From assembly GCA_019055375.1 (NCBI GenBank), contig JAHQIW010000441.1:1-64000 (forward strand): DNA of 64,000 bases, given 5' to 3'. A model generated the notes under the pieces. That model made no database searches. It saw nothing but the letters and a program-made list of their open reading frames with translations, and was not told the origin of the DNA. Shown here piece after piece: positions 1 through 64,000 of the stretch (position 1 is the first letter of the stretch; every line of letters begins with the position of its first letter). Made by a program: the position numbers and the translations under genes. This DNA is from Parelaphostrongylus tenuis. Its lineage: Eukaryota > Nematoda > Chromadorea > Rhabditida > Metastrongylidae.

Positions 1-483
1 TAATGAAGAGATTATCTGGTGGTTCCCGATGACAAGTGATAGAAGAGGAGTTGATTATGAGAATAGTAGTTCAGCTATCTGATATCACTAAGATTTCACA
101 AAGAAGTCGCACGTTATTTTTATGCCAGGAAAAGATTGATTATATTCTAGACCAGCGAAAACGTATCCGCATAGTAGTTTGCGTATCTGGTTACGTTTGT
201 TTCACTCGAGAATAAACCATTTTTTGATCGCACTGTGGTGTATTCTTCGCCCATTGTGATGACATTCGCTCACCTACATCACATTATCCAGTCCCTGCTT
301 GGATTTTGGCGCTGAGCCAACGATGTCGGCGTTTGGCCGGTCGCCAAGTACAAGGTTGTCACTGGAAAACGTTGACACTGGTCAAGGTGCTGATAGAGTG
401 CAGTGCATGAAGAGACCAGAAAGTCCAGATGTTTGATGTTTTTACTGCTTTTTCGCAATGTTATAATGCTTCACATATACCTA
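1..483. other. Unannotated left-edge sequence
   Basis: No open frame, RNA gene or repeat that I can recognise. Mixed-composition DNA that may be flank of a gene or repeat outside the window. Confidence 0.4.
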
Positions 484-790
484 AGAGAACTGAGTGGTGA
501 GCAAAAATGGATGAAACGCAATTTCAACTCCCGTCTGAGGTCGAATTTTCGCTAAGTACAATGGCTGTCAGCTTAACTGGGTTTATAGAGCGATATTGCT
601 CACCATATTACTCGATCAAACCTCTTAAATGTTGTTAGCTGATAGCTAAGGATAGAGAGATCTTGAAGAACGAATGGTGGACAAGTGGTGGCCTCTGTGG
701 TGTAGTGGTAGCACACGCGCCCGGTATGGGTGAGACGCGGGTTCAACTTCTCTGAGGTCGAACTTTTGTTCACCACTCAATTCTCTTGTA
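484..790 (+). repeat. tRNA-like foldback element, copy 1
   Basis: The two ends are inverted repeats: GAACTGAGTGGTGAGCAAAA near 487 and its near complement around 762-785. The right half holds a tRNA-like module (about 694-765) with an A-box-like GTGTAGTGGTAGCAC and a B-box-like GCGGGTTCAACTTC. A canonical cloverleaf is not closed, so I read it as tRNA-derived repeat DNA and not as a working tRNA gene. Related modules recur at least ten times in the window. Confidence 0.6.
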
Positions 791-1196
791 GCATAAAGCG
801 TTGTACGTACCTTTGTCGTAGAATAAAGTTACAGCCAATTAAGGTCAATACAAAGAAACGCGTAGATCAGAAGATAGTGTTGTATGCTGCTGGTTTTTCT
901 ATGCTAACCTGAATACCAACAGTTAAAAGTAATGAGTTTGATGTCAAATTGCACTAGCATTTCTCATTTACCCGGATGATGTGGCATTCCAGGCGAAGCA
1001 CTTCCCCACGTTGCACACCGTTAAACTTTCGAACCATCCTTATTTGCAGTTAGAAGACCTCATTTTTGAGAACTTAGGAATATTTTCTCGTGATTCTAAC
1101 GCATACTGTACTGCGATGTTGGCTACTGCTTACTAGCCTGGATAAGTTGCTGGAAGAAAGTCGTGTGATTTCAACTATCAGTAAATCCAATGTTGT
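791..1196. other. Unannotated spacer
   Basis: Nothing recognisable; AT-rich spacer between two tRNA-like foldback repeats. Confidence 0.4.
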
Positions 1197-1335
1197 CGAG
1201 TGATGTGCGAAACTTTTCCGTCCGCTTGGAATCTAACCCACATTTCTCCCTATCCGGAAGTGCATACTCGAGGCGCCTCCGGATAGGGTGAGATTTCAAG
1301 TGCCAACTGACGCAAGAGTTTTGCACATCACTCTA
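1197..1335. repeat. tRNA-like foldback element, copy 2
   Basis: Short near-palindrome. The left end GAGTGATGTGCGAAACTTTT is matched in inverse by the right end AGTTTTGCACATCACTC. Inner arms read CTATCCGGAAG and CCGGATAGGG. It is a compact version of the tRNA-like foldbacks, keeping T-arm-like sequence but little of the A box. Confidence 0.6.
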
Positions 1336-2049
1336 TATCAGCTTGTATATTTATAACATCACATTGCCGCTAGAAGCGATAAAATAAAGAGATTCTGTGT
1401 GATTATATGTAGATCTTGATCATCCTTTATTTGACACAGTTTCGCTTCACGTATTCTTCTTTCAATGAATATCGAAGAGAACAATGCTAATTTGATGTCG
1501 TAGCTAATACATCAAATGAATGGAAAAACTTTATCCAGAATTTCGAACCGATATTTTTCACAGGTGTTAGTGAAATCTTTATAAAAATATGGAAGCTTCT
1601 GCTGTAGTAAAAATTTCGTGTGGCTGCATGTCAAATGCTATAGGGAGAGCTTTGAAAAGCTCTGTTTGGAAAACTTTTCAAGAACACTAACAGAGGTTTT
1701 TTCGATTAAATTTTCACTTCTTTTCTAAACATCAGTTAACTGGTAAATTAGGAAAGCGAGGAATGGCGTAATGTTTGGTCATTTGGAAAATATGAGATTA
1801 AAAAAAAACACATGCGTTTCACGTTGGGCTATATTGAGAAGTAAAATTGATGATCTTCTTCTAGCAAATCGTGATAAAGTAGTAAGATTTTGCGCAATTC
1901 AACTCATTAGTTCATTAGTAAATGCCGAATATTGACACAAATTTCTTTTTTCTTTTCGCCAGGGAATCTCCTTATCAAGAGTTTTTCGCTCAACGAGGTG
2001 ACATACTGGTTTTTAATTATGGAACTCTCTGAATGTTCCCGATGCAGGC
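1336..2049. other. Unannotated AT-rich spacer
   Basis: No supported gene or repeat seen. Confidence 0.4.
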
Positions 2050-2346
2050 CTGCTTTCACCATAAAGGATAAAGGATAATGCCTGATTAATCACTGACCGA
2101 TGCGTCACGTAGCCGAACCTATCGCTTTGGTTTGAGGTGATCGAAAGCAAATCGAGCCTTCACAATGGTTCGTGGTGACTCACCGATCTATCAAGTTAGT
2201 GCTGATATCCTCCCAGACGACTTCGATACCGATTTGTAAACCGCATAGCGATGGTAGGCTCGGTGAGCCTTGGGCTTACGATCTGTCCCATCGACCACGT
2301 GCTTCGCAAAGCACCTCTAACCACTGCGCTACACGCATTTGGAAAG
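2050..2346 (-). repeat. tRNA-derived SINE family B, minus-strand copy
   Basis: Read on the minus strand it starts with a tRNA-like head (CGCAGTGGTTAGAGGTGC at about 2341-2316) and runs into the shared body with the GATA-rich segment and CGGTGAGTCACC. The same order of blocks is seen at 3085, 7783, 23575, 31305 and 44715. The RNA polymerase III boxes are recognisable but diverged. Confidence 0.6.
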
Positions 2347-2628
2347 ACATGCTGTGAGGTAGAATATGTAATCATGCCACCCGTAATCCTGAGAAGAATG
2401 TGGAATTCAGAGTTTTTCGGTGGTGCACATGTAGCAGCCATGCGATAAGCGCGATTTGCACGTATCTACTTTATTTATATTCTGTGGAGTCCTGACCTTT
2501 AAGACTATGAAAAAGTCTAAATTTAGACTTACTTTTACATTCAAGCGTTTTATAAACCTCGCTTAAAACAATATATGATCTAACTATTATCTTGAGCCTT
2601 TGATGAGGTCTGTTATGGCACTTTCAAA

Positions 2629-2671
2629 GTGCTAGAAACGTGTTTCGGCCCTACAGCCTCATCAGTAGCAC
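2629..2671 (-). ncRNA. Hammerhead ribozyme motif (type I), left arm of foldback copy 1
   Basis: On the minus strand the order is stem I GUGCUA, core CUGAUGA, stem II GGCU-GUAG-GGCC, core GAAA, a short stem III ACAC/GUUU (one mismatched pair) ending in the cleavage triplet UUC, and stem I UAGCAC. Stem I is six perfect base pairs and both core boxes are canonical. Stem III has no loop, which in known minimal hammerheads favours dimeric folding (inference). Self-cleavage is not shown by sequence alone. Confidence 0.75.
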
Positions 2672-2958
2672 GGTGCCTTTCGGTCCAGCCAATTTATCTT
2701 TTGTAGGGGGACAAACCCCTGCATATAAAGGAATCGCCCACTGAATAATTAAATCACCGCATGTCAGGTGATGGAATCCCAAGGTATTGTAGTGACCATC
2801 AGTCGATCGCTCATGGCTGGCAAAATGAATCATAATGTCAGTCAATGTCAGTGTCGGGGATCTCATTACCTGACATGCGGTGGTTTGTTTAAACGACGTC
2901 GATTCCTTCGAATTTAGGGGAATCATCCTCGCAATGGATTGGCTAACTGAAAGGCACC

Positions 2959-3001
2959 GTGCTACTGATTAAAGAGCTGTGCTGAAACACGTGTCTATCA
3001 C
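2959..3001 (+). ncRNA. Degenerate hammerhead motif, right arm of foldback copy 1
   Basis: Plus-strand order GUGCUA, CUGAUUA, spacer, GAAA, CACGUGUC, UAUCAC. The GAAA, palindromic stem III, GUC triplet and most of stem I are kept, but the first core box has lost G8 (CUGAUUA) and stem II is weak. Likely inactive relative of the left-arm motif. Confidence 0.6.
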
Positions 3002-3084
3002 TGTAGAAAGGACATAATAGACCTCCTGATAGGCTCAAGATATGTTATCAGATCATAAATATAAACCCATTCGTCAGCAGAAGA

Positions 3085-3375
3085 GCCCGTGTGGTGCGAC
3101 GATTAGAGGTGCCTTGCAACACACGTGGTCGATTCCAATCTCGAGGCCACCAAGTCTTCCGTCCCTCCGGGGTCAATAAATCGGTACCAGAGCTGCCTAG
3201 GAGGATAGGCAGCACTGACTCGATTCAGCAGTAGACCGCTGTAAATCATTGTAAAGACCAGATATACATTCAATTATCTCAAACGAGACTAAAAATCGAA
3301 GAGGAATGCATGACGCATCTCTCAGGGCGGGGAAAGCTTTGTCTTCTCTTTTAATCCTCAGCTGTAAAAATGGCG
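3085..3375 (+). repeat. tRNA-derived SINE family B, plus-strand copy
   Basis: Starts with a tRNA-like head (GATTAGAGGTGCC near 3102, GTGGTCGATTCCAATC near 3126) and continues with the family body: AGGATAGGCAGCACTGACTC, a diverged mate of the CATCGGTGGGCCACC block, and GAATGCATGACGCATC near the 3' end. Same arrangement as the copies at 7783 and 44715. Confidence 0.6.
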
Positions 3376-3589
3376 CCAATTTCAGGACGAATACTAAGCC
3401 ATCGGCTACTTAGACATATTCATAGATAAGTTTTGAAACAAAAACATGCTTTTCTCAAAGTCTAAGTGTGCTGGCTAGGAGTAAACCCTCTAAGCTTTGA
3501 ATAAATGCTTTGATCAGCTAACGCCTGGATTTTCAATAGTAGTTTTAAACGGGAAAAATTGGCTTTCAACTAAATCTAACGACAACGAC

Positions 3590-4450
3590 GTTTATGAGGA
3601 ACAGATGGCTTTTGAATGCCCCATTTACGCTCAACGAAACGACAATCTCCGAATGCTGCAGTTACATCTAGGTCGTGAAATCAACATGATGAACGACCTA
3701 GCTCCAGAGTTGAGCAGGAGGAAACGAGCGGCTTGGGGAACGTTTAGGAGCATCGAAGATGTAGTGAAGAGGACAAAGAACATCCGACTCCGTGCCCACC
3801 TTTTCGACTCGACAATTATCCCTGCCCTAACGTATGCAGCAGAAACCTGGTCGCTACGTAAGCAGGATGAAAGATCACTTGGCGTTATCGAACGCGCAGT
3901 CGAAAGGTCGATGTTAGGAGTATTCCGTATCTCGCAAATGAGAGAAAGGATCCGAAGTTCCGACCTACGTCAACGGTCGAAAATCAGAGACGCCGTTCTA
4001 CACGCCAGGATATCGAAAATTAGGTGGGGCGGACACGTGATGCGCTTCAACGACAACCGATGGACGAGAGCCGTTACCGACTGGATTCCTCGGGACATCA
4101 AGCGCTCTACAGGAAGACCACTGACCCGTTGGTCCGATTTCTTCACGAAAGCGATAGAAGAAAGATATGATGCTCAGCGAATCCCTAGAGCGAGGAGGAC
4201 CCACTGGGCTACTCTTGCACGCGATAGGGAAAGATGGAAGTGTTGCTGGTACCCGCTCGAGTCACTCGACGATCAACGGGATGACAGGTGATACAGGTGA
4301 TGTTGTAGATATATTGAGATAGATAGGTTAGCACACAATCTAACGCCACTCATTACAAACTCTTTATTTGTAAATTTCTTATCATGTGATAAGTTGATAT
4401 AGTTATATTAGTGATATTAGTGATATAGTGATATAGTGATAAGTAGTGAT
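3590..4450 (+). mobile_element. RTE-type non-LTR retrotransposon, C-terminal ORF and 3' tail
   Basis: The frame ending at 4291 encodes the C-terminal part of an RTE-like reverse transcriptase protein. From about residue 70 it carries RRKRAAWGTFRS, PALTYAAETWSLRKQDERSL, RWGGHVMRFNDNRWTRA, GRPLTRWSDFF and [15 protein letters not shown], the conserved tail seen in nematode endonuclease-reverse transcriptase proteins. The catalytic RT palm and endonuclease domain are absent, so this is a 5'-truncated insertion, the usual outcome for non-LTR elements. After the stop comes a short 3' UTR and a tail of GTGATA-type tandem units (4390-4450), as is typical for RTE elements. Diverged relatives are at 8555, 20515/21646, 25125 and 50750. 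The frame is open and well preserved, so it is the youngest RTE piece here. Confidence 0.85.
4388..4450 (+). repeat. GTGATA/GTGATATTA simple tandem tail
   Basis: Imperfect tandem units of GTGATATA type directly after the RTE 3' UTR. RTE-clade elements commonly end in short tandem repeats in place of poly(A). Confidence 0.7.
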
Positions 4451-4756
4451 TGCAAGCCAAGCAAGTTTAGCTGCATTGGTGTTATGCTCTCTGACTCGAG
4501 AGAATATCGCGCTCCAATCGCGTCTCGAATGTCACAATCGTGGTCTCCTGCCCGTCCCGCCACTTGGTGCTACGTGGCCGTTGGCGAATCCTTGATGGGA
4601 TGGACGTGATCCTTTGTCTCGTGTCATTGGTCGGATCCGTCTTCACAGGTATGTCCTCTGCAAGAGTTCCTCCACAGCAGCCTGGGATAAACGCCGAACC
4701 AATTACACCTTTATTTTGAGTGTTTTTTCAAGACCACGCTCAAGTTTCAATAGATC
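4451..4756. other. Unannotated spacer
   Basis: Holds GC-richer sequence (4490-4610) without a recognisable gene or repeat. Confidence 0.35.
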
Positions 4757-4813
4757 CTTTCATTATTATTTGAGCCAACATGTTATGTGGTCTGGTAAAT
4801 GGGCTTTTGTACA

Positions 4814-4856
4814 GCCCGATACACGTGTTTCGGCCCTACAGACTCGTCAGTCGGGC
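4814..4856 (-). ncRNA. Hammerhead ribozyme motif (type I), left arm
   Basis: Minus-strand order: stem I GCCCGA, core CUGACGA, stem II GUCU-GUAG-GGCC (one mismatch), core GAAA, stem III ACAC/GUGU without a loop, cleavage triplet GUA, stem I UCGGGC. Stem I is six perfect pairs. All invariant core bases are present (N7 is C). Stem I differs from the copy at 2629 by paired changes, which argues for selection on structure in the source element. Confidence 0.75.
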
Positions 4857-4999
4857 AGATCTCGTCGTCTTTCAACCTTTTTAGTAGCTTACATTTTCAC
4901 TTGACATGCAGTGTGGATCGTTCGTCTTCGATACCTCCTGTAGGGAGAGCAGGCTCCCGTGAAGATTGGCTTATAAAAAAATTGAAAGACGCAGGGTCT

Positions 5000-5042
5000 G
5001 CCAGACTGACGAGACCGTGAGATCGAAACACGTGCATCGGGC
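5000..5042 (+). ncRNA. Degenerate hammerhead motif, right arm
   Basis: GCCAGA, CUGACGA, a 12-base stem II region, GAAA, CACGUGCA, UCGGGC. Core boxes are intact, but the cleavage triplet reads GCA in place of GUA/GUC, and stem I has one mismatch. Probably inactive. Confidence 0.6.
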
Positions 5043-5194
5043 TGTACAAGAGCCCATTTACCAGACCACATGACATGTTGGCTCAAGTTAGATCGAGTCG
5101 TCAACAGTTTTTTAATGACTAGCTTTCCTTACTAGCCGCGGCGCGATCGATCAATAGTAATTTCCTATCAGGAAGCTTGACAAATACGCAAAAA

Positions 5195-5270
5195 CTCGAC
5201 CTCAGGCGGGAGTCGAACCCGTATTTCACCCTTATCGGGGCGCGTGCTACCCTACTCTTTCTTCGACATG
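5195..5270 (-). repeat. Single tRNA-like arm
   Basis: On the minus strand this reads GGTAGCACGCGCCCCGATAA and, after the gap, CGGGTTCGACTCCCGCCTGA, i.e. A-box- and B-box-like blocks of the tRNA-like foldback family, without a detectable partner arm. Confidence 0.5.
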
Positions 5271-5412
5271 AACTGTCTAAGCTGTCAGCAACGAACCTTT
5301 GACAGGCGCAACGTTAGCCAGATAAAAACATTTCCACTTTATCAGCCTCGCACTACTCGCTCAATCAGCAAAGAAAATGTAAGCGACAATATTTATGTGA
5401 AATTCAAAGGTG

Positions 5413-5670
5413 TTGAGTGATATGCATAATCTTGAACGTCAGACGGGATTCGAGCCCGCACTTCACCCTTTCCAGGCTCGTGTACTATCCATTGCACTAC
5501 CGATACCTGTTTTGTCACCATTCTTGCTACGATAAAGGGCATCAATTTGTCAGCGTAGAGAGGATGGTTGGAAAACAGATGTCAGTGGTGCAATTGGTTA
5601 AGCACACAGAAAGGGTGAAATGCGGGTTCGAGTCCCGACTGACGTCAAAATTTTGCACATTACTCAGTAT
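5413..5670. repeat. tRNA-like foldback element, copy 3
   Basis: Left arm (minus) GACGGGATTCGAGCCCGCAC and right arm (plus) GCGGGTTCGAGTCCCGACTG are inverted tRNA-like T-arms. The ends are TGAGTGATATGCATAA and TTTTGCACATTACTCA. The right arm also has an A-box-like GTGCAATTGGTTAAGC. Confidence 0.65.
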
Positions 5671-6014
5671 CATTGGGTATAGCAGTAATGTCATGCTATC
5701 GCTAAAGAGGTCAATAAAGGAATTCTGGTTATAAAATGCCCCATATCACGCATTCAGTCCCTTATTGGGGACATAAAAAAGGCTGAATATATAAAAATGT
5801 CAGCGCAGATAAGCTCATTTTCTGTGAAATGGTGATGTTCGAGAAGCTTAAGCTAACATCGGATGGGATTAACTGAGTAGGGGTTGTTTAGATGGATTTG
5901 TATCAGAAAATGATCTCAGTCTACTTCATGTACCATGAATTTCTCGCTGGTGCCATAGAAAACCTTCGAAGGGCGATTAGAAAACCTTGATAATTAACAA
6001 GAATTCTTTTTTGA
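5671..6014. other. Unannotated spacer
   Basis: Nothing recognisable. Confidence 0.35.
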
Positions 6015-6056
6015 TAATGACATAACATGTTTTGAGCCCTTTCTGAGATCTGTTAG

Positions 6057-6107
6057 GTGCTAGCTAGACAGGCGTTTGTGTCGTCCCCCAGGGCTAGTCA
6101 GTAGCAC
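6057..6107 (-). ncRNA. Degenerate hammerhead motif, left arm of foldback copy 2
   Basis: Stem I GUGCUA/UAGCAC is perfect, but the cores read CUGACUA and GACA, both departing from consensus. Likely inactive. Confidence 0.45.
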
Positions 6108-6386
6108 AGTTATCTTCGGTTCAACCGATCCCTTGAAGCCATACTCCTCTATAAAGGAATCGGCGCCGTGTAAACCACTGCAAGTCAGGTGACAGAATCC
6201 CCGACATTGCAGTGTCCAGAAGTCGAGCTTGTGGCTGCTAAAATGGATTACACTTCTCCTTCGTTGAGTGAGGAATCACCGCAAGTTAGGTGGTAGAATC
6301 TCTTGACTTTCGGTGATTTATTATTCTGCGTCGATTCCTTTATAAAGGAGTATATCCTCAAGGAATCGAATGAACCGAAGGAGATT

Positions 6387-6433
6387 GTGCTACTGACGAG
6401 TCCTGGAGGACGACACAAACCCCTGTCTAGCAC
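6387..6433 (+). ncRNA. Hammerhead ribozyme motif with altered GAAA box, right arm of foldback copy 2
   Basis: GUGCUA, CUGACGA, stem II GUCC-UGGA-GGAC (four perfect pairs with a tetraloop), GACA, stem III ACA/UGU with a six-base loop, triplet GUC, UAGCAC. Stem I is six perfect pairs. The only core fault is A13 to C (GACA for GAAA), expected to cripple cleavage. Confidence 0.6.
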
Positions 6434-6577
6434 TTAGACAATGGCTTAAAACATGTTACATCATTACCAAACTGCTGTCGTTTTAAGCGAAGTATAAAAA
6501 GCAGTCGAATGAAGAGAATTCTTTTCATTTTACCACTTTTTCCAATGCAGAGTTAGGGTATCTACTATATGTCCAAG

Positions 6578-6672
6578 AATGTTGAATGATATACAGAATT
6601 TCTGACCACAGGCAGGTGTTGAACCCGCGTCTCACCCTATCCCTATCCCTTCGCGTACCACTCAACATCTTT
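6578..6672 (-). repeat. Single tRNA-like arm
   Basis: Minus-strand GCGGGTTCAACACCTGCCTG with the family end GAATGATATACAGAATTT on the left. No clear partner arm; the next foldback starts at 6794. Confidence 0.45.
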
Positions 6673-6793
6673 GTAGATTCTAGGAAATAGTTCAGTTGCA
6701 AATATCGAAAAGTCGTCTATTTACTCAGGCGGGATTCCTTTTTATTTAACCGCTTCAAGCGGTGGTATATTATTATAAATATACTCATTGGTG

Positions 6794-6978
6794 TGGAATG
6801 ATGTGCAAGACTTTCGAGTCAGCTAGGACTTGAATCAACATTTCACTCTATCCGTGTGGCGTAGAAAGAGTGGTGACAAAGTAGGCGTTGGTAGTCCAAC
6901 GGTTCGAGCACACGATCCGGATAGGGTGAAGTGAGGGTTCGAGTCCCACCTGACGCAAAAGTTTTGCACATCACATTG
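6794..6978. repeat. tRNA-like foldback element, copy 4
   Basis: Ends GGAATGATGTGCAAGACTTT and GTTTTGCACATCACATTG are inverted. The right arm contains GAGGGTTCGAGTCCCACCTG. Same design as 1197 and 5413. Confidence 0.65.
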
Positions 6979-7579
6979 CATCAGTAGGTATATTTATAAC
7001 ATCTATATGTTATTTTTCGAACCTATAATAACTAAAATCGATTAGTTGGTTTTCTGTGATACCATAGGGGCTATTGGCGGACTAAGAATATGGATATAAC
7101 CCTTTGAGCACCACACAGGCACCTTTCGTTCCGTTTCCTGCGACGTCTAATTTGACTCAGCTACTGTAACGGCGTTGTCGCGTCCCGTGAGAAGGCCGGC
7201 GCATATCGTGGAAACGCAGGCGCAGACGCAGACAGCACGACATCCCTGCATAGAGACGCAGACTCGGCTCGTCATGAGAAATATTGATTTATTCCTTCTA
7301 TGCTCAATTAATTTCAGAGCTCGTGAGAATGGGCTTATAAGTGTTCTTCATTGAGTACGTTGTAGATCAATTGTTTACATCTGCTGAATCCCCTCATAGA
7401 TGCTGTCCTGCGCACCAGATGGAGTGGAAGGGCGTACGATCCAATCTGAAATCTTCTAGTGATAGCGAAATGTTTCTCTACACATTATAGCGCTATTGAT
7501 TGGCTTGGTTTTACATTGTGATTATTGATTTTTCGTCTCGTCAGCTGCTACACACGGAAGTATACTATGCTTTTTTCAG
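6979..7579. other. Upstream region of the PA-domain gene
   Basis: Should contain the promoter and signal-peptide exon of the gene at 7580, but I could not place that exon with confidence. A GC-richer patch lies at 7130-7275. Confidence 0.35.
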
Positions 7580-10058
7580 TTCAAGAAGTCTTATTCTTCT
7601 TCATCGACTATCCCAAGCAACTCTCGTACACCTATCAAATGCAGCCATCCCACAGCGTCGGAGTGCCGTTCCCAAAGTATTCCTACAAAGTATGTTTCGT
7701 TTCAATCTATTCCTTCACTGCGAGCTTTTCCTTGTAGCTTGTACAGCGACTATATCATATTGATATGATCTGTCGAAGAGCGCGCATGGCGCAGTGTTAG
7801 AGGTTCTTCGCAGCCCATACGAGCTCGATGGCTCGAACACCCGCGCCTAAGGCTCACCGAGCCTTCGGTCCCTTCGCAATCGGCGAGTTGATATCAGACT
7901 TGTCTGAGAGGATAGCAGTACTGACTTGATGTATCGGTGGGCCACCGCTAGTCACTTAGACGATTCTCGATGAAATCGAATGCATGGCGCATCCCTCAGG
8001 GATTCATCAACACCGAGAGCTTTCCTCTATCCATTAAGTTCTGTTATTCATTGAGTTTGTGAAAGTCGTCACGGGGTATTTCCTTGTCATCAATTAAATC
8101 TCAATTTATATTTCCTTGTAGCATCACTTATTCAATTTATATTGTTGAATGTCGATGTTGTTTTCCGTTTCCCTAATCGCTCTTCTAGAAGGCTTCACTA
8201 GTCTACGCCAATCCGGCGCATGGATGCCAACCCTTGAAGAACAGACTTGGACCGAACGAAGTCGTCTTGTTGGAAAGAGGGTCTGTTCAATTCTTTATTT
8301 CTGTATCTATTTTGAGAAACTCAGTCTCCAGAATATTGAATTTATGCTAGTGTGTTTCCGCTCTTTTTATTCTGATCGAGAAGTCAGTGGCTTCATGTGT
8401 GTTTTCTTCCAGTGAATGTGCATTCGTGGAGAAGGTGATCAATGCCGAAAATGCTGGAGCCTTGATCGCTCTCATTACGGACTCCCATTCAGGTAGGATA
8501 TATTGTCTCTGGTCTCATCTAACGTAGCTCCATTCCAAATCCCAAATGACGCGAAATGATCTCTACGTATATCGACAACGGTGTCGCCAAAGAGTCGTCT
8601 CGTAGCTCCTATAAATCTTCCACTTTCCCAATCGCGTGTAATGGAGTCCAGTGGGTCCTTCCAGCTGTGAAGATTCGTTGTGTATCGGGTCTTCCTTCAA
8701 AGCTTAACGTGAAGAAGTCGGATCGTCGGATCAATGATCTTTCTGTTGTATGTTTGACATTTCAAGAAGTCAACTCGGTAACTATCTCCCCAGCGGTTCT
8801 TGTTAAGACTCATTACGTGTCCGGCCCCTCTCTTAACTTTTGTCTGTAGAGTCCAGAGCTTACCATATCCCCTTAGATGTTAGATTGTTGTACTGCCTAT
8901 GAAAGAACGTGGTTTGCCTAGAGTGTCCTCATTTTGCACAACCACAGCCGTCTCAACTGAACCTAAGCATCTAGTCGTTAAAAGTTGAAGATTGTAATAT
9001 CTAATATTTGTGCAGTTCCTTTTCGGGACCGTGGAATCACGTCCGCTGCATCTGCAACATGCAACTTTAAGCTGTCTGCTTCACCTTCTCTGCACTCTAA
9101 CTCCTAGCGTGCCATTCTTAGAAGCAGCATACAGAGTTAGAGATGCGGAGGAGGTTGAGCAGACCGTCCAGAGTTGCCAATTAGAGATACAGAAGCCGTG
9201 GTTCCACGATCCCTTGAAGGTTGAACTCTCCACGCCACCTTTAGATGCCCTACACCATTTCAAGAAATCTCATTAACGTTATTGAACGGAGGAGATCTCT
9301 CGCTTTCGTTATTTCGTTTGTCAGCTGATAATGTCGCTGACTATTGAGCGACCATAAACTAGGACTTTCTCAGGCCACGATTCAAATTAGAACTGCGTAT
9401 TAGGCTTTGCTAGCTTGAAGGGAGTGAACGATCTATAATCGTGGGATGAGACCCTTTACGTGAGCATTTGGTGAAAACGTGGCTGCGGACTCTCAAGAAT
9501 AGTATCGGTAGGAGGTGAGCTTGAAAAGAAGGAACTTCCATGGTGAACATGGTAAATTTGTTGATTGGAATTGGAGTTGTTACCGAGGCGAACAGAAGGC
9601 GGTTTGTTTTTCTTAGAGTGAAGAAGTACAGTATCTGAAAAAGTATTATAAAATAACTTGAAATGTAATGTAATACTTTTGCGACTTCCCATACTAACCC
9701 GATGCCCTCTGAGTGTTATTTATTTGACCTTATTTACTTAGTTGTGATTGTTGTTTGCATTAATGTCACTGTAATCTCAGGAGGCGATGAATATGTGGAC
9801 ATGATAACGGACGTCACTGAACGGCAAGCGGGTATACCAGCCGGATACATAACAGGTGCCAGTGGGTTAGTGTTAGCTTATCGGCTCTTCTTTTTTCTAT
9901 TTATTTACATTTTCACGAATATTTTGTAATTCTTCTAGATGCGACTGTATCTTCACGATTCAATGTGCTTCGTTATCAATTTTGATAGCTTTTCCCCTAT
10001 CTGCACCCATTCTCAATCGGTGGAAAGAACGCATCTTTCGCTTCTTTTCGAGTTTTAG
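7580..10058 (+). CDS. PRADC1-like protease-associated (PA) domain protein, 5' end missing
   Basis: Five exons with agreeing phases: 7580-7689, 8189-8280, 8413-8492, 9781-9869, 9939-10058 (stop TAG). The joined product, about 162 residues, follows the layout of PRADC1 (protease-associated domain-containing protein 1), a small secreted glycoprotein made of one PA domain. Visible landmarks are [10 protein letters not shown] at the start of exon 2, [15 protein letters not shown] across exons 2-3, [12 protein letters not shown], then [23 protein letters not shown] domains are non-catalytic protein-interaction modules, and PRADC1 has no known enzymatic activity. The family begins with a signal peptide; none is visible in the first exon here, so an upstream exon is missing from my model. 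Intron 1 holds a SINE; intron 3 holds an RTE relic and a foldback repeat. The last donor is a GTGTTA inside TTAGTG and is the least certain join. Family assignment is firm at the PA core and weaker at the C terminus. Confidence 0.75.
7783..8035 (+). repeat. tRNA-derived SINE family B in intron 1 of the PA-domain gene
   Basis: Head GCGCGCATGGCGCAGTGTTA with a B-box-like GATGGCTCGAACAC, then the body GGATAGCAGTACTGACTTG, ATCGGTGGGCCACCG and AATGCATGGCGCATCCCTCA. This is the clearest copy of the family. Confidence 0.7.
8555..8845 (-). mobile_element. RTE retrotransposon relic, minus strand, in intron 3 of the PA-domain gene
   Basis: Minus-strand match to the C-terminal coding part of the RTE copy at 3590: the reverse complement carries the AGGACCCACTGGACTCCATT block and a GGCCGGACACGTAATGAG block equivalent to the H-V-M-R region. 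Frames are broken. Confidence 0.65.
9022..9222. repeat. Foldback repeat family F, copy 1
   Basis: Starts CGGGACCGTGGAATCACGTC and ends in the inverse GTGGTTCCACGATCCC. Inner blocks CTCTAACTCCTAGCGTG and GAGTTAGAGATGCGGAGG are inverted. Two longer copies lie at 34600 and 41905. Confidence 0.65.
9223..9780. other. Intron 3 remainder
   Basis: No additional recognisable feature between the foldback repeat and exon 4. Confidence 0.35.
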
Positions 10059-10109
10059 TAGCCACTCGATAGCTTAAATCTCGAGAATGCTGAAGGTGTA
10101 CTTGATTCT

Positions 10110-10210
10110 TTCATTATTATTTGAGCCAACATGTCATGTGGTCTGGTAAAGGCTCTTGTACAGCCCGAGACACGTGTTTCGTCCTTACAGACTCATCAGC
10201 CGGGTGTACT
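10110..10210 (-). repeat. Solo left arm of the GCCCGA hammerhead foldback
   Basis: TTTCATTATTATTTGAGCCA through TGTCATGTGGTCTGG matches the left arm at 4757. No right arm follows. Confidence 0.65.
10163..10205 (-). ncRNA. Hammerhead ribozyme motif (type I), most canonical copy
   Basis: Minus-strand order: ACCCGG, CUGAUGA, stem II GUCU-GUAA-GGAC (four pairs), GAAA, stem III ACAC/GUGU with no loop, cleavage triplet GUC, then UCGGGC. Stem I pairs CCCGG with UCGGG and can extend past a bulged C through GUACA/UGUAC, giving about ten pairs. Every invariant core position is kept. It lies about 105 bases past the stop codon of the PA-domain gene, on the opposite strand. Confidence 0.8.
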
Positions 10211-10680
10211 TGATTTTTGGATGGTTTTTGGATGGAAATAATTTTTTTCTTGCGCTTTATCAGTAACAATAAGATCATGTTACTTACTCGGGCAGTCTTT
10301 GGTGAACACAGCTTTTCCTCCAGACTTGTTAAGCTTTTGATAGCATGAACCTGAACAATTCCGAAGACATGCTTGATATTTTTATCAAGGACTTCTTAGT
10401 GTGTTGTTGCAACCAAAAGGGAGTTGTATCTCGCACTCGGCGCTCATTTCTTGTTAGCTGGAGTGTGTGTAATGATCCGAAAACGCGATGGCTTGATGCA
10501 ATTGGTGCGAAATCCCATTCACATACCGGAGCAATGAATGCGCCCCTTATTTGAAATTCAGTTTTATTTCCGTATTGCACCACAACGAAAAAGTTTTCCA
10601 AGAAACCAAGTGCACCATCAAAATTTTCGAGACTCAGGCTATCGCGTGATTACTAAAAGTCGAGAGGAAGAGATTTATCA

Positions 10681-10904
10681 GAAAGAAATACTCGTATGTA
10701 AAACATAATTCTGTTTGCTTTGTCACAGCATTGTAAAGAGGCCGGCTGGAAACAAAATGCACTATTGAAATTCTTGAGATTTATGGTATTGAATGACTAT
10801 CCTAATTCTGAAAAAAAGCAAGGGTTTTCTCGGAGGGCTGAAAATGGGTGCGGATAGGAGAAAAGTACCTAGATTTTCACGGCTTTCAGAGTATAGAGAA
10901 TTCA
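10681..10904. other. Unannotated spacer
   Basis: Nothing recognisable. Confidence 0.3.
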
Positions 10905-10963
10905 GAGCTCAATATGATAAGCACGTTTTGAGCCTTTTTGAGGTCTGATATGGCACTTATACA

Positions 10964-11009
10964 GATAGTAGACAGGCCTGTTTCGCTTTTTCAAGCTCGT
11001 CAGTAGTAC
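10964..11009 (-). ncRNA. Hammerhead ribozyme motif (type I), left arm of foldback copy 3
   Basis: Minus strand: GUACUA, CUGACGA, stem II GCUU-GAAA-AAGC (perfect four pairs with a GAAA loop), GAAA, stem III ACAGG/CCUGU (perfect five pairs, no loop), triplet GUC, UACUAU. Core is canonical. Stem I has one C-C mismatch. Stems II and III differ from the other copies by paired changes. Confidence 0.75.
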
Positions 11010-11087
11010 GGTGGTGCTTTTCGATACAGCCGATCCCGATGTAGAATGAATCGCCCCTGTGAGGGACCGGCTGAGCCCAAAGGCACC

Positions 11088-11133
11088 GTACTACTGAACG
11101 GGCCTGGAAAGGCGAAGCAGGCCTGTTTAGTAC
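11088..11133 (+). ncRNA. Degenerate hammerhead motif, right arm of foldback copy 3
   Basis: Stem I GUACUA/UAGUAC and stem III ACAGG/CCUGU-type sequence are preserved, but the core boxes read CUGAACG and GAAG. Likely inactive. Confidence 0.5.
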
Positions 11134-11570
11134 TGTATAAAAGCCATACAAGACCTCATAAAAGGCACAAAGCGTGTTATCATATAATCAGCTATCGTTT
11201 TTGAGCGTGGTCTATAAAAGCAGTCGAATTAAGAGGTCTCATTCAGTGCTTGATTCCAAATAAGATTTTGAATCCTAGATCTCATTTCCAAATGTGACTG
11301 CTTTTTTTTTTTGAATGACGAAGGATTTCTAGTATTTCTTTCCTACTAGGTACATGTGTACGCTCCCAAAGTCGTAATTTTATAATGAAATAATTCCTAA
11401 AAAGTTATCACTAAGTGTGGTAAGTTTAAAGTATCGTAAAAATACGCCTCAGATGTGTTCATACCTGACGATTCAATATTTTTGTCGTAGTAGTCCATGT
11501 CATTAACAAAAATCTTTTGCTCAGTCGCTCTTTTGTAGGTGGTGTGATGTAATAATGAATATTCGGCAAT

Positions 11571-11914
11571 GTTAAGTGATATGCAAAAGTTTCGACCTCA
11601 GACTAGAATCGAATTTACGATCCACCCTTTCTGGAGACATGTTACCAACTGCGCCATCGAGATTCTTGTTCTGCTATCACTCTTTTGCAGTACAAGGTAT
11701 CAATCTGTTAGCAACCAACCGTCAATTGTTTAGTCTGGTAAGCATATACCGGCATTGAACCTAATTACGCCGACAGATATCAAATAATATGTAATCAGCG
11801 AGAAATCCTTTTTATCTCAATCCGCTAGTGCAGTTGGTTAGCATGCGCCCCGAAAGGGTAAGTGAGGGTTCGATTCCTGTCTGAGGTTCGAGGTTTTTCA
11901 TATCACTCAATATT
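11571..11914. repeat. tRNA-like foldback element, copy 5
   Basis: Ends AAGTGATATGCAAAAGTTTC and TTTTTCATATCACTCAATA. Right module has AGTGCAGTTGGTTAGC and GAGGGTTCGATTCCTGTCTG; left module has its inverse in diverged form. Confidence 0.65.
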
Positions 11915-14900
11915 ATTGCATGATAGTGTTTGTAGATTTGGACTGTCTACTTTCATATTTTCTGCTTGTTATTTGATGAAATGATGTTTACATTTGATGA
12001 TATAAGTTTCTATGTCAGTCGTCGTTTACGGGATTTCTTGCTGTACTCGGAGGGAAACATACGTTTGACAATACCACTTAATCACACACTTGCAATGCTT
12101 CGAGACGTCCCTAACAAACCGCCTTGGGAACTGTGGTAGATAATTCATTCACTTTTCTATCTATTTTATCTGTTTGTTGTTCACTACGAATATTAGAAGT
12201 AATCTAGTTGTATTTATTGATGAGGTGAGTAGAGAATTTGGCGATAATTAACCAAGTGCAAAATCATTCACAGCCACTATTTATACGTGTTTTGGATTTA
12301 CCATACCGGTTTATATACACTTATTTGAAGCCATGCTCCGTTGTTTGCACCCCATGTATAGCTGTTACATGTGAAATCTGAGTAAAATTTGGCAATTTTC
12401 TCTCATATATAGCATGAGGAGCATTTCTGGTGCGTTTTTTCTTTTTGTACATCTCTTGTTATGTGGTTGTTTTCAACTGAACAATTTGCCAGTTTCATAT
12501 TGCCATTGTATGGGTTGGTTATAGATATAATACTCAAAAGTCGGTTAATTGTGCCTAATATTCTTTCACCTACTGTGCTTTGGTTGCAGTCTTGTTAACT
12601 TTTTGTTCCGAGACGAACCTTCTTGTTAAGTCTTTCTTAAAAACATGACGTACTGTTGTAAAACTGCAAATGCAATTTGTTCATAAAAGTGTTCTATTTG
12701 TGATAACAATGACAAACAGTGAGGGATTTGATGATTTACGTGGTCTACTTAACATAACCACAGACACTGAATCTTGGTCATTTCCATCTAATGAACAAAA
12801 CCAATACATAAAAATGTCAGATGGAGTACAAGGATAACTTTCGTCACTAGATAGTAGACAGTGATACGAACGAGGCTTGAGTAAATGCTTTTGATCTCGA
12901 TACTGTTGAAATCTCAAGGTGTCAGTCATTCACCTACCTTCAAGATGATGCGCCATGTAAAGAATAACAAAGTAATCAAAATATAAGTTGATTTATAAAG
13001 GTTGTTCCCAGCGGGGCTAGAACCTCAGCCATCGTGGTTCAGCCTCAGTGGTCCATCGTATTGCTTAAGGTGAAGGTAATCATAACCTAAAATTAAACGC
13101 TACACTACATATAAATTTATGTGGTTCGTTTCAGTGAAATCTGGGGTCTGCGAACTTTCATAAAATTTCCTCCAAGCTGTTAGCCGTTGAGGAATTTTCG
13201 TGAGGTTGATGTTAGATGCGTGGAAAATGACATTCGTTTGGCGCTTGCTACGAAAACTATTCTGGATGAGGAAAAGCTACATATCTGACTTAATTCAACT
13301 TCGTATAAAAGGAGTGTAACGTGTGGCTTGCGTTGTTACCCAAGAAATTAGGTTCTTTTGAATTGATCGTTGCAGTTCACAAATTATATGTCTGATTTAT
13401 TCGGTTTATTGCGCTATGGGAGCCTTACCTCATTCCGACGGATTATTCTAGCGAACAAAATATTCTTGTTAATTTTATAAAGTCAGTCGACAACTTATCA
13501 AATGTAGATATAGAACTTCAACTGACCCAAAAGAGCTGTCCTTTGAATAATTTACCACTTGATTAAATGCAGCGGACCTCTACTAAGAAAAACAAAATGA
13601 ACCCTTTGGAAAGATCTGCATCAGTTCAACTACCGATGAAATATAAGCATTCCAAGAGAAGTTGTTTGATACCAAAATTTACTATAGGAAATGTGTGGCT
13701 TCACAGAGACGAGGTTTCATCGTTTGTCAATGTGACGGTTTTGTACTAATTCAAAACGCTAACATAGATGAACCCATCCGTCATCCTCTGAGCAAATCGT
13801 CGTTAAGCTCAAAATCTGCATGTCACAAAGTGGCCAAGAAACGGGTCGTTTGTTGCCTACAAGAAGCTGAAGGCATCATGACGATGATAATCAGAGATCG
13901 CTGAAATCCATGTGACACTCACATGTTCATTTCTGAGAACGTTTTCATTCAGTGTAAGTTTTTCGAAGGTGCTGCTTTGAGAACTCTTAATTTTCGAGGT
14001 TCTCATCACCATAATGGAAGATGAAGTCTACCTCGTGCCGCATCTTCGTGATACTTCGGAATATTCCAATTTATTGCTAAGCATTTTCATAGCATATCAT
14101 CGAATCCTTGATATAAGTACTTGAACTTGTTTGCCTTCCATTTGTATTTACAAAGTCAAATTGAGGGTGTGAAAATTGAAATATGAGGCTAAAGGAGTGT
14201 TTCACTATACTGAAAATAGTGACGTGAATTATGACACGATCTTCCCTTAGTTATACTGATCATGTCGGGAATATTTGGTGACAAAGCATTTCTATAAGAG
14301 CACGTGAGGTATTTATCAAAAACAAAATTTAGTAATACAATGAAAGACAGAAGTCATTACGATACTGACTGGCGCTTCGGCGGTTTCGACTTCATGCGGA
14401 AAATCAAATCGACTCACATTCACCTCATCCAGATACTTTCTAGCCCAAACAGAAGAAGATTAGTGCATAAGTTTCATCGGCACAGTAAACATCTATTTCA
14501 AAGCAGTCAACGTGTTGACGAGAACAATGTTGAATGCGGGCAGGACTCGGAACTTGATGTATGTGGCATGGACTCGAAACATTGCCACCTTTTCCGAGGG
14601 CAGTCACTTTCGCATTGCATCATCGAAGCCAATATCGTTCTTATTTTTCCTTTTTTCCAATTATTTAACACAAGCAGTGGCACCTAGTTCCCTACACGAG
14701 TAAAGAATGCGCCTGATTGAGCTCAGAAAAAGCCAACCTGAGGTGTGGCGCGAGTTCACTCGTGGTCACGATTGATTCAACGTTAAAGTCTGTTTAGTCA
14801 CAAAGTCTTAGTTATCTTATCAGAATACTTCAATGGTTTACGCGGTGATGTTAAAGATTCTTTTTAAGAAAAGTGTTCAGAATCTTTCCCGTTGTGTCCT

Positions 14901-17637
14901 CGTGTCGTACGCGGGCGTAGTGGAGTGTTTCCCTTGTTGGTTCTTAGCTTCACAACTTGGTGTTCTTTTATACGAAAATGGATTAATCTATCCGCTTTGC
15001 TAATCTGATCTTCTCGCACAATTTATAAGAAATTAGGTGCACTGTACTTATAGGTTTATCAGTGGAGAGTGCTTCGATTGGTATAGTTTTATTGGTGATT
15101 ATACTAAAGTAGTTAGGCTTTGTTGCCTATTGTGAATGCGATGTGTGTTGTGTGCCGTAAGGGTCATTCGACTGTCTTAATCATTCCTGCCACTCAGGTC
15201 TTTTACTATTTATTGGATGAAGGACAGTGTTGATCCTGAGACCAACGAACCATATTCATCTCCGTAACGACCAACCTATAACAAGTAACAATTACAATAT
15301 AACTGCAATTGAGGAAAGAACAATCACGACATGTAACGCGATGTTAACAATTCATGATGGTGCATTGGATGTGAGTCTGTGTAAGATGCCCCGAACCCCA
15401 GATCTCTGGATGAATGATAGGAGCTACACATTGTAAGGAGCAATAACTATGCACATAAGCACTATACAACGACATGAACCACAGTGCGCTATGACGAGGA
15501 TAATCTAGAGCTAAGAGAGGTGGAAGTTACAGGCGAAATCCAAGTAGCGTCTGTAGACGAATGGAACTGTTGCGTGCTTGACTATCTGCCAATCGCCCGC
15601 AGATGTTCGCTTGTACTTGACTGACAAAACATAGTTCGGTCGCCAGCTGCAAGTCGAAAAATGATCCATTCGCCATCCGAAGACACTAACGGCTGCCATG
15701 ACTCATTGCCTGACTTTTTTTGGTTATTTAAAATTATAATATTGAGTATTTGATGATATGAGATAGGAATAAGCGTAGGAGCGAAAGGAAAGTAGTAGTT
15801 ATTCGGGGGAGTGACTGCTACAGTACCTGATCTACGCAATCGCTGTCTTCTACCGTTAGGGCCAAGTATGCCAATTCGTGTTATACGTAGATAGTCATTC
15901 AAGCAATTAAAAAATGTCCTCGTCCATACAAAACTGTTAGCTGTTGGTCCACATAACATCTCACAGACCATGAAACAAAAAGGCTCTGAAGAGGACGAAA
16001 AAGCCGAACGTCAGCCATCACATTCAAGTTCATTGTACTGTTCATCTGTACCGAATAAATCTTCAAATTGACAGCGTCGTACCTGCTGAATAAGAAAATC
16101 AAGGAGAATTACAAAATGGTTGACCTTTTAAATTCCTGACAATATTCTATTGTTGTTACCGAGTTCACAACATCGATTTATTCCAGTCAACGTCCTCTAA
16201 TTGTGCTTATTTTGCTGGCAATGAGAAGTAGAATGAGCGGGACTTAATTTTTGCGAAATTTAATGTTTAGAGGCTTCGCTTTTACTTTATACCTATCTAA
16301 AGAAGCCATAACGTCATTTTGTGCTCATTGAAAATAACTGCTTTTTGCTCCAAGTTCTTATTTTCCCTCTATTATCCTCCCGTTCACGGTTATCTGGAGC
16401 GTCTTTTTCGAACAACTCGTTTGCATGTTAAGGGTGAGAGAACAGCTGGTAAACTAGCATGTTTTTACATAACTTTCGGCACCACTTTCTCTCATAGATG
16501 CTTTCAGGTTAGGTAAACGTGAACGTTTAAAAGTGGAAGTCACTTTGTTTTGGTTTCTCGCAGTGAGTTTTATGTACTCTGACTACCAATTAAACAACTC
16601 TAAACATATGAGTATCTTCTCTCGTATGGAGCAAATAATGAAATGACTAGCAATAAGTCTCTAGTAATGGTCGGAGATCGATTAATGGAGCTTCCACCTT
16701 GGACATTAAGACAATCGGCAAGGACAAGTGCAAGTCTCTACTCACTGCCAACATTCTCAGTTCATCAAACCACTACCTGGTCTACCTACTAAGATTGAGC
16801 AGTTCAGGTACCCAAAGATACAGGACAGATGGCCATGACCCTTCAAATCGAGAAGCCACGCGTGTTTATAGCACTTTCTTGCTTTTTGAGGATCTCGGCG
16901 ATAGCTTATACGCAGAGTCAATCGACGAGTTAGCATGAAAGGCGGAAACGTTCAAGGACTCCATGACGTGCTCGTTGCGAGGAAACGCGTTACGTAGACG
17001 GTCCCAGGAGCACTTTAGTGTTCGTGAGAGAGGTGGGCTCGCTGTCGCAGCGAATAGATCTAACCTTGAACTTTAAAGAGTTGGTAGACGTAAGATCATC
17101 TGCGGGTGACAACTTATGTTTTCCAATAAGTAAGTACAAGATGGAGCATGTTGGGAATTCAATATGAGACTAAGAATTGACTGATGGATATGAACTTACC
17201 GCAATTGTCACTTTGACCCATCGATGTTTGGTAATCGTATTGACGCGATGATTTTTTTTTCCGGATGGTGGACGATAAAAGGAATTATCTTCAGAGTGTT
17301 TTTTTCGTTGTCTCAACATCTGAAAATTGATGATAAATCGCCACAAACTCTCGACTGTTGTCACTAACCGACAGTGTAATAGTTTTTGACTGTATCTGAC
17401 TCAAACTTGCACGTCAAACTTGCACCGCTGTGAAGTTGCGATCATCCCTTTTCCCGCGACACTGGTCAGAGATTCTGCTTTATCAAAAAATGTGAAGGGT
17501 GATATTTGTCTCGCCTTCGGGGTCTTACCGTCTAGAGAACACTTCAGGAAAAAGAGGTTTATCCCTGTTATATATAATTCATAAGAATCTTTATTTTACC
17601 GCTCTTACAGCATAGTAATGAGTTCCATCTATATCCT
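11915..17637. other. Long stretch without a supported gene
   Basis: I see scattered short open frames and no recognisable family. Items I looked at: a 36-codon frame with a hydrophobic start at 12414-12524; frames at 13567-13749, 13662-13904, 14304-14687 (127 codons, plus) and 15582-15971 (129 codons, minus). None shows a known motif, convincing splice structure or repeat match. 16690-17050 is GC-richer and codon-like but broken. These could include exons of diverged or lineage-specific genes. Confidence 0.3.
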
Positions 17638-17805
17638 AGGTGCTGAGTGATATTTTGTGCTTATCACACTAAACCCGTTAAAAAATTGACTGTCGACAAG
17701 CTCAATGCCTTATTGATGTAGTGGTAGCACAAACTCCCGGGTGTGGTTGAAGCGCTGGTTCAGCACCAGCTTAGGGTTGAGTTCTTTGCATATCACTCAA
17801 CATGA
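17638..17805. repeat. tRNA-like foldback element, copy 6
   Basis: Ends GCTGAGTGATATTTTGTGC and TTTGCATATCACTCAACA. Contains a tRNA-like head TGTAGTGGTAGCACAAACTC and a T-arm-like GCGCTGGTTCAGCACCAG. Confidence 0.55.
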
Positions 17806-17984
17806 TTAAATATCTCTGTTACAGATCACGACTGATAAGACGGAGTCGACTTGAAGGTCTTCAAGTTTATTGTGATCCTAACAAAGGTTCCTCTAAAAAT
17901 AGGTTGCGCGAACAAATTTTTCTCATATGTATACCGATTTCCGTTTTCGATTGATCTATATTCAATACACTTCAATCGACTATT

Positions 17985-18120
17985 TTCAGACATCGCCACC
18001 TCGCTTAAAAACTTATTATGATCTGATAGGCTGTTTTAAGTCTATAATAAGAACTAATAAAGGCATCTCTAGTGGTATGCGTATGATACGGCGTTCACGC
18101 ACGCTTCAGCAGTAGTATTA
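17985..18120 (-). repeat. Fragment of a hammerhead foldback, decayed motif
   Basis: The flank CACCTCGCTTAAAAAC and the segment GGCATCTCTAGTGGTATGCG match left arms at 58100 and 40870. The minus-strand core is ruined: CUGCUGA for CUGANGA and GUAU for GAAA. Confidence 0.45.
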
Positions 18121-18350
18121 GGTCTCCAACTAAGTTTCCAAACCTGATCCAAGAATCCAAAAATTTATTTTTTCCTGGTAATTGAAAGTATCAAATAACA
18201 TTAACTGAAATCGCTTCGGCAACAAATCAATTCCGCCCTCAAAAAACTCATTATTCTTCAATACAAACCACCCAGTCAATTCTCGATGCAAATGATTGAT
18301 GCAAATGAGTAATTTCTTCTGTTTATCCGTTCTGGGGTGTTATTGAAGGT

Positions 18351-18384
18351 GGCTAACGTTTCGGCGGGCGCTTTCTTCAGAACC
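18351..18384 (-). ncRNA. Minimal hammerhead motif 3' of the Penelope-like ORF
   Basis: Minus strand: stem I GGUU, CUGAAGA, an 11-base stem II region with GCG/CGC, GAAA, stem III reduced to AC/GU, triplet GUU, stem I AGCC. Core fits CUGANGA with N7 = A. It is on the same strand as, and about 170 bases downstream of, the Penelope-like ORF at 18553, which is where a terminal repeat is expected. Hammerhead motifs with very short stem III are known from Penelope-like elements. Confidence 0.6.
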
Positions 18385-18540
18385 TGAAAAGATCATACAG
18401 ACCCACAATCCACTAAGCCAAAACCATTATAACCCTAGCAGAAAACATCAGAAATGAATTTTGGATCGCTTAGTAAAAGCTTCATTTCGAAACAGCCACC
18501 ATTTTGATGTTTTGGGTCTATCAATTATTCACTGAAGACC

Positions 18541-19355
18541 AGCCGCTTAGGGTCAGTGCATCAGTGCGCTGTGCCTAACTCGGGCCGGAAAGATCAGCCT
18601 GAGGTATGGTTTGAGATCACGCGTAATTACGAGACACTCGTCTTTTCGGTTCATTTTTGAGCCTTTGCTATGTATCCAAAAGGCTTTTAAGGTTTTACGC
18701 GCAGATGTTTTTGATTCCTGTGCGAGGATCGAGAATTTGACGCCGAACATTACTCCTGCATGGTTTTGGTCCTTATGCGTTCCTAGTGGGGTTTCTGAAT
18801 CAGAGTTGCGTAACCCAACTAGGTGCTTCTTTACAGGAAGGAATATTGGTCTACCCGTTTCGCCAATGTACTCATCGCCGCTTGCTTCGCAGGAGATTAG
18901 GTAAATTATACCCGATCTCATACAGTCGCCGTCTCTGCCGTCCGGACAAACTTTGCAGTCATTGGTTTCGCAGAGACGGTCATATAGTCGGTTGCGGACT
19001 AATTGACGTTAGTGTTTTTGGGGGTATTTCAACTATTGCTACCTGATTATCCAAATCTGCTCTTTTTAGGCAGCGTTTAATAGCTGTGCTTACTTCGTTA
19101 GAGATAAAAGGCGGGAGAAAAGGAACATTATTTTCGCCAGACTTGTCGTATGGGAGCATAGAATTTCCTCTAAATCTAGCCTGAGAAGCTCCTACCGCAT
19201 CGTAGCCATTAGAGATGGCCATTTTTCGCGCCAATCTTAAGGATACTACATTGTGTTCTTTTCCTGTGCACACACTTGTCGCTGTTCGGATCATGTTCTT
19301 CAGAAGTCCATGTTTTATGTGTGAAGGATGAGCTGATAGGTGTTGAACCAAATAT
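18541..19355 (-). mobile_element. Penelope-like element, RT C-terminus plus GIY-YIG endonuclease, 5' truncated
   Basis: Minus-strand coding region in two frames. The upstream frame (19351-18980) has LSAHPSHIKHGLLKNMIRTA, SLRLARKMAISNGYDA and LPPFISNEVSTAIKRCL, typical of the region between RT and endonuclease in nematode Penelope-like elements. After a one-base frame change near 18993 the reading continues as LVRNRLYDRLCETNDCKVCP, then the GIY-YIG nuclease: GIIYLISC, then DEYIGETGRP, an H at the helix, TPLGTH and TSARKTLKAFW, ending at the stop near 18553. The catalytic RT domain is absent. Homology stops at about 19355, where a mariner relic begins, so the element is 5'-truncated. A second fragment lies at 62330. 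Confidence 0.85.
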
Positions 19356-19359
19356 TTTT

Positions 19360-19935
19360 ATTGCTTGGTTTTCGGTACCATTTCGTATTGTATTAGTTTT
19401 TGGTCAGGTTGACCTGAACGTTCAAAAATGGGAGCCAATGATAAAATGGACAAAAGGTCTGTCACAGAAAGCTGCAGTCGATGAAATCAACGAAGTTGAA
19501 GGGTAAGGCACAACAAGTAAATCTGCTGCTGGACGCTACTTTCAACGCTTTAATGGCGGAAATCTTGATCTTGAAGACAAGCCTCTTCCAGGATGCCCAA
19601 CAAATTTGAATAACGAACATTTAATTGCTGCGCGGAAGATGAACCGTCGGCATGTGCTCGCAACTTGTCAGCCGATCTTGATGCTCCTCTTACAGCTGTG
19701 CTTACTCATGTCTACCAGCTTAACTTTGTCTACAAGAAGCCATGAAAAGATCCGCATGAGCTCATTGAAAAACAAGCCACTAAAAAATTGAAATCTGTCG
19801 CCAATTGAGGTTAGGGAAGAATTTCAAGAATTCTTTAATTCTAATTCGAAGAAATGGTACTTTGACCCAGATTCAAAACTTGGAAGCCCAATGACAGAAA
19901 GTCGTAAAAAACGATGGCCTCCAAAATGATATAAT
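19360..19935 (+). mobile_element. mariner-family transposase relic, N-terminal half
   Basis: Plus-strand frame with the mariner helix-turn-helix: LSQKAAVDEINEVEG, an in-frame TAA at 19504-19506, then GTTSKSAAGRYFQRFNGGN, LDLEDKPLPGCPTNL and NNEHLIAARK. The family pattern is a first HTH, the W/YFxRFxxG segment and the LEDxPRxGRP linker. The DDD catalytic domain is not recognisable downstream. The premature stop and decay make it a dead copy. Confidence 0.7.
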
Positions 19936-20514
19936 TTTCCAATTTTTCATACGTGCTGCTGAACTTTTTTTCATACCTAGTAGCACGTCCCAAGGTTGTG
20001 GGTCGAAGATGGAGCCCATCGAACAGTGTATCCTTCCCTACATGACCTAAAATCCACTCATACTAACCGCACTTGCCATTCCATGTATGAGTTGTATATA
20101 CACTTACTATGAGGAAATCCTCGTGCTATTCCGTATGTACGAAAGATAACTCTCAACACGAGATTTATGTGTTTTATCACGTGATCTCTGATCCTTGCAG
20201 CATTTCATTAATCTGCGGCACACTCAACAGTTGAAAATATTTTCATATGATAAGAATACTGATATATGAGCAAAATCTAGACCTGCCTCAGGTTTAAACC
20301 ACCGAGTTGTCCATCGGGGGCTAGAGCGTTACGTTACTGAATCATCGAGGAGCTGTACATTCCTCTTGGGCACGTTTCAGCCGAATCTGTTGCTATCTAC
20401 ATGTCGTGTTCATCATCTGCAGTCTGCCAGGCTTTGCGAATAGACTCGTTTCGGCTGAATGTTAGATTGCATTGGCTTGTGAACTTAGCGCGATAAACCA
20501 CTGAGTTGTCGAGT

Positions 20515-20772
20515 TGGCCACCTTTTCGACTCTACAGTGCTTCCTATCCTAACTTATGGGTAGGAAACGTGGTCTCTACGTAAGCAGGATTAAAGATCGC
20601 TAAGCATTATAGAACGTGATGGAAATTAAACTGCTAGGAGTTTTCCATATCACGCAGGCAAGAGAGGGACCCAAGTTACGACCTAAGTTGACGATCAGAA
20701 ATAGAAACATGGAAATGTTGGCAGTAAGGTGTGCCGGACAAATGATGCGTGAGCGACGGTCGATGGACAAAA
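20515..20772 (+). mobile_element. RTE relic, 5' piece
   Basis: Broken frames still match the 3590 RTE copy: a CCTTTTCGACTCTACAGTGC block, CTACGTAAGCAGGATTAAAG, then CGGTCGATGGACAAAA. Interrupted by the TIR element that follows; the RTE continues at 21640. Confidence 0.7.
20767..20772 (+). repeat. Target-site duplication ACAAAA, left
   Basis: ACAAAA directly before the TIR element; the same six bases follow it at 21640-21645. Confidence 0.6.
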
Positions 20773-21639
20773 GGGTTCTTTCTTATTAGGAGGGAATAAA
20801 TGGAAATGGAAAACCGATCTTATTCGCTGGAGAGGGACTTTGCAGGAGTAGTAATAGCCATGCGAAAGCTGAGACTTGAGGCTACACCCCCACGTCGCCG
20901 GTTTTTTAAACACCCCTACATAACGCTGTGGCGTTCAGATTAAAAATTATGCTTCATACTCGCGTTTCTCCTTCATTTTTATCACGTGTGTAATTCGCTG
21001 GAAACAGAAAAGCATATCAATGTGTAGAGGAGTTTTCGTAGTATCTCAGTCAATCGTTTTATCCGGAGTTTCGTTCAAAGTGGAGGAAAAATTCCCAATT
21101 GAATAACAAAATAGAGATCGTACCGTCTCACCCCGCCCCTGTCACGCCCCCTGCCACGGCCCTCGCCTTATCGAATAGTCTGTAAACAGCGTTACTGAAA
21201 ATGTAAAACTCGATCTTATTTCCCCCATTGAAAGGAAATATTGCGCTATCACATGGTTACTAATAGTCTTGAGAAATAGCTCTATCCGGCGAGATTTAAA
21301 GCACAAATCATTAGACCAGGAGAAATCAAGAGATCAAAGGAGCTTTTTCCAAAGAAAACATATTTTTGAGTCCATAGAAACTTGTGCTATAGTTTCAGTA
21401 CTAGCACTTTAAGGAATGAGTTGTGACCAGCGAATTATGAGCGAGATAAGAGGAATAGCACGTGGTTTTATGAAATACAATTTTATTTCGATTGTTATAG
21501 CGTTATTAAGAGGTGTTTTGAAAAAACCGACGACGGGGGACTGTAGCCTCAAGTCTCGGCTTTTAAATGGTTACTAACACTCCTATGAAAACGAGTGAGA
21601 TCAATTTTTTATTTATTCCCTCCTAATCAGAAAGAACCC
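20773..21639. mobile_element. Non-autonomous TIR element inserted in the RTE relic
   Basis: Begins GGGTTCTTTCTTATTAGGAG and ends with the near inverse CTCCTAATCAGAAAGAACCC. Further inner inverted blocks (AAGCTGAGACTTGAGGCTAC at about 20866; GTAGCCTCAAGTCTCGGCTT near 21543) make it foldback-like. No transposase frame. Flanked by ACAAAA repeats and reconstructs a continuous RTE when removed. Confidence 0.7.
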
Positions 21640-21885
21640 ACAAAAGCTTTTACCAATGGAAATTCTCACGATGTCAAACGCACAGCAAGATGGCCATCAA
21701 TCTGATAAAGTTCTTCATGAAATTTCATTGAAGAACGATATGATGCTCATGGATACCTTACAGGAAAACTCACCGGGCTACTCTTTCCGTGATAGGGACC
21801 AGAGGAGAATTTAGTGGCATTCTTGCTTGAGTCATTCAGTGATCAAAGTGATGACAAATGACAAACGATTGGGTACAAACGATGG
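21640..21885 (+). mobile_element. RTE relic, 3' piece
   Basis: Resumes the RTE 3' coding region: GAACGATATGATGCTCATGG (matching E-R-Y-D-A at 4160), then the final TTCAGTGATCAAAGTGATGA region. Frames are broken. Confidence 0.65.
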
Positions 21886-23205
21886 AAGATAAGGAAACAA
21901 AATCGGAAATTTAGGGGCATTGGCCACTTTTTCTGACTATTGCTGTATCGCATGTTCACCCAAAATTGAGATATTTATCAGATATTGTTATCAGATACGA
22001 GTCCCGGTGATTGATAAGGTTTTCTTCGGAAGTTCTTCACTGATCCATCATACTTCTTTTTTTGGACGCTAGTGGAGAGTCGTGACCCCATCAGTTCTTC
22101 AAGCTTGACCCTAAGCGTGCTCTTGTAATTTCTTATTCAAAGAAATCATTTGAAAATATACTTCAAAGAATTTCATGAAACCATGACTCTCTACAAGGGC
22201 CTTTCTTTGATACCCTAAGCTTGCAAGGATACGACATTCAGTATCTCGTACACTCCATAGTGATGTTATCAGATATTGACATCGTCGCTGAATAGGCAGG
22301 GACGTCATCACAACAAATCAACCAAACGGTTATGTCTTCCTATTCTCTGTTTATTCTCTATCGAGTACTTCTCCTGAAGGAACTACTGCGTACTTATGAG
22401 TGAAGATTGTCACATGTCATCGTTGGTCGAAGAAAAGCATGAAGGCTTCTGAAGCTCTGCTACTGACAGACTATCATTGTAGCATACAGTTTGTGAGAAC
22501 CTTGCTGTCCTTTTGACGTTCTGAAAAAAAAACAGCCCAAGACCAAAAACGACTCAGGCAATTCGGTACTGCACGCACAAGTTGAGGCTCACATGAGTAG
22601 AGTTGGCGAAAATTCGAAAACTCGATTCTTACATCTATATCTATCAAAATCTTCTTGTATTTATAAGCAACTCAGACACCCTCGCTCGCACTCGCCCAGC
22701 TTCCAGCCCTTGTGGAGTCTGGTGAATTGGTATAGACTTGTCTAGTCAGGCTCGCTCCCTCTCATCTTCGTGAAGACACACTAGCACGGTGGTCCCGAAA
22801 TTCAGGAAGGTCCGACTCGACCAGCATTCGATTGCTGCCCGCGAAGAAGGCGAAAAAATCCCCGAAGCCACACGTTTGCAGACCTCCGTGGATGCTAAGA
22901 TATGAGGGAAAGAATCGAATGCAAGAGTGCTGAGACCATGCCGTGCATAGACGTGAGTTAAAAGATAAGGTAAAGCTGCGCGTAATCATCCTGAGGATGC
23001 GCATCATCGATTCATTTTTAACTTCTTGAGTGATGAATGCACATCGGCCTTACAATCTCGCGGTGGCCTCCCGCTAACGAGTCAGTGCTGCTTTCCCGAC
23101 AGTCTGAGACTGTTGTACCAATTACCCCCGAGGATGATGGCTGTGGGCCACGTGATGTTAACGTAAATACTTATTCGAACAACTGGACACCCGTCTTCAC
23201 TGATA
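21886..23205. other. Stretch without a supported gene
   Basis: No recognisable family. Short direct repeats of ATCAGATATTG-type occur near 21980 and 22265. 22690-23200 is GC-richer and may be an old insertion. Confidence 0.3.
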
Positions 23206-23552
23206 GTGCGAGCTCCACATCAGGGAAATTGTGCTGGCTCAGCTGTTTTGTGCTGGAGTCCCGAGGTAAGTCCGTCGGGGCTTTCTCAGATCGTCACCAT
23301 ATTAGAGCAGTCGTCGACGCTTGTGGATGAAAGGGAGATTACCACCTTGCGACTGTTAGCTACCAAGACAGCAGTCATTCCTGGTACGGTTTAATCTCGC
23401 CTCGGCTTTCCGGGTCTGAACGTCGGAGTCCTTCTCGGCTTGGGTGGCCCTGCTGAGGGGTTGAGTATCCCTTCGCTGGCTTTGCAGTCCGACACCCAGG
23501 AGCACCTTCCAGCTACGATAAGGCGGTGGGCCTATTTTGGAAGCATAATAAT
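23206..23552 (+). pseudogene. Coding-like GC-rich fragment of unknown origin
   Basis: One reading frame stays open across most of 23206-23552 with a single TAA at 23392. It includes TTLRLLATKTAVIPG before the stop and LNVGVLLGLGGPAEGLSIPS and QEHLPATIRRWAYFGS after it. The base composition and low-complexity AT-free stretch differ from the surroundings. I do not recognise the family; it may be part of a retroelement leader or a gene fragment carried by one. It abuts the SINE at 23575. Confidence 0.35.
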
Positions 23553-23574
23553 GATAATGGTAAAAAAAAGGTCT

Positions 23575-23805
23575 AAGCTCCTGGCGTTGATCAATCCTAA
23601 AAGAATGCACGATGCATTCGGTTTCGTTCTCGATGATTTATCGATGCATCAAGTCAGTGCTTTTGCCCTGTCAGGCAAGTCTGGCACCAACTCATCGACC
23701 CCAAGGGGATGGAGGCTTGGTGGCTCTTGAAAGCGAGGATCGAACCATCAACCACGTGTGTCGCGCAGCACCGCTAACCACTGCGCTATACGCGCCTCAA
23801 TAGGA
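23575..23805 (-). repeat. tRNA-derived SINE family B, minus-strand copy
   Basis: On the minus strand: head TAGCGCAGTGGTTAGCGGTG, B-box-like GATGGTTCGATCCTCGC, then body with CTGACAGGGC and GAATGCATCGTGCATTC. Clear homology to 7783 and 31305. Confidence 0.7.
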
Positions 23806-24513
23806 ATCAGATTCACTCAGTGACCAACCAAGTGAACGCTCGAGTCGTTTATAACACCAAATAATAACGATAACAACCGGATTATTTATAATCCCTCAAG
23901 AAATTCGACATGAGGATAAACAGTGATTCGGAAGATTTCGTGCTCCAATCGTGCTTTGTAACGCGTGTCGTGCGCAGTGCCAGCCTCCGGTCATTGAATG
24001 CGTCGCCCCGCTTCAAATCAAGCTAAGGCTCTTCGGAGACTTCGGGGTTTTCGTTCGGGTTATTCTCGGGGTTATCGCTGACCCCTGGGTTTTCACTGTT
24101 CACTAGAAATTCGCTTCAGGCTTGTCACAGTCCTTACTAACCAATTGCGGTAAACGGGGTTCCATAATCGTTCTTTTTCCAATCTCAGCGGATTCCCATG
24201 TTACTTTTTTTCTCGACGGATTAATTCTTCTGTTGATTTATATTCTTCAAATTTTAGTATTTATGTGGTCCGGGGTCCGCAAACTAGTATGGGAGCCCAT
24301 CACCGCCCACTGCGGTGTGATCATCGCGGAGGGGAAACTTTTCTTCGGGGAATGGGGCTCGCCGAAGCTAAAGCTCAGATAAACTTGGGCGGATAACCCG
24401 AGGGATAGATATACTCATAAGGTTTTTTGCTTTCAGAGTGATTTTTTGGTTTCACTGATCCCATAGAGGGTTATCTATTCTGTTTGCTACCTCATTCGTG
24501 GGCTCGATTCGAT
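23806..24513. promoter_or_regulatory. Upstream region of lin-45
   Basis: GC-richer patches (23960-24090, 24290-24400) precede the first lin-45 exon. No splice leader, TATA-like or other site is clear. A frame at 24122-24382 is open but unrecognised; it could be an alternative 5' exon. Confidence 0.3.
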
Positions 24514-27500
24514 ATGAGTCGGATGCGAACTCGAGGAAAAGAGGGGACCGATCCGGCGGCGTTGACCAGCCCATCGTCCACTCTTCCAGTCTCAGCAGCC
24601 CTGTCGAGTAATCTCAGCTTCACTCCGATGACGTCACCGAATAGAGAGAGGTGGGTGTTGTTTTGGGGGGATCGTTTACTTTTTTGATTCTATTGTGGGG
24701 TGATCGCTGTTGAGCTGATGATTTCAGCCTACCTTGTAAACTGATCTACGTCCATCTGCCGTTCGATCAACATTCCCGACTCGAAGTCCGGGCGGGTCAG
24801 ACGGCTCGGGATGCGATTTCGAAGCTGCTGAAGAAACGGAACATCACACCTCAGCTGTGTCATGTGAATGTCTCTGCCGATCCGAGGAGTGAACAGATCG
24901 ATCTCATGGTATGTTCAGTGCACTGCCTACAATTTCTTTCTGACTGAATTTCCCGAGACCGACTATCTATTAACCTCGGCTTGCTCAAGCTAGACACGAG
25001 GTGTTATATTACTCCGTATAAACAGCTGACGTCTCGACAGTTCGCCTTCTTCGGAGCCTGGAAAGGTCGAGTTGTCTGCAATCCAATCAGTCAGACATCT
25101 CCATTAAAAATCATCAGCCCTAGGTTTTAGTCGCCTGTATCACCTGTCACCTGCCGTCCCGTTGATCGTCGAGTGACTCGAGCGGGTACCAGCAACTCTT
25201 CCATTTTTCCCTATCGCGCGCAAGAGTAGCCCAGTGGGGTCCTCCTCGCTCTAGGGATTCGCTGAGCATCATGTCTTTCTTCTATCGGTTTCGTGAAGAA
25301 ATCGGACCAATCGGGTCGGTGGTCTTCCTTTAGAGCGCTTGACGTCCCGAGGAATCCAGTCGATAACGGCTCTCGTCCGTCGCATCAAGCACAAAATCAG
25401 CTCTCAGTATATTGCTTTTTGAATGTGTTTCACTGAATTATTCATGTGGAGATCACCGGAAGGAGATCACATAGGCTCATAATGCACCCCACCCTTCGAA
25501 GCAAGTCTTGTCATTTTCGCTTATATCACGAGTGATAACGAGGCATTCTTCCAAGTATAAACCCAAAGGAACTCGTGATATGAGCAGTATATGAGACTTG
25601 TTTTGAAGGGTAATGTGCATTATGAGCCTATGTGATCTACTTCCGGTGGTCTCCACTTGAATTAAGCCGTAAAACACATATAAAAAAGCGGTGACAATGT
25701 TGAGAGTTGATTTTGTGCTTGATGCGATTGAAATATGGGTATGGTGATTTCTTCTAAAGGAGTAATGGAGACGTTTTGACTGATTGGATCACAGACAATT
25801 TGATCATTTCAATCTCCAAAGAAGGCGAACTGCCGAAATGTCAGCTGTTGAATACCGAATAGTTTTACATCTCGAGTCTGTTTAAGAAGAAAACGAGGAA
25901 TAATGACTGTTCCTCCGATGTTTCTGAGCCGTACCTACGGCCAGGCCTTTTTCGGAGAGGATGTCCCTCCTTCGAAAAGCCCACTCGAGCACGTCACCAC
26001 CATGGCTGGGAATGATTGCTCACATACTCCGAAACGTCACTTTCCTGGTTCATCGGGATTCGATTCACATTTTGTTAGTGTTCAGCAAATGATAACATAT
26101 AGCAAGGCCATGCACTCCATCTGTAAAATGTTACACGTTTGGAATAATCTAGTTTAACATGCATTTCAAGTCTGCACAAGGTAGTTGAGCACTGTGTGTG
26201 GCTGATACTTGGCCCCCAGTGCCTAATAACGATAACAAAGATATGAGCTAAAGAGTTTGAGTATATGTATCATGCAGTCGACATCACCAGCTACTGTTGG
26301 AAGTCACTAAAGGCGGTCTAACCTGTAATTCCTAACTTTGCTGGCTTACTAGATTCTGTGATAAGTTGGTGCCGTTCCGATTTTATAATATGATTGCTTG
26401 CAGTGAAATTGCATGATTTTGGTATCGTTCAATTGCACATTTTCTTGCGAACATTGTGGTATATAACTTGACTGTACTTACTTTAAGATAGAGGTGTCTT
26501 AAGAACAAATTCGCTTGCTACTCATGCGCGAATGGCTCGTATGGAAAAATACTAGTGAAGCGGCGCGCAAAATTGATAAAACTTGGGGCGATTCTACGGT
26601 GTTAGAAAGGACCGCTTCCGGGCTTTGGTCAATCCTTTGGCACCCGTTTCGACTTCTTCCAGACCTTATCGAGTTTATGCAAGATGTGGCGATGGTTTTG
26701 AAGCAACACTCGGACTTTTCGACTAGCATTCGACATATTATTGAGTGATTCTATTGACCATTTCAAGGACAGTTTGACGATCAACTTCCTATGGACGGCC
26801 CGAACGCGGCTAGTCTTCCTGACTGTACTCTGCAATTTTGAATTTTGCGAACCACTTCCTAGCCGTTTTTTTCTGTAACCGTATCATCCCCCCGAGCCCC
26901 ATTAATCCTTGCATACCGCCTCGCTGCCATTTTTGCCCTACGCGCCATACGTGCATAAGTAGTGAGCGGATGTGTTCCCAGGACAGCTCCATCTTGAAGC
27001 AAGTATATACAGGTTATTTACCAAAATGACCGCAAGTAAGTGCGCAGTGAGCGTTACCAAAATGAAGCAATTTTTCTGCAAAAATCATATCAAAAGACTG
27101 AAACGGCACGAACTTTCTACAGAATCTTCTAACTTATCAAAAGGAAAAGTGTTTGAGTTGAAATCTGCCTATAGTCACATTATTCTTGGTCTACCACATT
27201 TCCTATCTGACTATTTGCGAGATAGCCTTTTTTGATTTTTTTCAAAAATAAAAATGGGATTTGGTGCTTTCACTACAGTTGCCGTTTTCCTTGGATCGGA
27301 CCGCCACGGAGCGATGTTCTTTATCGAATAATACATTTGCAAAAGTTTGTTTAGTGATATTCAACCTCTTATGGCGACAGAGTTCTACAAAATTTGTCAC
27401 TATCAAACAAGTAGTAAATTTTTCTTGAGAGTTGCGGCAGTTTTGTAAGCGGTTAGATCAGTGCGAAAAGGCATGTATCGTTTTTGGTACACACCGTAGC

Positions 27501-30500
27501 GAAAGGGTGAAAGATTATTCCCGACACTTTTCTCTTTTGTTTTTATTACTATGACTCACCACTTTCCATTAATTCGTTGTTATTCATTTTCAAGGAAGAT
27601 CTGGAGTCCGTCGCCTCACGGCTGGAGAAAAACGAACTTTGGGTTCATAGCGAATATCTTGACACTGTCAGTTCAATCAAGCATACCATAGTACGAAGGA
27701 CTTTCATCCCTCCAGTCAATTGTGATGTCTGCAAAAATCCAATTTGGCTAGTGGTAGGATTTTCTATATCTTTTTATAATCCATGTTACTCCATTCAGAT
27801 CAGGCTCCCCAGTTTCTTGACTAGCCCTTTGTGGATGACAGCATAATCGATATCGCCATTGGCGTGCGATTTTCGTTGTTCAACAGAAATTTTTTTTGTT
27901 GCGAGAAGTACACGAGGTTCCTTATACCATGCTAATAGAACATGATTTTGTATACAGCTCTGTTTACTTGCATGCAAAAACTCTGAATGTGAAACAATTT
28001 TCTTCTCGCTCTCTCAGTGCTCTATGGAAACCTTTTTGAGATTCAGATTAGCTCGAAATTCGCCGGGATTTAGGCTATCGAATGAGCTCAGTGTAGTCCA
28101 ATTAAAACGATTCACAGATTTTAGCTGAGTATAACGAACGAACCTAATGTGAAACATAATTTTATTTCTGCTACTGCGACGTACTTTATAGATGTTTCCA
28201 AAAATCAGGCAAAGTTTCGGAATTTCAGAGATTTGGGCTTTTGTTTATTGCTCAAATTCTAAATAAAAAACTTTGTTCAGCGGAAAGACCTGTGAAAATT
28301 TGAGGGTCAGAATGGCTCTTATTGTTCGCAAAGGGTCAGACAGCTGAATAATTTCTTTCTGGGTTAACGGCGAGAATTGTCTAATTTTAGGGTTATCGAT
28401 GCGAGTTTTGTCAATTCAAATTCCATCAGCGGTGTTCTTCGTTTGCCCCACTATACTGTGATTTGATCCAGACGGTGCCACGTGATGAAGCGGTTCGTCT
28501 CTGCGTTTATCAGGCGGATATCTCATAATTTCCATTTCAAGCAACACTGTTTCTACTTTCTTTAGCTGGCTCAACGATTACTTTTGTTGGCTTCAAGAAT
28601 GGAAGGACAGGATGCGGAAATAGCAGAAAGTCTCCTGAACCAACTGCAACCGAATCCTAGTCCATCTCACACTCCAGAAGGAAGTCATGCCGACTTAACT
28701 TTGAAAAGGTAATTGGCCCACTCTCCTCTATCTTAGCCCAACCGTACAATAACATGGTTCCCTATTTTCAGTCAAGTTTGAATTTAAAAATTTCAGAGGT
28801 GGTGGTGTAAAGCGGCATCAGCATCCCACAGGCATAACAGCAAGGGAAGCACCGGGACCACTCGCTCCATACCCACGCGATCGGTGAGACGTTTTGGCAG
28901 GAATTCTTTATTTGAATGCTTTTTAGCAGCGATATGAAGTGATAGATATACATATATATATATATATATCCAATCGACGATATGCTTATCCTTGGACCTC
29001 GGGTGAGAGTTGAATCCAAGTCTCTCTTTGGCCATAAGTGCTGCTCCTGCACTGCGGTGCTCTCGTTTTTTTGTCACTCTCTGTGGGATATAAGATATCG
29101 ATGTGTCAGCAACCAGCCGTCAATAGTTTGACCTGTTAAGCAAATATCGCTATTGAAAGAATGATAGCAGAGCAGACTCTCACACCCGTCACCGGAAAGC
29201 TTGAGACGGATTCAACTCCTCTGAAGGTTATCGTTCTGCTTATCTCAGGATTGGACATATGCTACTACATTGCGATATAGCACCGCTTGTTTGGCTTACT
29301 ATGTAGCCGTACTTGTCAAATGATTTATAACTTAATCGGCTGACTTCCTTTTTTTTCAGGTCATCATCAGCGCCAAATATAAATTCTATCAATGATGAGC
29401 TTGTACTGGAACACAATGTAAGTTTTGCTACTATATAGTATTACAGTATATCGTCTGTGAAGTATTTTCCTTTTTCAATAACCTTTTTCTAATGTGTTTT
29501 TTCATAAAGGATGCTGACTAACGCGAGATCTAGCCTAGGGATACCCTACTGTGTAAGACTCAGTTTCCAGTAGAGTATACGCACTCGATAGCACATCATC
29601 CAATATGAAGTTTTTTTTTTCAAACATTGCATTGAAACTGAATCCACTTGGGTCGTTTTCGAAATGTTCCCTATCAGTTAGCTTCTGTTTTTCCTGTCGA
29701 CACCTAGTTGTTTGTCAACATATCCATTTTTGCGACTAAAATTCGTCTTCTGAATCGTTTTTCAAAAAGATCTTGTTGGACCTCCAAATCTCTGCTGTCC
29801 GAGACGAGGTTCTATGAAATGCTGAGAGACACTTTTATAAGTCATTCGAAAGTAATCGACACGAATTACTTATTCAACCATTTTTTCAGCAATGATATGA
29901 TCTATCGACAATATATACAACGGCGTTTAATGATGTGAAGTACTTTGAACCTTGTACGGGAGTTGAACACTCGTCTCACCCTTTCTGGGATGCGTTCAAC
30001 CACTGCATTACAGCGCTCTTTAGGCCAAACCTCTGGCGATTGATTGTTGACAAAAGCGATACTTTGTATCGTAAAGAAGTGGTAGCGGAACAGGCTCTCC
30101 GGCAGTGCAGTGATCAGCACGCCCCTCCGTGATGAGCGTGACGCGGGTTCAATTCCTGTCCGAGGTTCCAAGTTTTCACATGTCTCAGCATCATTGTATT
30201 TATAGTAGTAACATCAGTCGCGAATGTTGACGCTCATCAGAAATGTTGTTGTCGTGTTATACTCTTTTCTTGAACAACATTTATGTATTTCAGCAACGTA
30301 TTCTCGACGCTCTGGAAATGCAAAGTCACGGTTCGTTACTGATTTTTACTAAGCATTTAGACAGCTCACATGATAAAATATCTACTGTATTCAGCTGAAT
30401 CAGAGGCAGCTGTGAGATTCTCGAAATGTAGCAAGCCAAGGTCGCAGTTTCAAAGCAATGTTACCCATAGCGCCTCTTCGGCCGGTAATGGTTTAGGTGT

Positions 30501-33500
30501 GAGAAGACCAACTAACCGTCTCCATCCCCGTGCAGACACCTCACCGTTTGGTTCTAATTCACCATCAAGTAAGCATCTATTCTCAAGTGTGCTACGCTAT
30601 CCATCTTGTGGATGAAGGGATATTTTGGTACATCGCGAACATCTGACTCAATTTTCTAGGCACCTGTTCATCTCCTCCTGCTACTCAGCTCAATGCTGCT
30701 CAGCTTTTGCCACCTGCTCTTCCCCTCACCCCACCACAAAGTGCTCCTCCGCAAAAGGTATAGAAAATCTCAAGTGGTTTGCACGTATGGGCGATTCTTT
30801 CTGAGAGGTTCATGTTTTTCTATTTCTCAACTTTATAGTTTTCTCCTGGATTCTTTCGTGGTCGAAGCCGATCTCCAGCTGACCGCGTAGAACCACAGCG
30901 AACACGAGCAGTTGTCAACAAATTCGCACATGAGGACTGGGAGGTGCCGGCCTGTTGCTGTCACGATATTCGAAATTTTGTGTATTGTTGATTTCTTAGA
31001 TCGATGAGAAACAAATCACGTTACAATGCAAGGTTGGCTCTGGCTCGTTTGGAACAGTGTATCGTGGAGAATACTTTGGTCTTGTTGCTGTGAAGAAATT
31101 GAATGTGGGGGAGCCCACTCTGCAACAACTTCAAGCTTTTAAAAATGAGGTACTTCCTACTGAGAACATTTACTTTCTTTCCCTTCATATTTTTTCATGT
31201 AGATTCTGTTTTCTTCGGAGAGAAGGTGGCATAGATAGCGCTCTGACCCTTGCTGCTGAGAATTGTTTTTTTGTTATATGGGCCAAGGTTAAGCCTAATA
31301 TAGGATAAAGCTTTTGGCGTTAATCAATTTGTGGAGGATGCGCCATGCATTCGACCTTGCGAAGCATCGTTGGAGATGAGTGAATGCATAAATGCAAAAT
31401 AAATGAATCACTCACGATGGCCCACCGATGTATCTAAGTCAGTGCTGCTATCCTGATAGGCGAGTCTGGTATCAATTCACTGATCTCAGGCGATGGAAAG
31501 GCCTGGTGAGCCTTTGAGAGCGGTATCGAAGCACCCACCACGTTGTGTGTCGCTGGGCCACGTCTAATCCACTACGCTACATAAGCCCAGACCAGGTTTA
31601 CGCATCAAAATCTTCGGTGTACTCGTCTTATTTGGCCATGGTGGACTCCTTCCGCGTCCTCTGCGTGATCTGAGGTCTTGTTGTCAGACAGCACACCCTC
31701 ACTTTGTCATGTGTTCTGAGTAGGGGCCCTCTGGTTGAAGAATGCTTGAATGACAGCTTTTATAGTAGCTGAATCGTAGGTCTTTGAAGAAGTGAACATA
31801 GGAATAGCATTGTCCGCCCTCACAGCTCACGCTACTTCAGTAATTTCTTCAATAAAGTGAAAATCATCTGATAGATGGGATCTGTTTCCAAACTTTGACT
31901 GTCATATTGTTACCGTTTCCTCATTGTATCACTGTGTCACCGAGTGCTCCGAATGTGATCAGCTGACTGATAGGAATGATCTGTGCTTCATGTGTTTACT
32001 TTCATATTTCAACATCACTACATCACAATGTGTTCATCATGTTTATTTATTAATTTGCTTATGTACGCAACCCGTCATCACAGTTTTTGTTCTACTGATC
32101 CCATTACTTCTAGAATTCGATTCGTTTGTTTCGCCTCCTTATTGAATGACGTAGAATACTGGTCGAGCATGTCTCCTTGCAATCTCGGGGATTATGTGGC
32201 TGTGGCGTTCCATAGGCGTCCATTGCTGACTGCCGTAGAGAATTGGGTATCGCAACTCACTCGGCCTGACGGCGCATCACACCCGATCGTGCTCATCGGC
32301 GCCAGAATTTCGATTGTAAATGAGTTGGTAATGAAGAAAATCGGCTCTTATAGAGAGCTCTGATCTCATGAATTCTTCGATGTTTTTTCTTAATTGTTTT
32401 TTTCAAGTGAGAATATACGCGAGCACGCTTAGTCTTAGGCTTAAAACATTGGTAGGACCAGAGCTCTCCACTAGCGTCAGGATACCCTCCAGAGAACCGT
32501 AAAGTATGAGTCACGTTTTCCAGTTACTGTGAGTCATGTACTCCAATCAGTGCAAGTCGATGCTTATGGAAGCGGTCAAGCGGACCTTGTTACTTAATCC
32601 ACAACGTAATAAGAGCAATCAAATCTTGCGTAACTGACTTAATAGCAAGGTGATCGAGAAATGTCAACGGATACACGGCATGCAAGTAAGGGACTTCCTC
32701 AAACATGCGATGTTCAGTGAAAGTCAGTGGTAAACTGTCGATATCAAGAAGCATTATGCAGAGACCTAGCTACATGGAGTGGAATTTTTCTCATTCGAGC
32801 TTTTTTTACGATTCATTTCTGCAATGCATGGAAGGATTCTCTTGAAGCGACGTTATTTCTCAGTGAAAGCCGAGCTTTTGCATGATGATAGCGCTACTTA
32901 CGTTATTCGTGATCGTATCAGTTCACCAGGACTCGTATTGCAACATTTCCTCGAAGTTTAATTGAAGTCGGAGGAGAATTTATCGGAACGAGAATTCATT
33001 TATGTAGCTGTCATTCTTATTGAGCTTCTGATTCCAGTAATATAGCCGTTGTGGTCTGTGTCGTTCTATCAGAAAGTCTTCTTTGTGAACGATGAATTAT
33101 CGAATGTAAAGACTTGGGCAAGTGTTCATAAAGCATCTTCTAACTGGAAAGTCTTTTAGGTAGCTGTACTGAAGAAAACTCGTCATTTGAATGTACTTCT
33201 CTTTATGGGTTGGGTACGGGAGCCATCGCTTGCAATTGTAACTCAGTGGTGTGAAGGCAGTAGTTTATACAAACACATTCACGTAGTCGGTGAGTCTTCT
33301 CTCGATCTTTGTTTACTTTATAATGTTATGTATGAATTAATGACGACCAGTCCACTATGGGAGTCTAAAGTTTTGTCAAGAAGACTCACACCGCTGGTGG
33401 GGAACCTTTCGAGCCATCACACTGCACGTTCTAATAGATTTCCGATCCATGCTTTCATGGAATCGAGTTTTGTATTCGCTGCAATATACATAAGTTTAAC

Positions 33501-36500
33501 CATTTTTCATGCATTTAAGTTCTTTCTTTACTGTCGTTCAAAGCACCTTCTTGCGGTTATTTTGATAAATAACATTCATACATTTGTATCAAGATGGATT
33601 TGTCCCAAGAGCTGTAACCATTGTTGATGCTACAGGAGTATTGTTGCGTGCCAAAACACCACTTGAACGCAGGTGATACTCGTGTAGCATCAACAGTCGT
33701 TTTTGCTTTCGGGACAATTCCATTTGTAACAAATGTGCAAGTGTTATATATCAACATAACCGCAAAAAAATTGCTCTTAACGATAGTAGAAACAAAAATT
33801 TGAATAACCAACAAAAACGAAAAAGTTCGAAAAATTCCTGCTATCCCAATAGTCGAAGGCACGCATCTCGATGATGACTGAAACACCGGCTCAACTCTCT
33901 CCCGAGGTCCAATTCTGCATATATTTCAGCATTCTGAAATCTGTAATTGTAACATCATAACATCGAATCCAGTATCCTGTTATCAAAGCGGCGAAACAAA
34001 TGATTCTTGTACATTTTTTCTGTGCTCTTCAACAATAAACTGTTTACTTCCTTAGGTCAAATGTGAAAGCATTGATTTCAGAACCGCATGTGGAGTTTGA
34101 AATGAGCACCGTTCTCGATATTTTCAAGCAGATCACTTTGGGAATGAACTATCTGCACTCGAAAAGTATTATTCATAGGTAACTGCCGTTTGCCTAGAAT
34201 TTAGCTGTTTAATTAGAAATTGTGAAGGAAGGGAGGAGTGGGAGGCTGTGATCAAGGCTTGTGGTCAATTGCGCAGGTTATGATCGACGCGGAGTTCTCT
34301 AACCCAATACTCTCTACCAATAAATGAGTGCCCTACGGAACGCCCCACAGCGTGGTTATCCTCGAGATTAATAGATGTGCTCAGCCAGTATCTTACGGCG
34401 TTCATGAAAAAGACAGTTCCTTAATGAGGTGGTGAACGCGAGGCGACGTATTGAATGCTAAAGTACTGGGACCCACCCGCATAGAAAAAAAAATAGTGAT
34501 ACGGGCAGATAAAGTGATAAAAATTATTATTAGCCGTTGGTCGTGTAACCTTTGAAAACGTGTTTGGAGTGGAGTGTATTAGTATGCTTCTATAACCATT
34601 TCGAGAACGTGGACCCACCTTTGCATCTCTAACCCCAGCGTGGGAACGCGTCGAATGTAATTATCTCAACTCACTTGTATTATTGTTGCTATCTTCCTAC
34701 GTAATATTATGTGTGAATATATTATGTTGTTATAATTAGGGAAATAGCAACAATGATACAATCAAAATTTTACAATAATACATTCAATGCGTTCTCGCAC
34801 TGTGGGTTAGAGATGCAGAAGAGGTGGGTCCACGGTCCCGAATGGGATGAATTTTGCTATCAATTCCTGTTCAATCCTTTCGATATGCCGGCCATATACG
34901 GCTGACTGGCTGTTCGAACGGTTACAAAGTGCGGGTGACTTATTAAAAAATACTTCTACAGACTCAGGATGAAATTCTGTCGTCTAATAACGATACAGTC
35001 TCATTACAAACATAAATTCACCAAATAAATACCAAATTTTTTGTTGGAGGTCGCGCCAATGTTCGTGCGTATTTCTGCACAGCGCGGCTTCGCGTGCATC
35101 GTTTTCGCTACATGTCGTGACGAAGGGGTTGATCTTCTGAAATTATTGACTAACCTCCCTACCATGTCATGCAGCGACGCAACTATGAATCTTACTTGTA
35201 TATGAAAGGCTTGCATTACTTGGCGATGATTTTTCTTGTAAGCACTAAAAATTGGAGCTTCTTACCTTTTTTGTATATGTGCAAGGGCTCGATACTATCA
35301 TTCACTTTTTTTCTCTGTAACTTGCTCTCATAATGCACTACTTATTTTATTTTGTACTGGTGGAGATTTTGGCGGCTTTCGGTGCATACTTCATTTTTTC
35401 TTTTGTAAACATATCGTGATGTTCTTGAGCATCATGCAGTTTTTATTGTTGCAGGGATTTGAAAACAACAACATTTTTCTTATGGATGACATGAGTACTG
35501 TGAAGATTGGAGATTTCGGTCTCGCAACCAGTAAAAACACGATGGAGCGGTGGTCAGCAAAGTCAGCAACCAACAGGCAGCATTCTTTGGATGGTACTGT
35601 TGCTCACCTTCTTGTTCAGCTCTCATCTACTAAGGTGCTGTTTGATTTCTCTATAAGCCAAAACTTTAGGCGCCAGAAGTGATTCGCATGCAAGACTCTA
35701 ATCCCTATACGACACTCTCCGACGTCTACTCATTTGGTATTGTAATGTACGAAGTGCTTTCAAGTTCGTTACCGTATTCGAACATAAATAACAGAGATCA
35801 GATTTTGTTCATGGTGAGATTTACCTATGTTTTTATTCCCATAACAGTACTTTCAACAGGTGTTGGCTAATATAAGAACGTCAGGCGTAAACGGGTCAAA
35901 GAATAAAGAAGAAAAGTAAAGAACGTGTCACTTGCAAGGTTTAGCTCTGTGACCACTTTGTCAAACTTGTCAAGAGCACTGAATCGGCAAAGAACAAAGT
36001 TACAATATTTTGCATGTAATGACGAAACTTTGTCTATCAGCAGGAGCTGCGGGAATTCTTGTAATATGTGCACACGTCTAAATCGCATCAGTACATATAT
36101 ACGTGCATACGTGTATATGTGTACGTATGTGCATGTATATGCGCGAAGATGCGCATGTATACGTGTGTATGTATGTGCATGTACAAATGTATATGTGCAT
36201 GTATGCGTGTGTATGTGCGTACGTATACCTATATATCCATGTACATCATGTCACCGTGTCTTTAGCAAAACATCAGCTAACTGCAAACCGTGATCTTCTT
36301 CTGACTACTACAGGACAATAAAGAGTTCTTTTCGAAAATAAAGTTACTGTGGAAATCGCCGAAATTTGAGCTATCAAAAACTTATTAAACGTCCAGCGGA
36401 AAAGCTAACTTCTAAGGGAAATGCTTGAATGTAAAAGATCTTCTGGTTTTACTGTTAAAACGCATAAACGGAGGCCATTTGGAGAATGAAGGTATATGGA

Positions 36501-37548
36501 AATATGAAGGAAATGTAAATAATATATCGTAGAAATGTTCGCTAAAATTTTAAATGTAGCCTTTTCATGGATACTTAATTTTTTCCTTTGAGAGTGTGGA
36601 TTGTAAATGGAGCAAATCGTTATTTCTAATAAAAGTAACCTTACTGAGGTCTGTTCTATCATATTTGAACACCTTATTGACGTAAATCCCACATGTTGAC
36701 CAAAAAGTATGAATTTCTTTAGAAAAACTGCCACATTGACCTTGGAGCAAGCGGGCTCTCTTCGTAGCCGTTCCGAGCCACCCGCCAGTCCAAAAATGGC
36801 GCCATCCGCAAAGCGATATACACAACAATAATATAATATATTAAGAGCGCACGTGGCGCAGTGGTTAGAGGTACCCTGCGTCGCACGCGAGGAAATATGA
36901 GAGTATAATTTACAAGGTGAACTGTCTCTGCACTCACATTTTTCCTCGTTGCATGAGATGGTCGCCTTGTTTCTGTTTTACACTTCATAGATATTTGCAA
37001 ATCAATTAAGGATAAAAATGTTAATTGGGGCGAATAAGATATAGTGGCGAACCTCAGCAAATGGCATTGGCTAGTGAAGCAATTGTTCCGACATTGTTAT
37101 GGTTACTGCTGATGCTTTTCTTCGAAATGACTTTTCTTCTCAATGTATTATATGGTTGAGTTATTGCTTGTTTTTTCAGGTTGGTCGTGGATATCTGAGG
37201 CCTGATGTTTCCAAGATTCGATCGGATACCCCCAAGTCGTTGTTAGCACTCTATGAACGTTGTATTAAGTTTAATCGCGACGAGAGACCAGAATTCAGTG
37301 AGGTTCGCGTTTGAATTATTCATTTTGTGTTTTTTCCCAATAAATGACCAAAATTCTGCAATTTTTTCAATGACTTATATATTTTTTTGTAGGTGCTAGA
37401 CAAATTACGCGGTATTTCTCTTCCGAAACTAACTAGATCGACTTCTGCTCCGAGCTTGTGTAGCGGGATTCTCGATACTGCAGAGTCATTCGGAAACTTC
37501 AGTTCAAACACACCACGCACTACACACCATCTCTGGGGATATCTTTAA
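24514..37548 (+). CDS. lin-45: Raf serine/threonine protein kinase (LIN-45 ortholog)
   Basis: MAP3K that acts between Ras and MEK in the cytoplasm and at the plasma membrane. Exons: 24514-24650, 24728-24908, 27595-27753, 28391-28492, 28566-28708, 28797-28883, 29360-29417, 30294-30330, 30395-30568, 30660-30757, 30839-30943, 31000-31149, 33160-33289, 34082-34178, 35455-35593, 35670-35813, 37180-37302, 37393-37548. The total is 2220 bases, about 739 residues. Domains in order: Ras-binding domain about 50-125 ([22 protein letters not shown]); C1 zinc finger about 136-185 ([22 protein letters not shown]); CR2 14-3-3 site RSSSAPN near 270; kinase from about 428 with [29 protein letters not shown] and [10 protein letters not shown]-terminal 14-3-3 site RSTSAPS near 705. 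Introns are large and repeat-filled. Exon 15 carries two opposing one-base frame changes (see findings). The start ATG at 24514 is the first plausible one in frame; 24484 is an alternative. Exon 3 uses an unusual TTCAAG acceptor. Confidence 0.9.
25015..25890. mobile_element. Penelope-type foldback with a nested RTE 3' end, lin-45 intron 2
   Basis: The left end AACAGCTGACGTCTCGACAG and right end CTGCCGAAATGTCAGCTGTT are inverted copies of the Penelope-like terminal motif (also at 62120/62850). Both retain decayed minimal hammerhead cores. Inside, 25125-25385 is a minus-strand RTE 3' end. Confidence 0.6.
25125..25385 (-). mobile_element. RTE 3' fragment, minus strand
   Basis: Reverse complement matches 4055-4310 of the RTE copy closely (GTACCCGCTCGAGTCACTCG, GCGAGGAGGACCCCACTGGG). 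Nucleotide identity is high, so this insertion is fairly recent, but the frame is disrupted. Confidence 0.75.
26515..26640 (+). mobile_element. mariner N-terminal fragment, plus strand
   Basis: [20 protein letters not shown] is the first helix-turn-helix of a mariner transposase. It is followed immediately by a second mariner piece in the opposite direction. Confidence 0.55.
26629..26992 (-). mobile_element. mariner N-terminal fragment, minus strand
   Basis: Starts [20 protein letters not shown], continues [17 protein letters not shown] and, in the next frame, [18 protein letters not shown], in the order expected for the mariner DNA-binding domain. Frame changes and lost catalytic domain mark it as dead. 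Confidence 0.6.
28020..28160. repeat. MITE-like debris in lin-45 intron 3
   Basis: GGGATTTAGGCTATCGAATG resembles the common TIR block seen at 10049, 38458 and 55700. No matched right end. Confidence 0.3.
28947..28972. repeat. (AT)n microsatellite
   Basis: Uninterrupted AT dinucleotides in lin-45 intron 6. Confidence 0.8.
28979..29250. repeat. tRNA-like foldback element, lin-45 intron 6
   Basis: Left module (minus) has GACTTGGATTCAACTCTCAC; right module (plus) has GACGGATTCAACTCCTCTGA. Ends ATATGCTTATCCTTGGACCT and ATCGTTCTGCTTATCTCA are loosely inverted. Confidence 0.5.
29928..30195. repeat. tRNA-like foldback element, lin-45 intron 7
   Basis: Left TTTAATGATGTGAAGTACTT and right AGTTTTCACATGTCTCAGCA ends are inverted. 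Right module has a T-arm-like GCGGGTTCAATTCCTGTC; left module has its inverse. Confidence 0.6.
31305..31590 (-). repeat. tRNA-derived SINE family B, minus strand, lin-45 intron 12
   Basis: Minus-strand head TAGCGTAGTGGATTAGACGT, body with GATGAATACATCGG-like and CGAATGCATGGCGCATCC blocks. Full-length copy. Confidence 0.65.
32065..32330 (-). repeat. SINE-like family C, minus strand, lin-45 intron 12
   Basis: Shares CCGTCATCACAGTTTTTGTT, GACGTAGAATACTGG and GGCTGTGGCGTTCCATA with 44195-44480. The head of that copy is tRNA-like. Confidence 0.5.
32331..33159. other. lin-45 intron 12, distal part
   Basis: No recognisable element. The exon at 33160 ([15 protein letters not shown]) follows. Confidence 0.35.
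33545..33772. repeat. Palindromic repeat, lin-45 intron 13
   Basis: Left GCGGTTATTTTGATAAATAA and right TTATATATCAACATAACCGC are inverted, as are AAGATGGATTTGTCCC and GGGACAATTCCATTTG, and TGTTGATGCTACAGGAGT and its mate. Spacer about 25 bases. Foldback MITE. Confidence 0.7.
34600..34850. repeat. Foldback repeat family F, copy 2, lin-45 intron 14
   Basis: Ends GAGAACGTGGACCCACCTTT and AGAGGTGGGTCCACGGTCCC. Inner inverted blocks GCATCTCTAACCCCAGCGTG and TGTGGGTTAGAGATGCAGAA, then AATAGCAACAATGATACAAT against ATTGTTGCTATCTTCC. Confidence 0.7.
34851..35454. other. lin-45 intron 14, distal part
   Basis: AT-rich, no recognised element. Confidence 0.3.
36085..36250. repeat. Purine/pyrimidine alternating simple repeat, lin-45 intron 16
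   Basis: About 160 bases dominated by GTATAC, GTATGT, GTGCAT and TACGTG steps. This is low-complexity alternating R-Y sequence. Confidence 0.8.
36840..36895 (+). repeat. SINE family B head fragment, lin-45 intron 16
   Basis: GAGCGCACGTGGCGCAGTGG followed by TTAGAGGTACC, the tRNA-like 5' head only. Confidence 0.55.
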
Positions 37549-38298
37549 GTGTCCAAGGTCTGCTAGACCACTAATTTTCTTGAAAATATCTGGTAATACG
37601 TGAAATATTTGATATCAAGCGAGAGTTGAACCTGTGATTCACCCATACGGAAAACGCTTGCTAGCACTCAATCATCAATGCAACCGCTCTTTCTTCGATT
37701 TTGGTTTTATCAAACTTTTATCTGACTTATCAGCCACGTGCTGGGATCTTTCGGCTCTCCGACTCTTTTCGATCAAGCACGAGATGAGGTGGAATTTCCT
37801 TGTTTCAAATCTCGATTAAACAGTTTCTATTAGTACCTATTGGCATTTGACCACTATAACTTAGTTCTCAGTTTTTTCAGTTTCAAAAATGTACACATCC
37901 AAAAAAAGCTGACTAATCTAGACCAATTGTAAATGTCATGCAAAACATATCGCGAGCTGTTTAGTAAGGACACATCTGCTGAACTAGCAAATATCGAATA
38001 AATTTCAGCAAATTTTATCGGTTCCTCAACATTTATACGTTGTAATTTTAGCGAAAACAAAAAATCTCCCCTTGTTCTGTTTCTTGTGGAAAATTCTTGT
38101 TCTAGTTCTCTAGTTTAATGTGGCTAGCTCGGAACAGTCACAGCACTTTAGAACGAGCACCGCAATTTATTGAGGAACGAAGCTCTCTAGGACAGATTCA
38201 GTTTGAAAGTGACTTTCATGGCGTTTTGTATTCGGTTTTACAGTTAATTTTTTTTGTAAGCCAAAGTACGAGGTTGCTATTGTACAGTTTTCTCGATC
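37549..38298. other. 3' flank of lin-45
   Basis: Includes the 3' UTR; no clear AATAAA signal close to the stop. Nothing else recognised. Confidence 0.3.
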
Positions 38299-38334
38299 AG
38301 TTGACGTTTCGGCAGGGTCGCCTTCTTCAGAGCC
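38299..38334 (-). ncRNA. Minimal Penelope-type hammerhead motif
   Basis: Minus strand: GGCU, CUGAAGA, stem II GGC/GCC with a six-base loop, GAAA, ACGU stem III, triplet GUC, AACU. Core is canonical; stem I is weak (two mismatches). No Penelope ORF remains beside it. Confidence 0.5.
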
Positions 38335-38437
38335 TGGAAAGATCGGGTTGCCCACGGTCGCAATCTCGTCCTAGACTTGCAAACAAAAAGTAGTGACTTA
38401 AACGTCAGACAGCGACAAATCAATCCAGCCCTCCGTT

Positions 38438-39098
38438 GACAAGAATTTTTCATCAATTAGTATTAGTAAGCCACTCGAAGGCTTAAATCTCTGGCTAGCG
38501 CGGTACGTGAATAGTTTTGGAAAGGACCCTTTTTCAACGCTTTCGGCGTAAGGAAAACGTTTGTGTTTCTCTTATGCGTTTTTTTTCTCGTAAGACAGAG
38601 CTCTTTCTCTCAGACTATTGAGGATCATTCGATAGAGTAGGATCAATATTCCAACGCTGTGCTTATTTTCTGGAAAGACCAATGCATCAGGGAAAATAAA
38701 TTAACTCACGCGAGCATGTGCTTTTTGGCCAACTCATGGGCTAGTGGGGTGGAGTAGATGGGGTTTTCTCGGTTATCGATCGACGGCGCTCAGACGGATT
38801 ACATGTACAGTGCGATCTTGGTTATTTGATCAACAAATTATTCCTCTGGTTTGAAAGGAACTCCGGATTAAACGAATGACTCTGATGGTAAGAAATTTCG
38901 TATACACGTGATTTTACATGTGCTTTTGGTGCTTTCAGCAAAGTAATAGCAGAATTGCGCTACCGATGTAAAACATACTTTTATCTTGGATTTTACAGCT
39001 TTATAAAAGAGTGTTTCGAGAAAGCGGCCACGTAGCGCTTTAGCCAGAGATTTAAGCTTTCGAACGATTACTAACACTCCTGTGAAAAGTTCTTGTTC
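38438..39098. repeat. TIR/MITE element
   Basis: Left AAGAATTTTTCATCAATTAG with GTAAGCCACTCGAAGGCTTA, and right GAAAAGTTCTTG preceded by AAGCTTTCGAACGATTACTA, form long imperfect inverted repeats. The AGCGCTAC-type inner blocks also pair. No coding capacity. Confidence 0.55.
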
Positions 39099-40020
39099 AT
39101 CGAATGGGATTGCATATTCATTAGTCGCCTTCTAACATATAAGAATCTTAAAAAAACTGTAGCTTTTTCAACGAATGCCGAGGTCAGTGGAGAGTCGGTC
39201 TTGTTAAATTCAAGGGTGATTTGAACGAGGGCCATGTTAAAGATTGAAAAAAAACTTTCAATTTTGTTATGATGTTTAAGGCAAAATCTAATGACTGCCA
39301 CAAAGATTATATTTTGTGGGATTCATTTTAGTTCACGGGTTGTCACGGTTCCTTGCAAATCTGACACATTGATTATTCTTCTGATGAACTATAAGCAAAG
39401 TAGTAACCTGAAACTGCCTATTCTCGTCACTTTTTACATGGTACTCGGTAAACTGCTTCATACCCTTTTCAATACATTATAGGATTTGTTATCTCGTTAT
39501 TGTCATAGTTTCACTAACTCGGAAATGTTGGTAGTACTTTTTGGCGTGAACTTTACCCTCAAGAGCATTTCCAATTTGATATATCAAGTTTTTACTTAGG
39601 AGTTAGAATACTGTTAGAGCCGCTTGTCTTCGCCAGTTCATACGAGATCTTTCTTAAACATCGTCAGAAAGCGCGAAATCATTGTGACTTGCTTTCTCGA
39701 ACTGTCGTTTCTGCGTATTCCGCAGAATACCACTACTTATCCGGTCTGTTCTTTTTCCACAGATTTATGTTTGGGTTTATCCTCCACTAGGGCTGATATC
39801 TTTGTTTAGATTCTTTTTTAGCGAAAGAGGAGTCGCAGATTTGCTCTGCCTGCAGAGCAGTGCCATATTTTAATGAAAGCGCAATAATATCGATTCAAGG
39901 TCGTTGCCAAATTATCTTATGTGGTGTAGTGACGCGAGCTTTTATTTCTGAGGAAATTTAATGTTCTGTGCCGACATGTGCTCACCAGACCAAACCGGTT
40001 TAACGTTACCTGCTGACAGC
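39099..40020. other. Unannotated intergenic stretch
   Basis: No recognised gene or repeat. Confidence 0.3.
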
Positions 40021-40165
40021 TTCAATAATTATGTCGAAGAAAGAGTGATAGCAATGCGGTGGCACTGGTGGAGTATTGGCAACACGCGCCCCCCGGTATG
40101 GGTGAAACTGAGGTTCAACTTCGCAGTGTCAAATATTTCGTGTATCATTCAACATGTTTAGACGT
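40020..40165 (+). repeat. tRNA-like arm
   Basis: GGTGGCACTGGTGGAGTATT and GTATGGGTGAAACTGAGGTT resemble the plus-strand module at 694; the end TTTCGTGTATCATTCAACAT matches the family 3' end. Left arm absent. Confidence 0.45.
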
Positions 40166-40829
40166 GAATTCTTGTATAGTCGTGTTGAAGACATTTAGCC
40201 TTTTTTCAGGTTGTGTGATGTTCACCGTTGCTGAATGCAATGTGTTGTTGGGTCTATCCAGTGTCTTTGATCCGTTTGTGTAGTGATTCTGTGATACTCT
40301 TTTTATAAATGGGTACATAATTGTTATTTCTCTCCATCTGAAACCTTGTAAAAATCTTCTTCCACTATTGTACCGGTACAATCAGATGGACTGTAATCCT
40401 TCGTGTGAATGCATAATTAGAAAAACTTGTCATTCACGCACTAAGCGATTATCTGAGATCTATTCACCACCATTATCAGAGTATTTGACGAGGTCTAATT
40501 CGAGTTTTTCCAGTACCTTTCCAGAGACGTTGACCACTTTCCATATTGCCAAGTTGTTACTGAAAGTCTGTATTTCTCCAGTTTATGCAAAAAGCCTTGT
40601 TCTATAGGATCTTCATTGGTGTAGTACGTGATGATTACAGTGCTATATTCTTTGCAATTGTGATTGATGTGAACCCATTGGAAGTATCTGTACTATCTAA
40701 TCTTCAGCATTCCTCTTATCGGGTAAAAGTAAATTGCTTATCTAATTCTTTTTCTTTTCGCTCGAAACTATAGTGGATGGTGCAACAATACCTTTCAATC
40801 GATTTATCTTTTGAGCCTTAAAAACTCCA
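40166..40829. other. Unannotated intergenic stretch
   Basis: Nothing recognised. Confidence 0.3.
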
Positions 40830-40882
40830 TTTACTCTGATCGAATGTTTTAAGGTTTTTAGAAGTTTGGTATGACATCTCTA

Positions 40883-40929
40883 GTGGTATACGTACGTTTC
40901 GGCGTTCTCGCCCGCTTCATCAGTATCAC
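40883..40929 (-). ncRNA. Hammerhead ribozyme motif (type I), left arm of foldback copy 4
   Basis: Minus strand: GUGAUA, CUGAUGA, stem II GCG/CGC with an eight-base loop, GAAA, stem III ACGU/ACGU without a loop, triplet GUA, UACCAC. Both core boxes canonical. Stem I has one mismatch. Confidence 0.7.
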
Positions 40930-41266
40930 ATGCCATTTGGCTCACCAATATTATTAGGAATCGTGGCCGAAGAAGTGTCAATCCATGTCAGTTGAGATGG
41001 TCACTTGATGTTGCGTTCTTTCGGAGTGATTGAGGGTCGTCTAGAATGGCTTACGACTGTTATGGAGCATATGCAACGATACCTTTCAATCGACTTTTGA
41101 GGGGCTTGGTTTAGAAATTGAACATAGTGTGATAGAATGTTCCAACATCCGTAAGCTATGCAATCAACAATCAATCACTCTGGAAAAATACAACATTTAG
41201 GAATTATTTCACTCTTGTAGTGATAATTCTTCGGCAACGATTCTTAGCAATAGTAGTGGCAAGCCG

Positions 41267-41313
41267 AAGGCACTGATGAGGCGTGGGCGAACGCCGAAGC
41301 GTACGTATAGCAC
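41267..41313 (+). ncRNA. Partly degenerate hammerhead motif, right arm of foldback copy 4
   Basis: CUGAUGA, stem II GGCG/CGCC (perfect four pairs), GAAG, ACGU-type stem III, triplet GUA, UAGCAC. A15.1 is changed to G and the 5' strand of stem I is not conserved. Confidence 0.5.
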
Positions 41314-41375
41314 TGGAGATGCCATACCAGACCTCTGAAAGGCTTGAATCATTCTATCAGACTATATAGTGGATG

Positions 41376-41904
41376 ATCTCTGCTGACATCTATCAGTTCA
41401 AGTTTCTCTGTTTTCTGAGTGATCTAAAATAGCTGCAGTACTGCGCACAAGACCAGCGATAATTCTTAGATTTTTTGATTTTTGATAGTCATTCGATAGT
41501 TTTGAGAACAGCGAGCGATTTCAACAATATACTTTGTTTTTGAGAGGACGTTTTAGAGGCGTCCGTAGCAGCGAATATAATATTTTAATCTCACTTGATT
41601 TTTTGTTTGCTTGGCTGGGTCCTTTAGATAGATTTTCTTCAGACTTTTCATTAATCGTTTGACAGCGTTAATCTCGTTGATTCTGAAACAATGTTCAGCT
41701 TTCAAAAAGGTTTTATATAGCGTTTCAAAAGCAGGGACAAGATTACGTTCCACTTTCCAAGTTTTCTCTCGCTAGCATGAGATTAACTTTAGCCCTCTGG
41801 GGACCGCAGTTGGTCGCTGTGCGCGCGCGCGAATTTCGTTAATTAAATAGGGGCATTATTTTTTCTTGTATGAAGTGAATCCAGTCTTACATTTACCGCG
41901 ATTC
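41376..41904. other. Unannotated spacer with MITE debris
   Basis: GATAGTCATTCGATAGTTTT at 41486 resembles the common TIR block. A short GC run (GCGCGCGCGC) lies at 41821. Confidence 0.3.
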
Positions 41905-42262
41905 AACCCTTTTGGGACCGTGGACTTATCTCTTCCGCATCTCTAACTCCCTGTTTGGCAACGCTGGCCGGTCCGCCCCACCTCCCCTTCATCTCTAACT
42001 CCCGATGTGGGAGCGCGTTTGATGTATTACTGTAACATTCCAGTTGTGTTATTGTCGTTATTTTCCTATTTATAACAAGATAATATAATTATATATAACA
42101 TGGGGAAATAATAATAGTACAATTGAAGTAATACAATAACACTTTCAATGCGTTCCCACACTGGGAGTTAGAGATGCAGAGAAAGTTGAGCAGAAATCCC
42201 ACCGTTACCACGCTGGGATTAGGCGACGCAGAGGAGGTGAGTCCACGGTCCCGAAAGGGTTA
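41905..42262. repeat. Foldback repeat family F, copy 3
   Basis: Ends AACCCTTTTGGGACCGTGGA and GTCCACGGTCCCGAAAGGGT are almost perfect inverts. Inner CATCTCTAACTCCCGATGTG and ACTGGGAGTTAGAGATGCAG, and GGGGAAATAATAATAGTACA against TTGTCGTTATTTTCC. Longest copy. Confidence 0.75.
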
Positions 42263-43292
42263 AGCTATCTGTGCTGCTCCCTCAATATTCTTTGAACTCT
42301 ACTGAAATGAAGGCAGTGGGGACATGAATTGTCCACTTTTTTACCTTCTGTTATCTTCAAAGATGAAATAATTCATAGGTCACGTTACCTCTGGCTAAAC
42401 ATGTTGCTTTTCCGGAGTACATCATCGATGTTTCGAGTGGCGAGATCACCTTTAACTTTTTGCGAACGGCAGCACAATAGGTATCTCAAGCGACGCGCGC
42501 GCGATTTTCGATATTTGAAAAGGATTTTAATCTTTGTTTCGGGAAAAAGTTTAGGTTTTTCGTATAACTCTGATGAAACGTGATTTTCTCTACACGCTCA
42601 TGAACTTTTTGAGCATATATAACTCTTATATGCGAAGAAAACTCTAAATGATAAGTGCATTTTTATTTTCGCTTTTACAGCTGTCTTTTCATGAAGACCT
42701 TATCAAAATGCAAATTTAGTTCCAGAATCGTTAAGGTTTGTGCTATCGAATGGGTATAGTATAGTTTGATGGACAGGGATCTATAGGCTTTAGCCGACCA
42801 AACTAAGTAAAGAGAGAAGGAAATATAATTGTTATTTCGCTGTTACGGTGTAGTAAGAGGAGCTTTTCAGACAACAATCAAAATGTTGAAATTTCCGATA
42901 TTCAAGCTTTCTAATGACTGCTGAAATTCCAGTCAAAAAGGTTTGTAAAGTGGAATAAGACCTTTGGAAAGTTAAGGGTTCGAAAGAACTCCTTCACTGT
43001 CCGCGAAGGGTTGAGGTTCTGAAACGCGTTTGACTTGCTCGATCCACTGAAAGTCTGAACTCTGGACAGTTTAGTTGAACTAATGTTTAGAAGATTGTAA
43101 ATCTTTATAACCCACTAATATTGTGTATTTTCTCACACTGACTGGATAAGTTTTGTTCTGTAAATTTGTCAAGCTGTTGACTTCACATGCACCTTCGTCA
43201 TCGAAGATTTATCGGCATTTTTTAAAAATTAGTAGTATTACAAATGTGCCAAGAATTCCAGACATTCCATGCATTTTCCATAGACGACGGTA
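42263..43292. other. Upstream region of the SMG5-like gene
   Basis: Contains MITE debris (ATTCAAGCTTTCTAATGACT at 42899) and no clear regulatory site. Confidence 0.3.
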
Positions 43293-46200
43293 ATGGAAAA
43301 AGAAGAAGTGGATGAGGCGTCGAGTTTGTGTTCAGCCATTCAACAGATGGCACAGTCTTCTAGTCAAATCACGCTCGACGATATGGGTCACGTGCTGCGC
43401 TTGGTGAAGGTTTGTTTGTAACGATCTAAACCATAAGCAGTTATCCGTACATTGTAATGATTTGGTTATTATGCCGTGAGCTGTGGTCAGAATTGCCTTA
43501 CGACACACACACATACGTGGATCATAGCTCGACCTGCGCTCAAGGCTTAACAGGCCATCCATATCTCTGGACTGGCGAATGGGTACCGGACCTGTGTGGA
43601 AGTTTAGCAGCACTGACGCGATACATCGGCAGGCCGCCACGAGTTTTTGTCAAGGCCAGATATGCATACAGTCACATCTAACTGTGCTTGACGAAGTCGA
43701 ATGGATCACGTAACCTTTAGGGTTAAGTCGACGTCGGGGGCTTCATCCCTCATCCTTCTTATGTAATCATATTCATGTATCGGGTGCATCGTAGCCGAGT
43801 GGTTGTGATGCTGGTCACGCCGCTCGTGTGGCGGGACCCCATTTTCTAACACCGTCCGGCACGCCATAACAGACGTTCTAAGAACGGCACACTAGGCTAT
43901 TCTTGAGATTGCAAGGAGCGCACTCACCCCGTATTCATAACGCTCAAGAAGAAGACGAAAAAAAACGATTTGAATGCTGGAAGTACTTGAATTCAAACAG
44001 TGAAGAAAAACGCCTATGAAGACGGATCAAAAAGTACTAAAGGATTGATGTATACAGTGCGTATGTATGCTTATATGCACTTGGTAAATGATCGTTGATG
44101 AATTCTACAGTCGGAAATCGATAGGGAAGCGTGTGGAAGTCCAGGTCTCCTGGATTTAGTAACTATTTGTCTTTTTTTTTATTTTAGCACTTTATTTGAT
44201 CCGTCATCACAGTGTTTTTTCTTTCACTATGCAAATTCTAGTACTTCTAGCATTCTCACTCGTACTTCTAGCGAATTCCAGTACTTCTTCAGTTCTTATT
44301 TATCTTCTTGTTGAACGACGTAGAATATTGATTGAGCGAGTCTCTGTGTAATCTCGAGGATAGCCTGACTGTGGCGTTCCATAGAGCGCTTTGTTTCATA
44401 CCTGAGAAGGTTGGGGAATGGAGCTCGGCTCCAGTCGCGACGAGCTAACACCACTAGACCACGGCGCCCCACAACTAGTAACTATTTGTGTACATAAAGA
44501 AATTGTGATAAGTGGTGAGACAGTATGCTTGACTTCCGTAGATAGCTGACAGGCTATCTGGGTACTCCATGTCTTCAAAAATGAAACGAAATCTTATGAT
44601 CCTTATTGTTCCTTGCTGAGCGGATACGAGGTCTAACATCGTGATTTATTCAGTATTATACAAGCAACAGTCATGACTTTACATTTCATGGAAGCATAAT
44701 CTAAGTGTGTGAGCAAACGCATGTGATGTAGTAGTTGGAGGTGCTCTGCGACAGGCACACGTGATCAGTGGTTCCATTCCGGATTAAAACTCAACACGCT
44801 TTCCATCACTGCGGGGTCATCGTTAGTAGCAGACTTGTGTGGAAGGATAAGCACCACTGACTCGATACATCGGTGAGCCACTATGATCTTTGGAAAGCCT
44901 GATATGCAGTCAGTAAACTCCAGCGGTTCTCGGTGAAGTCGAATGTATGACGTATCCCTCATGATCAACGCCAAGAGCTTCACCCTTTTATCCTTCAAGT
45001 ACGTCAACTTTTTCTTCTGTTGATTAATACCTTCATTTAGCTCATTCATCGCTTGTTTATCGTCGACCTCGAGCGTGCCATGGAACAGGGAATGGATGCT
45101 TTGCTTTGGACAACGATAAAGCAGCTGATAGATCGTATACGAGAGGAACACGGTGATGGTCCAAATGCTGTGAGTTATAGAATATTTAGCATTCAAATTA
45201 TTAAAAATTCTATGGGAAATCTATAGGAGTAGATTCAATAGAGATCCTAACAAGACGTTTTCACGTAGTATGTGAAGCTATTGTCAGCTTATATGCTTCT
45301 ACATTCACTATCGAACAAATAGTGATAGTAGAGCGACCATCCCGGTAGTGTAGTGGTAGCACGCGCCTTCCGTAGAGGTGAAACCCGGGTTCGATTACTG
45401 CCGGCGGTCGAGAGTTCTTTAGACCACTCGGCACCATTAAGTTATTCATTGCAACAAGAATCACTTTTTATTTAACCGCTCTTTGCCGTGGTATAATATT
45501 ACATATATACCCAATGATGTTGTATGATGTGCAAAACTTTGACGTCAGACAGGAATTGAACCCGCATTTCACCCTTCCCGAAGGCACGTGCTAATCAATT
45601 GCACTATCGACGCGTTTTGCAGATTAACTAAAAGAGCAATTCTTGTCGATTACATATGTCCGATATCTGTTAGCGTAACTGGGATTACTGCTGTCATCGG
45701 TTTACTAGGCTTAACATTTGATTGTTGGTTGCTGACAGGTCGATATGTTGTGGCGTAGTAAGAGTGGTGGTTAAGCAGGAGTGAATAGTGTAATTGGTTA
45801 ACAGGCGCCCCGAAAAGGGTGAAATGTGGGTTCGATTCCCGTCTGACGTCAACGTTTTGCACACTGCTCAACATCATTGGGACTATCTCATCACAACATC
45901 ATCATTAATGTTTTTGTGCATCTCCATTTTTCCGAATCAAGCAGACCCAAATCAATGTGTAATGAAAAGTTGTAGCAGATGAGAAGAATACTGAAGTGTA
46001 TTTTTTTTTTCAGAATTTCGAAAACGCGATTAGTCTATGTATTTCGTGGCTGTGCGATCTGTCACTGAGTGTCTATTCGAAGTATCAACTACCTCCCATT
46101 GATATTCCTTCGTTTGTCTCTCTGTCAACGGCTCTTCGTGTTGAGCAGACGACTTGCGTACCTCCAGCCATCGGGAACTCTTTTCTAGCGTTTCTCTGTC

Positions 46201-48200
46201 TTCGCTTAGGAGATTTGTTCCGATATAAGGCTCGTTAATGAGTTTTCTTCAAGATTTACTGTCTTGAGAAGGTATATAAAGCAAGTTCTGTCAATCTCAG
46301 AGTTTTTCAGGGAGATTATGATCTTTGCTCGCATCTATACCATTGCAGCCTGCGAGCAAAACCGGCTCTTGGTGATGCGTGGAATCAGCTTGGTGTACTG
46401 GCCACTCTTAAGTAAGTCTCGTCATTCTGTTTACTCATTCTCTCTAGAAGTGTTTTAGTAGAGTCTTTCTCTAGAGTTAAGCCACTTGATTCACTTTATC
46501 TTAACACACGTGCTCTTCACTGCCCAGTTCCATTCACCCCAGCTGCCACTAATATCTCCAATATTTTTCGAAATTATGCTGGTAAAGGTATGTAACTTCG
46601 GCTATTTTGATCTATTTTTAGCTTTACAATTAGTTCTCAATAGCTTAATTGCAGAAGTGAGGGAAGACGATTCTTTTTCTGAACAGTATCTTGCAGTCTT
46701 GGCTAAATGCCACTTTGTTAGTTCTTTTGTTTGTATTTGCGGTGTTTAAATTATGTTAAAACGTCAGGTTTTACTTATTAAATTCTAAAATTTTTCGGAA
46801 AATCTCAAACCTGAGATTCGAATTTACTTCATTCAGCTAATGCCTGTTTCTGACGACGCAATCGCTAGAATCGGTCCACAAATAACAAATCGTAAATTGC
46901 TTGCGGCACCACTTGCACTGCTGCAACCGCTTGGTGAGTGTTCTTCTGTAGTTTTATTAGTTTATACTACTTTTTTTGCCCTCTAGCAGAGTACTACATC
47001 TTATTCACGTTTTCAACAACATTAGACGGATCAATTTCTACGTGAATTGAATTTTTACGTGAAAAAATCGTGAGAGTTATACAAAACAATAAACTTTGGC
47101 TGGGAGATAAAGCCGCCTTAGGCGCTCCAGGAAGGGAGAGGCGAGATCATTCTGGCCTGAGGTTCAAAGTTTTGTAAATCACTTATCGTTGGATTCATAG
47201 TCATAACATCGTAACACTATCATAAAGAGCGGTAAAATCTGAGGAATTTCGGAGAATTTATGTATCGTGAGAGTTTATTATAACCAAAGTCTCATCATTA
47301 TTAATAATTATTTAGTTGATTGGTTATCACTGATCATTACTAATATTACCAATGCCTATGGTTTCTCGACTTTCATCATTTGACATTCTGATCTCTGAAA
47401 TGTATGAAAAGTAGGAGCTATCGTGAGAGTTGATTAATCTGCGAAATCTCATCATTAGTACTAACTAAATAATAAATAAGATTTAACTGGTTGATTGTCA
47501 CTATTCATTATTAATTATATGGTTTCTCAATCTTTCTTATTTGACATTTTGTTCTCCGAAATGTATATAACGTAAGAACTGGATGAAAAACTTTGTAAGA
47601 CAACGATGGTGAATCGCTCTGTGGAGCTAAATGAAGGAGTATGTTTTAGGCGAGACACCTGATGAAATCCGCACACGTCATAATCTGATTCAGCTTCTGT
47701 CTCTGGCTTTCAATAAAATCACCAGCCTACTTCTCACCAATGTAAGACATTATGCATTCGGTAAAATGTTCGGTAATATCAGAGCATTTAGACGCATCTT
47801 CGACCTGACTTGCTTCTCTGTATAGTTCTTCTTCTAAGAGTTCCTTCTGTTTGTCGGAATGAACCTGCTTTGATAGCTGCATTGTCACGGTCACCACAGG
47901 ATGTTATTTTTGATAGTGAAAAGTTGGAAACGTTCAGGTATGGCTTTTCTCAACAGCTCAGCTGTGATTGCGTAGCCATTAGAGTCTTAAATGTTTCCTT
48001 ATCATCCTTCCTATACTCTTCGATGCAGATGCTTCTCGGAGTCTGATCCGTTCGAGTATCCCGTTAACCATGGCCAGATTGCTGATCATCTTGCTGAACT
48101 GCTCGAACAACAAGAACAAGACGTCAACAATTTACAGCCACACGGTACATCTCAGGAATTTGAAGCGGTTCAATATCAATGTAATCTTAACATTATGTGA
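43293..48200 (+). CDS. smg-5: SMG5-like (EST1/SMG5/6/7 family) protein
   Basis: Nonsense-mediated decay factor of the 14-3-3-like/TPR family; SMG5 with SMG7 binds phosphorylated UPF1 and promotes its dephosphorylation. Supported exons: 43293-43409 (start MEKEEVDEASS), 45041-45169, 46014 to about 46233, 46311-46411, 46475-46587, 46622-46716, 46837-46933, 47650-47741, about 47830-47938 and 48029-48200. The N-terminal order matches SMG5: LVKLIHRLFIVDLERA joining DALLWTTIKQLIDRIRE (human counterpart has the aromatic pair LLWRK), then FLCLRLGDLFRYKAR, then PALGDAWNQLGVLATL, then TRALHCPVPFTPAATNISN. No PIN domain is visible before the stop at 48198. Two joins (46233/46311 and 47741/47830) do not keep frame with canonical sites, so they need RNA evidence. 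The gene could also extend past 48200 if GTAATC at 48180 is a donor. SMG5 is preferred to SMG6/7 because of the LLW and LGDLFRY context. Confidence 0.65.
43500..43745 (+). repeat. SINE family B body in SMG5-like intron 1
   Basis: GCAGCACTGACGCGATACAT, CGGCAGGCCGCCACGA and GACGAAGTCGAATGGATCAC follow the family body. The tRNA-like head is diverged. Confidence 0.55.
43785..43970 (+). repeat. SINE-like family C, plus strand
   Basis: Head GTGCATCGTAGCCGAGTGGT resembles a tRNA A-box (serine/leucine type); GAGATTGCAAGGAGCGCACT is the inverse of the block shared by 32180 and 44345. Confidence 0.5.
44195..44482 (-). repeat. SINE-like family C, minus strand
   Basis: Minus-strand head GGGGCGCCGTGGTCTAGTGG with GTTAGCTCGTCGCGACTGG is tRNA-like. 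Body GACGTAGAATATTGATTGAG and CTGTGGCGTTCCATAGAG match 32140. Confidence 0.55.
44715..44998 (+). repeat. SINE family B, plus strand
   Basis: Diverged head ATGTGATGTAGTAGTTGGAG, body GGATAAGCACCACTGACTCG, ATACATCGGTGAGCCACTAT and GTCGAATGTATGACGTATCC. Confidence 0.6.
45337..45425 (+). repeat. tRNA-like module in SMG5-like intron 2
   Basis: CCCGGTAGTGTAGTGGTAGC and AAACCCGGGTTCGATTACTG give good A- and B-box matches. This is the closest to a real tRNA in the window, but acceptor and anticodon stems do not close properly. Confidence 0.5.
45510..45888. repeat. tRNA-like foldback element, intact copy
   Basis: Ends CCAATGATGTTGTATGATGT and CATCATTGGGA are inverted, then GCAAAACTTTGACGTCAGAC against TCTGACGTCAACGTTTTGCA. 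Left module (minus) contains GAATTGAACCCGCATTTCAC; right module (plus) contains GTGTAATTGGTTAACAGG and GTGGGTTCGATTCCCGTCTG. Confidence 0.7.
46934..47649. other. SMG5-like intron with AT-rich duplications
   Basis: 47100-47190 holds a decayed tRNA-like right arm. 47255-47400 and 47400-47545 are imperfect tandem copies (CGTGAGAGTT, CTCATCATTA, GGTTTCTC and TTGACATT blocks in the same order). Confidence 0.5.
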
Positions 48201-48440
48201 AGTAGTCAAAATTTTCAATATTCATCTTAGGTTCGTGACGTCTGCAGTTTGTATATGCTACAAAAATACTATATATTCAGCTTAAATCTTAGGAAATCTT
48301 GCTTTCTGTTTTTAGACGAATCAAAACTAATCTGCTACTTACAGCACTCGGACATAGAATGCTACTGTACACAATACCCATAGGTTAGATAGTGAAGAGC
48401 CTAACTAATCGCGTGGCGGTCAAGTTTTACTTGTAAAAAA
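48201..48440. other. 3' flank of the SMG5-like gene
   Basis: Nothing recognised. Confidence 0.3.
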
Positions 48441-48670
48441 ATAATATCACTTTTTTGGCGCAAACTGAGCATAGCTTTGGAGTCGGCGAACCAATGGCAG
48501 ACTTGTTTCAGAGGAGAGCAGCACTAGTTAGATACATATGTAGGCCAATGGGAGTCATTGTAAAGGCCAGATATGTGTTCGATCACTTGTACAATGCTTG
48601 ATGAAGTCAAACGCAGGGTGTATCCTACAGGGACTGATCAACGCCGGAAAATTTTGTCCTTTTGTGTGGC
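48441..48670 (+). repeat. SINE family B body, plus strand
   Basis: GAGCAGCACTAGTTAGATAC, TAAAGGCCAGATATGTG and TGATGAAGTCAAACGCAGGG; head diverged. Confidence 0.5.
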
Positions 48671-48813
48671 AATGAGCACGTTTTTCAAATATATGTTTTG
48701 TTTTGGTTGGTTCAATACGAAGTGCAACTCATATTTCGAGAGAGTATATTCATAATCAGTAAGAATTGTTTGATTTGACTGCCACTTGCGGTGTTATGAA
48801 GTTACAGTGTACC

Positions 48814-49036
48814 CAATAGTGTGGAGTGCTGTGAAACATTCGCGTCTGCCGGGATTCGAACCCAGATCTCACTCTTTCCGGAAGCGTATGCTAACCGTTG
48901 CACCACCGACGCTGGTGCGTCAGGCCAGATGTCGGTGGTGCAACGATTAGCATACGCTCCTGGAAAGAGTGAAATCTGGGTTCGAATTGCGGCTGACGCA
49001 AGTGTTTTTGCACAGCACTCCACATTATAGAGTATA
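48814..49036. repeat. tRNA-like foldback element, near-perfect copy
   Basis: Ends AGTGTGGAGTGCTGTGAAAC and TTTTTGCACAGCACTCCACA. Left module (minus strand) and right module (plus) are close inverse copies over about 90 bases: GCGTATGCTAACCGTTGCAC against GTGCAACGATTAGCATACGC, and GGGATTCGAACCCAGATCTC against its mate. Spacer only about 10-20 bases. Youngest copy by arm identity. Confidence 0.8.
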
Positions 49037-50754
49037 TTATTTTGTTCTACTCGGTGAATTAAAAAGCGAACTGTTATGCACACTTCTGATAGAGGATTCG
49101 GAGAATCTTGTTGGTCTGGGCGGAGTTCGAATCGGATTTTTCATTACAACTCTTTTTCATTAGAACTCGGTCCTCTCTCACTTCTTCCGTCATTGTTTTA
49201 AATAGAATATTAATGTATTTTTAATCCATAAAACTTCATGCAGTGTTCACTGACACTTGTTTGTAGCCTGTAATCCTGCAATTATATCATCATATCTTCT
49301 TCATCCATCATTGTGCCTGCTACTCTTATCACCACGCAGAATTCAAGTAAATTAGTGGGCTGGAAAGAAACTTAGTCAGCCAACAGATTTTCACTTTTAT
49401 TTCTTTCTTTCAGGTACTTAAAATATCAAATGCATGCAAAGTCTTCTCCTTGAGTAATTCTTAATGACACCGTTATTTTGATGTTTAGACAATAATACGA
49501 CATAGCAATCCTTGAAGTTAATTGAGGTGTTTACAATCTTTTTTCGATAGCCTTGCTGACATTTTGAAGAAGAAGAAATGGTTTGTTTTCGTCGGATTTA
49601 TAATGGACGTGCTTAAGTGTTGCGCGTCCAATCCTGTCTAGTCCTCTTTCTATGGCCAGCATTTTGAAGAAGAAGATAGATTTGAGCTTTTGGAGGCGAA
49701 CGTTTTGTCGTGCTAGTAATAGTGCAACTTTGCTTTTTCTTTTCCTCTACTTTGATTGCTTCCGTACCCGTCTGTTCCACTCTTACTCTCTGCTGGTTGC
49801 GACAATTGCCTGGTGGCGTAGCTTCGAATCGATCGCCTCATATTCCGTGAATGGAAGGAACGAGGAACCAGAGAAGCTGACAGCTTCTACCAGTACCATA
49901 TTCGATGTTTCTTTTGTTCTTCACCGAACGCTGTTATTTTTGGTGATCAGCACGATGACCACAAATCGCACCATAGTGGTGGGATGTCGCTGAAGGCCAA
50001 AAAATTAATAGGAGTTACATCTACGAGATGTGATTAGGTCCAAATTAGATGTACAAAAAATTCCCAGTGGAATCCCGGACCTAGATTTCTTTTGTTTCTG
50101 CAGGACTTCGAAACTAGATCAATCATTTCTATATCATCAAGACTAGTTACTTTTTTAGGAGGACTCTCTTAGTTGAACCATTCTTTCACAATCTACTTGC
50201 AAATCTTTTTTTTTTTTTTGATATGCTGTAGTGAATCCTTGCATATAAAGCTCTTTAACATATACTTCGGAGCTCAAATTTCGTCGCTTGCTATAATCTT
50301 CATGTACCTGAAAGAAAAACTCGTTAGTTGCAGTTGGTTTTTTTCTGTTAAACGCAGCAATTTGTCACGAATGATGAAAGTGCATGGCTGCTTTGGCTTG
50401 CTCAATGTTAGAGGATTTTCAGTACCATTGGGAAAGACATTTCTACCGTTATGTGGTGAAGTTCATCTCTTACTGGCAATTGAATAGGTTTTTTTTTTAA
50501 CTTTCTTAGTTTCATCTTCGTATATCTGAATGTGTTTTTGGGCGATTTATAATTCCACTTATTTTTGCAAAATATTGAAAGGTTGTTAGTTTGGTATGGT
50601 GACGCCATGAAATGGAGTCGTCTCAAAAAAGTAGTTTATGAAATTTCGCGGACTAAAATTATTCACATTTGCAGATCATCGAAAGATTTAGGACTTCATC
50701 AGAAATAGTTCTAAACCTTTTTTTTTATTCGATATGTTGGCTTTGCAGTTCGCC
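49037..50754. other. Unannotated intergenic stretch
   Basis: AT-rich. A 113-codon frame at 49652-49993 has no recognisable motif. 49560 and 49655 share CATTTTGAAGAAGAAGA. Poly-T runs near 50206 and 50490. Confidence 0.3.
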
Positions 50755-51340
50755 TGTATTGTATGCTGTTCCGTTGATTATCGAGCAACTCAAACATATG
50801 CCAGTAACCCTTCCATTTTTTTCTGTCATGTGCAAGCCTAGTGGGTTCTTCTTGCTTTAAGAATTCGTTGAGCGTCACATTTATCTCTTAATGTTCCCGT
50901 GAGGAATTCTGGCCATCGAATCGGCGGTTTATTGCAGTGTTTGGCATCCCGAAGAATCGTGTTGTCTGCGGCTTCTGCTCAGCGATTGTGGTCAAAACGC
51001 ATTATGTGTGCGGCTCACCTGATCTTTGATAGTTTGACATATTAAGCAACGTCTCTGATTCTCGATCACTGACGTAATTGGATTTCGAACTCCTCTGTGG
51101 TTGCGTTATGCGGAATATTCCTGGCATTGGCTTTTCGTCTACGCGTTAGATAACACTCAGTGATCTTCCATCGTGCCTATCTAGCAACAGATTTCTGATG
51201 CATATGTTTGGACAGGGACAATCGTTGAGTCGCTTAAGTGTTCTTTGTTCTTTTCGCTGCAATCTCGTAAGCTCTCCTAGCCGATCGCTACCTCCTGCTG
51301 GTGCTAAGTCGTTCATCATATTGACTTTCCGAGGACATAA
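50755..51340 (-). mobile_element. RTE relic, heavily decayed, minus strand
   Basis: GTTGATTATCGAGCAACTCA, CCCTTCCATTTTTTTCTGTC and CTAGTGGGTTCTTCTTGCTT track the inverse of the 3590 RTE 3' coding end; TCGATCACTGACGTAATTGG tracks the inverse of the upstream coding part. Oldest RTE copy by divergence. Confidence 0.6.
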
Positions 51341-52380
51341 CTAGAGCATTCGTAGGTATTCATTCCGTCGCGCTTGAATGAGGCATACGAGTAATTAGTT
51401 TCTCATGAGCATCGCATTTGTGAAATTAGGCGCGACTAAGAATTTGCAATTACGCCTGTTTTTTTTCCTGTAACTTTTTCATTAATGACGCGTTCGCGAC
51501 CGTTCTAGGGTATCACCAAAGGTAAAAGTAGTGGACCACAATTACAACACATTAAGGGAGATCACCTCATCCTCTTGCTAAACCCAAGCTTGTTTCTTAT
51601 AAGAAAAATTAGTGTTTCATTGGTGAAGATCTTACATTATGATAGTTTATACTTCAATTTTCAAAACCTATCATCAACTAAGATATGTCTTCTTGTAGAT
51701 TTGAAGTAGAATTGTTGTTGATTCGCTTACGCAGAGTTCTTCAAGTCCTCGAACAGGTCCTTTTATATCTGGATTATCGAATATCTCTGAAGTATGCGTG
51801 ACGAAATTCTTCAATTCATCGTCATCCATAATATATGTAAATCAACAACTACCTTTACTTCAAGATTGAAGTCAACATCACGAAATTTTTGAGACCGATG
51901 TTACATTCGTAAGCTCTTCCTTGGCTCCACATCTCATTAAAGTTTTTAATTGTTTACGCTGTATATGTCAGAGTGTGGAATCTTAGATGTGAATTTTTCG
52001 AAACTACTTTTCTGACGCCTCAAACTCTTACCTTCAAATTCATCATATGTACATTTTATATTATAATTCAACTGAGATCGAAAATGCATAAGATGATTTT
52101 TTCGCCGATAGCATAACATTTAGAAAAAGCTTTTGCGAAAACGTATATTTGAAAAATGAGATAATAAATTGAAAATCAATTTTCGAGCGACTTAAAAAGA
52201 GGTTTTGTCATTCTTGAAATCTTTACTTCAGCTTTATGTTACTTCAATGATAATTTCAACAAAAACTTTCATCTACTGAAGGCGTGACTTTTTCAGTAGC
52301 AGTGTTAATTAAAGACGTTAGTCATTATCTATTCTAACCTTTACATCAAAAAATCCGAGGCAAATTTTACTGTTCCCAAA
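51341..52380. other. Unannotated AT-rich stretch
   Basis: No recognised feature. Confidence 0.3.
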
Positions 52381-52384
52381 AGCT

Positions 52385-52470
52385 TCAGTTAATGTTCAGG
52401 GAGGTCTGTTATGTCATTTCTAGTGCTAGACGTACGTTTCGGCTTTTTCGCAATCTCACCAGTATTTTTC
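52385..52470 (-). repeat. Solo decayed hammerhead-foldback left arm
   Basis: GGAGGTCTGTTATGTCATTT then TAGTGCTAGACGTACGTTTC match left arms of the foldback family. Minus-strand core reads CUGGUGA (A6 changed) with GAAA, ACGU stem III and GUC kept. Confidence 0.5.
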
Positions 52471-55400
52471 GCAAGTAGTAGCACATGCCCATTCGGCTAC
52501 TCGTCCCCTATAATGACAGTGAATCGACGCCGTATAAGGTGGTTACACTCTGCTTCAAGTGAAAAGATGTTGATTGCTTCGTCAAATAAATGTTGCCGTC
52601 GTTATCGCATTGCACGACCATATTCAATGCATAAATTTCCACATATAAATGTCAGTATACAATGGGTTTGGCGAGCGGTTTGCGCTATGATTTGCAAGCA
52701 ATATTGGAAGCTTAAAAGCCATCACTCTTGACAACACAACACGTGCTCTCGTCTCCTCTTTCCGTCTCGTTCTCCTCTCCGTGCCTCTTTTAATGCTCCG
52801 AGCATGGCTTAATTAGTATCTCAGACGTATTGAACTGATTCCCTTCATATTGTCGCTTTTCAATTCACGTTCCATAACACGAATCTTTTTTACATGAAAA
52901 ACATGCATTTACTTTATCTGGACTGTAAGCCCTTCGAGATTTACGATTTGTTGGCTGGCTAATCCACTTTTATCATCCTAACAAAGATAGTTATTTGAGA
53001 AAAAAAAATCAAAATCTGGATTATGCTTCATTCGGTTCATGGCATGAAAGCTAGCTTCGTTTTCCTTTTGAAAATAGATCGAATTTCTGTTACTTCTATT
53101 ATGACTATTGTTTCATTTCCCATGGGGAAAATTGTTCGCTCTCATAACATCATGAAACTCATATTTCTGAGTTAATTGCATTAATTTTTCAGTGTAACTG
53201 GTTATGTGAATTCAAATTACATTTTTTTTTCTGCTGGTCCACAAAGGTTGTTGACAATATTGTCCATTCTATCTCTATTCCACCCCGGATAGACTTTTCG
53301 AGAACTTTGCTTTCTCTGGATGGCGATAAAGTGATATCACCTACGCCATATTGTTCCAAACATATCTGTATGTCATAGCAGTTTTAGTCTTAGGTACTGT
53401 CTATGGAAACCTTCACGAATCAGCCATCGTACTACTCATTCGGAGATGAGTTTCAATCATTACAAATTTTCAGTTAGAAATGTATAACATTCGTTATCAC
53501 TTGGGTAAAAATAATGTAGATCTAACTATGGTACGATTTTCAGCTTCTCCTAGCGACGCATGAAATCATATTACCATGTGTTTTTGAGTTCCATATCAAA
53601 ATGCGAGCCTGAAAATCTCATCCATAGCGTTCTTTATTCGATGAGCGAATGCGTTTCTCAACTTGGCTTTTTTTTTCTGAGTTCTGCTCGGAAAAGTTGC
53701 CATTAGCCGTTATATTTGTCACCATGCGTGGGACATAGTGAAGAACACCAGTCGAGCTCTTCTGGTCTTAACATCTGTCATTAATAGAATTCGAAGGAAG
53801 TTATGTTTTCTTAAATTAAACTCAGTACAAATATCCTTTTTAGGCGTTTTTTTATGGTGGCATTTTTTAGAACTCTTTTTCACTGACATTGTATTATGTA
53901 GACAAAGTCTTTAAATTTTTGTGCCACACAGTGAAGCGTTTTTTTGAGTGTACTTTTGCTTCGCTTCCACTTAAATTTCGTATTTTTCACCATAGTTCGT
54001 TCTTTTATGAATTTGACGCACGTCTAAGTTTATTTGAAAGCTGTGTATTGCTTCATCGGCAGAAATCCTAGTTCAGCTTCAAGAAGCATGGTTCAGCTTG
54101 TAATGAACACTCTTTACCCGTATCACCATCAGAATCCACTTAAGCTCTGCAAGCAACAATAAGTTTATTAGTTTTGCTTTTTAGAAACTTAGTCTTTCCT
54201 GTGAACTACCGGTTTCTTTCATCTGTTTTTCGTTTTTTCTTGCTATTGTTAACAACTTTTGGTCGTCATCATCACCTTGCTTAATCATTGACAACTAAGC
54301 ATTATCACTTTACGTTTTAGCTTCTATTAGCTGCCTAATTTTTGTTTAATTGCAAGGATGATGTCAAATACATTTGCTTCTTTTGCCTTTCTTGAAGACC
54401 ATGGTCAATCATGGTCATGAACCTCGGAAGAGGTAGTCGCGGTTTCGAAATACTGCTGAAGTTCCGAGTTATCCTCTTATCTCAACATCCTCAAAGTTAT
54501 GTTATTAATTCATGATGCGCCGTACGGGCATTCTGGTTTTGGTAGCGCCTTGGATCTTCCATAGCCATTTCATGCATATTGGTTTTCGGCACATGCACCT
54601 ATCTTTTTTAAGTTGAAATTTTTCTAGGAAAAAACAAAATGGAAGGCCGAACACTAAAAGGATGATCTTAAGAAACCGATTCCCATCCTTTTACGGGTAA
54701 CTAATTACCAAATTAATGTTGATTTTGGTGCACATAAAAATTGTACTTCAATGAACAGGTATTTACACTGCGATTGGATAGCTTGAAATGCTTCGTCCCT
54801 TTAGGGACTGTATATGTTTTTTTAAACACACGAATTGGCATTTCTCAGTGTACAGTGGTTCTCTCAATAGATTTCAGTAATTATCCGATAACTCAAATCT
54901 CGGCGGTTTTTTTTTCCAATAGACCTTGTTAGTACGATGCAGCAGCTAAAAGAAAATTACGTTTCACTTTTGGCGCACATAATTCTCATGGCTGACATCT
55001 GTGCTTAGCTTTTTATCAGAATTTCGGTGGTTATTTGATAGCCTAAATCTCGGAATTCTAGAATCGTGTCTGGTTTTTGAACACGTCTTCATAGAGCGGT
55101 GTAAGAGCGAGAAGATTACGTTTCACTCATGAAGTAGTTAGCTGTTGCTTGAACTTCATAGCGGACTTATTTGACTATATAGAATGAAAGTGAATAGTTA
55201 ATACCTGTAGATCGATAGAACTAAGTCTCCTCTACAAGTCTTATACGTAGGAAAAGAGATTGGTCGGAAAGGAAGAAAACTTTCCAAATAAATGGCGAAG
55301 TAAAAGCTAACAGTTGAAGTCACTGCGCGCAGCGCGATTCGAAAGCCGCGCTATTTTTTTTCTTTGAAAAATTTTCACCGTTGCGAAAAATTCGTCATGT

Positions 55401-56160
55401 CTTTATACTTTGATACTTCATGATTTCCTCTACACGTTCATATGCTTTTTCTTGCGTATATCTACGACGTGAAACTAAATATTCTTCTCGACATTACAGC
55501 TACTATGAAGAGTTTTCTAAAAAACAGCCTCAGCTCCACAATAAACGTTTTTCAAACAATTGGATAAGCGCTGAAAATCTAGTGAAAAGCTAAGAACAGA
55601 CGCCAAGCGTGTAATGATTGCGCGGCGCAGATGAAACGTAATTTTCGCTTTGCTTCTAAAACGCAATAACAAGGCCTTTCGATAGCCAAGTGCAATATCG
55701 AAATCGCCAAGATTCAAGCTATCGAGTGGCTGCTAAAAGTCTAAGGAAAAGGCAGAAAAAGCGCGGTCTTCCAAAGGACTAACTTTTATCACCGTTGGAA
55801 CCTACAGAGTCTTGCGAGTAAGGAATAAAGCTTTTCTATCATGCAATCTTAAATTCTATTTTTTCCGAATCCACTAATCTGCTTTTCGCCTCTAGTTCGT
55901 TGCAGAAAAATTATTTCTCATGTTGTTAGATAATCAATAATGTTTTCGAAACGTATTGCTTATGTTTGTGTCTTCCTGCCACGCTTGCGCTTAGAATCTA
56001 TGAGACTTAAATTCTTTCAAGTTCCAAATCTTGAACAGATTTTCAATGAAGAAGGTTAAGTAAATTAGTTTGAAAATCTGCTTTCAATTAACTTCAGCAT
56101 TACCAGTTAATCATATATTGCTTGTTGATCAAGCCTTCTGCTCGAATATGATAAAAATAG
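52471..56160. other. Long intergenic stretch
   Basis: No gene seen. MITE debris near 55025 (TTATTTGATAGCCTAAATCT) and 55700-55735 (TTCAAGCTATCGAGTGGCTG), the latter pairing loosely with sequence near 55345-55400. Confidence 0.3.
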
Positions 56161-56167
56161 ATTCATT

Positions 56168-56205
56168 CGGCTAACGTTTTGACATCTTCGTCCTCTTCAG
56201 AGCCG
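56168..56205 (-). ncRNA. Minimal Penelope-type hammerhead motif, one core fault
   Basis: Minus strand: stem I CGGCU, CUGAAGA, stem II GAC/GUC, AAAA, AC/GU stem III, triplet GUU, stem I AGCCG. Stem I is five perfect pairs. G12 of GAAA is A. A second GAACGTTAGCCG lies in the opposite arrangement at 56219. Confidence 0.5.
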
Positions 56206-58085
56206 ATGAAGGATTTTGGAACGTTAGCCGAATAAAAATTTGTTTTCATCAACGTCGTGTAATTGGTTCAATCAATCAACAATGTGTGTTTGATTGGCTA
56301 AGCCGAAGTTAGAGAAAATTCGATTTTAAAATAGTTTATAGCGTTCAATTCTAGCCAATAATGATACCGACCTCGGAAGAAAATTAAATTCCAGGAAAAC
56401 CATAGGTAATTTGGAGTGCTAGAGCCTGTTCTATAGTCCTATCAAATCTTAGCTCCTAGATCCTTATACACTTTTGTTATCGGAAATCCAGCACAACGTA
56501 GATGCGTTCATACATTCCATGCAATGGTAGTTATAAATAATTAGTTATTCAGGGCGAAGGGAGGGTTTTGAAGCACGAAGCAAGTATTTTGTTCTGTGAT
56601 TCCTTTTCTCGCAGCTCTTTCCTCATGTCCTGAGATTCCGTCAAAAGGCTCGTACTATATATGTTGCCTTATTCGTGCTTCGGAATAGCAATATTCTACA
56701 CCTGATCCTATGCAAAACTTCTCTGAACAAGGTTGTTCGTCGAAACACGGCAACTTTCCTAGCTAAGATGCTACAAAGAAATTCACATTGACGAGAGTAT
56801 CAATGAGATGAGAAATATATTAATAAGTCTCTGCATTACAAATTCAAGCCTATGGGAACCCTGTCGACTAATTGCCTTTTCAAGCGACAGAATGGCAGGA
56901 GTACTGTAACTCGTGGAAGAATGGGTTGGGATAATCTTTTACTTTTTCAGAGGGAAATAACTGACTATGCACATCAAGTTAATGTATAACCGGGGAAAAT
57001 TGAGCTTCCCATACAGCAGTAGATACTGGACATCACACATTGTCAAAAATCTGTTCAATTATTATGAGAAAGGTTTAATGAAATAATCACAATGGGAGTG
57101 TTTTTATATGGATGCCGTTCGGAGGTAACTGCAGATTTGGTTTTCTTCCTTAACGTGCATAAATGTTTCTTTCGATGCCATGCTTTTGAGGGACTATTAC
57201 GGTGACATTTTGGCTTACCTTTGGTTTGTGTTTACTTAGACGGAGCCACTGAGCTAACATATTCATATCCGTATTGGGACGGGTCGATAAGCATTCCTGC
57301 CAGTTTCGTTTTATGTTTGCTTTCAGGTCTGTGTGCGTGCACGTCCGCGTATTGCCTATGTGAGTGCGTTGTTATGTGTGGGTGAATGTGATGCACCATA
57401 TGAAAGTAACGGCGAAATTTCCAAAATTACATTTTATATCACTTGTCCTTTCGTAGAAATGAAAAGCCCTAATTGAGTCATGAAGAACCACTTACCGTAT
57501 CTCCTTTTAGAGAGTGCATTTCTCACGAAAGGGTCTCTTTAGTGATAAGAATTGCTAGCGGGACTTGTCAACGTTTAATCAGAACATATCTCATACATTA
57601 GTTTCTTCGAGTTCCTACGAATTTCATTTATTGCCTACAATGTCAGAGATCTCTCTAGTACTTATGGGAACATATAGTTGTGAATTCGTACTTCTGTGTC
57701 TGTTTCTTTCCAACTTTCTTGCTCAGAACGTTGATGCTTTTCCCTAAAATTTACAGTCATATTTATCACATAATTCGGTACAATATCGTGCTTTCGTTGT
57801 TATTTGGCTTATTTCTGTTTATATTGATAAGTCTGTTGTTGTCTTTTTATCAGATTTTTGGTCGTGGACGATGATTATTCAATGTGTTTTCAGAAACAAA
57901 ACACTGAGCGATATGATTTTGCACATTTTTTCGCATCTTATTACTTTGTTCGCAGAAATGCATAATATGAGAGCAGTTTTCGTGGTATACGGGTTTAATA
58001 TCCACGTCTATGCAGAGCACGTCAATTACTAAGTATTTTGCGACTGTTGTTGTGTAGCCATGGTAATGAGACTAATTTCAACAAA
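56206..58085. other. Unannotated intergenic stretch
   Basis: No gene or clear repeat. Frames at 57565-57747 and 57680-57874 are short, hydrophobic by AT bias, and unsupported. Confidence 0.3.
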
Positions 58086-58089
58086 ACTT

Positions 58090-58470
58090 TCAATCGACCA
58101 TCGAGACCTCGCTTAAAAATAGCATAATGTGATAGCATATTTTGAGCCTTTGAGCCTTTCATGAGGCCTGTTACGACACTTATAAAATGATAGACAAGTT
58201 TTTCGGCCCTCCAGCCTCATCATTATCACGATGTCTTTTGTTCAATCACTTCCTCTGGGGCATATCGGCTATATAGAGGAATTAACGACGAACTTTTCGC
58301 ACTCGACGTACGGTAAAAGGATCACCGTGGCGTTTTTTTCAGAGTGATTGATTGTCAACGGCATAGCTTACGGTGGTTACGTGGGTATATGTGATAAAGC
58401 ACTTCATAAGTGCCGTAATAAACTTCATGAAAGGCTCTAAATATATTATCGGGAATCAATTTTTCTTGAA
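58090..58470. repeat. Foldback element with hammerhead motif (copy 5)
   Basis: Left GCATATTTTGAGCCTTTGAG with ATGAGGCCTGTTACGACACT, right AGTGCCGTAATAAACTTCAT with GAAAGGCTCTAAATATATT. Right-arm motif is lost; left-arm motif remains. Confidence 0.6.
58187..58229 (-). ncRNA. Hammerhead motif with C3 mutated, left arm of foldback copy 5
   Basis: GUGAUA, AUGAUGA (C3 to A), stem II GGCU-GGAG-GGCC, GAAA, weak stem III, GUC, UAUCAU. Stem I and II intact; core fault predicts loss of activity. Confidence 0.55.
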
Positions 58471-58724
58471 ACCACATAAATCAAATCTGCTAGATAAATG
58501 GAAATAGTATGAGGTGTTATATAGTAAGGGATGGTGTTAAGAAGCGACGTGTCTCGTATCTTTCGTTGCTCTTTGTGGAGGTTTTTAGCGAGCGAAGCAC
58601 TTGGGCTCCATCATGATAAGATGTTCTTGGTTGTCGATTTTTGTTTATTTGTTTGTTTCTCTCTGTGTAAGTGTATATGGGTGTGTCAGTGTATGTGAAA
58701 GATTGAGACCGAGTAACAAATTAG

Positions 58725-58800
58725 TTTTGACAGTTCTCGAAGTTAAGCAGCGTTTGCGACGACCGTCGCGATAGTACCAGTTGGCGAGAGTTTTTGCTAT
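58725..58800 (+). pseudogene. 5S rRNA-like remnant
   Basis: CGAAGTTAAGCAGCGT matches the conserved internal control region of eukaryotic 5S rRNA (loop A/helix III area), and GATAGTACCAGTTGGCGAGA resembles the following segment (GTTAGTACTTGGATGGGAGA type). The 5' third and the 3' end do not fit, so this is a fragment or a 5S-derived repeat and not a functional gene. Confidence 0.5.
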
Positions 58801-59973
58801 GACATCTATAGATCTCACCAACAATTAGAAATAGTATTGGACGTTCTTATGAAGGCCAAATTTCAATTCATGTGGTGCCACTTCTTGAGATGATGGGATG
58901 TTGAAAACGACCAATAAGCCCAAGTGTCGGCCATTTTACGCTTGATGGGGTTTGGTTGCGTGATGAGGTTGTTATGTAGAGCTTTGTCATCAATTGTGAA
59001 TGAAAGAAGTGGTTTAACTAATTAGTTGTCATGAAATATGATGCGACGTGGTATATAAGAGCACAAACAATCCACAGCGGTGGAGCCCACCGAATAGCTA
59101 ATAACGTAATGGACTGCTTAGGATTACGGGGTCATTTGATAACTGGCGGTTTTACAAGTGTTACTCATGATGACATAGTTAGGATGTATGCCATGTTGCT
59201 TTGAAGTGCATCTGCTTTCTTTCATAGAGTCGAGAGGAAGTGTTTCCTTCAATTACCCTAAAATTTCTAGATATGAGTGGTCCGTGCTGGAAGTAGGTCC
59301 CATGCGCACCTTTTTTCCGGAGTTTCGTTATACCTATTTTCCGTACTTTGAACTTTTTATCTTTTCATCTTAGTTAAGTACTTTTTGATGCGGTGAAGTA
59401 CCGTGAAATTAAACCCTCTCTTATACATCTAATTAAGGTGACATTGACATATGACTTGAGTGAAGACTCGGAGAGTCGAAATAAGCTTTCTATGAAGGCA
59501 GTGAATAAGTTAAGCAAATAGGAATAGAATTGTGTGTTTTGACATCTAGAGTCCTCTACACCGTTCTATTACATGATGTTGCATGATAGCTGTCAAAAAA
59601 CATGTTGAGGTGAAGAAGTTAATTGAATTGTGTTGGTTCACTTTCTTATCGCCCTATCTACGTTCATGCTCATTCGATAGACTAATAGATTCAATATAAT
59701 CGCTGAAGTGTCTTTTTTATTTTACATTACGAATCAAATACGATTCTTTTTCCTTCCTTTTTATAGAGTTGTTTTCAGCTACTTCCCGTAGACGTCGTCG
59801 CACCGTGCTCTGTGCTCCTCAGCAGACGCAGCGTATCGACGTTGCAAATCACTAGAAGACCGAGAAAAGACAAACAGAGGAGGAATTAGTAGCAGCTCTT
59901 CTTCGACCAGGCGTGCCCCCTTGGTGGTGGCGTGCCTTCTTTTGCAAACATATTCAGCTACCTGTATCGCAGT
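58801..59973. other. Upstream region of the GNAT gene
   Basis: No other feature recognised. 59760-59970 is likely 5' UTR or promoter-proximal; a TTTTCAG at about 59777 could accept a trans-spliced leader. Confidence 0.35.
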
Positions 59974-62900
59974 ATGGCCACTCTGGTCGCTTCGTCGTCA
60001 TCAGAATCAACGAATAACTCAAAGACAACAACAAAGACGAAATCGACTGAGAGTGGCAGCACCACTTTGAACCAAAAGTTCACAGCAGTCGGAAATAATA
60101 CTCCGACCGCTTTTTGCACTCAGCCCCCGCCAAACACTCGAGTTGAAGCTCTACCAAATGAGTTGGAGGTGAGCGGAATCATTCTCTTTCTTCGTTTGTA
60201 CAATTTTATGTCAAACAAATATTGATGTTGCATTCCTTGTAATATAACAATTATGTGCATCATTTGCGCTTATCACGCAATTTCGATATTTTTTAGTAAT
60301 AATTCGACCAACAACTGATTTTAATCATATATAGCGTGAACTTTTGACACCTCGAATACGGAATGGCCCATTGTTATGAGTCGTACTTATTTCAATCCCT
60401 TTTTGACTGATAATATTTATGCATTGTTACTGAAAAGGCAATTATTGAAGAGCAAAACATCAAGTTCGTTGGTAAAATGAGTGTTTGTTGGAGCTATTCA
60501 TAAATATACATACACATCTTGGTCTCAATACAGCGACTAACGCGGTAATGGTCGGTTCGAAGGGATTTTGTCGTGTTCAGAACCTCTGCCTATGACTGTA
60601 GTGATGCTGACGGAAACACCGTATTATCGTATTGAGATTTCGATAAAAGTCGGACACAGTTCTTTTTTTTTCGCAGACGAGACCGTATCGCTATACTTCC
60701 ATGTCAAAATTTCGATGAAAGCCGGATATAGTTTTTGCATATAGGCAGCTGTTTACTGAATATCATTGTTTGAACACCATAGAAACCATACAGTCAAAAT
60801 CTACCGTAGGATATATAGTTGACAGACGCGGATACTAGTAGTTGACATGTCGTACAGATAATGATCTTAGGTCTGACGTGATCCTACACGGCGTAATTCT
60901 TGATGGGATTTGGTTTCCCTGATTTGTTAAGTCACCAAAGTTCTTATCTCAACAAGGGGATAATTTGTGAAATTGTGATCGTATCCAAGATATTTGTTTC
61001 GCAGTAGTTGCGAAGCTACCTTCAGTCATTTTTTGAGCAGAATGACTTTGCACAAGTCTCTCAATCGTGGTGATCGTCTCATTGTGCATACAAGCGGTTC
61101 ATGACTTCCATATAAAAAAAAGTCGTCTCTATAATTCTATCTGAATCTTCAATTTCTTTTGTGCTGTAGTAATCTCGGACATTCGGAAAGATTTTATTTT
61201 CCATCGGAGAATTCCAGAGTAGTGCGGTGTACATCGTTTTCGAAAAATTAGTGTAGGAAATCCTTATCATAGCAGGAAAAGGTAAAAATTCTATCTTCGT
61301 TCATTAGTAATGGTAGAGGACCATGATTTTTTTGGGATTTCAATGAGAATATCGGCTTGATCTTCCCTGTCATACCTCCAGCAGTTCAGTTTTTGTGTTT
61401 TCTGCTGACATCATGTTACAGTTCCGTTGTTTAGGTGATCGAATTTCTTCGTGAGCATTTCATCCCTAACGAACCAATTCTCTCAAGTCTTTGTATTTCA
61501 AATACGTAAGTGGATATTTTGTTATTCTCTGCTTTTTCTTTTTTTTAGTAAAGTTTAGTGCCTTTTTTCATATCGATATCCCTGTCCAATTGGTGCGTGG
61601 AACATTTTCAGCGATGAGCTTAACGTTTTACTAAGTGATCTGGTTAATGACTGCATAACATGCCCAGCATCGAACGTTATTCGAGATATCGGAACTGGAC
61701 GTCTCCTAGGAGTCTGTCTAGCCAGCAGATCGTGTCTTTTTGAAAAACAGGTAATTTTTTGCATTCTTTCAGTTGATGTATTTATCGTTGCTAATGCGAA
61801 TTCAATGGTGAACTTGTTCAAAATACTTATTTTTATCTCTGATCTAAGGACAAAGACCATGAATCATTGGCCTCAGTCTTCTAGGACTTTTGTTTTTCAT
61901 CTTGATTTCTTTTGATGTTTACCTCGGGGTCAGTGATCTTAAAATTACTGTTCTTTCTCAAGTGTATAGAGTTGTTCTCACCTAGGGATCTAAATTTAAC
62001 CTCTTACACAGTGCGAGTCAGAAATGTCCGAACGGTTAAGACCGACTATCTCTTAATCTCATCATGTTTCAGTAGTAATTATTTATTTTCTTCCTATACC
62101 GAACACGAGGTTTATAACAATACTTGTTCAAGTAGCTAACATTTCGGCAGTTTCGCCTTCTTCAGAGCCTGAAAAGATTAGGTTGTTCAAAATCCAGTCA
62201 GCCTAGCACCTTCATTTCATTCTCATCGAGCACAAAATCAACTTCCAACATACCGCTTTTTATAAATCTTCCACTGAATTATTGGAGTGGAGACTACTGA
62301 CCACGGATCACATGGACTCATAACGTGTCTCTCATATCAAAACAACTGTCCTACATGGCCTATTGCACGTTAGCAGACATAGTTTAACTAATTTCTTGTA
62401 AGCATACGGCGAAAAATACATGGGCAAAACGAGTAGGCAACTCTTGATCCACATTGAAGAGCACTTAGTTGACAGACCTAATACTAAAGCAAACACCCCG
62501 CTAGGCACGCATAGGGCACAGACGAATAACGGAGTAAATTTCAACATAGATGTCATCATCCTTGCGTAGAAACATAAAACAATTGAGCGAAAGATTTGAA
62601 AGACAGCAGTTTTGATTTGAGAGGTACATTACGAGTCCATGTGATCTCTGCCCTGTTTCTCACTCGAATAATTCAGTTGAAGACCCTACAAAGAGCGTTG
62701 AGTATGTTGAAATTTGATTTTGTTTTGATGCGATTGAAATCGTTTTGGTGATTTGTTCTCAAGGAGTAATGGAGGTGTGAGACTAACTGGATTGTGGGCA
62801 GCCTGATTTTTCCAGGCTCTAAAGAAGGCGAAACTGCCCGAAACGTCAGCTGATTTAATGAGTAGTGTTTCAAAATCTCTCGTTTGTTTCAAAGAAAAAA

Positions 62901-63841
62901 TAAGGAATATCCCTATAGTTTTCGTTTTTGCAAGTTACCATGTGTGAAAATAGCTCAACATATTTGTGATAAACAAGCAAGCAATGTTGAACTCTGCACA
63001 AGGCATCGTTGCATCAGATTTTGCGCTGCAGAAGAAATAAAAGATTTTTATGCGGTGCATTTTTGGTTCATACCGGTGCTCTCATGTTAATTCTAGTTCT
63101 GAGTTAATTTAACTTCCCGTTTTTACTATCTGATTAGTGTTCGCTTCAAGTGAATGGACACATCTCTTATTAATGAATTTTGCGGATCAGAATAAAAACA
63201 GAAACTTTTTTCGAGCTTTGTATATGTTTTGTTGGCCCAGAATCGCTATCCGGTTTTGAATTATACGAAATATTCAAATGGGTCTGAGACTTGATTAAAA
63301 GTGAAATCAGCAAACAATTAGGTGATAAATCGGTGCTGTTCTTCAAATTTGAATATTTAACTCGTATTTCATTTATTCCTTTGAAACGATGGGTGGAAGT
63401 CGCTACCGTAGATCTGCTAAATTCTCAGCTTTCCAAACCTCTGTCTATTCTTAAATGAACGCCGATTATCCGAAAACCAATACGATTGCGAATATTCTAA
63501 ATGACATTATTTTCCAGTAGTTTTTTTTTTGAATCTAAGAAATTTAGATGGATCGCCTTTTTTCTTACGAATTCTCTGATCCTCAATTATGCATCGCTAT
63601 CGAATTTCTTAAGTCGGTTTTCAATCGAGCAGACGTCGCTTATCACCTTGAAGAGAACGGCATCACAAAACCTGTAGTTGTTTCTTCATAATTTATGTTA
63701 CTTATTCTCTTTCTTATTTAGTTAAATTAATATATACGTCTTAAAGTATTTAACCACCGTCATTTAGGTATTTGTAGCAATCATAGCAGTTGATGTTAGC
63801 TTTTGGAGAAAAGGAATCGGTAGCGCTCTGCTAGACAATTG
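59974..63841 (+). CDS. GNAT-family N-acetyltransferase (arylalkylamine N-acetyltransferase-like), 3' end outside window
   Basis: Likely transfers an acetyl group from acetyl-CoA to an amine. Exons with agreeing phases: 59974-60168, 61435-61505, 61612-61750, 63548-63673, 63768-63841, continuing beyond the window. The first 55-60 residues are serine/threonine-rich and look disordered, then VEALPNELE leads into VIEFLREHFIPNEPILSSL, the F-x-x-x-EP-L pattern typical of insect and nematode AANAT-like proteins. GRLLGVCLASRS is the strand expected before the family's insertion. In the last exon, VFVAIIAVDVSFWRKGIGSALLDNW contains the acetyl-CoA pyrophosphate loop R-K-G-I-G (R/Q-x-x-G-x-G/A). An upstream in-frame ATG at 59932 would add 14 residues. 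The 1.8-kb intron 3 holds Penelope-derived DNA. Substrate cannot be read from sequence. Confidence 0.75.
60169..61434. other. GNAT gene intron 1
   Basis: AT-rich, no recognised element. Confidence 0.35.
62134..62169 (-). ncRNA. Minimal Penelope-type hammerhead motif, left end
   Basis: Minus strand: GGCU, CUGAAGA, stem II GGC/GCC, GAAA, one-pair stem III, triplet GUU, AGCU. Stem I four pairs with one G-U. Core canonical; stem III barely exists. Confidence 0.5.
62815..62851 (+). ncRNA. Decayed Penelope-type hammerhead motif, right end
   Basis: GGCU, CUAAAGA (G5 to A), stem II GGC/GCC, GAAA, ACGU, GUC, AGCU. Stem I and GAAA kept, first core box broken. Confidence 0.45.
62886..63547. other. GNAT intron 3, distal part
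   Basis: AT-rich, no recognised element. Confidence 0.3.
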
Positions 63842-64000
63842 GTTAGTTTTAATCTTATGAATTAAAAAAGTTATGGACAAGGTCCATGTTTTTGTGTCGT
63901 GTCTCTGAGTTTTATTGCAAAGAAGTTTAACAAATAAAGATGGTGGTGAATGTTGAATCAGTTTTAACTGCGATAACAGAGTGTAAGTGGTGTCTCATCT
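63842..64000. other. GNAT intron 5, running off the window
   Basis: Starts with donor GTTAGT at 63842. No acceptor with a recognisable exon before the window ends. Confidence 0.5.

Follow-up and report, generated by a model that had tools for sequence, protein, structure and literature searches.

Head-to-head copies of a retrozyme-like hammerhead repeat in a nematode genome pair one short with one long outer end and are likely products of Penelope-type insertion

The analysis of six palindromic elements with hammerhead motifs in a 64,000-nt stretch of Parelaphostrongylus tenuis DNA (the window), together with related copies elsewhere in the assembly, suggests that these palindromes are head-to-head insertions of a retrozyme-like repeat. 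They were likely produced by the reverse transcriptase-endonuclease of a Penelope-like element (PLE) priming from both ends of a cut target, with one of two RNA sites used on each side; we place the probability of this reading at roughly 70%. The architecture itself is already known for PLEs. What is new is a retrozyme-like family that displays it and a count of insertions in which every pair with readable ends has one end of each kind. The genome represents a large natural set of small insertions, and questions about PLE integration and about the mobiliser of retrozymes become countable in it.

A layout of inverted arms had been claimed from the sequence alone for all six elements, and inverted arms were recovered in all six places. 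The arms are 2588-2684/2946-3042 in element 1 (77% complementary), 4770-4859/4997-5086 in element 2 (89%), 6063-6173/6321-6431 in element 3 (83%), 10912-10964/11133-11185 in element 4 (72%), 40829-40924/41272-41367 in element 5 (81%) and 58149-58189/58400-58440 in element 6 (80%). The full elements extend past the arms first described. Unit alignment, with ends read by eye, placed element 1 at 2530-3060, as a left segment 2530-2834 on the minus strand and a right segment 2841-3060 on the plus strand of a repeat unit of about 301 nt, the left end being long and the right end short. The other head-to-head pairs are element 2 (family B, 4701-5090, ends approximate, long/short), element 3 (family C, 6011-6514), element 4 (10904-11245, ends approximate, short/long), element 5 (family D, 40780-41364) and element 6 (58086-58453, long/short). 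Solo arms, all on the minus strand, are present at 10085-10210 (family B), at 17970-18125 (family D, just downstream of a PLE fragment) and at 52380-52480 (family D). In total the window contains 15 arms and six outward pairs. With lengths of 340-585 nt, the six elements are too short for an ORF with reverse transcriptase and GIY-YIG domains and are not autonomous PLEs.

The host is probably a nematode, as had been supposed: the best named protein matches of the window are to P. tenuis and most others are to strongylid nematodes. Over 79% of its length, the reverse transcriptase fragment at 3494-4288 shares 94% identity with a protein of P. tenuis, which makes a metastrongyloid host likely. 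This fragment and a second 3′ remnant at 25147-25382, both of which we take to be of RTE type, are 93-97% alike and lie in opposite orientation. Kinase-like exon pieces (33160-35679; weak Pfam matches, Raf kinase-like by eye) were also seen, and the window probably contains introns of a host gene. Repeats resembling tRNA, some in inverted pairs, occur at 5435-5506, 5579-5646, 6885-6957, 45541-45613, 48841-48912 and other places and are probably a tRNA-derived SINE family. A different inverted-repeat family, in which no hammerhead motifs were seen, is located at 41905-42261 (149-nt arms, 59-nt centre), with a partial direct copy at 34749-34819.

Outward-facing hammerheads had also been claimed for both arms, and this claim held, several of the right-arm motifs being decayed. 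A core-motif scan found minus-strand cores at 2665, 4850, 6101, 11003 and 40923, that is in five of the six left arms, and one more in the solo arm at 10199. The same scan detected plus-strand cores in two right arms (5006 and 6393), and the motifs at 2965, 11094 and 41273 are mutated yet recognisable in sequence. In element 1 the left arm contains a predicted type I hammerhead at 2629-2671 (minus strand; stem I 6/6, stem II 3/3, stem III 1/2 paired) and the right arm a decayed motif at 2959-3001 (plus strand). Element 2 carries a predicted hammerhead at 4814-4856 (minus strand; core scan and stem check) and a motif with T>C at the foot of stem III at 5000-5042 (plus strand). Both motifs of element 3, at 6061-6107 (minus strand, predicted inactive) and 6387-6433 (plus strand; sequence and core scan), have GACA for GAAA, so the 6101/6393 pair is probably inactive. 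Element 4 has a predicted hammerhead at 10965-11009 (minus strand), with the stem III palindrome ACAGGCCTGT, and a decayed motif at 11088-11137 (plus strand, by sequence). In element 5 a predicted hammerhead at 40883-40929 (minus strand; stem III palindrome ACGTACGT) is accompanied by a motif at 41267-41313 (plus strand, by sequence) with GAAG for GAAA. The left-arm core of element 6 has a C>A change and its right arm lacks the length for a motif, in agreement with the earlier statement that the motif is lost there.

In 332,839 bases, made up of the window plus 59 retrieved loci (39 of these chosen for their similarity to element 1), 42 cores passed with all three stems, as compared with 3-5 in five Markov-chain controls. 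A genome-wide search for the arms had been suggested; it was run with the exact hammerhead core, and the pattern CTGATGAG-N8-12-CGAAACACGTGTC was found 2,099 times (1,038 + 1,061) in the 481.5-Mb assembly, and its reversed control not once. Rfam at its own cut-offs reported no hammerhead in the window. At a looser limit it gave Hammerhead_1 at 10163-10205 in the family B solo copy (29.7 bits, E 0.0029, cut-off 34) and two Hammerhead_3 matches in the window that are at chance level (E 5 and 8.2). Two copies, at 34.9 bits, passed the Hammerhead_1 cut-off in the 14 of 20 arbitrary genomic stretches that were submitted.

The stem sequences vary among families while pairing is kept: among motifs selected on pairing, stem I is GTGCTA/TAGCAC, GCCCGA/TCGGGC or GGGTCA/TGGCCC, and stem III is one of the palindromes ACACGTGT, ACAGGCCTGT, ACGTACGT and ACACCGGTGT. 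When 38 motifs were selected on the core only, 75% of their stem I cells were paired; shuffling the partners lowered this to 61% (maximum 70%). Most units have a stem III string of 8-12 nt, mostly palindromic, and this is not the minimal hammerhead of PLEs. In its palindromic stem III with a tetraloop the present motif is similar to the hammerheads of other animal retrozymes (passages of PMC7229834) and to those that act as dimers (passages of PMC3088659). One more hammerhead family was noticed, in which GGAGG/CCTCC closes stem II and ACACCGGTGT forms stem III. It is outward-facing at L051 8418-8863, occurs also at L058 4357 and 6245, and has weaker relatives in L063 and L065.

The consensus that the sequence-only reading had proposed to build for the arms was obtained as a 301-nt unit from 39 loci fetched by similarity, and it identified the arms as the repeat's own unit. 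Judged by sequence, the arms are a non-coding repeat unit of about 300 nt that occurs also in direct tandems, like metazoan retrozymes. Matching stretches in the 39 loci are 73-96% identical to the majority sequence of the unit, mostly in the eighties, which indicates that the family is old. The unit was present in both orientations at 32 of the 39 loci and in one orientation at seven, L042 with its direct tandem of 1.5 units being one of these. Where both orientations are present, unit segments of opposite orientation meet with their 5′ sides inside. The inner junctions vary from copy to copy, and the inner ends are scattered round the unit. The ribozyme cut site is crossed by 74 of 81 segments of at least 60 nt, and 28 of the 81 are one full lap or longer. 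As most segments run across the cut site, and a third of them extend for at least one lap, we infer a circular or head-to-tail multimeric template. The ribozyme cut was also considered as the 5′ end of the template and was rejected, only one of 42 inner ends being within 5 nt of the cut site.

In family A, two arms from the same element resemble each other no better than arms taken from separate elements do (0.770 and 0.757, respectively, for arms on opposite strands), so that a common RNA template for both arms is unsupported in this family. The nearest neighbour of an arm was in its own element for three of 59 family A arms, and private mutations common to both arms of an element were not found in this family.

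The strongest regularity was observed at the outer ends. These fall into two classes, short ends at u97-124 and long ends at u143-169 of the unit, with means of u106.8 (sd 5.8) and u150.7 (sd 4.2) in 19 of 21 simple pairs, i.e. about 44 nt apart; the remaining two simple pairs have an end outside both classes. All 29 of the 39 loci with both ends in a class have one short and one long end. The ten unclassed loci have no opposite arm on the left (five), none on the right (two) or an end outside both classes (three). Common flanks join six of these 29 loci into two groups, L031/L032/L041/L045 and L034/L044, so that 25 independent insertions remain. Among 13 outward places examined in arbitrary 10-kb stretches, two were unreadable (L050, whose right arm is cut short, and L051, which belongs to another family) and all 11 readable ones showed one end of each kind, the left end of L057 1401 being ambiguous. 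The same was true for all six elements of the window; these 17 pairs were read by eye. Overall, the tail of about 44 nt was present on exactly one end in 46 of 46 read pairs (29 + 11 + 6). The predicted circular fold of the unit contains a stem-loop with GACCTC/GAGGTC as its closing stem, and the short site lies close to its apex. By eye, the family B counterpart of this stem is GACCAC/GTGGTC, a compensatory difference; no covariation in this stem-loop was found within family A copies.

Because a palindromic query had been used to select the 39 loci, that set is biased, and orientation was counted in three other samples. Taken in contig order, the first 100 exact cores gave 22 pairs of neighbours no more than 700 nt apart, of which 15 are outward, none is inward and seven are on the same strand. 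Same-strand neighbours are spaced 319-323 nt apart and outward ones 106 to 540 nt, and one inward pair, about 3 kb apart, is found within 5 kb. Of the 78 clusters formed by these cores, 60 have one exact core only, so many copies stand alone or beside a partner whose core is mutated. A second sample was composed of twenty arbitrary 10-kb stretches from contigs known to hold a copy, where 50 arms were found at E 1e-3. Within 400 nt, same-family neighbours were outward in seven cases, inward in none and on the same strand in six, and different-family neighbours in five, two and three cases, respectively. For same-family neighbours in these 200 kb and the window together, the counts are 13 outward, 0 inward and 6 same-strand.

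Target-site duplications had been named as something to look for, and candidates were found for a part of the elements. Nine of 29 elements have a direct repeat scoring at least 7 at their ends, a score reached by 1.6% of controls in which left and right flanks were mismatched; in the other 20 the score is below 7, and duplications are absent or decayed. Clear examples are the 11-bp repeats AGAATTCTTTT of element 3 (6000-6010 and 6515-6525) and TATAGTGGATG of element 5 (40769-40779 and 41365-41375), both likely target-site duplications, as well as AATTTGGTATT of L052 and TATCGAACTGACTG of L056. The flanking repeats are of 7-14 bp among the clear cases, not of one length, and examples of 8-14 bp occur among the copies with ends read by eye. 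As the direct repeats enclose the whole pair, each clear-case pair would have entered as one insertion.

PLEs of the same genome could provide the enzyme. The window contains a 5′-truncated copy at 18352-19357 (minus strand), with the endonuclease part and the 3′ region, which is a candidate for the kind of helper required. It has no Pfam match of its own and was recognised by similarity to the copy in L058 (58% identity over 67 residues and 57% over 84). The GIY-YIG match of the L058 copy is just under the Pfam cut-off (19 versus 22.6 bits) and a related P. tenuis protein exceeds it (24.6 bits); Pfam returned nothing for the PLE frames of the window or for the endonuclease frame of L068. In L068 an RVT_1 match (34.0 bits, cut-off 29.6) is located upstream of the endonuclease part, in separate frames. 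A genome-wide search produced 18,875 candidates for the PLE endonuclease; 150 matches among them were scored, the longest open frame reaching 840 aa. The exact minimal PLE-type hammerhead (CTGAAGA...CGAAACGT) is present in PLE copies at L058 4628 and at 38330 and 18380 of the window, and is changed in others.

Head-to-head PLE copies have a similar asymmetry. The PLE 3′ ends at 24987-25892 and the copy at 62076-62902, with the endonuclease part in its right arm, both show by eye a tail on the left end only, and with L058 4530-5995 an extension of about 35 nt is seen at one end only in three of three such copies. Among 21 pairs of PLE endonuclease matches within 6 kb, 17 are outward, one is inward and three are on the same strand, a count that is confounded and is not relied on. 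One of the 21 pairs belongs to a PLE at L068 31-4001 (C14:115000-119000), which lies at the centre of a palindrome (99.4%) that extends into the flanking DNA to either side and may be an assembly fold-back or an inverted duplication; because the flanks are included, some of the 17 outward pairs may have the same origin. The tail of the unit could not be matched to the PLE tail: for five of six PLE ends the score was reached by 121 to 1,783 of 2,000 shuffles, and for the sixth (34 of 2,000) the match to the unit falls outside the tail. Of three unit-derived motif forms, chosen after inspecting both unit and PLE and reached by at most one of 2,000 shuffles, two were found in 3/4 long PLE ends and one in 1/4, with none in the three short PLE ends. 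At L058 4260-6386, the head-to-head PLE pair 4530-5995 appears to lie inside a retrozyme-like element of another family, near the tail boundary of its host element, as if start-site regions attract insertions.

It had been foreseen that the arms could turn out to be ordinary Penelope terminal repeats in tail-to-tail copies. The insertion architecture is indeed that described for Penelope in passages of PMC3846280; the copies are head-to-head, not tail-to-tail, and the arms consist of the repeat's own unit. The arms were matched to no stretch of the PLE gene copies. We also considered the arm at 17970-18125 as a pseudo-LTR of the PLE at 18352-19357, which it adjoins downstream, and rejected this, as the conserved 3′ part of the PLE ends before the arm.

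These observations could be explained by the following scheme. A PLE protein would act in trans on the unit RNA, which would be a circular or head-to-tail multimeric ribozyme RNA, its ribozymes being predicted to cut as dimers via the palindromic stem III. Each end of the cut DNA would prime on the sense RNA at one of two sites about 44 nt apart, and antisense cDNA would run inward, so that each outer end would mark a start site and the 5′ sides would come together at the centre. The two priming events would be part of one insertion, and the inner 5′ ends would be joined by repair. According to passages of a 2024 in vitro study (PMC11167929), both strands of the target are cut and extended by the PLE protein of a lizard. 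Reverse transcription in that study begins within the RNA, at two neighbouring sites, the segment separating them corresponds to the genomic tail, and the later steps of integration were left open. Inverted pseudo-LTRs with a 31-bp tail on one of them, target-site duplications of 8-10 bp and a predominance of head-to-head copies are described in sections of an earlier paper from 2013 (PMC3846280). Parts of PMC8969392 treat inverted pseudo-LTRs and short 3′ extensions as peculiarities of PLEs and suggest that metazoan retrozymes may rely on PLEs. A two-ended model for head-to-head copies is not stated in the portions of PMC11167929, PMC3846280 and PMC8969392 on which we draw.

The rule of one short and one long end favours coupled two-ended priming and ties the retrozyme-like elements to integration of the PLE type. 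A wider proposition, to which we give even odds, is that retrozymes are the SINEs of PLEs and that PLE integration is itself two-ended: one ribonucleoprotein would copy ribozyme RNA from both ends of the target simultaneously, always using the inner site at one DNA end and the outer site at the other, with the tail marking which end is which and the palindrome recording the reaction.

The published explanation of head-to-head Penelope copies is a different one, self-priming, in which the 3′ end of antisense RNA folds back and primes itself (PMC3846280, in the part consulted as a source here). Applied to our elements, this would keep a PLE-type insertion and change only the origin of the inverted join. 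The unit RNA is strongly self-paired, with a predicted circular fold of -109.8 against -74.6 kcal/mol (sd 4.8), which speaks in its favour. However, self-priming predicts equal ends, short/short or long/long, and none was seen in the 46 read pairs; moreover, the implied fold-back loop ranges from 21 to 299 nt (median 135, 19 pairs), which is wide for a hairpin primer. We regard this explanation as unlikely.

Twin priming is known LINE behaviour, in which the second cDNA starts at varied internal sites. An RTE-type LINE of the same genome could thus have copied the unit RNA and inverted its 5′ part, and an RTE-like reverse transcriptase remnant is present at 3494-4288. Such an origin is very improbable, as both outer ends of our elements are at two fixed sites, in contrast to varied internal starts, and the PLE copies of this genome have the same layout. 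The sequence-only reading had favoured a foldback or MITE-like family, i.e. a DNA transposon with the ribozyme motif inside terminal inverted repeats, and the inverted arms, short length and high copy number would suit it. We reject it as highly improbable, because the termini differ by about 44 nt between the two ends (about u107 versus u151), the inner junction is variable among copies, direct tandem copies occur and the direct-repeat flanks of 7-14 bp have no single length. Assembly fold-backs, of which the L068 palindrome with its flanks may be at least one PLE example, or two independent insertions side by side are scarcely credible, since the window arms are only 72-89% complementary and hence old, the direct repeats flank whole pairs in clear cases, and independent insertions would give inward and outward neighbours equally, against 0 and 15 within 700 nt.

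With head-to-head insertion by a PLE enzyme as the preferred reading, the source of new RNA can be considered. That one motif would be masked by its antisense copy in a long hairpin had been suggested earlier and is plausible: the RNA of element 2 (4757-5100) folds at -209 kcal/mol, compared with -94 for shuffles. When an inverted copy is transcribed as one RNA, the motif is probably buried in the hairpin, and such copies probably yield no unit circle unless one arm has two motifs. Therefore tandem copies would supply new RNA.

The hammerhead satellites of schistosomes and newts resemble the present repeat in having a type I hammerhead with a weak palindromic stem III; they are tandem, whereas our elements are dispersed head-to-head pairs. 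The nearest likeness in the unit itself is with the non-LTR retrozymes of metazoans, which, in the passages of PMC7229834 and PMC7761336 used for comparison, are non-coding units of about 300 nt with a type I hammerhead and a small stem III with a palindromic loop, occur in direct tandems, have target-site duplications longer than 4 bp and coexist with PLEs, which both papers name as candidate movers. The definition of such a retrozyme, a unit of about 150-400 bp in direct tandems, agrees with a 301-nt unit, with seven of 22 neighbour pairs in direct orientation (spacing 319-323 nt) and with the canonical type I hammerhead predicted in the unit by core scans and Rfam. Retrozymes of this kind are also expressed as self-cleaved circular RNA, on which the 74 of 81 segments that span the cut site and the 28 of 81 of at least one lap bear indirectly. 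The published definition has no inverted arrangement, whereas 15 of the 22 neighbour pairs are inverted here, so that outward head-to-head neighbours are more frequent than direct ones (15 versus 7). Neither 'inverted' nor 'nematod-' appears in the main text of PMC7229834, and among titles and the starts of abstracts in the open-licence literature we found no report of retrozymes or hammerheads in nematodes.

The arrangement of the units is that of PLEs with a GIY-YIG endonuclease. In sections of PMC3846280, PMC11167929 and PMC8969392 these are described with head-to-head inverted terminal units, an optional tail of 30-40 bp on one of the inverted units (about 44 nt here), target-site duplications of about 8-10 bp and a hammerhead upstream of two reverse transcription start sites. 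A closely comparable case is that of pseudo-LTR-flanked inserts of Adineta vaga, moved in trans by Penelope, which, as presented in part of PMC3846280, are non-PLE sequences with direct and inverted pseudo-LTRs and a target-site duplication. Those are rare captures of host genes, whereas the family described here is dispersed and has a ribozyme unit of its own. It differs from PLEs in that its elements are too short for a PLE gene, such genes being located elsewhere in the genome, in that its hammerhead has a palindromic stem III where the PLE form is minimal, and in that the rule of one short and one long end has been counted here over many insertions.
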